Assembly (NCBI GenBank): GCA_030037855.1
Contig: JASHPY010000081.1
Coordinates: 1-35,912 of the forward strand
Length of the DNA stretch: 35,912 nt
Direction of reading: 5' to 3'
From: Thermoplasmata archaeon
GTDB lineage: Archaea; Thermoplasmatota; Thermoplasmata; Lutacidiplasmatales; UBA184
Under the pieces are notes generated by a model, which searched no databases, was not told the DNA's origin, and worked only from the letters and a program-made list of their open reading frames with translations. A program made the position numbers and the translations under genes. Every line of letters begins with the position of its first letter. Position 1 is the first letter of the stretch. Positions 1 to 35,912 of this stretch are shown here, piece by piece.

Positions 1-189
1 CTCCTCGATCCCGACGTGGAGCTGGCTCCCGCCGAAATTGAGCCAGATGCCCCCGCGCTTCGCGAGGTGCGCCGGCTTCGGGACCTCGGTCATGCCGAGC
101 AGGTCGACGAAGAACGATCGGGCGGTGGGTTCCGACCCCGGCGGCGCGGCGATCTGCACGTGATGTACCCGGTAATGGGGAGCCGACAT
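1..189 (-). CDS. VOC-fold (glyoxalase/dioxygenase superfamily) protein, 3' part missing
   Basis: The minus strand is open from an ATG at 189 to the window edge (63 codons, no stop), so the C-terminal part lies outside. The visible peptide starts MSAPHYRVHHVQIAAP and continues with ARSFFVDLLGM and GGIWLNFGGSQLHVGIEE. This is the typical first beta-alpha-beta-beta unit of the vicinal oxygen chelate fold: an early strand containing His, then a helix with FYxDLLGM-like wording, then strands ending in QLHVGIE, a usual place for metal ligands. Such proteins are glyoxalases, extradiol dioxygenases or resistance proteins; which one cannot be told from a fragment. It diverges from the dehydrogenase at 289, leaving about 100 bp for both promoters. 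Confidence 0.8.
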   Translation of the reverse strand, partial: MSAPHYRVHHVQIAAPPGSEPTARSFFVDLLGMTEVPKPAHLAKRGGIWLNFGGSQLHVGIEE

Positions 190-288
190 GCCCCGTCCAC
201 TGCGAGTCCCTACAAGAGCCGCGCGGGGTCGAGCGGTCGCCACCGATCGCGACGCGAACGACTTGAAGGTCTCACGATTGGGCGGCCC

Positions 289-1266
289 GTGGACGCGCCC
301 GAGCCGCGACTCCTCATCTCCGTGGCACGTCGGAACGACGTCGGGGAACGGGTCGCCGAGCAGCTTCGGGGGGTGCCGTGGTCCTATCTGGCGGAGACCC
401 CGCCCGCGCGACGCCGGTCGGTCGAAGCGATGCTCGTGGGCGGGTACTCGGATGAGCTCAAGGAGTTCGACCCGGCGACCACGCCCCGCCTGCGGTTCGT
501 CCAGCGCCTGTTCACCGGGTCCGACGGATTCCCGTTCGGAAGATTCCCCGCGGACGTTCGGTTCGCGGGAAACGTCGGTGCGTTCGCCCCGTTCGTCTCG
601 GAACATGCGGTCCTGCTCGCGCTCGCGGCGGCCCGGGACCTGCCCGCGGGACGCGAGATGGTTCGCGAGGGTCGGCTCCGCCCAGCGCCCGAGCAGCGGA
701 CGCTCACGGGTCGGACCGCCGTTATCCTCGGCTTCGGCGAGATCGGTCGGGCGATCGCCGAGCGGCTCCGCCCGTTCGAGATGAGCATCGTGGGCGTGAG
801 CCGCCGCGGCGACCCGGTGGACGGCGTGGCGGAGATGTTCCCCGCCGACCGGTTCCGGGAGGCCCTCCCGCTCGGAGACTACGTCTTCGAGGTCCGCCCT
901 CTGACGAACCTCACCGCGGGCTCGATCGGCGCGGCCGAGCTCGCCTCGATGCGACCGGAGGCGGTCCTGGTCAACGTCGGCCGGGCGGGTACGATCGACG
1001 AAGAGGCGCTGTACCGCCACCTCGAGTCCCACCCCCGGTTCCGGGTGGCGATCGACGTCTGGTGGAACGAGCGGTTCACGAACGGCACCCTCCTGTCGCG
1101 CTTCCCCTTCGCGAGCCTTCCGAACTTCCTCGGGACCCCGCACTCGGCCGGCAACGTCCCCGGCGCCGACGAGCGAGCCATCCGCCTCGCGGCGGAGAAC
1201 CTCGCCCGGTACTTCCAGACGGGGCGTCCGGCGCACGTGCTCGACCGGAGCGAGTATCCCGGATAG
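289..1266 (+). CDS. D-2-hydroxyacid dehydrogenase family protein (NAD-binding)
   Basis: Predicted NAD(P)-dependent oxidoreductase of the D-isomer-specific 2-hydroxyacid dehydrogenase family, about 325 residues. The nucleotide-binding motif GFGEIG lies near residue 148 after a GRTAVIL strand. The family's catalytic triad can be placed: Arg in VNVGRAG, Glu 29 residues later in DVWWNE, and His in GTPHSAGN. The expected PLT motif is present as RPLTNLT. The frame is open well upstream of 289, but that part overlaps the divergent VOC gene and reads as noncoding, so I chose GTG 289, just before PEPRLLISVARRND, where family-like sequence begins. Substrate cannot be inferred; hydroxypyruvate, glyoxylate or phosphoglycerate are possible. 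Confidence 0.85.
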   Translation: MDAPEPRLLISVARRNDVGERVAEQLRGVPWSYLAETPPARRRSVEAMLVGGYSDELKEFDPATTPRLRFVQRLFTGSDGFPFGRFPADVRFAGNVGAFAPFVSEHAVLLALAAARDLPAGREMVREGRLRPAPEQRTLTGRTAVILGFGEIGRAIAERLRPFEMSIVGVSRRGDPVDGVAEMFPADRFREALPLGDYVFEVRPLTNLTAGSIGAAELASMRPEAVLVNVGRAGTIDEEALYRHLESHPRFRVAIDVWWNERFTNGTLLSRFPFASLPNFLGTPHSAGNVPGADERAIRLAAENLARYFQTGRPAHVLDRSEYPG

Positions 1267-1844
1267 CGGAGCCTCCCTCCACGGTCATCGGGAGACCGAA
1301 CCGACCGGTCGACGGGCCCGGCCCCACCTCCGCGAGAGCCCGTGTCCGGCGCGCGGGCCGTCACGGACGCAGCAGTTCTCGTTTACCGGGGCTGCCACGG
1401 ATCCGACCGCCGGGACTCATCCACTCCTCCCCGCCCGGGTGTTCGCATCGGCCCGCGGAGCGAGCCGGTGGGGCGGCGAGCAGGTCCGCTGGCGATCAGA
1501 CGAGCGCGCGACTGTGGCGACAACGAGAGCCGGTCGGGACCGTACAACCCCGTGGTGGACTCCCTCGCGTAACCGCGGGCGCGAGATCGGTCCCAGCCGA
1601 CGTACGGTGAGAAGGTGCGCGAGGGTCGCTCCCTAGAGTTCCCCGCCCCCAAGTGGGCACTCGCCCCGAGTCGGGGAACGGTAGCTGCGCGGCGGTGCCC
1701 GATCGCTCGGTCAGGCCGGCAGGCCGGGAGGGCGGGCGCCTTCGTCATCAGCCCCAAGTAGGGCCGTGGGTGGATCGCGAACCGTCCGGCGTTCGGGTCA
1801 CGTCCCCTTCGGCGCTGCCCTCACCACCCCTTTGTCCAGATCGA
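1267..1844. other. Gene-poor stretch of about 0.6 kb upstream of the Fic gene
   Basis: Open frames here on both strands are rich in Arg, Ser and Pro, have no recognisable motif and look like by-products of GC-rich DNA. I found no tRNA. The only clear structure is an 8-bp perfect inverted repeat with a 26-nt loop (1638-1645 with 1672-1679) and a smaller hairpin nested inside it. It may hold a long leader, a small RNA or a decayed gene. Confidence 0.5.
1638..1679. repeat. Inverted repeat, potential RNA hairpin
   Basis: GTTCCCCG at 1638-1645 pairs perfectly with CGGGGAAC at 1672-1679. The loop contains GGGC...GCCC that could form an inner stem. No T-tract follows on either strand, so it is not an obvious archaeal terminator. 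A structured RNA is possible but unproven. Confidence 0.4.
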
Positions 1845-1852
1845 TTATAATA
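1845..1852 (+). promoter_or_regulatory. TATA-like box of the Fic gene
   Basis: TTATAATA sits 34 bp before the end of the intergenic region, in a locally AT-rich patch within GC-rich DNA. Archaeal transcription usually begins about 25 bp downstream, which would leave a leader of roughly 10-15 bases before ATG 1886. Confidence 0.6.
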
Positions 1853-1885
1853 CGAGGAAATATGTCTAGTGTTTGATAAGTTGAA

Positions 1886-2974
1886 ATGGCGATCGCCAAG
1901 CGGGACACGACCGGAGGCTTCCGTCCGCAGCTCCGGCCAAGGGAGGACGTGGCGCGACCCGCCACGGCGTGCCTCCGGCTCGACGGCGTCCTCGAGACTC
2001 GACTGCTTTCACCGCAGCTCCACCGGATCCTTCTCGGGATGGCACGACTGCGCAACGCGGTGAGCAGCTTCCGACTCGAGGGAGAAACGGTCGAATTGGA
2101 TCGGGCGCGTGAACTGATCGAGGGGACCGCGCCGAGCACTTCGTCCGAGACCGGAGTTCTACGACTCGCGCAGGCGTACGCGAGGTTGGGGAGGGACCGT
2201 CTCCGCCCGCTGACCGTCTCCGGAATCCTGGCGACCCACCGGGAGCTGTTCGAGGGCATTCTATGCGACGACGACGGCCGTCGCCGCGAGGACTGGGTCG
2301 GAGTACTGAAACCCGAACAGAACTACATCGTGAACGAGGGATCGCGAACGCTGAGATTCACGCCGACGCCGCCTGAGAGGACGCGGTCCGAGCTCGAGCA
2401 GCTCCTGACCTGGTACCGCGAGTCAAAGTTCTCCTTTCTTCCGCTCGTGGTCGCCGCCCTCTTTTTCGCCGAGTTTCAGGCGATTCATCCCTTCATGGAC
2501 GGCAACGGCCGGGTCGGCCGACTTCTGAACATCGCGATACTCCAGGACCTCGGTTGCACGAACGCACCCCTCGTTCCGCTCGATACCCAGTTCTTCCGAA
2601 CCAGCCGGAAGTACTACGGATTTCTCGGAACCACCAACGCGGGAAACGACTACTACCCTTGGACGAGATACTTCGTGAGCCAAGCGCATACGGCCTATCG
2701 CGCGGCCTCCCGGCAGGCGGACCTCAGCCCGATGGTGTCTACTTTCTCCCGGGAAAGTACGCGGAGGGTTCTTCGCTGGGTCCTAGGGGGCACCGGCCAG
2801 TGGTTCGGCCGGGGTGACTATCCGAACCCGGGTCACTACAGCCAGCCGGCCCTCTGGGCGGCGCTCGACGAACTGAAACGCGAAGGCATTCTGGAGGCGA
2901 AGGGCGAGAGGAGGGGCCGCCGGTACCGGCTCCAGTCAAAGTTCCTCACCGAGGTGTACGCCCAGCGCCTCTGA
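1886..2974 (+). CDS. Fic family protein with N-terminal inhibitory motif and C-terminal winged-helix region
   Basis: Fic proteins usually transfer AMP from ATP to a hydroxyl side chain of a target protein. The 362-residue product has the complete FIC active-site motif HPFMDGNGRVGR at residues 201-212 (catalytic His201, anion-binding GNGR, final Arg212). An N-terminal helix carries SFRLEG at 61-66, matching the (S/T)xxxE(G/N) inhibitory motif whose Glu blocks ATP in class II Fic enzymes, so activity is probably self-restrained. Residues from about 290 to 362 (GHYSQPALWAALDELKREG, then a basic wing) resemble a winged helix, common at the C-terminus of this class. Start ATG 1886 follows a good TATA box. 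It is a single gene; no separate antitoxin is visible beside it. The target is unknown. Confidence 0.92.
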   Translation: MAIAKRDTTGGFRPQLRPREDVARPATACLRLDGVLETRLLSPQLHRILLGMARLRNAVSSFRLEGETVELDRARELIEGTAPSTSSETGVLRLAQAYARLGRDRLRPLTVSGILATHRELFEGILCDDDGRRREDWVGVLKPEQNYIVNEGSRTLRFTPTPPERTRSELEQLLTWYRESKFSFLPLVVAALFFAEFQAIHPFMDGNGRVGRLLNIAILQDLGCTNAPLVPLDTQFFRTSRKYYGFLGTTNAGNDYYPWTRYFVSQAHTAYRAASRQADLSPMVSTFSRESTRRVLRWVLGGTGQWFGRGDYPNPGHYSQPALWAALDELKREGILEAKGERRGRRYRLQSKFLTEVYAQRL

Positions 2975-3092
2975 GTGGCGAACGGAGGCATGCGAGTCCG
3001 CTCCGCCCGGCTCCCGCGCGAGGCCATTCCCCGACGCGGAAGCGTGGGGCGCCCACCGCCGTGCCCAATGGTAGGTCGGTCCAGCGGTTCAC

Positions 3093-5768
3093 TCAGCGGA
3101 TCCGCTCGAGCGCGAACGAGCCCACGATCAACGCCCGATTGGTCGCGCGGCACTCGACCCAGTCGTGGGTCTGGACCTCGCCGAGCCCCTTCACGGACAG
3201 GAACGTCTTGTCCCGGTCCTGCCGGAAGACGATCGCCCCGTCCATCCGTCCGAGGAGCGTCTCGACCTGGGCGTCCGACAGCGCCGCGCCCTCGAGCGAG
3301 TAGACCGCGAGCGCGTTGCGGGGCTTGAGGATCCCGACCACGTTCTGCAGGAACGAGAACCCGGCCCGCTCGTCCCCGTGCGCGAGCACCCCCGAGAGCC
3401 CGAGGAAGCCGACCCGGAACGGGGCCTGCTTCGTTCCCTCGGCGGACTTCGACGCCTTGACGAGGTTCGAGAGGATCCCGGCCCGGTCGTCCGAGCCCTT
3501 CGTCCCGAGCCGGTGGGGGTCCGACCCGTCGGTCGACGCGCCCGACGCGTCGATCCACGTCACCATGCCCATCTGCTCGTACTCCCGGAACTGCGGGAGC
3601 ACGAGGCCGAGGCTCTGCGAGATCTCGCCCGGGCTCCGCGCGGCGGTCACGATCACGATCGGCTCGCCCCGCTTCAGGCCCTCGGCCACGAACGCGTAGA
3701 GGACGATCTCCTTCCCGACGAACGCATCCCCGAGCAGCACGACGTGCGACCTCGGCGGGAACCCTCCGAGGAGGAGGTCGTCCAGTCGGGCGGTGCCCGT
3801 CGGGAGCCGGTCGGCGATCCGCCGCTGGGTCGGCGCCTTCAGGGTCTCGGCGGCGGGCGCGATCGCGGACGGCCCGGCATCCGCGAGGTCGCGCACCGAC
3901 GTGCTCCGTCGGCCCCCGACCGCGGACCCCGGCTCGGCCGGGGCGGACGGTCCCGAGGCGGCGTCCGAGAGGTCGGCCCCGCGGGCGACCTCCTGCCGCC
4001 GCAGCGAGAGCTCGGCCTCGTTCGCGGAGAGCGCCCGCTCCCGGGCGTTCACCGCACCCTCGCGGGACTCGACGTCGGCCTGGGCGGCGCGGAGTCGCTT
4101 CTCCCGCTCCTCGACCGTCTTCTCCCGGTCGGACACGGACTTCAGTCCCTGCTCGAGCTGGGCCGCCTTCTGGGCGACCTCGACCTGGGATTTCCCGACC
4201 GCGCTCAGGCGGCCCTCGTAGTCCTTCGCCGCCGCGTCGTACGCCCCTTTCCGCTCGTCGACCGCCTTCGAGCGGTCGGTGAGGTCGGCCTCCCTCTGCC
4301 GGAGCGTCGCCTCCCGCGCGGCGAGCGCGGCCTCCTTGTCGGCGGAGAGCTTGAGGGCGCCTTCGACGGTCTTCGCGCGATCGGCGTTCTCCTTGGCGCG
4401 ACGGCCGAGGGAGGCGTTCTGCTCATCGAGGATCGCCTTCAGCTGCTGGAGTTTGACCTCCCGCGCGGCGAGGTCGGCGGCCCCGGCGGTCGCGCCGGCC
4501 GGCGACGGGGTCCCGGTCGCGGCGACAGCGCCTTCCCGACGCAGTAGCTCGTTCGTCTTCTGGTCGAGCTCCTTCTTCTGCGCCTCGAGTCGCGCTTCGG
4601 TCTCGGGGATCGCCGCGGCGCGACGGTCGAGCTCCTGCGAGCGTTGCGTCAGCTCGACGTCGCGCTTCGTGAGCTCGCCTTCCTGTTGCACGAGCCGCTC
4701 CTCGCGCGAGGAGATCAGCGGTGTCGACCGCTGGAGCTCCTGCTCGCGGAGCTCGAGCGCGTGCGTTCGGTCGACGACCTCCCGCTCACGACCCTCCATG
4801 CCCGCGATCTTGCCGGCCCACTCCCGCTCCTTCTCGAGCACGGCGTCGGCGCGCTTCCGGTACTCCTCCTCGAGCTCGTCGAGCTGGGTCCGGGCCTCCT
4901 GGAGCGAGTCCTTCTGCCGCTGGATCGACATCTCGTCGTTCTCCGCGTCCGCCTCGCGCTTCACGAGCGCGATCTCGCGGAAGTGGAGCGCCTCCTCCTT
5001 CTGCCGCACCTCGTCCGCGAGCCGGAACATGCGGCTCTGCCCCGACGTGATCAGCTCGCGCTCGTGCGGCCGGGTGCCGGAGGAGATCAGGTGGAGGAAC
5101 GAGCCCGACGACTGGTAGAAGATCGCCGAGATGAACAGGGAGATCGCGAGGGCGGAGTCGACGCTCGCCGCCCCGCTCGGCGGGAAGAGGATCACGAGCG
5201 CGGTCGCGACCGGCAGCACCGCGGTGATCGCGCTGGCGAGCTGCTGGGACGACCATCCGCTCCAGGTCATCGCGAGCGCGACGAGCGCGAAGCTGATGCC
5301 GGCCAGGATCACGGCATAGAACCAGGGCCACAGCCCGAGACCGGCGAACGAACCATACCCGGCCAGGTGGGCCACGAAGACGAACAGGATCAGCACGTTG
5401 ACCGCGAGCGCCGCGACCGACGCGGCGAAGTGCGCCTCCCACGGCCAGAGGTTGAACTCCTCCCACTTCGAGGCGAGCCCGACCGCGGCGATCGTCACTC
5501 CCGCACCGGCCGGGATCAGCAGGTAGATCGCGGTCCGCCACGAGCCGGGCGCGAGGGAATCGAGGTGGGGCTGGAAGTACAGTAGGAGGATCCCGTCAAG
5601 GGCGAGCGCGGCCGAGATCAGTACGGTGTAGAAGTGCGTGTACCGGCCGATCCGCAGCTGGAGGAGCGCATCGTCCTTGGCGTGCTCGAGGTCCTCGGGC
5701 GCCGGGACGGTGACCGCTCTCGCCCCGGGGGCCGAGGCTTTCGCCTTGGCCGTATCGGTCTTGGCCAC
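3093..5768 (-). CDS. Six-helix membrane protein with long coiled coil and C-terminal KaiC/RecA-like domain
   Basis: An 891-residue protein of unusual build; function not recognised. Residues about 45-220 hold six hydrophobic helices. Residues about 245-650 are a highly charged coiled coil with many repeated RE/ERE-type heptads and a short Pro/Ala/Gly break near 430-445. Residues about 665-891 match the KaiC/GvpD-like RecA fold, beginning LPTGTARLDDLLLGGFPP, with a Walker A-like GDAFVGKE at 680-687. The usual Ser/Thr after Lys is Glu687, and the Walker B strand (RVGFLGLSG, about 785-793) lacks its Asp, so ATP hydrolysis is doubtful. The start is GTG 5768, preceded by a short gap after the methyltransferase. 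A membrane-tethered signalling or scaffolding role is inference. Confidence 0.85.
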   Translation of the reverse strand: MAKTDTAKAKASAPGARAVTVPAPEDLEHAKDDALLQLRIGRYTHFYTVLISAALALDGILLLYFQPHLDSLAPGSWRTAIYLLIPAGAGVTIAAVGLASKWEEFNLWPWEAHFAASVAALAVNVLILFVFVAHLAGYGSFAGLGLWPWFYAVILAGISFALVALAMTWSGWSSQQLASAITAVLPVATALVILFPPSGAASVDSALAISLFISAIFYQSSGSFLHLISSGTRPHERELITSGQSRMFRLADEVRQKEEALHFREIALVKREADAENDEMSIQRQKDSLQEARTQLDELEEEYRKRADAVLEKEREWAGKIAGMEGREREVVDRTHALELREQELQRSTPLISSREERLVQQEGELTKRDVELTQRSQELDRRAAAIPETEARLEAQKKELDQKTNELLRREGAVAATGTPSPAGATAGAADLAAREVKLQQLKAILDEQNASLGRRAKENADRAKTVEGALKLSADKEAALAAREATLRQREADLTDRSKAVDERKGAYDAAAKDYEGRLSAVGKSQVEVAQKAAQLEQGLKSVSDREKTVEEREKRLRAAQADVESREGAVNARERALSANEAELSLRRQEVARGADLSDAASGPSAPAEPGSAVGGRRSTSVRDLADAGPSAIAPAAETLKAPTQRRIADRLPTGTARLDDLLLGGFPPRSHVVLLGDAFVGKEIVLYAFVAEGLKRGEPIVIVTAARSPGEISQSLGLVLPQFREYEQMGMVTWIDASGASTDGSDPHRLGTKGSDDRAGILSNLVKASKSAEGTKQAPFRVGFLGLSGVLAHGDERAGFSFLQNVVGILKPRNALAVYSLEGAALSDAQVETLLGRMDGAIVFRQDRDKTFLSVKGLGEVQTHDWVECRATNRALIVGSFALERIR

Positions 5769-5776
5769 GCGTTTCC

Positions 5777-5798
5777 CCCGACCGATTTATGGGTCGGG
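5777..5798. repeat. Inverted repeat just upstream of the KaiC-like gene
   Basis: CCCGACC (5777-5783) and GGTCGGG (5792-5798) form a 7-bp perfect inverted repeat around an AT-rich 8-bp spacer. It lies between the likely TATA box and the GTG start at 5768, a position fitting an operator or a leader hairpin. Confidence 0.4.
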
Positions 5799-5803
5799 CA
5801 TCT

Positions 5804-5811
5804 TACTTTAT
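5804..5811 (-). promoter_or_regulatory. TATA-like box of the KaiC-like gene
   Basis: On the minus strand ATAAAGTA lies about 36-43 bp upstream of the GTG start. It overlaps the 3' end of the upstream methyltransferase gene, so the large gene probably has its own promoter besides any read-through. Confidence 0.4.
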
Positions 5812-6791
5812 CCTTCGCTCCGGGGTCCGGACATCGGCGACCGGTCGGCGGACGGAACCGGGCGGACCGCGGCGAGCAGTACCGCCGCGGCCGCGTTCCA
5901 GCGGTCCGGCGACCGACCGATCCGCTCCTCGACCCCGAGCAGGTGGTCCCACGCCTTCGGGTCGCGGGCGGTCGCCGCGATCCGGTCCGCGTCCGGTCCG
6001 AGCGCCGGCGCGACCGCGAGGGTCTCGGTGACCCGGAAGCCCGACCGCTCGAGCCAGTTTGCGAGCGTCGCGGCCCCCGTCCGCTGGAACCCGCCCGGTT
6101 CCGCCCGGCGGGGAGGTTCCTCCCGGAACCCTTCCCGTTCGACCCGCGCCGTGACGATCCCGGGGGGCGAGCGGAAGAGCCGCGCGACGCTGGACGGGGG
6201 CAGCCGGTGCAGGTATCGGCTCCGCTCCCCGGGCCCGGGCGCGACCTCGAGCAGCACCGTTCCGCCCGGAGCGACCAGCTCCGCCAGTCGCTCGAGCAGC
6301 TGGTCGCTGTCGCCCTCCGCGAAGCCGACGAGATTGCCGAGCGCCGCGACCACCTCGAACGCGCCGGCCGCGAACGGCGGCCGCAGGGCGTCAGCGCGCA
6401 CTCGGTCCGGCGGCGGTAGCGCCGGCGCCGTGTGGGGCCACCGGTCGGGGAGCTCCCGGAGCATCCCCTCGCCGAGGTCGACCGCGATCCTCCGTACGGA
6501 CGGTCCGTCACCGAGTGCCGGAGTGAATCGTCCTGGCCCCGACCCGAGGTCGAGCGCCCGGGCCGCGGGGCGGCGGTGGCGGACGAGAAAGCGCTCGCGG
6601 AGCGCCCGAAACAGGTCGCGTTGCGGGGTCCCTTCATACCGCTGCCACTCCCTTCGCGCGCGGTAACGGTCGCCGCGCACGAACCGGTCGCGCGCCGGCT
6701 CTCCCGAGGGCCCGGCGTGGGCGACCGGGCCCGCCGGCCGAACGGCCCGCGCCGTCGCCGGCCCCACCGGCCTCCGCCGGATCCGAATCAT
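5808..6791 (-). CDS. Class I SAM-dependent methyltransferase
   Basis: The core has motif I ALDLGSGPGRF (about 79-89), an acidic end of strand 2 (RRIAVDLGEG), motif II-like RADALRPPFAAGAFEVV followed by ALGNLVGF, and VAPGGTVLLEVAPGPGER, all typical of class I methyltransferases. From ATG 6791 it is 327 residues; GTG 6821 is an alternative start in the same frame. The first 60 residues are basic and Pro/Ala-rich and resemble no family. The C-terminal region (about 190-327) likely binds substrate, which is unknown. It diverges from the zinc-finger gene at 6901, with a TATA-like element readable in both directions between them, and is followed by the KaiC-like gene on the same strand after 39 bp. 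Confidence 0.8.
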   Translation of the reverse strand: MIRIRRRPVGPATARAVRPAGPVAHAGPSGEPARDRFVRGDRYRARREWQRYEGTPQRDLFRALRERFLVRHRRPAARALDLGSGPGRFTPALGDGPSVRRIAVDLGEGMLRELPDRWPHTAPALPPPDRVRADALRPPFAAGAFEVVAALGNLVGFAEGDSDQLLERLAELVAPGGTVLLEVAPGPGERSRYLHRLPPSSVARLFRSPPGIVTARVEREGFREEPPRRAEPGGFQRTGAATLANWLERSGFRVTETLAVAPALGPDADRIAATARDPKAWDHLLGVEERIGRSPDRWNAAAAVLLAAVRPVPSADRSPMSGPRSEG

Positions 6792-6857
6792 GCTCGGCCC
6801 CCGGCGCGCGCACGCCACCGAGGGATATCCGCTCCTCCTTGTCGTGCGGCCGAGGCC

Positions 6858-6865
6858 ATTTATAG
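6858..6865. promoter_or_regulatory. TATA-like element between divergent genes
   Basis: ATTTATAG on the plus strand reads CTATAAAT on the minus strand, so it could serve both directions. It lies 36-43 bp before ATG 6901, an ideal distance for a short leader, but about 70 bp from the methyltransferase ATG at 6791, which would then have a leader of around 40 bases. Confidence 0.55.
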
Positions 6866-6900
6866 GCGGGTCACGTCTCGCGGCCCCGGGAGACACGAGC

Positions 6901-7044
6901 ATGCCATACTACGAGTGTCCCAAGTGCGGGGGAGGGTACGTCATCGACGTGCCCCCGAGCGCCCGGCCGACCTGCGACCGCGACGGCGCCCGCCTCAAGC
7001 GGGCGAGTGACGCGTCGTACGAGCGGAACGCGCGCCGGGACTAG
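6901..7044 (+). CDS. 47-residue zinc-finger-like protein
   Basis: The tiny product begins MPYYECPKCGGGYVID and continues to a single further Cys in PTCDRDGARL, then ends in a charged tail. CPKC followed by a third Cys resembles half of a zinc ribbon; a fourth ligand (Asp, His or a second subunit) is not obvious. The start ATG 6901 is supported by a TATA-like box 36-43 bp upstream, and the DUF998-like gene begins 15 bp after its stop, so the two are probably cotranscribed. Proteins of this kind often act as small nucleic-acid- or protein-binding adaptors, but no specific role can be named. It is shorter than most automatic gene-length cut-offs. Confidence 0.7.
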   Translation: MPYYECPKCGGGYVIDVPPSARPTCDRDGARLKRASDASYERNARRD

Positions 7045-7059
7045 CACCCAGGACCCGCT

Positions 7060-7794
7060 GTGGACGACGAGTCGCACGAGCCCCCGCCGGCGCGACGGGA
7101 GCGGTACGGGCCGCTCGTACACCGGTCGGTCCGTCACGGCGCGATCCTCTGGATCGTCGGCGTGCTGATCTTCGTCGTCGGGATGGCCGTGACCCAGTAC
7201 GGCTACGGTCCACCGACCTACAGCCTCACCGCGAACTACATCAGCGACCTCGGAGCGATGCACTGCGCCCCGCTCGCGGGGCACGGCACCACGGGCTACG
7301 TCTGCTCGCCGTGGCACCTCGTCTTCAACGCGACGATCGTCGTCCTCGGTCTGCTGCTACTCCTCGGCATCGTCCTCATCCGTACCGGGTTCCCGCCGCG
7401 GAGCGCCCGTACGGTCGGTCTCGTCCTCCTCGCCCTCGCGGGGATCGGGGCGATCGGGGTGGGCCTGAACCCCGAGGACGTCCGCCCGTCGATCCACATC
7501 CTCTCGGCGGCGGTCGCCTTCATCGGAGGGAACCTCGCGCTCATCGTCCTCGGGTTCGCGATGTTCCGCGACACCCGATGGGACGGCTACCGGGCGTACA
7601 CGATGTTGTCGGGCCTCGTCGGACTGATCGCGCTCATCCTCTTCGAACTCAAGGCCTACGGTCCGATCGGGGTCGGCGGCATGGAGCGATTGATCGTCGC
7701 GCCGCTGTTGCTCTGGGCGGTGGTCGTGTCGATCCACCTCGTGCGGCTCCCGACGTACGCCGCGCCGAAGGGGTTACCCGGGACGTCGGGCTGA
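7060..7794 (+). CDS. DUF998-like six-helix integral membrane protein
   Basis: A 244-residue membrane protein. Six hydrophobic helices can be drawn: residues about 28-48, 85-108, 115-135, 145-168, 178-197 and 208-230. The loop after helix 1 has YSLTANYISDLG and the pattern P.W(H)LVFNATIVV follows, as in DUF998 proteins, whose function is unknown. The start is GTG 7060, chosen because it lies 15 bp after the preceding small gene and gives a charged cytoplasmic N-terminus (about 27 residues) before helix 1. No catalytic residues are evident. Family assignment is from pattern memory and is probable, not certain. Confidence 0.75.
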   Translation: MDDESHEPPPARRERYGPLVHRSVRHGAILWIVGVLIFVVGMAVTQYGYGPPTYSLTANYISDLGAMHCAPLAGHGTTGYVCSPWHLVFNATIVVLGLLLLLGIVLIRTGFPPRSARTVGLVLLALAGIGAIGVGLNPEDVRPSIHILSAAVAFIGGNLALIVLGFAMFRDTRWDGYRAYTMLSGLVGLIALILFELKAYGPIGVGGMERLIVAPLLLWAVVVSIHLVRLPTYAAPKGLPGTSG

Positions 7795-7828
7795 CCCCGG
7801 GCGTCTCGGGACCGACCGGGCCGTCCGG

Positions 7829-7990
7829 TCAGCACGGCGGCGCCAGCGCCGGGTCGTCGAGCTCGAACCGCGCGTGGCACCGGGTGCACTCGACGTAGCA
7901 GTGGACGTCGCCGCTGATCGGAGCGGAGAGCGGACCTCCGCACGTCGGGCACCGCGTCGGCACGGCGCCGGTGCCGGCCGATGTCGCCAT
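7829..7990 (-). CDS. 53-residue zinc ribbon protein
   Basis: On the minus strand an ATG at 7990 opens a 53-codon frame with RCPTCGGPL at residues 13-21 and CYVECTRCHARFEL at 31-44. The two CxxC knuckles (14/17 and 35/38), each next to Gly or a beta-turn, form a classical zinc ribbon; Cys31 is an extra cysteine. It begins 31 bp after the stop of the acetyl-CoA synthetase gene on the same strand, so it is likely cotranscribed with it. No enzymatic domain is present; a small regulatory or structural binding role is the most that can be said. Confidence 0.75.
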   Translation of the reverse strand: MATSAGTGAVPTRCPTCGGPLSAPISGDVHCYVECTRCHARFELDDPALAPPC

Positions 7991-8021
7991 CTCCGGCACC
8001 CTCGGTCCGCTCGCGGGCCGG

Positions 8022-10136
8022 TTAGACGTCCTTCCCGAACTCCTTGATGTCGGACGGCCCGGCCTTGTGCGTCACCGGCCCGGCGCCCTGGACCTGGACC
8101 CGGATCTGCTCGACGACCTCGGGGTTCGCGAGGGTCGTGATGTCGCCGTAGTCCATCTGGTTCGAGATCGACGCGAGCACGCGGCGCATGATCTTCCCGG
8201 ACCGCGTCTTCGGCATGTCCGGCACGATCCGCACGACGCGCGGTCGGGCGATCTTCCCGATCACGGTCTCGATCGCCTTCGAGACCTTCTCCGCGACGCC
8301 CTCGGGCTTGACGCCGGGCTTCAGCGAGACGTAGACCTCGGGGACGCGTCCGCGCTCGGCGTCGACCACCGGCACGACCGCCGCTTCGGCGATCTCGGGG
8401 ACCGTCAGGCACGCCGACTCGATCTCCTTCGTGCCGAGGCGGTGGCCGGCGACGTTGATGACGTCGTCCACGCGGCCCAGGATCCGCAGGTACCCGTCCG
8501 GCGCCCAGACCGCGCCGTCACCGGCGAAGTACGGCCAGTCGTGCCAGTCGGTCGAGCCCGGCTTGTGGTTGTACTTGGCGTAGTAGTTCTTCACGAACCG
8601 GTCCGCGTCGCCCCAGATCGTCTGGAAGATCCCCGGCCAGGGGTTACGGATGCAGATGTTGCCGGCGCGCCCCGCCCCCGGCGGGATCTCCTGTCCCTTC
8701 TCGTCGTAGATGATCGGGTAGATCCCGAGGAACGGCGGCCCGGCGCTGCCCGGCTTCATCGGGTCGAGGCCGGGGATCGTCGTGCAGAGGAACCCCCCGG
8801 TCTCCGTCTGCCACCAGGTGTCGGTGATCGCCGCCTCGCCTTTCCCGACGTTGTCGTAGTACCACTTCCACGCCTCGGGTTCGATCGGTTCGCCGACGGT
8901 CGTCATGCACTTGAAGTGAATGTTGTACTTCGCCGGCTCGTCCGGACCGACCTTCCTCAGCGAGCGGATCGCGGTCGGCGACGTGTGGAAGATGTTGACG
9001 CCGAGGCGCTCGGCGATCCGCCACGGGCGACCCGGGTCGGGGAACGTCGGCACTCCTTCGTACATCACGGTCGTCGCGGCCAGCGCGAGCGGCCCGTAGA
9101 CGATGTACGAGTGGCCGGTGATCCATCCGATGTCGGCCATGCACCAGTAGACGTCCGTCGGGTGGATGTCCTGCACCCACTTCGACGTGCCGGCGACGTA
9201 GGACAGGTAGCCGCCCGTCGAGTGCTGGCAGCCCTTCGGCTTCCCCGTCGACCCGCTGGTGTACATCAGGAACAGCGGCGCCTCCGCCGGCATCGACACC
9301 GGCTCGACGCGCTTCCCGCGGAACGCCTTCAGTCCGTCGTTGACGATGAAGTCGCGGCCCTCGACCATCGGCGTCGGGCTCGCCGACTTGTCCCGGAACC
9401 GCTTCCAGACGAGGACCTTCTCGACCTTCGTCCCTTCCTCGGCCGCCTTCTTCACCGCGATGTCGGCGTTGACCTTGTGGTCGAGGAGCTTCCCCGAGCG
9501 GTAGTAACCGTCCATCGAGATCAGGATCCGGCTCTGGGAGTCGTGGATCCGCGTGCCGCACGCCTCGCCCGAGAACCCGCCGAACACGACGGAGTGGATC
9601 ACGCCGATCCGCGCGCACGCGAGCATCGTGATCGGAAGCTCGGGCACCATCGGCATGTGGATCGTGACCCGGTCGCCGGTCTTGAGACCGCAGAAGTCGC
9701 GCAGGTACGCCGCCATCTCGTTGACGCGGACGTAGAGCTCCTGGAACGTGAGGACCTGGTCGGGTTCGTTCTCGTCCTCCGAGACCCAGACGATCGCCGC
9801 CTTGTTCCGATACTGTCCCAGGTGACGGTCGATGCAGTTGTACGAAACGTTCAGCCGCCCGCCGACGAACCACTTCCAGAACGGGGCCTTGCTCGTGTCG
9901 AGCGTCTGGGTCCAGTACTTGTCCCAGGTCAAGAGGTCGGCGAACTCGCGATAACACTCCGGGAAATTCTTCTCGGCGAATCGCTCGCGGACCGCGGGGT
10001 CGGAGAGGTTCGCCTGGCCGACGAATTTCGTGCTCGGGCGATAGACCGCCTCCTCCTTCCAATGGACCGCGATCTCGGCCTCCGACAGTCGGCCCTCGTC
10101 GTCCTTTGCCATTGGCTCACTTCGAGCTTCTGCCAT
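8022..10136 (-). CDS. acsA: Acetyl-CoA synthetase (AMP-forming acetate-CoA ligase)
   Basis: Converts acetate, ATP and CoA to acetyl-CoA, AMP and diphosphate in the cytoplasm. The 704-residue frame has all adenylate-forming core motifs: YTSGSTGKPKG near residues 290-300, TDTWWQTETGG near 437, GRVDDVINVAGHRLGTKEIES in the hinge and C-terminal domain, and KTRSGKIMRR with the catalytic Lys at about 648. The WWQTETGG tryptophan favours a small acyl pocket (acetate or propionate). Length fits Acs (about 640-660) plus a short N-terminal extension. ATG 10136 is the preferred start, 40-46 bp after a TATA-like box; ATG 10112 (MAKDDEG) is the alternative. The gene suggests acetate assimilation or recycling. 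No deacetylase or acetyltransferase lies nearby. Confidence 0.95.
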   Translation of the reverse strand: MAEARSEPMAKDDEGRLSEAEIAVHWKEEAVYRPSTKFVGQANLSDPAVRERFAEKNFPECYREFADLLTWDKYWTQTLDTSKAPFWKWFVGGRLNVSYNCIDRHLGQYRNKAAIVWVSEDENEPDQVLTFQELYVRVNEMAAYLRDFCGLKTGDRVTIHMPMVPELPITMLACARIGVIHSVVFGGFSGEACGTRIHDSQSRILISMDGYYRSGKLLDHKVNADIAVKKAAEEGTKVEKVLVWKRFRDKSASPTPMVEGRDFIVNDGLKAFRGKRVEPVSMPAEAPLFLMYTSGSTGKPKGCQHSTGGYLSYVAGTSKWVQDIHPTDVYWCMADIGWITGHSYIVYGPLALAATTVMYEGVPTFPDPGRPWRIAERLGVNIFHTSPTAIRSLRKVGPDEPAKYNIHFKCMTTVGEPIEPEAWKWYYDNVGKGEAAITDTWWQTETGGFLCTTIPGLDPMKPGSAGPPFLGIYPIIYDEKGQEIPPGAGRAGNICIRNPWPGIFQTIWGDADRFVKNYYAKYNHKPGSTDWHDWPYFAGDGAVWAPDGYLRILGRVDDVINVAGHRLGTKEIESACLTVPEIAEAAVVPVVDAERGRVPEVYVSLKPGVKPEGVAEKVSKAIETVIGKIARPRVVRIVPDMPKTRSGKIMRRVLASISNQMDYGDITTLANPEVVEQIRVQVQGAGPVTHKAGPSDIKEFGKDV

Positions 10137-10474
10137 AATCGGGGAACACCCGTGGCGCGGCGGATGGAGGTAGGGAATATACGCGTTACTCTTTCGCATG
10201 CTGAAGGGTCGCATGCGCGCGACGCGACGCGTTGCACGCCGAAACCGGAAGCGCATGGACCCCCGGGCCGGGCGGGACCGGGTCGGCGTCGCAGGCGCGG
10301 CGTCTCGAGGGCCGGGCGCCGAACCGTCGAGGCGAGTCGTCGCAGAAACGCCGGGCGGCGGGCGGTTAGCGGCGTGCCGGCGTCCGACCCGGTTCGCGCA
10401 CCACCCCGAGCCGGTCGTGCCGCACGACGGGGTCAACCCGGTGGGATATCCGTCAGGATTTCGGGCGGTGGAAC
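10137..10474. other. Intergenic region between acsA and the 69-residue gene
   Basis: About 380 bp between divergent starts. It contains the two TATA-like boxes listed separately. The central part (about 10200-10470) has only Arg-rich open frames without motifs; I see no RNA gene in it. Confidence 0.4.
10176..10183 (-). promoter_or_regulatory. TATA-like box of acsA, with upstream BRE-like element
   Basis: On the minus strand CGTATATT lies 40-47 bp upstream of ATG 10136. CGAAAG, resembling the purine-rich TFB recognition element, is 7 bp further upstream. Confidence 0.55.
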
Positions 10475-10482
10475 GTTTATGG
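10475..10482 (+). promoter_or_regulatory. TATA-like box of the 69-residue gene and tpiA
   Basis: GTTTATGG lies 35-42 bp before ATG 10517 in otherwise GC-rich sequence, at the spacing seen for the other promoters of this window. Confidence 0.5.
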
Positions 10483-10516
10483 CGCCTCCGCCCCTACCCG
10501 GTCCCTTCGGAGCTTC

Positions 10517-10726
10517 ATGGTCGGTACGGGTCAGTCGACCGCGCGCCCGGAGAAAACGGTCCACCTGAGAATCGACCCGAATGACGAATCGACCACGCTC
10601 GAGGACGTCCTCACCCGGATCGCGGAGCTCCAGCGAAAGCATCCGGACCGGGAGGTGTTCTTCGACGGCGACGAGTACGCGATCTGCTCCCGACCGAAAC
10701 GGACTCGTGCCGCGCCCGTCCACTGA
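10517..10726 (+). CDS. Conserved-looking 69-residue protein of unknown function
   Basis: I do not recognise a family. The product has a predicted beta strand (KTVHLRID), an amphipathic helix (TTLEDVLTRIAELQRKHP), then a strand pair REVFFDGDEYAICSR and a basic tail. The compact beta-alpha-beta-beta order, acidic composition and promoter spacing argue for a real gene. It overlaps the proposed start of tpiA by 20 bp, so the two are probably translated from one transcript. The alternation of a helix and DGDEYAI strand recalls small regulatory folds, but no function is claimed. Confidence 0.65.
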   Translation: MVGTGQSTARPEKTVHLRIDPNDESTTLEDVLTRIAELQRKHPDREVFFDGDEYAICSRPKRTRAAPVH

Positions 10727-11405
10727 TCGACCCTCCCTGGGCCGACCGCTGTTCCTCCTGAACCTGAAGGCGTACCCCGGCGCGCTCGGACTCGGCGCCG
10801 AGCGGCTCGCGCGCGCGCTCGAGGATCTGGGCCACCGAACCGGCGTCGCGGTAGCGATCGCCCCCGCGACCCCCGACCTCGGCCGCATCGCCGTCGCGGT
10901 CTCGATCCCCGTCCTCGCTCAGCACGTCGACGCGCTCGCCGCGGGAGCCCACACCGGCTTCGTGCCGCCGGAGGCGGTCGCCAGCGCGGGCGGGTGGGGC
11001 AGTCTCGTCAACCATTCGGAGCATCCGCTGTCGACCGAGGTCGCGAACGCGACCGTCCGGCGGTTGAGCGACCTCGGCCTCGTCGCGGTGGAGTGCGCCC
11101 GCGACGTGCGGGCCGCCCGTCGCCTGGCCGCCGCGAAGCCCGACTACCTCGCGGTGGAGCCTCCCGAGCTGATCGGCGGGAAGCGATCGGTATCGACCGC
11201 CCGTCCCGAGGTGATCAGCGGGTCGGTCGAGGCGGTGCGGAGGGTCGCGCCGCGTACGATCGTGCTCTGCGGCGCGGGCGTCCACGATCGCGGCGACGTC
11301 ACGCGCGCGCTCGAGCTCGGCAGCGAGGGCGTGCTGGTCGCGAGCGCGGTCACGAGGGCGGCCGACCCGCGCGCCGCGATCGCCGAGCTGCTCGCAGGGT
11401 ACTAG
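10707..11405 (+). CDS. tpiA: Triosephosphate isomerase, archaeal type
   Basis: Interconverts dihydroxyacetone phosphate and glyceraldehyde 3-phosphate in glycolysis and gluconeogenesis. From GTG 10707 the product is 232 residues, close to the short archaeal enzymes (about 220-230) and shorter than bacterial ones. Substrate-binding N19 and K21 are in LNLKAY, the electrophilic His103 in VNHSEHPL, and the catalytic base Glu151 in AVEPPELIGG; GAGVHDRGD and GSEGVLVASAV supply the phosphate-binding loops. The archaeal NHSE and EPPELIG forms are both present. The frame is open further upstream, but that part reads in the wrong phase through the 69-residue gene. The start overlaps that gene by 20 bp. 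Confidence 0.93.
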   Translation: MPRPSTDRPSLGRPLFLLNLKAYPGALGLGAERLARALEDLGHRTGVAVAIAPATPDLGRIAVAVSIPVLAQHVDALAAGAHTGFVPPEAVASAGGWGSLVNHSEHPLSTEVANATVRRLSDLGLVAVECARDVRAARRLAAAKPDYLAVEPPELIGGKRSVSTARPEVISGSVEAVRRVAPRTIVLCGAGVHDRGDVTRALELGSEGVLVASAVTRAADPRAAIAELLAGY

Positions 11406-11501
11406 TCGGCGTTCGGTGCGGAGCGCACCCCGCCTCCTTCAAGTGGTCGCCGGACTCTGGCCGCGCGACTGTGCGAGCGTGAGGGGCGCGCGGTCCACCT
11501 C

Positions 11502-12878
11502 ATGTCCGGGACCCGGGAAGCGAAGCGTCCGCGAAAGGCGTCCTCCGCCGGCGGACGTCGACGGGGCCGCTCCGGACCGGGACGCGCGCGTCCGCGCACG
11601 CGGCGGGAGAAACCGGCGGTCCGTGCCACGGAGCCGCTCGATGAGCTCGCCCCGGGATCCGCGCCCATGCAACGCCCGGCTCGGATCGGCGCGACCGTGC
11701 GCCGGGTCGCTGCGCCGCGGCCGTTGCGCATCGTGATGGTCGGCTGGGAGTGGCCGCCGAACCACACCGGCGGGCTCGGGGTCCACAGCTTCGAGATCGG
11801 TCGGGAGCTGACCCGCCTCGGTCACCGCATCGAGTTCCTCACGCCGTTCCAGGGGCCGTTCACGCCGGTCCCGGGGGTGACGTTCCGATTCCCGGGCGAG
11901 GCCCGGGCGACGTCGCCGCCGGAGTTCCCTCCCGCGTACTGGACCGGCGGTACGCCCGACAGCCCGTTCGTCGACTCGATCGACGGCTACAACGCGTGGA
12001 TCGGGCAGCTCACCGACCTCGGTCCGGTCGACGTGATCCACGTCCACGACTGGTTCGGCACCGTCGGGGCCGCCGCGCTCGCACGGCGGCTCGGCGTGCC
12101 GCTCGTGATGACGGTCCACTCGACGGAGTACGATCGTTCGCTCGGGCACCCGTGGGACCACATCGTCGGTCGCGAGCAGGTCGGGATCGACGCCGCGGTG
12201 CGGGTGATCGCCGTCAGCCGGCACCTCCGTCAGCAGCTGATCGACCGTTACCACGCCGACCCGGACAAAGTCCGGGTGATCTACAATGCGGTTCGGCCGT
12301 CGCAGCGGCTCGAGCGGATCGACCCGAAGAAGCGAGTCGTGCTCTACGTGGGCCGGCTCGCGGCGATGAAGGGCGTCGACACGTTCCTGCGGGCCGCGGC
12401 CCGGCTCGTGCCCACGTTCCCGGACGTCCTGTTCGTGATCGCGGGCGAGGGGCCCGAGTACTCGCGACTCCTCCACCTCGCGGCGTCGCTCGACATCGGG
12501 GACCACGTGATGTTCCTCGGCCACGTCACGGACGAGGAGCGCGAGCTACTGCTGGCGGGGAGCTCGGTCTTCGTCCTCCCCTCGGTCGTCGAACCGTTCG
12601 GCATCGCGGCCCTCGAAGCGATGGCGGCGGGCGTGCCGACGATCGTCTCGAAGACGAGCGGGGTCGCGGAGATCAGCTCGGGCGCCTTCCAGGTCGATTT
12701 CTGGGACGCCGAGGAGTTCGCGAGCCGCATCGCCGAGCTGCTCGAGTACCCGACGCTGCGGGCCGCGATGGGCGAGCAGGGCCGCTGGGAAGCACTTCGG
12801 GAGGGCTGGCCCGAGCGCGCCCGGGAGACCGTGGGGGTCTACCTCGAGGCGATCGCCTCGAGGGGTCGAGCGATCTGA
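11502..12878 (+). CDS. GT4-type glycosyltransferase, glycogen/starch synthase-like
   Basis: Transfers glucose or another sugar from a nucleotide sugar; the likely product is an alpha-glucan or glycoside. The N-terminal Rossmann domain starts at about residue 75 with RIVMVGWEWPPNHTGGLGVH, whose GGLG loop is the synthase-type donor-binding motif. HVHDWFG and TVHSTEYDRS follow, and the C-terminal domain has VLYVGRLAAMKGVDTFLRA, ENP-type loops and EPFGIAALEAMAAGVP, the E-x7-E motif of retaining GT-B enzymes. The first 55-75 residues are basic and disordered; ATG 11667 or a later start is possible. It stands among amylases and a trehalose synthase, which supports glycogen synthesis, but GT4 enzymes have many acceptors. 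Confidence 0.85.
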   Translation: MSGTREAKRPRKASSAGGRRRGRSGPGRARPRTRREKPAVRATEPLDELAPGSAPMQRPARIGATVRRVAAPRPLRIVMVGWEWPPNHTGGLGVHSFEIGRELTRLGHRIEFLTPFQGPFTPVPGVTFRFPGEARATSPPEFPPAYWTGGTPDSPFVDSIDGYNAWIGQLTDLGPVDVIHVHDWFGTVGAAALARRLGVPLVMTVHSTEYDRSLGHPWDHIVGREQVGIDAAVRVIAVSRHLRQQLIDRYHADPDKVRVIYNAVRPSQRLERIDPKKRVVLYVGRLAAMKGVDTFLRAAARLVPTFPDVLFVIAGEGPEYSRLLHLAASLDIGDHVMFLGHVTDEERELLLAGSSVFVLPSVVEPFGIAALEAMAAGVPTIVSKTSGVAEISSGAFQVDFWDAEEFASRIAELLEYPTLRAAMGEQGRWEALREGWPERARETVGVYLEAIASRGRAI

Positions 12879-12906
12879 ACGTCGTTCGCCGTTCCCCCTA
12901 ACTATC

Positions 12907-12914
12907 TATAAATA
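12907..12914 (+). promoter_or_regulatory. Strong TATA box of the nucleotidyltransferase module
   Basis: TATAAATA, the best match to the archaeal consensus in this window, begins 30 bp before ATG 12937. The transcript would be leaderless or nearly so. Confidence 0.75.
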
Positions 12915-12936
12915 CTTACTTCACGCACAGTCGGAC

Positions 12937-13488
12937 ATGGAAGCGGTGACCTTCGCCTATCGTCGGCCGGGCGAGGCGCCACTTCCGGCCGAGGTCTTCG
13001 TCCCCGTTCGAGCGCCGGCCCACCGACCCCGCGTGCCCCACAGGGTCCGGATCCGGACGCGAGAGGCGGTCGAGGTCGCGCGGCGTCGCGGGCTCCCGGT
13101 CTACGTCTTGACCGGCGAGACCCCGACTCGGTACCATTACCCGATGCGACTCGGGCCGGTCCTGTTCACCACCGACGCCTGGAAAACGAGCATCGACACG
13201 CCGTTTCCCACCTACGTCTATCGGGACGAGCGAGCGCTCCAAGCACCGAACTTCGAAGACCTCGTGACGATGACGACGGCGATCGACCCCGTGGCCGGGC
13301 GGGCGATGCTCCGGCGAAATCCGGGGGCCTTCGACCCGGATCGCCTCGCGATCGCGATCGTTCGCGAAGGGCTCGTCCGCTGGGCCACGGCGCTCCGCTT
13401 TCAGCAGTTCGCCCCGGCGATCCCGAGGATCGGGACGCCCGAACGGCTCCGAGTGCTACGACGGACGGACCGGGAGAACCACGGATGA
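12937..13488 (+). CDS. Unknown protein, first gene of a nucleotidyltransferase module
   Basis: A 183-residue protein that I do not recognise. It has no signal peptide or membrane segment. The N-terminal half is very basic (RPRVPHRVRIRTREAVEVARRRG), then comes PVYVLTGETPTRYHYPMRLGPVLFTTDAWKT, an aromatic middle part (TPFPTYVYRDERAL), and a helical C-terminus with ALRFQQFAPAIPRIGTPERLR. It is preceded by a strong TATA box and overlaps the next gene by four bases (ATGA), so translation is probably coupled. The position before a nucleotidyltransferase is like that of antitoxins in AbiE/MenA-type modules, but no winged helix is evident. A partner or regulator of the nucleotidyltransferase is the best inference. 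Confidence 0.7.
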   Translation: MEAVTFAYRRPGEAPLPAEVFVPVRAPAHRPRVPHRVRIRTREAVEVARRRGLPVYVLTGETPTRYHYPMRLGPVLFTTDAWKTSIDTPFPTYVYRDERALQAPNFEDLVTMTTAIDPVAGRAMLRRNPGAFDPDRLAIAIVREGLVRWATALRFQQFAPAIPRIGTPERLRVLRRTDRENHG

Positions 13489-14093
13489 AACTCCCGATCT
13501 CAACCGAGCAGATCTACGATATCGTGGCTCGGGTGCGGGCGACGGGCGTCCCGTATCTCGTTGTCGGAGGTCAGGCGGTGCGGAGCGCGTCCGTCAATTC
13601 CGAGACCGAGGACGTAGATCTGATCGTCGCCGTACGGGATTTCGACACGCTGATCCACCGACTCGAGAAGGATTCTCGGTTCGCAGCCCCGGATCGAACG
13701 TCTTGGGTCGCGAAGTACGAGCTCCACTTCGGGCCGCGTCGGGACGACTACGTCGAGCTCGACTTGTTGAACGGCCGTCGGTTCTGTGGCGACCGCACCC
13801 CGGACGAGTTCTTCGACTACCTGGCCCGGTCCTGGGCGATACCGAGCGATCTCGGGCCCTGCGCGAGAATCCCCGCGGTCTGGTACACGCGCCTCATGGT
13901 CCGGGATTCGGGGTTGGTGTACGTCCGAAAGGTCGTTCGCGACCTACGGGCGGGTGCCTCGCCGAGCGACCTCGACGACGTGCTTCGGATCGGTCAGTTC
14001 TGCGGAACTCGAAAGGAGGTCGCGGGGCGGATCGCGCAGGTCCGAGAGATACTCGGCGAGGTGGAGGGCGGGCCGGACGCTCGCCGCGAGTAG
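13485..14093 (+). CDS. Nucleotidyltransferase-fold protein (MNT/AbiEii-like)
   Basis: The 202-residue product has the polymerase-beta nucleotidyltransferase signature: PYLVVGGQAV with the Gly-Gly at residues 28-29, the metal-binding pair D43 and D45 in TEDVDLIV, and a third acidic residue D93 in YVELDLLNG. All three acidic residues are intact, so it may transfer a nucleotide to protein, tRNA or antibiotic. The C-terminal half is helical (VRKVVRDLRAGASPSDLDDVLRIG). Proteins of this size and layout include AbiEii/MenA toxins and relatives such as DUF6036. It overlaps the upstream gene by four bases. The target is unknown; a toxin role is inferred only from the two-gene layout. Confidence 0.82.
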   Translation: MKLPISTEQIYDIVARVRATGVPYLVVGGQAVRSASVNSETEDVDLIVAVRDFDTLIHRLEKDSRFAAPDRTSWVAKYELHFGPRRDDYVELDLLNGRRFCGDRTPDEFFDYLARSWAIPSDLGPCARIPAVWYTRLMVRDSGLVYVRKVVRDLRAGASPSDLDDVLRIGQFCGTRKEVAGRIAQVREILGEVEGGPDARRE

Positions 14094-14136
14094 GAGGCGC
14101 GACGCGAACTGTGCCTTCGCTCCAAACGCTTAACGG

Positions 14137-14154
14137 GGCCGAGCCGTCTCGGCC
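14137..14154. terminator. Possible hairpin after the nucleotidyltransferase gene
   Basis: GGCCGAG (14137-14143), a 4-nt loop and CTCGGCC (14148-14154) form a perfect 7-bp stem 43 bp after the stop codon. There is no T-run after it, so a terminator role is uncertain. Confidence 0.3.
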
Positions 14155-14226
14155 GGCCGTGCCCTCCCCACGGAGCGGCACCTAGGTCGGACCGGCGCGG
14201 CACGAGAACGGTCGTGGGACGAGACG

Positions 14227-15420
14227 GTGAAGATCGTTCTGTACCTCCACATGCACCAGCCGTGGCGACTCGCCCGGTTCCGCTACCTCGACCTCGGGTC
14301 GGGGCGCTCGTACTTCGACGTCGATCGAAACCTCGGCATCTTCCGGGGGATCGCCGAGCGGTGCTACCGACCGACCCTCGACCGGTTGCTCCGCGCGCTC
14401 GAGACCCACCCCGACTTCCGACTGAGCCTCTCGGTCACCGGGACGTTCGTCGAGCAGGCGAAGGTCGCCGCGCCCGACGTGCTCGACCGGATCCGCGCGC
14501 TCGTCCGGACCGGACGGGTCGCGCTCCTCGCGGAGACGTACTACCACTCGCTCGCGTTCCTCGTCCCACCGCCCGAGCTCGCCGAGGAGGTCGCGCTCCA
14601 CCGGGCGATGCTGCGCAGCGAGTTCGGAGGCGAGCCGAAGGTGCTCCGGATGACCGAACTCGCGTACTCGGACGACCTCGCGCGGTTCGCGGAGGCCGAG
14701 CGGTTCCACGGGATGCTCGCGGAGGGCTGGGAGCGGATGCTGAGGGGGAATCCGCCGACGTACCGCTACTGCGCGGTCTCAGCGCCGACCGTGATGCTGC
14801 TGCTGCGCCACTATCCGCTCAGCGACGACGTCGGCTTCCGATTCTCCTCACGGGAGTGGAGCGAGTTCCCGCTGACGAGCGAGAAGTACGCGCGGTGGCT
14901 CGCGTCGACGCCGGGGGAGTTGATCGGACTGTTCATGGACTTCGAGACGTTCGGCGAGCACCACTCGGCCGCCACCGGAATCCTCGAGTTCTTGAGCGCT
15001 CTCCCGGACGCGGTGGCGAAGGAACCCGGCCTCGGCTGGGCGACGGTCGACGAGGCGATCGTCGGGCCGCCCCGCGACACGCTCTCGGTCCCCTACACGA
15101 TGAGCTGGGCCGACCAGAACCGGGACCTCGGCGCCTGGCTCGGGAACGACCTGCAGCGTTCGGCGTTCGAGGCCGTGAAGAAGGTCGGGGTCGTCGTCCG
15201 CCAGTCGCGCGACCCGACGATCCTCACCGACTGGCGGAAGCTCCTCACGTCCGACCACTTCTACTACATGTACGTGAGCGGCCACGGCGCCGACCAGGGC
15301 GTCCACGACTACTTCTCGAGCTACGACAGCCCGTACGACGCCTACGCGAACTACATGAACGCGCTCTCCGACCTTCGGCGGCGCGCGCTCGAGCGACTCG
15401 GCGTCCCAATCCTCAAGTGA
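14227..15420 (+). CDS. GH57 family glycoside hydrolase (alpha-amylase-like)
   Basis: A 397-residue cytoplasmic enzyme of family 57, which hydrolyses or transfers alpha-glucans. The hallmark HQP is at residues 10-12 (MKIVLYLHMHQPWRL); the candidate nucleophile is Glu144 in RMTELAYSD, and the candidate acid/base Asp238 in LFMDFETFGEHH, which also matches the family's fourth motif. SLSVTGTFVEQ and ETYYHSL near residues 68-106 resemble the second motif. No signal peptide is present, so it acts inside the cell on glycogen or imported maltodextrin. The start is GTG 14227, directly before the HQP strand as usual. Together with the GT4 and GH15 genes it implies alpha-glucan turnover. Confidence 0.9.
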   Translation: MKIVLYLHMHQPWRLARFRYLDLGSGRSYFDVDRNLGIFRGIAERCYRPTLDRLLRALETHPDFRLSLSVTGTFVEQAKVAAPDVLDRIRALVRTGRVALLAETYYHSLAFLVPPPELAEEVALHRAMLRSEFGGEPKVLRMTELAYSDDLARFAEAERFHGMLAEGWERMLRGNPPTYRYCAVSAPTVMLLLRHYPLSDDVGFRFSSREWSEFPLTSEKYARWLASTPGELIGLFMDFETFGEHHSAATGILEFLSALPDAVAKEPGLGWATVDEAIVGPPRDTLSVPYTMSWADQNRDLGAWLGNDLQRSAFEAVKKVGVVVRQSRDPTILTDWRKLLTSDHFYYMYVSGHGADQGVHDYFSSYDSPYDAYANYMNALSDLRRRALERLGVPILK

Positions 15421-15463
15421 GACGTCGGGAAGCGCCGGGCGGTGCCCCGGTTCCGGGGGCTCG

Positions 15464-15889
15464 CTAGGAGAAGTGGCCGCTGACGGCGACCAGATAGATC
15501 AGGAGCAGGATCGAGACGATGAAGCCGAACGTGACGAACGCGCCGGCGAGACCGTAGACGACGACCTCGAACAGGAGGAACAGGATCGTGAGCACGAGCG
15601 CCCACATCCTTAGGTGCCAGAGCCCGACCGCGAGACCGAGGACGATGAGTCCGATGACCAGGATGATGATGCCGGCCACGACGCCCGAGACCCCGAGCAC
15701 GTGGAACGGGCTCGACCCCGAGATGGACTGGAGCGCGGCGGAGCCGACCGCGAGCAGGAGCCCCGCCAGGAAGACGAGGAAGCCGTAGATCCCGATCAGG
15801 ACCGAGAGGATCGCGACGCCGAGCGGTCGGGAGCGGGTCGCCGGTGCGGAGTAGGTCGTGGTGGTGGTCGTCACGGTACCGTCGGTCAC
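15464..15889 (-). CDS. Small four-helix membrane protein
   Basis: The 141-residue product begins with a Thr-rich soluble tail (VTTTTTTYS) and has four hydrophobic helices at about residues 22-45, 60-86, 90-112 and 114-136, alternating with very short loops. Charged residues are almost absent within helices apart from HLRMW between helices 2 and 3. It resembles small unknown archaeal membrane proteins of the DUF2127/DUF4064 kind; no activity can be assigned. GTG 15889 overlaps the stop of the ammonium transporter gene by four bases (GTGA), so both are very likely one operon and it may assist that transporter. Confidence 0.75.
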   Translation of the reverse strand: MTDGTVTTTTTTYSAPATRSRPLGVAILSVLIGIYGFLVFLAGLLLAVGSAALQSISGSSPFHVLGVSGVVAGIIILVIGLIVLGLAVGLWHLRMWALVLTILFLLFEVVVYGLAGAFVTFGFIVSILLLIYLVAVSGHFS

Positions 15890-17247
15890 CGAGCAGGCGG
15901 TGACGCGCTCGACCCGGAACGAGCGGTCATGGGATATGAATCATTGGATTCGGCGGCGTAGCGCTCCAGCGGCGCCGCGGAACCCGAGGTCGAGGTGATC
16001 CCGTCGGAGAGGCGGGCGATGAGCGCCACGACCAGGAACGAAGCGACGAAGACGAACGCGAGGACCGCGACGATCCCGAGCGCCTCGATGCCGAGCTGAT
16101 GAACGGCGGCGACCCCGCCACCGAAGAAGAGCCCGTTCGGAAGGCCCGGATACCCGGACCCGACCGCGAACATCCGCTGGGCGAAGAACGGGATCATCAG
16201 CACGCCGAACACGCCCCCGACCAGGTGTCCCGGGAGCAACCCGACCGGGTCGGAGATCCACTTCAAGCGGGCGAACCGGTTCTCCGCGAGCGCGAAGAGG
16301 GGACCGCAGACGGCCCCCAGGATGAGCGCGCTCATCGGGCTCACGAATCCGGCGAGCGGCGTGATCACGATCAGGCCCATGAGGGTCCCGTTCACGCCCG
16401 AGGTGAGGTCCGCGAAACGACGCCGCCGGTAGAACTGGACCGTCAGGAACGAGACCATCCCGGTGGCGGCGGCGACGAACGTCGTGAGGACGACGACGAT
16501 CGTCTCGGTGTTGAACCCAAGGACGCTCCCGGGGTTGAAGCCGAACCATCCCATCCAGAGCAGAAGGATCGAGAGGACGAGCCAGGCCGGCTTCGGTTGG
16601 GGCGGACGGGGCGGCCCCGCGCGAGCGCCGCGCGCGCGCTCTTCCCTCCAGATCTGAACCAGGATCCCGAGCCCCGCCGCGCCCGCGGCGCCGTGCACGA
16701 CCAGCCCGCCGGCGAAGTCGACCATGCCGAGCTTCGCGAGCCAACCGCTCGGGTTCCAGATCCAGGCCGCCGGCACCGTCCAGATGAACACGAAGTAGAC
16801 GACCGAGAAGATCGCGAACGAGGTGAGCTTCACCTTCCGCAGCACGACGACCCCCACGAGCGCGAGGGTGACCGCCGCGAACGCCGTCTCGAACAGGAAG
16901 TACGTTCCGGGGTAGAGCCCGGTGTTGAAGTACGCCGGGCCCATCGACCACCAGACCGTCCCGAACGTCGCCGGGTAGTTCGAGGAGAATCCGCCGAGAA
17001 AGAATCCCTGCGCGTAGAACGGGTTCCCGAACAGCCCGTCGTGCGTCGGAGCGAAGCCGACGTTGAAGCCGACGATCGCCATGACGACGATCCCCACCCC
17101 GCTGATGAGCAGGGTCTTCAGAAGGCTTCGATAGAGGGACGCGCCGAGCTCCCCGACCTCGAGAAGGCCGACGGAGACCGTCATCGAGAAGACGAGCAGC
17201 GCGGCGATCAGGACCCAGAAGTTGTTCAGGAGGATCGGTACCGGCAC
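15886..17247 (-). CDS. amt: Ammonium transporter (Amt/Mep/Rh family)
   Basis: A 453-residue membrane protein that conducts ammonium. About eleven helices can be traced. The pore residues of the family are present: DFAGGLVVHGAAGAAGL with the Asp and first pore His in helix 5, and the second pore His in LLPGHLVGGVFG. WMGWFGFNPGSVLGFN and LTSGVNGTLMGLIVITPLAGFVSP are also characteristic. The C-terminal cytoplasmic tail is short. The start is GTG 17247, with a TATA-like box 33-39 bp upstream. No GlnK/PII gene accompanies it here, unlike many archaeal amt loci; instead a small membrane protein overlaps its end by four bases. Its presence suggests growth under low ammonium. Confidence 0.94.
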   Translation of the reverse strand: MPVPILLNNFWVLIAALLVFSMTVSVGLLEVGELGASLYRSLLKTLLISGVGIVVMAIVGFNVGFAPTHDGLFGNPFYAQGFFLGGFSSNYPATFGTVWWSMGPAYFNTGLYPGTYFLFETAFAAVTLALVGVVVLRKVKLTSFAIFSVVYFVFIWTVPAAWIWNPSGWLAKLGMVDFAGGLVVHGAAGAAGLGILVQIWREERARGARAGPPRPPQPKPAWLVLSILLLWMGWFGFNPGSVLGFNTETIVVVLTTFVAAATGMVSFLTVQFYRRRRFADLTSGVNGTLMGLIVITPLAGFVSPMSALILGAVCGPLFALAENRFARLKWISDPVGLLPGHLVGGVFGVLMIPFFAQRMFAVGSGYPGLPNGLFFGGGVAAVHQLGIEALGIVAVLAFVFVASFLVVALIARLSDGITSTSGSAAPLERYAAESNDSYPMTARSGSSASPPAR

Positions 17248-17279
17248 GAGGAGCCCAACGCGGATTCCGAGGTCACCGG

Positions 17280-17286
17280 TATTAAT
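17280..17286 (-). promoter_or_regulatory. TATA-like box of amt
   Basis: On the minus strand ATTAATA, 33-39 bp upstream of GTG 17247, in a GC-rich divergent intergenic region shared with the GH15 gene. Confidence 0.5.
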
Positions 17287-17382
17287 CCTCGCGCTCGACC
17301 GGCGGCGACGGCTCGACGGGGCCCGGAGCGTCGCGGCCGCCGGCCTCCCACGGGGTCCGGCGCGGCGGCTCGAACCGAGGGG

Positions 17383-17390
17383 TTATACAC
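17383..17390 (+). promoter_or_regulatory. TATA-like box of the GH15 gene
   Basis: TTATACAC lies about 65-70 bp before GTG 17454. This implies a leader of around 40 bases, consistent with the Shine-Dalgarno-like GGAGGT at 17442-17447, 6 bp before the start; most other genes here look leaderless. Confidence 0.5.
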
Positions 17391-17453
17391 GGCCGCGTCC
17401 CCCGTTCCTCCCCGGATGTTGCCGACCGGGCCTTCGGCCGCGGAGGTCCGCCC

Positions 17454-19319
17454 GTGATCACGATGCTCACGGGGAACAGCCGCGTGCTGCTCACCGTCAA
17501 TCCGAACGGCGAGTGGAACGAGCTGTTCTACCCGTTTCCGGGTCAGTTCCAGCACCTGCGGGAGATGCGGCTCGGCGTCTTCGATGTCGCGGGGGGAAAG
17601 TTCGCCTGGCTCCGACGCGGGAACGGCTACGAGATCCGCCAGGAGCCTCACGGGAACGGCGACCTCCCCGATTCGGTCTGGACCGGCCACGGTCTGACCC
17701 TCTCCGTGCGCGACCACGTCCACCCGAACCACGACCTGATCTCGCGGGTGTTCCGGCTCCGGGCCACCCCCTCGCGCCCGATCCGTCTGTTCGCCTACCA
17801 CGCGTTCCAGATCGCGGAGTCGATGTACCAGGACACGGCGTACGTCGACCCCAGCGTGCCGTCGCTGATGCACTACAAGCGCGGCTACTTCTTCGAGTTC
17901 TTCGCGGACCCTCCCTATACCCGGGCCGTGTGCGGCGAACACACCCTGAAGGGTCTCAAGGGGACCTACGTCGACGCCGAGGACGGCCGGCTCGAGGGCC
18001 GGCAGGTCGCCCACGGGGCCGCCGACAGCGTGATGGAGTGGGACCTCGAGCCGGGCCCCGACCGCGACACGGAGGTGCGGCTGTTCCTCGCCGCCGGGCG
18101 GAACCTCGCGGCCGCGCATCAGGTGCGGGACTACGTCCGGAACGGGGGGTACCACCGTTTCGTGCGCGAGTCGGAGGCGTTCTGGGACACGTGGGTCCAG
18201 CGGCGGCTCCCGCGCCCGCCGAAGGGACTCAGCGACCTCGCACGGAAGGTCTACCGGTCGAGCATCCTGATGATGCGCCATTCGACCGGGTGGAACGGTG
18301 CGATCATCGCCTCCCCGGACACGAGCTCGCTGGTCGCCGCGGGCGACACGTACAACTTCTGCTGGTGGCGGGACGGCGGGTTCGTCTCCAAGGCGATGGA
18401 CGAGGCCGGCCTCTACGAGAACGCCTCGCGATTTCTCGAGTTCGCCCGCTCCTGCCAGGAGCCGAACGGCTCGTTCTTCCACCGGTTCTTCCCCGACGGG
18501 GCGATGGGCAGCACATGGCATCCTCCGCCGTCGCTCCAGATCGACCAGACCGCGAGCGTCATCGCGGCGGTCTGGCACCACTTCAAGCGGGGTGCGGACC
18601 CGGACGTGCTGCTCGATGAGTGGCCGCTCGTCAAGGGCGCGGCGACGTTCCTCTCCTCGTTCCGTGACCCGTCGACCGGCCTACCGGCGCCGAGCTTCGA
18701 CCTCTGGGAGGAGCGGTTGGGGACCCACATCTACTCGACCGCCGCGGTCGCGCACGCGCTCGAACGGGCCGCGCGGGTCGCCGAGGAGATCGGAAAGGAC
18801 CCGTCCACCTGGCGGGCCGCCGGGCGCGAGATCGCGGAGGCCGCGCGGGCGCACTTCTGGGACCCGACCTCGGGCCGGTTCATTCGCTCGCTTCTTCCCC
18901 GAGACGACCGGATCGACGCGTCCGTCCTGCTCGCGCTCAAGCTGGGCCTCCTACCGTGGAACGACGCACGCGTCCTCGCCGCGGTCGACGGGATCGAGCA
19001 GCGGCTCTGGAGCCCCGACGTCGGCGGCCTCGCTCGGTACGAGGGCGACGAGTACTACGGGCACGAGAACCCCTGGATCATCTGTACCCTCTGGCTCGCG
19101 GAGGCCCGCCTGCGGCTCGGGGATCGCGCGCGATGCCGAGAGTTGATCGAGTGGGTCGCGTCGCACGCCACGCCGACCCTCCTGCTCCCCGAGCAGATCG
19201 ACCGGACGACCGGCGAGCCGAAGAGCGCGACCCCGCTCACCTGGTCGCACTCGACGTTCGTCGACGTCGTGCACAAGTACGCCGAGGCGGAGGCCGAACG
19301 CGAGGTCCCGGAGGAGTGA
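17454..19319 (+). CDS. GH15 glucoamylase-like glycoside hydrolase
   Basis: A 621-residue enzyme that releases glucose from alpha-glucan ends, or possibly hydrolyses trehalose, as some archaeal GH15 enzymes do. The N-terminal beta domain (about 1-240) precedes an (alpha/alpha)6 barrel. The barrel has STGWNGAIIASPDTS, the substrate-site NFCWWRDGGF, the general acid within FDLWEERLGTHIYST (Glu419 or Glu420), NPWIICTLWLAEARLR, and the general base Glu580 in LLLPEQIDRTTG, followed by PLTWSHSTFV. There is no signal peptide, so it is intracellular. Length and motifs match archaeal and bacterial GH15 glucoamylase/trehalase proteins. GTG 17454 is supported by GGAGGT 6 bp upstream. Confidence 0.92.
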   Translation: MITMLTGNSRVLLTVNPNGEWNELFYPFPGQFQHLREMRLGVFDVAGGKFAWLRRGNGYEIRQEPHGNGDLPDSVWTGHGLTLSVRDHVHPNHDLISRVFRLRATPSRPIRLFAYHAFQIAESMYQDTAYVDPSVPSLMHYKRGYFFEFFADPPYTRAVCGEHTLKGLKGTYVDAEDGRLEGRQVAHGAADSVMEWDLEPGPDRDTEVRLFLAAGRNLAAAHQVRDYVRNGGYHRFVRESEAFWDTWVQRRLPRPPKGLSDLARKVYRSSILMMRHSTGWNGAIIASPDTSSLVAAGDTYNFCWWRDGGFVSKAMDEAGLYENASRFLEFARSCQEPNGSFFHRFFPDGAMGSTWHPPPSLQIDQTASVIAAVWHHFKRGADPDVLLDEWPLVKGAATFLSSFRDPSTGLPAPSFDLWEERLGTHIYSTAAVAHALERAARVAEEIGKDPSTWRAAGREIAEAARAHFWDPTSGRFIRSLLPRDDRIDASVLLALKLGLLPWNDARVLAAVDGIEQRLWSPDVGGLARYEGDEYYGHENPWIICTLWLAEARLRLGDRARCRELIEWVASHATPTLLLPEQIDRTTGEPKSATPLTWSHSTFVDVVHKYAEAEAEREVPEE

Positions 19320-19383
19320 TCGCGCGTCCGACGGGTCGGTCCTAGCCCTCTACCGACCCGGAGTTTCGCGCGGCGCGCGCAGT

Positions 19384-19421
19384 CACTAGGGACCCGAGAT
19401 CGCGCTGGAGTCCACTAGGGA
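19384..19421. repeat. Direct repeat upstream of the sugar ABC operon
   Basis: CACTAGGGA occurs at 19384-19392 and again at 19413-19421, 29 bp apart. The second copy ends 21 bp before the TATA-like box of the binding-protein gene, where archaeal activators often bind. It may be the site of a regulator of sugar uptake. Confidence 0.45.
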
Positions 19422-19442
19422 GCCGCCCGGAGATTTCGTAAC

Positions 19443-19450
19443 AATTAATG
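19443..19450 (+). promoter_or_regulatory. TATA-like box of the sugar ABC operon
   Basis: AATTAATG starts 31 bp before ATG 19474 in an AT-rich patch, giving a very short or absent leader. Confidence 0.6.
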
Positions 19451-19473
19451 TAGGATGAAGCGTTCCGTGCGGC

Positions 19474-20919
19474 ATGTCAGCACAACCCACGGCAGGCTCG
19501 TCGGCTCCGCCGACGACCTCAGCGGGGCAGAACTACCAACGACGTCAGTCGCGGATGGCCGCAGTCTGGGTCATCATCGTGATCGTCGTCGCGGTCGTGG
19601 CCGGACTCGGCGGGTACTACTACGGCAAGTCGCAAGCGACGACGAATAGCAAGGTGACGGTCACCTACTACGACGACCTCGCGAGCAGCGAGGAGGGGTT
19701 CATGACGAACGTCCTGATCCCCGCCTTTGAATCGATCTATCCGAACATCCAGATCAATTACCAGAACATCGCCGCGGACACGATGGTGACGAAGATCCAG
19801 GCGCTGGTGCAAGGGAACGATGTCGGCACCACCCTGATCGCCGAGGACAACCTCGACATCGGCGAGTTGATCTACGGGACGAACGGCCAGAACTACCTGA
19901 TGAACCTGAACAACTCCGCGAACCCGATCGCTCCGGACATCCAACCCGCGAACATGATTCCCAGCATGACCGCGGTGGTCAACTACGAGCAGAGCGCGTT
20001 CGGCGGCCAGTACTTCATCCCGTTCCGGGCGAACACCCCGCTCGTCTGGCTGAACGCGACCGCCGCGAAGAAGGTCGGTATCACGGGGCCGCCCTCGAAC
20101 TTCACGGACCTCCTCGCCGACGCGAACCTCCTCGGCCCGACCTCGGTGCAGTTCCAGGGCGGAGCCGGTGACGACACGGCGACCGAGATGTTCCAGTGGG
20201 ACGTCCAGTTCGGCGGGAACCCGATGGTCTACAACGACTTCGGCGACCTGCAGGCGATGTCGTACGTGTACAACCTGAGCAAGGACTTCAACCCCGGCTC
20301 GGCGCAGGGGACCTACGAACAGTACTCCGGACTCGGGACGGGCGCCTACTCGATCCTCGCCTACCAGTGGCCGTACGTCTACCCGCTCCTGACCGGTGGC
20401 AACGACTCGTTCCCGGCGCTGAACTCGAACTCGCTCTGGGTCTACCCGGGTCCGAACGGCACGGGGGCTCACGCGGCGGCCCACGTGATCGGCGGCGACG
20501 TGCTCGCGATCCCGAGCGGGGCGACGAACCTCTGGGCGATCCAGCTGTTCGCGCAGTACCTGCTCGGCGCCAAAGCCCAGCAGGTCCTGATGGTCGACAC
20601 CGGGAACCCCGCCGTCAACGCGGCGGCCTACCAGAACCTCCCGGCGAACCAGTCGGTGATCGACCCGGTGATCCTGGCGGCGCTCGAGAACCCGGTCTTC
20701 CGGCCCCCGGTGCCCTGGATCGAGACCTGGGTCAGCACGTTCTACAACGACATCTACACGCCCTACATCCTGGAGGGACAGGGCTCGGGTTCGTGGTCGT
20801 CGCTCGTGTCGGACGCGAACGCAGCGAACTCCGCGATGGAGTCCTACCTCAGCTCGAGCGTCAGTGCCTCGGCGGCGTCGACGTACGCCTCCGGTGGCTA
20901 CGGACCGCTCTACGTGTAG
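19474..20919 (+). CDS. Sugar ABC transporter, substrate-binding protein (membrane-anchored)
   Basis: A 481-residue extracellular binding protein of the MalE-like family. The N-terminal 27 residues are Ser/Pro/Thr-rich, then one hydrophobic helix (about 28-48, AAVWVIIVIVVAVVAGLGGYYYG) acts as anchor; no lipobox Cys is present. The mature part begins KVTVTYYDDLASSEEGF, typical of these proteins, with YPNIQINYQNIAADTMVTKIQ for the first lobe, and contains many Tyr, Trp and Asn residues, as in sugar-binding clefts. The length is slightly above the MalE average. Two permeases and an ATPase follow, so the complete importer is present. The ligand is a maltose-, trehalose- or oligosaccharide-like sugar by context only. 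Confidence 0.9.
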   Translation: MSAQPTAGSSAPPTTSAGQNYQRRQSRMAAVWVIIVIVVAVVAGLGGYYYGKSQATTNSKVTVTYYDDLASSEEGFMTNVLIPAFESIYPNIQINYQNIAADTMVTKIQALVQGNDVGTTLIAEDNLDIGELIYGTNGQNYLMNLNNSANPIAPDIQPANMIPSMTAVVNYEQSAFGGQYFIPFRANTPLVWLNATAAKKVGITGPPSNFTDLLADANLLGPTSVQFQGGAGDDTATEMFQWDVQFGGNPMVYNDFGDLQAMSYVYNLSKDFNPGSAQGTYEQYSGLGTGAYSILAYQWPYVYPLLTGGNDSFPALNSNSLWVYPGPNGTGAHAAAHVIGGDVLAIPSGATNLWAIQLFAQYLLGAKAQQVLMVDTGNPAVNAAAYQNLPANQSVIDPVILAALENPVFRPPVPWIETWVSTFYNDIYTPYILEGQGSGSWSSLVSDANAANSAMESYLSSSVSASAASTYASGGYGPLYV

Positions 20920-20961
20920 GTGAGGGCCGGGTCGAGTTAGGTAGACGGCACCAACCCATTC

Positions 20962-21849
20962 ATGGCCGACCACCGGGACGAGGGTCGCCCCCCCGCCCCG
21001 GTGGCTGGATACCTTCGGCGGCACCGGGAGCAGCTGCTACCGGTTTTGTTCGTGCTTCCCGCGCTCGCGTACGTCGGATACTTCGCGTTCTACCCCGCCA
21101 TCGACGCGGTCGTGCTCAGCTTTCAGACCCCGATCCTCTCGTTCACGTTCTACAACTACCAGGCGAACGTCAATCTCGGCCTCTACACGTGGATCGCGAA
21201 CACGTTCTGGCTGACGCTGGGCGCGCTCGCCCTCCAGTTCGGCCTCGCGCTCGGGATCGCGTCGATCGTCAACCGTAACTTCCGGGGGAAGCGGATCTTC
21301 GCGACGATCGCGATCCTTCCGATCGGGATCTCGACCGTCGTCGCCGGTTACGCGTTCAGCACGATCTTCCCGGGATCCGGCGGAGGGTACGCGGCCAGCG
21401 TCCTGTCCGTGGTCGGATACCACGAGACGATCTACTGGCTGCAGACGCCCGCGAAGGCGCTCCTCGCCGTCATCATCGCGGACAGCTGGAAGAACACCGC
21501 GCTCGTCGTCATCATCCTCGTCGCCGGCTACGCATCGATCCCGTCGACGCTCTATCAGGCGGCGGCGATCGATGGCGCAGGACCGCTCCGACAGTTCCGG
21601 TACGTGACGCTGCCGGGGATCCGGGGGTTCATCGTCATCGCGCTCCTGATCCGGGGAGCGCAGGAGTTCAACATCTTCCAGCTGGCGCTCGAGATGATCG
21701 GTCAGTATCCCCAGCTGCTGACCGTCCAGATCTACGTCCTCTACACGTCGGGGGAAGGCATCTACCTCGCGTCCGCGGTCGCGTCGGTCCTCCTCGGGAT
21801 CGTCTCCGTGTTCATTCTGGTCGTCCTGCTCCTGGGGACCCGCCAATGA
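20962..21849 (+). CDS. Sugar ABC transporter permease, MalF/UgpA-like
   Basis: A 295-residue permease with about six helices, starting with VLPALAYVGYFAFYPAIDAVVLSF. The cytoplasmic EAA loop, which docks to the ATPase, is YQAAAIDGAGPLRQFRYVTLPG (about 211-232). The final helix ends in VFILVVLLLGTRQ. Without the extra N-terminal helices and large periplasmic loop of enteric MalF it resembles the simpler archaeal and Gram-positive form. The gene begins 42 bp after the binding-protein stop and overlaps the next permease by four bases (ATGA), so it is the second gene of the operon. Confidence 0.93.
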   Translation: MADHRDEGRPPAPVAGYLRRHREQLLPVLFVLPALAYVGYFAFYPAIDAVVLSFQTPILSFTFYNYQANVNLGLYTWIANTFWLTLGALALQFGLALGIASIVNRNFRGKRIFATIAILPIGISTVVAGYAFSTIFPGSGGGYAASVLSVVGYHETIYWLQTPAKALLAVIIADSWKNTALVVIILVAGYASIPSTLYQAAAIDGAGPLRQFRYVTLPGIRGFIVIALLIRGAQEFNIFQLALEMIGQYPQLLTVQIYVLYTSGEGIYLASAVASVLLGIVSVFILVVLLLGTRQ

Positions 21850-22742
21850 GCGCGGGCCCGCCGCTCGCGGTCGCTGCGGGCGAGGAGCGACCCCCCGCGC
21901 CGCGTCGCGGCCGGAAGCGCTGGACCCTCGCCAACGTCGGGTTCTACGCGGTCGTCGTGGCGCTCTCCGCCGCGCTCCTGTTCCCGATCTACGTGATCTT
22001 CCTGCTCGCGTTCGTCCCGGACCACTACACGATCTTCTCGTTCGTGCCCCCGTTGATCCCGCCCGCGCTCACGCTCACGAACCTCGAGACCGGGCTCGCC
22101 CTCTCGACCGCGCCGTTCCTCCCGTCGATGTACTTCAGTCTCGAGATCGCGTTCCTCGTCGGGGTGATCGCGCTCGCGATCGGGATCCCGACCGCGTACG
22201 GGCTGAGCCGCCTCTCCCGCGGGATCGCCTACGCGGTGACGACCGTGATGTTCATCGTGAACATGCTGCCCTCGATCGTGATCGCGATCCCGATCACGGT
22301 CCCGTTCATCAAGGCCGGGCTCTACGGCTCGGCGCTCGGGATCGCGCTCACGCAGGAGCTGCTCGCCCTCCCGGTCACGGTCTTCCTCCTGGTCGGCGCG
22401 TTCCAGGGCCTCCCGAGGGACCTCGAGAACCAGGCGCGCGTCGACGGCGCCGGACGGATCCGGGCGATCTTCGGTAACCTGGTCCCGCTCATCGTGCCGG
22501 CGCTCGCGGCCTCGTTCCTTCTCGCGTGGATGTTCAGCTGGGACGAGTCGACGTTCGCGTTGATCCTCTACAGCACCAACCCGACGCTCCCCGTGACGAT
22601 CTTCCTCACGGTGACCGGTCGCGGGAACCCGCTCGTGGGGGTGGCGTTCTCGTTCGTCGCCACCGTCCCCGTCATCATCCTGACGGTCATCCTCCAGAAG
22701 TATCTCAAGGGGGAGGACTTCACGGTGGGGGTACGCGGATGA
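21846..22742 (+). CDS. Sugar ABC transporter permease, MalG/UgpE-like
   Basis: The second permease half, 298 residues with six helices. A short basic N-terminus (about 30 residues) precedes helix 1. The EAA loop reads NQARVDGAGRIRAIFGNLVP. The C-terminal helix is followed by LQKYLKGEDFTVGVRG, the usual ending for MalG-type proteins (QRYLVxGLTAGAVKG-like). Overlaps of four bases with the genes on both sides show tight translational coupling with the other permease and the ATPase. Confidence 0.93.
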   Translation: MSAGPPLAVAAGEERPPAPRRGRKRWTLANVGFYAVVVALSAALLFPIYVIFLLAFVPDHYTIFSFVPPLIPPALTLTNLETGLALSTAPFLPSMYFSLEIAFLVGVIALAIGIPTAYGLSRLSRGIAYAVTTVMFIVNMLPSIVIAIPITVPFIKAGLYGSALGIALTQELLALPVTVFLLVGAFQGLPRDLENQARVDGAGRIRAIFGNLVPLIVPALAASFLLAWMFSWDESTFALILYSTNPTLPVTIFLTVTGRGNPLVGVAFSFVATVPVIILTVILQKYLKGEDFTVGVRG

Positions 22743-23770
22743 CCGTCAAGCTCCAGCTCGACCGGGTCTCGAAGAAGTTCGGCAGCCTGATGGTCGCCGA
22801 CGACGTCTCGCTCGACGTCGACGCCGGCGAGTTCTTCGTCCTGCTCGGGCCGTCGGGGGAGGGCAAGTCGACCCTGCTCCGCATGATCGCGGGGATCGAG
22901 ACCCCCGACTCGGGGACGATCCGGATCGACGGGCAGGACGTCACCGACCTGCCTCCGAACAAGCGGAACATCGCGATGGTGTTCCAGAACTACGCGCTCT
23001 ACCCGAACATGAACGTCTACCGGAACATCGCGTTCCCGCTGAAGATGCAGTACTTCCCGCCGGACGAGATCGAACCGAAGGTCCGCGACGTCGCGAAGAC
23101 GCTCGGGATCTCCGAGATCCTCGACCGCCGGGTCAACCAGATCTCGGGCGGCCAGCAGCAGCGGGTCGCCCTCGCCCGGGCGATCGTGCGGAACCCGACC
23201 CTGTTCCTGTTGGACGAGCCGCTGTCGAACCTCGACGCGCGCGTGCGGTTCGCGGCCCGCGCCGAGCTCAAGAAGATCCAGCGCGACCTCGGGCAGACGT
23301 TCTTCTTCGTGACCCACGACCAAAAGGAGGCCGAGGTCCTTTCCGACCGGACCGGTGTGCTGCACCACGGGGTGTTCGAGCAGATCGGCCCGTTCGACCA
23401 GCTCTACGACACCCCCGCGACCCGATGGATCGGCGACTTCGTCGGCGACGTGCCGATGAACTACGTCCCGTGGACCGAGTCGGGGACGTCGGGCTCGATG
23501 GGGTTCCGGCCCGAGTGGGCGACCGTCTCCCCCGACGGGGCTCAGAGCGCGACCGTCCAGGTCGCGGAACGGGTCGGGGACTTCACCTACCTCCTCTGCA
23601 CGACCGCGAACGGCTTGCGGGTCTACCTCCGCTCGCTCCGGTCGATGTCGGTCGGCAGCGAGGTCCGCTTCAACGTCGACCGGCACGTCTTCTTCGGGGG
23701 ACCGAAGGACGGAGAGGACGAGCGGGTCTCGAGCGAGCGGCCCGAGCGTCTTCCGCCGCGCCGGGCCTGA
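22739..23770 (+). CDS. Sugar ABC transporter ATP-binding protein, MalK/UgpC-like
   Basis: The 343-residue ATPase that powers the importer, probably as a homodimer under the two permeases. Walker A is GPSGEGKST (37-45; Glu where most have Cys), the Q-loop is in VFQNYALYPNM, the signature is SGGQQQRVALARA (136 onward), Walker B is LFLLDEP (155-161), and the H-loop is VTHDQ with His193. The last 110 residues form TOBE-like beta domains, e.g. MGFRPEWATVSPDG, as in MalK. ATG 22739 overlaps the permease stop by four bases; the longer open frame upstream reads through the permease and was rejected. ATPases of this type can also bind regulators or serve several importers. Confidence 0.95.
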   Translation: MTVKLQLDRVSKKFGSLMVADDVSLDVDAGEFFVLLGPSGEGKSTLLRMIAGIETPDSGTIRIDGQDVTDLPPNKRNIAMVFQNYALYPNMNVYRNIAFPLKMQYFPPDEIEPKVRDVAKTLGISEILDRRVNQISGGQQQRVALARAIVRNPTLFLLDEPLSNLDARVRFAARAELKKIQRDLGQTFFFVTHDQKEAEVLSDRTGVLHHGVFEQIGPFDQLYDTPATRWIGDFVGDVPMNYVPWTESGTSGSMGFRPEWATVSPDGAQSATVQVAERVGDFTYLLCTTANGLRVYLRSLRSMSVGSEVRFNVDRHVFFGGPKDGEDERVSSERPERLPPRRA

Positions 23771-23781
23771 CCCGGCGGGCG

Positions 23782-25458
23782 TCAGGCCGCCGTTCTCGGC
23801 TGCCGGCAGAGGAACAGCGTCCAGGAGAACGCCCGCGGGCCGAGCCGGTACTGGAACGTGTGGTCCGTCACGGTCGAGGAGTGCCCGCCGCGGAGCAGCT
23901 CGACCGGGGAGGCCCAGACCCGTTCGGGCAGCGGGAACGCTCCGCTGACCGGCTGGACCGAGAAGTTGTAGAGGCAGAGGATCTGGTACTCCTGGCCCCG
24001 GCGCCAGAACCCGAGGACCGGCGTCGAGCCGAGGTCGATCCCCTCGAACGTCGCCGACCCGAACACGGTGGAGTGGGCGGCCCGCACGCGCAGCAGCGTG
24101 CGCATGCGCCAGAGCAGGGACCGGGTCGCGGTCTCCTGCTCGGCCACGTTCCGTGCCGCCGGCGCGAACTTCGGGTCCGTGACCAGCGGACGAGTGAGGC
24201 GGGACGGGTCGGCCGAGGAGAACCCCGCGGTCGGGCCGTTCTCCCACTGCATCGGCGTGCGGACGGCGTCCCGGTCGGGCAGGTCGAGTCGGTCGCCCAT
24301 CCCGATCTCGTCCCCGTAGTAGAGGTACGGGCACCCCGGGAGACCGAGGACGAGCGCCGTCAGCAGGAGGACCGAGCTGTCGTCCCCCGCGACCAGCGGC
24401 GCGAGCCGGCGGCGGACCCCGAGGTGGACCCGCGCCTCGGGCGGGAGCGGGAAGTAGCGGAAGAACAGCGCGCGCTCGTCCTCCGAGACCTGCTCGAGCG
24501 AGAGCTCGTCGTGGTTCCGGAGGAAGTACGCCCAGCCGCAGCTCGCCGGAGCGCCCGAGAGCGTGGTCCGCAGGACGTCGAGGATCCGCCGCGGGTTGTT
24601 CTCGGCGAGCGCGAGGTAGAAGTTCGGCATCACCGGGAAGTGGAGGACCTCCTGGAACTCGTGCCCGGCGTCGAAGTACGCGACCGTCTCGGCCACCGAC
24701 TGGTTCGCCTCCGAGATCAAGATCGACCCCGGGTACTCCGCGTCGAGCATCGCCCGGACCTTCTGGAAGAACGTGTGCACCTCGGGCAGGCTCTGGCACG
24801 TCGTCCCCTCCCGCTTGAACAGGTACGGGGCCGCGTCGCAGCGGAACCCGTCGAGCCCGTGGTCGAGCCAGAACCGGGCGAACTTCAGCATCTCCTCCTC
24901 GACGGCGGGGTGGTCGTGATTGAGGTCGGGCTGGGTCGCGAAGAACCGGTGGAAGTAGTACTGGCCGGCCTCGGGGTCGAACGTCCAGTTCGACTTCTCG
25001 AAGTCGGGAAAGATCCGCCGCGCCCGGGAGAACTCGGTCCCCGTGTCGGACCAGAGGAACCAGGGGCGGTACGGGGAGGCGCGGTCCTTCCGCGCGGCCT
25101 GGAACCACGGATGTTCGATCGAGACGTGGTTCGTGACCAGGTCCCCGATGACCCGCAGCCCCCGGGCGTGGGCGCCCTCCACGAGCCGATCGAGGTCGTC
25201 GATCGTGCCGAACCGGGGGTCGACCTCGTAGTGGTTCGATATGTCGTACCCGTCATCGTTCCACGGGGACCGGTAGAACGGCAGGAGCCAGATCGCACCG
25301 ACGCCGAGGTCCGAGAGGTAGTCGAGCTTCGCGAGCACCCCCGGGAGGTCCCCGATCCCGTCGCCGTTCGAGTCGTAGAACGCGCGGATCGGGACCTCGT
25401 AGAAGACGACCGACCGGAACCACTCGGGAGAGCGGAGGTCCGACTCGGCCGGGCTCAT
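23782..25458 (-). CDS. treS: Trehalose synthase (maltose alpha-D-glucosyltransferase, GH13)
   Basis: Converts maltose to trehalose by intramolecular transglucosylation, reversibly. The 558-residue protein begins WFRSVVFYEVPIRAFYDSNG, has GDLVTNHVSIEHPWFQ, the nucleophile Asp208 in GFRCDAAPYL, Glu250 in ILISEANQ and transition-state Asp317 in LRNHDELSLEQ. FKREGTTCQSLPEVH after the nucleophile and PMQWENGPTAGFS are characteristic of TreS rather than plain amylase or oligo-1,6-glucosidase, and the length fits TreS without a fused maltokinase domain. It is convergent with the sugar ATPase gene (11 bp gap), suggesting that imported or glycogen-derived maltose is turned into trehalose, a stress protectant. 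Confidence 0.88.
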   Translation of the reverse strand: MSPAESDLRSPEWFRSVVFYEVPIRAFYDSNGDGIGDLPGVLAKLDYLSDLGVGAIWLLPFYRSPWNDDGYDISNHYEVDPRFGTIDDLDRLVEGAHARGLRVIGDLVTNHVSIEHPWFQAARKDRASPYRPWFLWSDTGTEFSRARRIFPDFEKSNWTFDPEAGQYYFHRFFATQPDLNHDHPAVEEEMLKFARFWLDHGLDGFRCDAAPYLFKREGTTCQSLPEVHTFFQKVRAMLDAEYPGSILISEANQSVAETVAYFDAGHEFQEVLHFPVMPNFYLALAENNPRRILDVLRTTLSGAPASCGWAYFLRNHDELSLEQVSEDERALFFRYFPLPPEARVHLGVRRRLAPLVAGDDSSVLLLTALVLGLPGCPYLYYGDEIGMGDRLDLPDRDAVRTPMQWENGPTAGFSSADPSRLTRPLVTDPKFAPAARNVAEQETATRSLLWRMRTLLRVRAAHSTVFGSATFEGIDLGSTPVLGFWRRGQEYQILCLYNFSVQPVSGAFPLPERVWASPVELLRGGHSSTVTDHTFQYRLGPRAFSWTLFLCRQPRTAA

Positions 25459-25510
25459 ACGGCCCGTACTATCGACGGGTCGGGTAGGTAAGCTGTTTGC
25501 CCGGGAGGAA

Positions 25511-26392
25511 TCACGGGCCGGGGGGGAGCGAGGCCAGCACGGCCTCGCAGGCCCCGGCGAGCCGCCCGGCGGCCGCGAGGTCGCGCGACGCGCGATCGCC
25601 GGGAGTGATCCGGCGGTCGGCGAAGTACTCTCCCGTCACGCCGTCGAGGGCGGCGTCCTCCGCCACGTACACCGGCGTTTCCGCTCCCCGGGGGATGCTC
25701 CGTGCGAACAGCCGGGCGAGCACGCGCATCGTGAGCGCCGTGCCGCCCCCGTTGTTGAGACCGAACCCGGAGGCGACGTACCCGGGGTGCACCGCGTTCA
25801 CGGTGACGCCGGTGCCGGCGAACCGGCGCGCGAACTCCCGGGTCAAAAGGATCAGCTCGAGCTTCGAGCGACCGTAGGCGCGATACCCCGCGTAGCTCCG
25901 CGCGCCCTGGAGGTCCTCGAAGTCGACCCGCTGCCGGCGGTGGGCCGCGGACGCGATGTTGACCACCCGGGCCGGTGCGCTCGCGCAGAGGCGGTCGGCG
26001 AGGAGCGTGGTCAGCAGATAGGGGGCGAGGACGTTGAGCGCGAACGTTCGCTCCAGCCCGTCGGGCGTGAGTTCTCGGCGTCGGAAGAAGCCCCCCGCGT
26101 TGTTGACGAGCACGTGGATCGAAGGGTATCGCGCGAGGAGCTCCGCGGCGAGCGCGCGGACCCGGACCGGGCGCGCGAGGTCGTCCACCGACACGAACTC
26201 GACCCGAGCGTTCGCGGATTCCCGAGCGATCTCGCTCGCCGCGGCGGCGGCGCGCGCGTCCCCCCGGCCGACGACCACGACCGTGTATCCGTCCGTCGCG
26301 AGCCGGCGTGCGATCTCCCGTCCGATCCCCGACGTCGCGCCCGTGACGACCGCGACCCGCCCGGCACCCGTCCCTCCGACCGGCGCGCTCAC
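25511..26392 (-). CDS. Short-chain dehydrogenase/reductase (retinol dehydrogenase-like)
   Basis: A 293-residue NAD(P)-dependent SDR. Cofactor motif TGATSGIG is near residues 17-24, NNAGG near 98-102, catalytic Ser in VNIASAAHRR, and the YxxxK pair in YGRSK, with the additional Tyr in GYRAYGRSKLELI. Arg in VVGRGDARAA after strand 2 suggests NADPH. The extended substrate loop with FGLNNGGGTALTMRVLARLF resembles retinol-dehydrogenase-like members. The frame is open far upstream, but that reads antisense-phase through the adjacent gene; GTG 26392 leaves 49 bp to the ComA-like gene's stop, so both are probably one transcript. The substrate is unknown. Confidence 0.88.
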   Translation of the reverse strand: MSAPVGGTGAGRVAVVTGATSGIGREIARRLATDGYTVVVVGRGDARAAAAASEIARESANARVEFVSVDDLARPVRVRALAAELLARYPSIHVLVNNAGGFFRRRELTPDGLERTFALNVLAPYLLTTLLADRLCASAPARVVNIASAAHRRQRVDFEDLQGARSYAGYRAYGRSKLELILLTREFARRFAGTGVTVNAVHPGYVASGFGLNNGGGTALTMRVLARLFARSIPRGAETPVYVAEDAALDGVTGEYFADRRITPGDRASRDLAAAGRLAGACEAVLASLPPGP

Positions 26393-26441
26393 GAGCTTCC
26401 CCCGGCGCCGGTAGGCGACGCGCTCGCTTGTCGTTTCGGGT

Positions 26442-27440
26442 CTACGCGAGGCGGTACTCGCGTCGCCGCGAGTCGTGCAGCGAGACCGACTCCTGCACGA
26501 GCCCCTGCTGCCGGAGCGATTCGAGCGCGCTCTGGACCGTTCGACGCGGGAGCCGGGACATCTGCGCCAGCTGGGTCTGGTCGAGCCCGTGGTACGTCTC
26601 GAGCAGGAAGAACAGGAACTTCGCCGCGGGGGGCCCACTGACCCCCTTCACGGTCCGGATCGCCCCGAACGTCTCTCCGCGGAGGCCGAGGCGCTCGGTC
26701 GCGAGCGGGGCCACCGACCGGAGCGCGACGTTGCCGAGGTTGACGTCCGCTCCGAGCTCGCGGATCAGCTGGATCTGCTGCGACTCCATCGGCGCCTCGA
26801 AGATCAGTTCCTCGGCCGGGTGCTCGGCGAGGATCGAACGGACCCAGTCCCACTTGATGACGCCCTCGCTGTCGTAGATGCCGACCCCGCGACCGGACTC
26901 GCGGCTCTCGACGATCACCTTCCGCGGGTGCAGGGACCGCGCGTGAGTGATCTCCGCAATCGTCTCCTTGAGCGAGAGCTGGTAGTGCGTGTCCTTCTTC
27001 CCGACCTCGACGAGGTAGTCGAGGCTCCGCTCGCGGGCCGAGTCCGCGAGCTTCTCGATCTGGGCGGGCGAAAGCTCGATGATCCCGCTCGAGATCTCGA
27101 TAAGGTCGTAGCCGAGCTCCCGGGCCTCGTCGAGGAACTGGGGGACCTGGTCGCGGGTGAACGCGTACTCGAGCAGCGTCCCACCGGTCGAGACCTCGAC
27201 CGAGAAATCGTGCCACTTCTTGATCCGGGCGCGGATCATCTCCCGCGGGAGCAGGAGCGGGAGGCCCCAGCCGCTCTTCGCGATGTCGATGTACGGGGAG
27301 AGGTACTCGAGCTCGTGGTCGTGCTGCGGGGCGAGCCGGTCGAGGAGGTGCGTGAGCCCGACCGACCGGGGCCGCGTCGGCGTCGGGATCTCGGGCGGAA
27401 AGAACGTCTTCTTGGCTTTTCGAGCTGCAGTAGCTGCCAT
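26442..27440 (-). CDS. Phosphosulfolactate synthase (ComA)-like TIM barrel fused to a winged helix
   Basis: Residues 45-262 of the 332-residue product match the ComA family, which adds sulfite to phosphoenolpyruvate to form phosphosulfolactate in coenzyme M synthesis. Recognisable motifs are YIDIAKSGWG, STGGTLLEYA, YDLIEISSGII, VEVGKKD, VIVESRESGRGVGIYDSEG, LIFEAPMESQQ and ADVNLGNVALRSVAPLATERLGLRGETFG. Residues 270-332 are a MarR/TrmB-like winged helix: AKFLFFLLETYHGLDQTQLA, recognition helix LPRRTVQSALESLRQQGLV, basic wing DSRRREYRLA. This tail is not part of ordinary ComA. ATG 27440 is preferred over GTG 27473 because a TATA-like box lies 51-58 bp and AGGAGA about 10 bp upstream. Whether it is an enzyme, an enzyme-regulator or a repurposed sensor is open. 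Confidence 0.85.
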   Translation of the reverse strand: MAATAARKAKKTFFPPEIPTPTRPRSVGLTHLLDRLAPQHDHELEYLSPYIDIAKSGWGLPLLLPREMIRARIKKWHDFSVEVSTGGTLLEYAFTRDQVPQFLDEARELGYDLIEISSGIIELSPAQIEKLADSARERSLDYLVEVGKKDTHYQLSLKETIAEITHARSLHPRKVIVESRESGRGVGIYDSEGVIKWDWVRSILAEHPAEELIFEAPMESQQIQLIRELGADVNLGNVALRSVAPLATERLGLRGETFGAIRTVKGVSGPPAAKFLFFLLETYHGLDQTQLAQMSRLPRRTVQSALESLRQQGLVQESVSLHDSRRREYRLA

Positions 27441-27441
27441 G

Positions 27442-27473
27442 ATTGTCCACTCTCCTGCGCAGGAATTGTCCAC
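27442..27473. promoter_or_regulatory. Direct repeats flanking a palindrome in the leader of the ComA-like gene
   Basis: ATTGTCCAC occurs at 27442-27450 and 27465-27473, on either side of the perfect 12-bp palindrome TCCTGCGCAGGA (27453-27464). The block fills the space between the likely transcription start and ATG 27440 and contains the Shine-Dalgarno-like site. A dimeric winged-helix regulator, perhaps the product itself, would fit such a target. Confidence 0.6.
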
Positions 27474-27490
27474 GGGTCAGCTCCGCACCA

Positions 27491-27498
27491 CTTAAAGG
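27491..27498 (-). promoter_or_regulatory. TATA-like box of the ComA-like gene
   Basis: On the minus strand CCTTTAAG lies 51-58 bp before ATG 27440, placing the transcript start near the outer copy of the direct repeat. Confidence 0.45.
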
Positions 27499-27664
27499 TA
27501 CGCGCCCGGGGAAACCCGACCGGGCCGCGCGGCGCGCGCGCCCCGAGCCCCGAGCGCCGGCGGTCTGCCCCGGTCGGCGACCGTATCGCGGGCCGCGCGG
27601 TCGCCGGTTCGAGCGACCCGGCGCGGTGCTCTTCTTGAGCGGGGCGCGCTGTCGGTTCCCCTCC

Positions 27665-29062
27665 ATGACCCCGCGGGCCCCACGGGTGCTGGCGATCGGC
27701 CTCGACTCGGTTCCGCCCTCGCTGCTCTTCGATCGGTTCCGGCCGCTGATGCCGAACGTGGACGCCCTGCTGCGACGGTCGACGTACGGCACTCTCCGAA
27801 GCACCGACCCGCCGATCACGGTCCCCGCGTGGGCGGTGATGTTCTCGGGCGTCGACCCGGGCACGCTCGGCCTCTACGGCTTCCGCCACCGCCGGCCGGG
27901 CAGCTACGGGGAGCAGTACCTCCCCACGTCCCGGACCCCGCTCGAGCCGATGCTCTGGGATCGCCTCTCGAGGGCCGGACGGCGGGTCTGCGTCATCGGC
28001 ATGCCGCCCGGTTATCCGCCCCCGTCGGTCAACGGGATCTACGTCTCGGACTTCCTCACTCCACCGGGGGCGAGCTCGTTCGTTTCACCGGCGGCGCTCC
28101 GGTCGGAGGTCGACGACGCGGCCGGTGGCTACGAGTTCGACGTCACGTTTCGGGCCGAGGACCGGGAGCGGATCGGCACCCAATTGCTCACCCTCACCCG
28201 GAAGCACTTCGCCGTCGCCCGACGCCTCTGGGCCCGGGAACCGTGGGACTTCTTCGCGTTGCACGAGATCGGCCCGGATCGACTGCATCACACGTTCTGG
28301 AAGTACTTCGACACCGGTCACCCGCGGTACGAGCCGAACGACCGCTTTCGGAACGTGGTCGAGGAGTACTACCGGGCGCTCGATCGGGAGATCGGCTCGC
28401 TGCTCGAGGACGTGCCACCCGACGTAAGGGTGCTCCTACTATCGGACCATGGCAGCCAGGCGATGGAGGGGGCGTTCTGTATCAACGAGTGGCTGATCGA
28501 GAACGGCTATCTCACCGTTCGCGGCCCCCGGCCGCTGCCGGGAACGCCGCTCGAGAAGGTCGACGTCGACTGGACCCGGACGCGCGCGTGGGGCGCCGGC
28601 GGCTACTACGCCCGGATCTTCTACAACCTCCGGGGCCGGGAGCCGCAAGGTCAGCTCGAGCCAGCGGCGGTCCCAGCGTTCGAGGCGGAGCTTCGGAGGG
28701 GCCTCGAGTCCGTCCGGCGACCGGACGGCCGCCCGCTCGGCGCCGACGTACGCGACCCCCGCAGGACGTACCGGGAGGTCCGCGGCGACGCGCCGGATCT
28801 GATGGTCTACTTCGGTAACGTGGCGTGGAGGTCGGCCGGAACGCTCGGCCACGACTCGCTGTTCCTCTCGGAGAACGACACCGGCCCGGATGACGCCGTC
28901 CACTCGTTCGACGGCATCTACTCCGTCACCGACCCCCGACACGGCGCGGGAACTCGGGGGCCGACGGAACAGATCCTCGACATCGCGCCGACCTTGATGT
29001 CGCTCCTCGGGCTCGAGGTCCCCGACCGGATGCAGGGACACGTCATCGAGCGATTTCGCTGA
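27665..29062 (+). CDS. AlkP-superfamily phosphohydrolase/phosphomutase-like protein
   Basis: A 465-residue metalloenzyme of the alkaline phosphatase superfamily, type I phosphodiesterase/nucleotide pyrophosphatase branch. Metal and nucleophile positions are recognisable: Asp14 in AIGLDSVPP, Thr52 in DPPITVPAWAVMFSGVDPG, HEIGPDRLHH with Asp205 and His residues, and LSDHGSQ with Asp261-His262. A third metal ligand probably lies in the C-terminal ILDIAPTLMSLLGLEVP area, which is the standard ending. The wording closely follows predicted AlkP phosphohydrolases found in archaea (COG3379-like); the substrate is unknown. There is no signal peptide. ATG 27665 is the first start after a GC-rich noncoding stretch and gives the usual length. 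Confidence 0.85.
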   Translation: MTPRAPRVLAIGLDSVPPSLLFDRFRPLMPNVDALLRRSTYGTLRSTDPPITVPAWAVMFSGVDPGTLGLYGFRHRRPGSYGEQYLPTSRTPLEPMLWDRLSRAGRRVCVIGMPPGYPPPSVNGIYVSDFLTPPGASSFVSPAALRSEVDDAAGGYEFDVTFRAEDRERIGTQLLTLTRKHFAVARRLWAREPWDFFALHEIGPDRLHHTFWKYFDTGHPRYEPNDRFRNVVEEYYRALDREIGSLLEDVPPDVRVLLLSDHGSQAMEGAFCINEWLIENGYLTVRGPRPLPGTPLEKVDVDWTRTRAWGAGGYYARIFYNLRGREPQGQLEPAAVPAFEAELRRGLESVRRPDGRPLGADVRDPRRTYREVRGDAPDLMVYFGNVAWRSAGTLGHDSLFLSENDTGPDDAVHSFDGIYSVTDPRHGAGTRGPTEQILDIAPTLMSLLGLEVPDRMQGHVIERFR

Positions 29063-29111
29063 GCGGAGGCCCCCCCGACCGGCGTCGTCGGACCGGCTGA
29101 GGACCGGGGGA

Positions 29112-29657
29112 TCAACGACCGCCCGCGAGTCCCCGCTCCCGCGGGTGGTCGCGCGGCTGCTCCGGGCCGAAGGTCGGAACGTCGAGGTGCTCGCTCGGGA
29201 TGAGGTCCGCGAGCGCCTCCGCGCGGATCTCCGCGAGCGCGCGTCGGGTCGGCAGCGAGACGGCGCCCGCCGTGCGTCCGTCGGCGGGCCCATCGGGCGG
29301 CGAGACCGCTCCTCTCCCGAACCGCGGCCCGTTCTTCGGTCGCACCCGCGGGGAGCGGCCGCCGTCGCGCGGTACGAACTCGGTGGTGGTCGCGAGCCGG
29401 TCCAGGTAGCCCCCCGCCACGGGGGGGACGCCGAGAGTCGGTACCGCCGGGCGCTGCGAGTGGCCGTTCGGCCGGATCGGCGGCTCGAGCGCTCCGGTGC
29501 GCGAGCGGCCGACCTCGGGGCTCGACCCTCCGCCGTTGCTGCCGCGCCGACGCGGTACGCGGGTCGTGGGCGAGAGCGGTTCTTCCGGCTCTCGGGGCGG
29601 GGTCCGGGGCCGGTCGGCCGCCTCGTAGTCGGAAAGGACCGTCGCGCCGGACCTCAT
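29112..29657 (-). CDS. Hypothetical disordered Pro/Arg-rich protein
   Basis: From ATG 29657 a 181-residue frame. The first 130 residues are rich in Pro, Arg, Gly and Ser and predicted disordered; the C-terminal 45 residues (PTRRALAEIRAEALADLIPSEHLDVPTFG) look like a real helix followed by a short strand. Third codon positions are mostly G or C, as in neighbouring genes, which supports coding. GTG 29795 is a possible but less convincing longer start, since the added region is rich in Cys, His and Trp in an irregular way. No domain is recognised. It could be a DNA- or protein-binding accessory; alternatively a spurious frame. Confidence 0.45.
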   Translation of the reverse strand: MRSGATVLSDYEAADRPRTPPREPEEPLSPTTRVPRRRGSNGGGSSPEVGRSRTGALEPPIRPNGHSQRPAVPTLGVPPVAGGYLDRLATTTEFVPRDGGRSPRVRPKNGPRFGRGAVSPPDGPADGRTAGAVSLPTRRALAEIRAEALADLIPSEHLDVPTFGPEQPRDHPRERGLAGGR

Positions 29658-29872
29658 CGTCCCTCCGAACGCCCGGGCTCCGCGTCGCAGCTTCGTGGCC
29701 CGTTCTTCGCTCGGGCACGCGGGCTCGGACCCCCTCGCGCACCCATGCGAGTTCCAGTGGGAGGGCGGGTATTTGGGAGCGCAACTCCCATTCACCCGTA
29801 TTCACGGACGGCCCGGTCGCCGGCCGCCTCGCGCCGACGCGCACCGACGCCGGGGAGCCCCGGCCGGAGTCG

Positions 29873-32800
29873 CTACGGCGGAGTGGAGGGTGGCTCGCCG
29901 TCCTCACTCCACGGCGAGGCGCCCGTCGCTCCGCTGGGGGGAGCGCCGGGAGGGGGCGGCGCGACCGGCGAGGACGGCGGCGGAGGGGAGTACGGCGTCG
30001 GGGGAGCGCGGCTCCGGTCGTCGCGCCGGCGGCTCGCGAGAACGATCGCCACGGCGGCGAGGATCACGGCGAGGACCGCGAGGCCGATCCCGGCGTACTC
30101 GAGCCAGGTCGGCGCTCCCGACGCGGCCGAGCTCGCCGAGGTGACCGTGATCGGGACCGACGATCCGCTCACGTGGGCCCCGTTCGAGTCGGTGACCGTC
30201 ACGGACACCGTGAACGGCGAACCCGCGGTCGATGTCGGCGAGCACGCGATCGCCGAGGCGTTGCTGGCCGCGCAGCCGGACGGCAACCCGGACCAGGCGT
30301 AGGAGTAGGCGCCCGAGCCGCCGCTCGCCGCCGCTTCGAACGTGACGACCGAGTTCACCGCCACGCTGGTCGCGCTCGCGACGACCGTCGCCGGTCCGAG
30401 GGCCGGGGCGACGACGAGCGCGACGGTCGGCGAGGACGCGGTCGCGCCGTTCGAGTCCTGGGTCGTGAGGTAGACGGAGTAGACGCCGGCCGAGGTCGGC
30501 GAGCACGCGATGCTCGGCGCGTTCGCGCTCGAGCAGCCGCTCGGGAGCCCCGCCCAGCTGTACGAGTCGGACCCGCTCCCGTCGCTGGCGACCGTGACGG
30601 AGATCGTCGTCGACTGCCCCACATCGAGCCCGGCCGGGCTGGCGGTCGGGGCCGAGAGTCCCGGGTCGGGAGAGACGGTCAGGGACGTCGTCCCGCCGGC
30701 CGCGTGGTCGTCGTCGCTGTCGTGGAGGTTCGCGTGGACCGCGAACGTGCCCGACGCGGTGGGTGCGCACTCGATCGTCGCCGAGTTCACGCTCGCGCAT
30801 CCGGTCGGAAGTCCGACCCAGCTAAAGCTGTAGGAGCCGGTGCCTCCCGCGGCACTGACCGAGAGCTCCACCGCCTGGCCGACGTCGACCGCGGCCGGAG
30901 TGGCGGTCGGTGCGGAGAGAGTCGGGTCGGCGAGCACGAGGAAGGTCTGGGTCGCCGCGACCGAGCTCCCGGAGGAGTCGACGAGCGACAGCGTCGCGGT
31001 GTACGTGCCGGCCGCTGCGCCAACGCAAGCGCCCGAGATCTCGCCCGCGGCGATCGGGTCGGCGGTGCACGAGAGCCCTGAGGAGTTGCTCGAGTCGAGC
31101 GTGTAGGTGAGGTTGCCGGTGCCAATGCCCGGCACCGGCGCCGAGAAGAGGAGGCTCTGCCCGACGTCGAGCGACCAGTCCGAAGGAACCGTCGTGTCGT
31201 GGAGGGTCGGTACGACGCTGATCTCGTTCGCGCTCGGCTCGCTGACGTAGAGGGCCCCGTTGAACGGGTCGTACGCGCCGCTCTCGGGGTCGGCCGGGAC
31301 CGTGAGGGTCGCGACCACGGTCGAGCCCGAGACCACCGTGAGGTCACCGGAGTCGCTGTCGCTCACGTACACGTACCCGTTGGCGGTGTCGAACGTCAGC
31401 CCCGCGGGGTCCGAACCGACGGAGACGTTCCCCCCGAACGTGTTGCCGGGCAAGATCCACGAAACGTTGTCGGAGAGGCCGTCCGAGACGTAGACGTCGC
31501 CCGTGGCGCCGTCGTAGGCCAGCTCCTGCGGGCCCCCGAGGACCGGGATCGTCTGAAGGACCGTGTTCGTTCCCCCGTCGAGGACGCTCACGCTGTTGGA
31601 CCCGGAGTTGGCGACGTACAGATCGCCGTTGCCCGGATCGAAAGCGATGCCGGTCGGGTCGGAGCCGACCGACACCGTGGCGAGGACGGTGTTCGTCGCC
31701 CCCTCGATCACCGACACATCGTTCGAGCCTTCATTCGCGACGTAGATGTCGCCGTTCGCGGAGTCGTACGCCACGGAGGTCGGTACGCTTCCGACCACGA
31801 GGCTGGTCGTGACGGAGTTGCTCGCGGGGCTGAGCACGGAGACGGTGTCCGACGCCGAGTTCGCGACGTAGAGCTCCCCGTTGTCGGCGTCGGCGGCCAC
31901 CGCGACGGGGGAGCCGCCGACCGGGACCGTGCCGACGACGGCGTCCGTGCTCGCGCTGACCACGGAAACGTCGTCCGACGTGATGTCGGGAACGTAGATC
32001 GAGTTGGTCGCGGCGTCGAAGGCGCCCGCGGCGGGCGCGCCGGGGACGGAGACCTCCCCGCTCGCGTCGCCGATGACCGCAACCCCGCGCAGCGAGCCGC
32101 TCGCGGGATCGATCTGAAGCAGCGTGGAGACCACGAGCAGCGAGTTCAGGTCCTCGCTCACGGCGTACACGTCGCCGTTCGTGGGGTCGAAGGCGAGCTC
32201 GCGGGTGCCCACGTCCGAGCCGCCGGGCGGCTGTTCATTGACCGTCGCGGTGACCGAGTTCGTGACGCTGCTGATCGCGAAGAGCTCGTCGTTGTAGGTC
32301 CCGACGTACACGAGCGACGAGCCGGCGTTGTACGCGAAAAACTCGGGGTTCGCGGCGACGGAGATCGCCGAGCCGACGACGGCGTCGGTCTCCCCGTTGA
32401 CCACGCTCACCGAGCTGCTGCCGAAGTTCGCGACATAGAGGAGGCCGTTGTCGGGGTCGAAGAGGACCCCGGTCGACTCGTCGCCCAGGTCGACCGGACC
32501 CCCGATGACCTTGTTGGTCGAGCCGTTGATGGCATTGATCGTGCCGGGATCGTTCTGGCCGGTCACGAACACCCGATCGTTCGAGGTGTCGACCGCCACG
32601 CCGAACGGAAAGATCGTGGTGGTGAACGAGATCGTCGTTACCAGCGTCTCGGTCGCCGCGTTGATGACGCTGACGTTGTTGCTCGCGTCGTTCGCGACGT
32701 AGATCTCTCCGTTCGCCGGGTCGAAGGCGATCCCGATCGGGTCGCCCCCCACCTGGAGCGCGCTCGAACCCAGGGGCACGAGCTGGTTGGTCGCCGAGTT

Positions 32801-33283
32801 GATGACCGAGACGTTCTCGCTACCGGAGTTGGCGACGTAGATCAGGCCGTTGGTGCTGTCGTAGGCGACTCCCTGGGGAACGGTCCCGACCGGGATGCTC
32901 GCCACGACGGCGTTCGACGACGCGTCGATCACGCTGACGGAGTTTCCGAACGCATTCGCCGCGTAGATCTCTCCGTTCGCCGGGTCGAACGCGACCGCGA
33001 ACGGCGCCGATCCGATGGGGATGGTGTTGGTGAGCGTCCCGGCCTCCCACAGCGGTGGGCTGGTGGCCCCGCCCTCCGAGGTCGGCGAAATGGCCGGCGC
33101 TAGCGACCCCGAGCCGGCGGGAGCCAGCGGCGCAGCGACTGACCCACCACCAAGCGACGGCGCCCCCGGGTCGACGGCGGCGGCCGGCAGCGCGATCGCG
33201 GCGACCGAGGCGATCGCGGCCAACGTCAGGAGGAATATCGGTAGTCGATGTCTCAACGCGGAGCACCGGAGGGTGGGACGCAT
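29873..33283 (-). CDS. Large cell-surface protein: fourteen YVTN propeller repeats, PKD-like domains, C-terminal anchor
   Basis: The 1136-residue product has a signal peptide (IFLLTLAAIASVAAIALPAAA, about 15-36). Residues about 75-690 contain fourteen repeats of the YVTN type (GIAFDPANGEIYVAN..SNxVSVI), enough for two seven-bladed beta-propellers. Residues about 700-1055 hold four Ig/PKD-like domains; three share GLPxGC and a downstream IxC pair that may form disulfides. A helix at about 1062-1084 anchors the protein, followed by a 50-residue Pro-rich cytoplasmic tail. This architecture is common in archaeal surface-layer, adhesion and substrate-binding proteins. The start ATG 33283 lies about 24 bp after a TATA-like box, so the mRNA may be leaderless. 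The binding partner is unknown. Confidence 0.9.
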   Translation of the reverse strand: MRPTLRCSALRHRLPIFLLTLAAIASVAAIALPAAAVDPGAPSLGGGSVAAPLAPAGSGSLAPAISPTSEGGATSPPLWEAGTLTNTIPIGSAPFAVAFDPANGEIYAANAFGNSVSVIDASSNAVVASIPVGTVPQGVAYDSTNGLIYVANSGSENVSVINSATNQLVPLGSSALQVGGDPIGIAFDPANGEIYVANDASNNVSVINAATETLVTTISFTTTIFPFGVAVDTSNDRVFVTGQNDPGTINAINGSTNKVIGGPVDLGDESTGVLFDPDNGLLYVANFGSSSVSVVNGETDAVVGSAISVAANPEFFAYNAGSSLVYVGTYNDELFAISSVTNSVTATVNEQPPGGSDVGTRELAFDPTNGDVYAVSEDLNSLLVVSTLLQIDPASGSLRGVAVIGDASGEVSVPGAPAAGAFDAATNSIYVPDITSDDVSVVSASTDAVVGTVPVGGSPVAVAADADNGELYVANSASDTVSVLSPASNSVTTSLVVGSVPTSVAYDSANGDIYVANEGSNDVSVIEGATNTVLATVSVGSDPTGIAFDPGNGDLYVANSGSNSVSVLDGGTNTVLQTIPVLGGPQELAYDGATGDVYVSDGLSDNVSWILPGNTFGGNVSVGSDPAGLTFDTANGYVYVSDSDSGDLTVVSGSTVVATLTVPADPESGAYDPFNGALYVSEPSANEISVVPTLHDTTVPSDWSLDVGQSLLFSAPVPGIGTGNLTYTLDSSNSSGLSCTADPIAAGEISGACVGAAAGTYTATLSLVDSSGSSVAATQTFLVLADPTLSAPTATPAAVDVGQAVELSVSAAGGTGSYSFSWVGLPTGCASVNSATIECAPTASGTFAVHANLHDSDDDHAAGGTTSLTVSPDPGLSAPTASPAGLDVGQSTTISVTVASDGSGSDSYSWAGLPSGCSSANAPSIACSPTSAGVYSVYLTTQDSNGATASSPTVALVVAPALGPATVVASATSVAVNSVVTFEAAASGGSGAYSYAWSGLPSGCAASNASAIACSPTSTAGSPFTVSVTVTDSNGAHVSGSSVPITVTSASSAASGAPTWLEYAGIGLAVLAVILAAVAIVLASRRRDDRSRAPPTPYSPPPPSSPVAPPPPGAPPSGATGASPWSEDGEPPSTPP
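30180..33060 (-). repeat. Coding tandem repeats of the propeller and PKD-like domains
   Basis: The DNA is repetitive because it encodes about fourteen 42-45-residue propeller repeats and four PKD-like domains of about 85-90 residues. Copies are diverged, with best-conserved words for GDIYVAN, SVSVI and GLPSGC. It should not be read as a CRISPR array or noncoding satellite. Confidence 0.8.
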
Positions 33284-33303
33284 GCCCGAACGACGAATTT
33301 CCG

Positions 33304-33310
33304 AGTATTT
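33304..33310 (-). promoter_or_regulatory. TATA-like box of the surface-protein gene
   Basis: On the minus strand AAATACT lies 21-27 bp before ATG 33283, a spacing implying a leaderless mRNA. Confidence 0.4.
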
Positions 33311-33502
33311 CTGGCCGCGGTTCCACGCCGGTCGGCCGATGCGCGACCCCGCCGCCCGTAACGAGCGCGGTCTGCCGCGCGGAGAACTAGTTTCCCCTGC
33401 CCGGGTCCCACCTCTCGTCTCGGAGTCTCGGTACGCCCTGGGTGGGCGCCCCGGACGCCGGAATCCGGAATCCCGTGGGATTGCCTCCGGCCGAAAGCGT
33501 CC

Positions 33503-33508
33503 ATATAC
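33503..33508 (+). promoter_or_regulatory. TATA box and BRE of vapBC
   Basis: ATATAC is preceded by a good BRE-like CGAAAG at 33492-33497 and begins 28 bp before ATG 33531, so the mRNA is probably leaderless. Confidence 0.65.
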
Positions 33509-33512
33509 ATGT

Positions 33513-33533
33513 GCTCATATGCACATTCATATG
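33513..33533. promoter_or_regulatory. Paired CATATG motif overlapping the vapB start, candidate operator
   Basis: GCTCATATG, six bases, then CATATG, the second copy including the vapB ATG. The two CATATG centres are 12 bp apart, about one helical turn. The same arrangement occurs inverted at 34846-34866. VapBC complexes commonly repress their own promoter by binding such paired palindromes. Confidence 0.55.
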
Positions 33534-33737
33534 TCGTCAAAGAACGTGGCGATCCAGCGCACCACCTACGACGCGCTCCTTCGAGAGAAACGTCGAGGGG
33601 AGAGCTTCACCGAGCTCTTCGCGCGACTCCTCGCCCAGCGGGGCACCACCGAGGAGATCCGGGGTGCCTGGGGCCCGGAGGGGTCGGCGCGGGATCTCCG
33701 CGTCCTGGCCCGACTTCGCGGCCGATCGGGAAGGTGA
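33531..33737 (+). CDS. vapB: VapB-type antitoxin (DUF217-like)
   Basis: A 68-residue protein reading MSSKNVAIQRTTYDALLREK and then RRGESFTELFARLLAQRG. This matches the archaeal VapB (DUF217) pattern of a strand with V.I....Y..L...K followed by ESF.elf.rLL, a DNA-binding dimer that also neutralises a PIN-domain toxin through its C-terminal tail. The C-terminal part here is basic (ARDLRVLARLRGRSGR). The start at ATG 33531 is supported by the BRE/TATA pair 28-39 bp upstream. Three bases separate its stop from the toxin gene start, the usual arrangement. Likely autoregulated through the CATATG motifs. Confidence 0.85.
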   Translation: MSSKNVAIQRTTYDALLREKRRGESFTELFARLLAQRGTTEEIRGAWGPEGSARDLRVLARLRGRSGR

Positions 33738-33739
33738 GG

Positions 33740-34129
33740 ATGAAAGCGCTGGACACCCCGGTGCTGCTCGCGATCCTGCACGATTCTCCCACCGGGAGGG
33801 AGCTCCTCAAGTCGCTGCGGGGCGAGGAGCTCGCCACCACCGAGCTCAATCTCTACGAGCTCCGTGCCGCCGCCGCGGGCGGACCCCCGGCGGCCCGAAC
33901 GGCCCGGGACACCGCGCTCGCCCGCCTACGCCGAAGGATCACCGTCCTTCCGATCACGGCCGAGTCGGTGTCGGAGGCGGGTCGCTACCTCCACGGAGCG
34001 TACCGGAACGACCCGTGGAGACCGCTCGTTCTCGGGACGCTCGCCGCGGCGGGGTGCTCGGAGTGGATCACGACGCGAGCGTACGCCCCAGTGAAGGGGA
34101 AGCTGCCGTTCAAAGTCCGGATAGTCTGA
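33740..34129 (+). CDS. vapC: VapC-type PIN-domain protein, possibly degenerate
   Basis: PIN-domain toxins are magnesium-dependent ribonucleases that cut tRNA or rRNA. The 129-residue protein has the first acid Asp5 in KALDTPVLLAIL and the second Glu40 in ATTELNLYEL. The C-terminal half aligns by eye with the usual DALIAATALxxGxxLVTxD region as RPLVLGTLAAAGCSEWITTR: the third and fourth conserved Asp become Arg93 and Arg113. Asp91, two residues away, might substitute. Activity may therefore be lost or altered. It starts with ATG 33740 just after the vapB stop, with GGTGAGG in front. The alignment is by eye only. Confidence 0.8.
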   Translation: MKALDTPVLLAILHDSPTGRELLKSLRGEELATTELNLYELRAAAAGGPPAARTARDTALARLRRRITVLPITAESVSEAGRYLHGAYRNDPWRPLVLGTLAAAGCSEWITTRAYAPVKGKLPFKVRIV

Positions 34130-34840
34130 TGAAGCGAGACCAAGGAATGTTGAACGCGATTGCAGCATTTCTTAGAAGTCTGTCTACGGACTCGCGACGG
34201 GCTCGAGACCCTGACGCGAGGGGGAGATCCCGCACGGCAGCGAGCGCTTCTCGCAGCCGGGCCGCGAGCGGCAGCCCAGCACAGCAGTTGTGGCTCTCAC
34301 TATATTAGTATTGTAACATACGTTACTACAGAGTCATCAGAGCCGCATTTCGGCGACCGCCGTTGGTTGAGCCGAGAGCTCCGAGGGGTTCCTCCCTCGA
34401 GGCGGTGTATAACTCCAGTTATGCGACAGGGCCAACTTCGCCGATTCGGGGGGGGGTTAGACACGAGGGGCCCGGGTGCGATCGAGATCCGCCGAGTACC
34501 GTGGCCGGGGGGTCCCCGACGCCGACCGGCCCCAACGGCCAACCCGCTTCTCACGGTCTACACCAGGGTGATCCGACTCCGTGCCCCGCGTCGGGCCCGC
34601 TATCCGATACGTGCCGCCGCCAGCCGGAACCTCGAGAGGGGCTTGGGCACCCCGGAGAGTCGATGTACGGCGCCTGAGACTCTATTCTATCGTAACCAGT
34701 ATTCCAAACACATCCGGCAGCCAACACGGGCCGTTCGATCGAGGGAGTCGATCGACGAGTCACGACTCCGCGGAGTGGCCGGCACTCCGGCCAGGCTGCC
34801 AACGCGCCAGGTGAGCCGAGGACGAGGTCGCATCTCGTCA
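34130..34840. other. Gene-free stretch between vapC and the CLC gene
   Basis: About 0.76 kb up to the CLC stop without a convincing gene. Open frames on both strands are Arg/Ser/Pro-rich and motif-free, and I find no tRNA. Base composition is uneven: AT-rich islands at about 34296-34330 and 34679-34715 in GC-rich DNA. The first island includes a TATA-like CTATATTA and the inverted repeat listed next. It may be decayed sequence, a small RNA locus or an insertion remnant. Confidence 0.5.
34313..34326. repeat. Short inverted repeat in an AT-rich island
   Basis: GTAAC (34313-34317) and GTTAC (34322-34326) are perfect inverted copies around a 4-nt spacer, 6-13 bp after the TATA-like CTATATTA at 34300-34307. 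It could be a regulatory site of a short transcript; no gene follows. Confidence 0.35.
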
Positions 34841-34866
34841 GTATGCATATGCATACACATATGAGC
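34841..34866. promoter_or_regulatory. 16-bp palindrome with second copy of the paired CATATG motif
   Basis: GTATGCATATGCATAC (34841-34856) is a perfect 16-bp palindrome. Within and beyond it, CATATG (34846-34851), six bases, CATATG (34858-34863) and AGC repeat the vapB motif in inverted orientation. It lies 27 bp downstream of the CLC gene's stop, where no promoter is evident. Confidence 0.6.
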
Positions 34867-34892
34867 TAATGAAGGGGGGAACCCCGATGACA

Positions 34893-35912
34893 TCACGTCC
34901 GGCCGGATGGTGGGGGAGGTGGTGGCCGCTGCTCGGCGGTGGAAGGGCCGGATTCGGCCTCGCCCCGGGATGCCCAACGAGCGCGGAGGTGCTCGAAGAC
35001 CGAGAGGCTCGGGGGTCGAAGGACCTGCTCGCGGGTCTGCTGGTCGGTTTCCCAGAACGCCCAGGCAGCGAACACGGCGTCCCGGCTGATGAAACCGATC
35101 GCGCGGTCGGGTTCGGAAGCGTCGACGACGGGTAGGACGTCGACGCCGGCGCTCAAGAGGCGGCGGGCGGCCACGCGCACCGGCTCGTCCGGGTACGCGA
35201 CGAGCGTCAGGGGCCGGGCGATCGTGCTCGCGGCCGCGGAGGGGTCGCCGCCCTTTCGCAGATACTCCTGGGCCTCGGTGCGGGTGACGAACCCTCCCGA
35301 TGTACCCCCCTCCGCGACCAGGTGGTACGCCCCGTACGGGTCCTCGGCCCCGTGCGAGAGGTCGACGAGCTCTCCGACCGAGGTCGATGCGGGAGCGACG
35401 ATCAGTCCCGTTTGCATCACCGTCCTCACCGGCACGCGCTCCATCACGTCCACGGCGTACTCCCGGGCGACGTGGACCCCCCGGCGCGCCACCTTCTCGG
35501 TCAGGATCGACCGCTTCATCGAGAGGACGGTGAACCCGTCCGCAACGATGGCCGCGACCAGGAGCGGCAAGAGCGCGTTCACGTCGTGCGTCAGCTCGAC
35601 CGCGAAGATCACGCCCGTGAACGGTGATCGCATCGTGCCCCCGAGGGTCGCGGACATGCTGACGAGGACCCAGAGAGGGACGGATCCGAACGGCAGAAAG
35701 TGCGCCTCGATGACCCCGAGCGAGCCGCCCATGATCAGGAGGGGCGCGAGCACCCCGCCGGAGGTACCGGAACCCAGCGATACCGACCAGATGATCGCCT
35801 TGACGAGCAGGAGCGTCGCGACGAAGACGAGCGTGACCTGAACGGCCGGATAGCCCACCGTGAGCTGGAGGTTCGAGCACGCCAGGAGGACGCAGATCCC
35901 CCCGTAGCCGAC
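34893..35912 (-). CDS. CLC-type chloride channel/transporter with CBS domains, 5' part missing
   Basis: The frame is open to the window's right edge, so the N-terminus lies outside; 339 residues are visible. The membrane part contains GSGTSGGVLAPLLIMGG, matching the anion-selectivity helix GxGxxGGxFxPxL, and SATLGGTMRSPFTGVIFAVELT, matching the GMAAxxxxxxRAPxTxxxxxxELT motif. The C-terminal cytoplasmic part is a pair of CBS domains (about 156-290: VRTVMQTGLIVAPASTSVGEL and ARPLTLVAYPDEPVRVAARRLL), which bind nucleotides and regulate gating. It ends in a Pro-rich tail. Whether it is a channel or a Cl-/H+ exchanger cannot be told, because the internal glutamate region is not included. Confidence 0.92.
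   Translation of the reverse strand, partial: VGYGGICVLLACSNLQLTVGYPAVQVTLVFVATLLLVKAIIWSVSLGSGTSGGVLAPLLIMGGSLGVIEAHFLPFGSVPLWVLVSMSATLGGTMRSPFTGVIFAVELTHDVNALLPLLVAAIVADGFTVLSMKRSILTEKVARRGVHVAREYAVDVMERVPVRTVMQTGLIVAPASTSVGELVDLSHGAEDPYGAYHLVAEGGTSGGFVTRTEAQEYLRKGGDPSAAASTIARPLTLVAYPDEPVRVAARRLLSAGVDVLPVVDASEPDRAIGFISRDAVFAAWAFWETDQQTREQVLRPPSLSVFEHLRARWASRGEAESGPSTAEQRPPPPPPSGRT

Follow-up and report, generated by a model that had tools for sequence, protein, structure and literature searches.

Why would a protein with the barrel of ComA, the (2R)-phospho-3-sulfolactate synthase of coenzyme M synthesis, end in what looks like a DNA-binding domain? We met this question in a 35,912-nucleotide stretch of DNA from a Thermoplasmata archaeon, all of which was analyzed and is referred to here as the window. 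The gene lies on the minus strand at 26442..27440, with its ATG at 27440 and its stop codon at 26444-26442, and encodes 332 amino acids; the gene is supported by its open reading frame, by Pfam matches and by the shared architecture of its homologues, and its coordinates are exactly those proposed in a first-pass annotation made from the sequence alone. That annotation also had an SDR gene following, and an SDR-family oxidoreductase gene (25511..26392, minus strand) indeed begins 49 nt downstream and is probably co-transcribed. A gene of the type I phosphodiesterase/alkaline-phosphatase superfamily (PF01663; 27665..29062, plus strand) is divergent from the fusion gene.

The wider window holds a carbohydrate cluster (14227-25458) with GH57-like and GH15-like (17454) genes, a sugar-binding protein, an ABC transporter of two permeases and an ATPase (19555-23770), and a GH13 gene (23782-25458) that adjoins the SDR gene; the cluster is partly kept around SDR-linked fusion copies. 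Positions 29873-33283 encode a large protein, secreted and about 1136 aa long, in which YVTN-like β-propeller units recur and whose C-terminal transmembrane segment has a Pro-rich tail, and positions 33740-34129 a small PIN-domain-like (VapC-type) protein whose family is also found beside other fusion copies.

The protein joins a ComA-type barrel to a winged helix

Pfam, motif residues and comparison of a model with M. jannaschii ComA (1QWG) identified a ComA-type (β/α)8 barrel at aa 21-258 (26667..27380, minus strand). The ComA profile PF02679 matched aa 21-255 with 214.5 bits, well over its curated cut-off of 25.2. The 280-bit cut-off of the ComA equivalog model TIGR03849, however, was not reached by the window protein (209.6 bits) or by cysH-linked fusions (206 and 215 bits), and every fusion that we tested fell under it; M. 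jannaschii ComA scored 343 bits, and tailless ComAs encoded beside ComB in family f38 scored 274 and 279, just under the threshold. A full-length AlphaFold2 model based on an alignment of 54 fusions had a pLDDT of 90.8, and its barrel superposed well on 1QWG (TM 0.90 by target length, rmsd 1.7 Å, 34% identity). All of the ComA motif residues checked (17/17) were present in the window protein, including Lys137 in M. jannaschii (MJ) numbering; which of them are catalytic we take from the 2003 ComA structure work.

Most fusions, whether linked to cysH or to SDR, have these residues unchanged, which suggests at the sequence level that ligand binding, and possibly catalysis, is retained in most of the family. 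Several copies have altered barrels. In L078, from the window's genus, 7/17 barrel motif residues differ (including K137R and R170P) while the winged-helix invariants are intact, and the locus keeps the SDR and PF01663 neighbors seen in the window as well as a similar promoter box, GCGCAGGA. In L155, which comes from another class of the phylum, E133 and the RESG motif are gone but the winged helix is intact, and R170A occurs in L051, L065 and L068. Two tailless ComA-like proteins (L146 and L151, from families f11 and f25), in which K137, R170 and the RESG motif are all missing, form a separate ComA-like group.

Profiles, alignment and models placed a MarR/TrmB-like winged helix at aa 269-332 (26445..26636, minus strand), comprising the recognition-helix region SRLPRRTVQSALESLR and a DSRRREY wing. 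In the window protein this tail matched MarR_2 with 24.3 bits (cut-off 27; E 4e-5) and TrmB with 21.3 bits (cut-off 25.6; E 2e-4), both under the curated cut-offs; at E ≤ 0.01, MarR_2 matched 46/54 homologues and TrmB 36/54. The AlphaFold2 model ends in helices 270-282, 287-294 and 298-310 followed by strands 314-318 and 326-330 (model numbering without Met), and this helix-helix-helix-strand-strand order is winged-helix topology. When modeled alone, the tail had a pLDDT of 91.5, and Foldseek matched it to structures of the MarR family, some of them bound to DNA (E from 9e-5, TMq about 0.8), and also to a structure of a ROK repressor, in which a winged helix is joined to a sugar-kinase fold. 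The C-terminal winged helix of the first-pass annotation was thus recovered both in the full-length protein and in isolation. Arg, Asp and Tyr residues of the recognition helix and wing are invariant among fusions. Because the 11 winged-helix positions that we followed had been picked for their (near-)invariance in alignment A1, whole-domain identity is the fairer way to compare the two domains: median identity to the window protein in the SDR-linked clade was 91% for the winged helix vs 71% for the barrel, and the corresponding values for L078 were 77% vs 48%.

The fusion is a widespread family

The fusion is present in 54/103 genomes of the window's family, and the 30 full-length copies first examined there all carry the same tail, about 77 residues past the barrel match. 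Because this architecture is shared by 30/30 copies from many genomes, we ruled out an assembly chimera or a frameshift fusion. At the class level, fusions occur in families f1, f11 and f19, in many genera and with closed genomes included, and one copy (L155) comes from another class of the phylum. In the tree, fusions form one side of a branch with support 99, separate from tailless ComAs. The tail is absent from the solved ComAs 1QWG and 1U83, in line with the first-pass statement that no characterized ComA is known to have one, and from the f38 ComAs beside ComB; that all standard ComAs might carry it, an idea that would have spoken against a special fusion, does not hold. A catalytic-fold sensor joined to a DNA-binding domain is therefore found here as a conserved family. 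Two paralogues of the fusion occur in genomes G062 (L050/L051) and G036 (L062/L063), each having one cysH-linked copy of clade A and one copy of clade B, to which the window belongs.

Many fusion genes are divergent from a sulfite-making operon

A cysH gene, often followed by sat, is divergent from the fusion in 35 loci belonging to three families, and most fusions outside the window's sublineage have this neighbor. Within f19, 25/29 fusions have a divergent cysH a short distance away (21 by gene call and 4 more by tblastn), in most cases with sat behind it. A divergent cysH was also found for 4/4 f11 fusions, for 3/3 fusions of genus g4, which belongs to the window's family, and beside three second copies in the window's own genus (g1). 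CysH of L071 passes the thioredoxin-dependent APS reductase model as well as that for PAPS reductase, and the Sat of this locus passes a model for sulfate adenylyltransferase. The tailless f38 ComA, in contrast, adjoins ComB and not cysH. CysH makes sulfite, the nucleophile of the ComA reaction (sulfite + PEP), and a regulator divergent from its target operon is a classical arrangement. Class-wide co-occurrence of PF01507 with the fusion was set aside as uninformative, since this family also takes in a long archaeal type that is unrelated.

The deepest fork within the fusion tree has cysH-linked members on either side. On this phylogenetic basis, linkage to cysH is probably the ancestral state and linkage to SDR in the window's sublineage a derived one, and the fusions form a large family whose ancestral neighbor was probably the sulfite-making operon. 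In two loci of the SDR sublineage (L055 and L029), sat still adjoins the fusion. In one f19 genome (G233), cysH-sat is missing beside the fusion (L123) and the flanking genes match those of L130, an apparent loss of the operon; this genome has sulfite reductase genes. Genus g2 (L013, L042, L052 and L070) is another re-targeted sublineage, in which the fusion is divergent from an ACT-domain protein, near a phosphoribosyltransferase-domain gene, and not from cysH.

The window's genus has 25 loci in which a same-strand SDR gene lies close to the fusion, directly downstream in 24 of them, and 14 loci with a PF01663 gene, making the latter a frequent but not constant neighbor. The window copy probably belongs to a derived lineage that was rewired to an SDR operon and lost its cysH link. 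A search of the window's own genome (85% complete) detected no true CysH, Sat or sulfite reductase and, as described below, no ComB; we therefore regard the sulfite link as ancestral, not local, for this copy.

Palindromic boxes at many fusion promoters

The promoter of the window gene contains a palindromic box, TTCCTGCGCAGGA, that lies 12 nt before the ATG and just downstream of a putative TATA-like box, CTTTAAG (27491..27497, minus strand), which was assigned from the sequence and from alignment with homologue boxes; 26 bp separate the two. Within the box, the 12-bp perfect palindrome TCCTGCGCAGGA (27453..27464, no strand assigned; 24-13 nt before the start codon) is a candidate autoregulatory operator. 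Its overlap with the presumed transcription start would suit autorepression. Across the 1.75-Mb assembly, the perfect 12-bp core is present just once, at the promoter of the fusion gene itself.

Similar boxes were found at the promoters of homologues. The strict form of the box stands at the own promoter of 16/23 SDR-linked copies vs 3/151 other genes, a count uncorrected for shared ancestry, and the distance between box and TATA-like box is nearly constant in these copies. Also without correction for shared ancestry, TCCTGCG/CGCAGGA occurs in 15/46 vs 1/278 for clade B, TTC[AG]T[AC]T in 13/34 vs 4/298 genes for clade A, and the half-site TTCNTRY, which fits the boxes of both clades, in 23/80 vs 14/576. 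The box type differs between clades A and B along with the recognition helix. Individual examples include a 16-bp perfect palindrome, AATTCATATATGAATT, at L119 and, for the cysH-linked fusions of genus g4 in the window's clade, TCCTGCGTAG in the cysH intergenic region. As sequence evidence, these counts support the operator reading but do not amount to proof.

A genome-wide palindrome scan yielded four one-mismatch sites, which were intragenic-looking or not promoter-like, and a reversed control pattern gave as many hits as the palindrome pattern. With one perfect copy and an equal control, we claim no further targets. K-mer enrichment in the AT-rich f19 intergenic regions alone was barely above shuffles, and a sigma-70 promoter scan returned nothing, as expected for an archaeon.

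Regulator or enzyme

Our preferred interpretation, which we hold with moderate confidence, makes the fusion a one-component regulator derived from an enzyme. It would sense sulfite/PEP or phosphosulfolactate, repress its own gene and, in the ancestral state, control cysH-sat. We favor this interpretation because of the divergent cysH-sat synteny, the box at the fusion's own promoter, the altered-barrel copies with intact winged helices, and the absence of ComB from the window's family, and the same observations support the first-pass suggestion that a catalytic barrel was reused in a transcription factor to sense a metabolite, perhaps a sulfonate or PEP-like ligand. Counting against it, the full set of ComA motif residues survives in most copies, as would be expected if catalysis were retained.

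That conservation is the first argument for the main alternative, a bifunctional trigger enzyme, in which an active phosphosulfolactate synthase uses PEP to fix or detoxify sulfite and the attached winged helix also adjusts transcription of its own gene and of cysH-sat; we consider this possible but the less probable account. The motif is unchanged in cysH- and SDR-linked fusions, a ComB homologue is present in every f19/f11 fusion genome tested, so that a sulfolactate route is conceivable there, and sulfite reductase is mostly absent (4/46), which would make ComA a possible sulfite sink. However, ComB is lineage-wide in f19 and was also found in 3/3 f19 genomes without the fusion; it is therefore not coupled to the fusion, and we dropped this co-occurrence as support for an enzyme pathway. 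Moreover, ComB (PF04029) over its cut-off was detected in 0/103 genomes of the window's family, the window's genome included. This result rules out a coenzyme M pathway nearby and agrees with the first-pass remark that nothing else of coenzyme M synthesis is close to the gene. Copies with altered motifs nevertheless keep the winged helix and the gene context, and all fusions tested score under the ComA equivalog cut-off. The two accounts differ in whether the product is made in quantity, and we rank the regulator higher.

We judge it improbable that the tail is an oligomerization or protein-contact module on an ordinary ComA, with no DNA binding. Winged helices can mediate protein contacts, and the MarR_2 and TrmB scores of the window protein are under the curated cut-offs, but the recognition-helix and wing Arg/Asp/Tyr residues are invariant, the fold is closest to MarR regulators, including DNA-bound ones, a palindromic box is conserved at the promoter, and box and recognition helix differ together between clades A and B. 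Least probable of all is a non-orthologous sulfolactate/sulfopyruvate pathway with the fusion as ComA, the PF01663 protein as a ComB substitute and the SDR as a ComC substitute: the gene associations in the window's genus (SDR in 25 loci, PF01663 in 14) and the lack of a true ComB in its family would fit, but many loci have a divergent PF01663 gene or none, carbohydrate genes make up the surroundings, the matches of the SDR to generic oxidoreductase subfamilies stay under the respective cut-offs, and the barrel motif of L078 is altered though both neighbors are kept.

If the fusion is a regulator, the ComA-type barrel would have become, or would also serve as, a ligand sensor, and the MarR-like winged helix would be its DNA-binding output. 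The barrel may bind sulfite with PEP, or their product phosphosulfolactate, and binding would shift the affinity of the winged helix for the palindromic half-site TTCNTRY, such that the protein, in its ligand-free (or ligand-bound) form, blocks the start of its own transcription. The cysH-linked members would also control the sulfite-making operon, creating feedback on toxic sulfite. In the window, the regulator would head an operon with the SDR gene and retain the box at its promoter. Its targets appear to be chiefly its own gene and the SDR operon, and candidate signals are sulfite from other sources or PEP alone. A broader version, in which these proteins are class-wide archaeal transcription factors with the ComA barrel as sulfite/PEP sensor and the first candidate local regulator of assimilatory sulfate reduction (cysH-sat) in Thermoplasmata, and in which the window's branch was redeployed to the SDR operon as an autorepressor responding to PEP or sulfite, seems to us evenly balanced between true and false.

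Comparison with known systems

We know of no enzyme-fold regulator built on a ComA barrel, and open-licence PMC papers yielded neither such a regulator nor a description of the fusion. Given that its gene adjoins the sulfite-making genes in related archaea, the fusion is most likely a regulator of sulfur assimilation that had not been described before. If our interpretation is correct, it names a regulator of sulfate assimilation for a group of acidophilic archaea, for which none was described in the papers searched. It would also explain why a coenzyme M enzyme is annotated in many non-methanogenic archaea, and phosphosulfolactate synthase annotations of such genes would need correction.

With ComA (PF02679; 1QWG, 1U83) the fusion shares the barrel fold, at the 34% identity to 1QWG given above, and the motif residues K43, E79, E103, E133, K137, E168, R170, E171, E205, N224 and R240 (MJ numbering). 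Unlike ComA, it has an extra C-terminal winged helix, a sub-equivalog score and, in some copies, an altered motif, and its gene is found beside cysH-sat or SDR instead of ComB. The 1QWG ComA is a trimer with active sites at the subunit interfaces, an arrangement that has no obvious match to the two-fold symmetry of the operator here. Regulators of the MarR/TrmB type and the winged helix of the methanogen MsvR resemble the tail in topology, in a conserved recognition helix, in a D-x-R-R-x-x-Y wing and in a palindromic box at their own promoter, whereas the fusion is without the MarR dimerization helices and uses a ComA barrel as its sensor. The closest parallels in principle are ROK repressors, BirA, NadR, MocR/PdxR and PutA, which likewise combine a catalytic fold with a DNA-binding domain and for which the metabolite-linked autoregulation proposed here has a counterpart. 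The fold of the fusion is different from and unrelated to theirs, and a new fold would thus join the short list of enzymes turned transcription factors.
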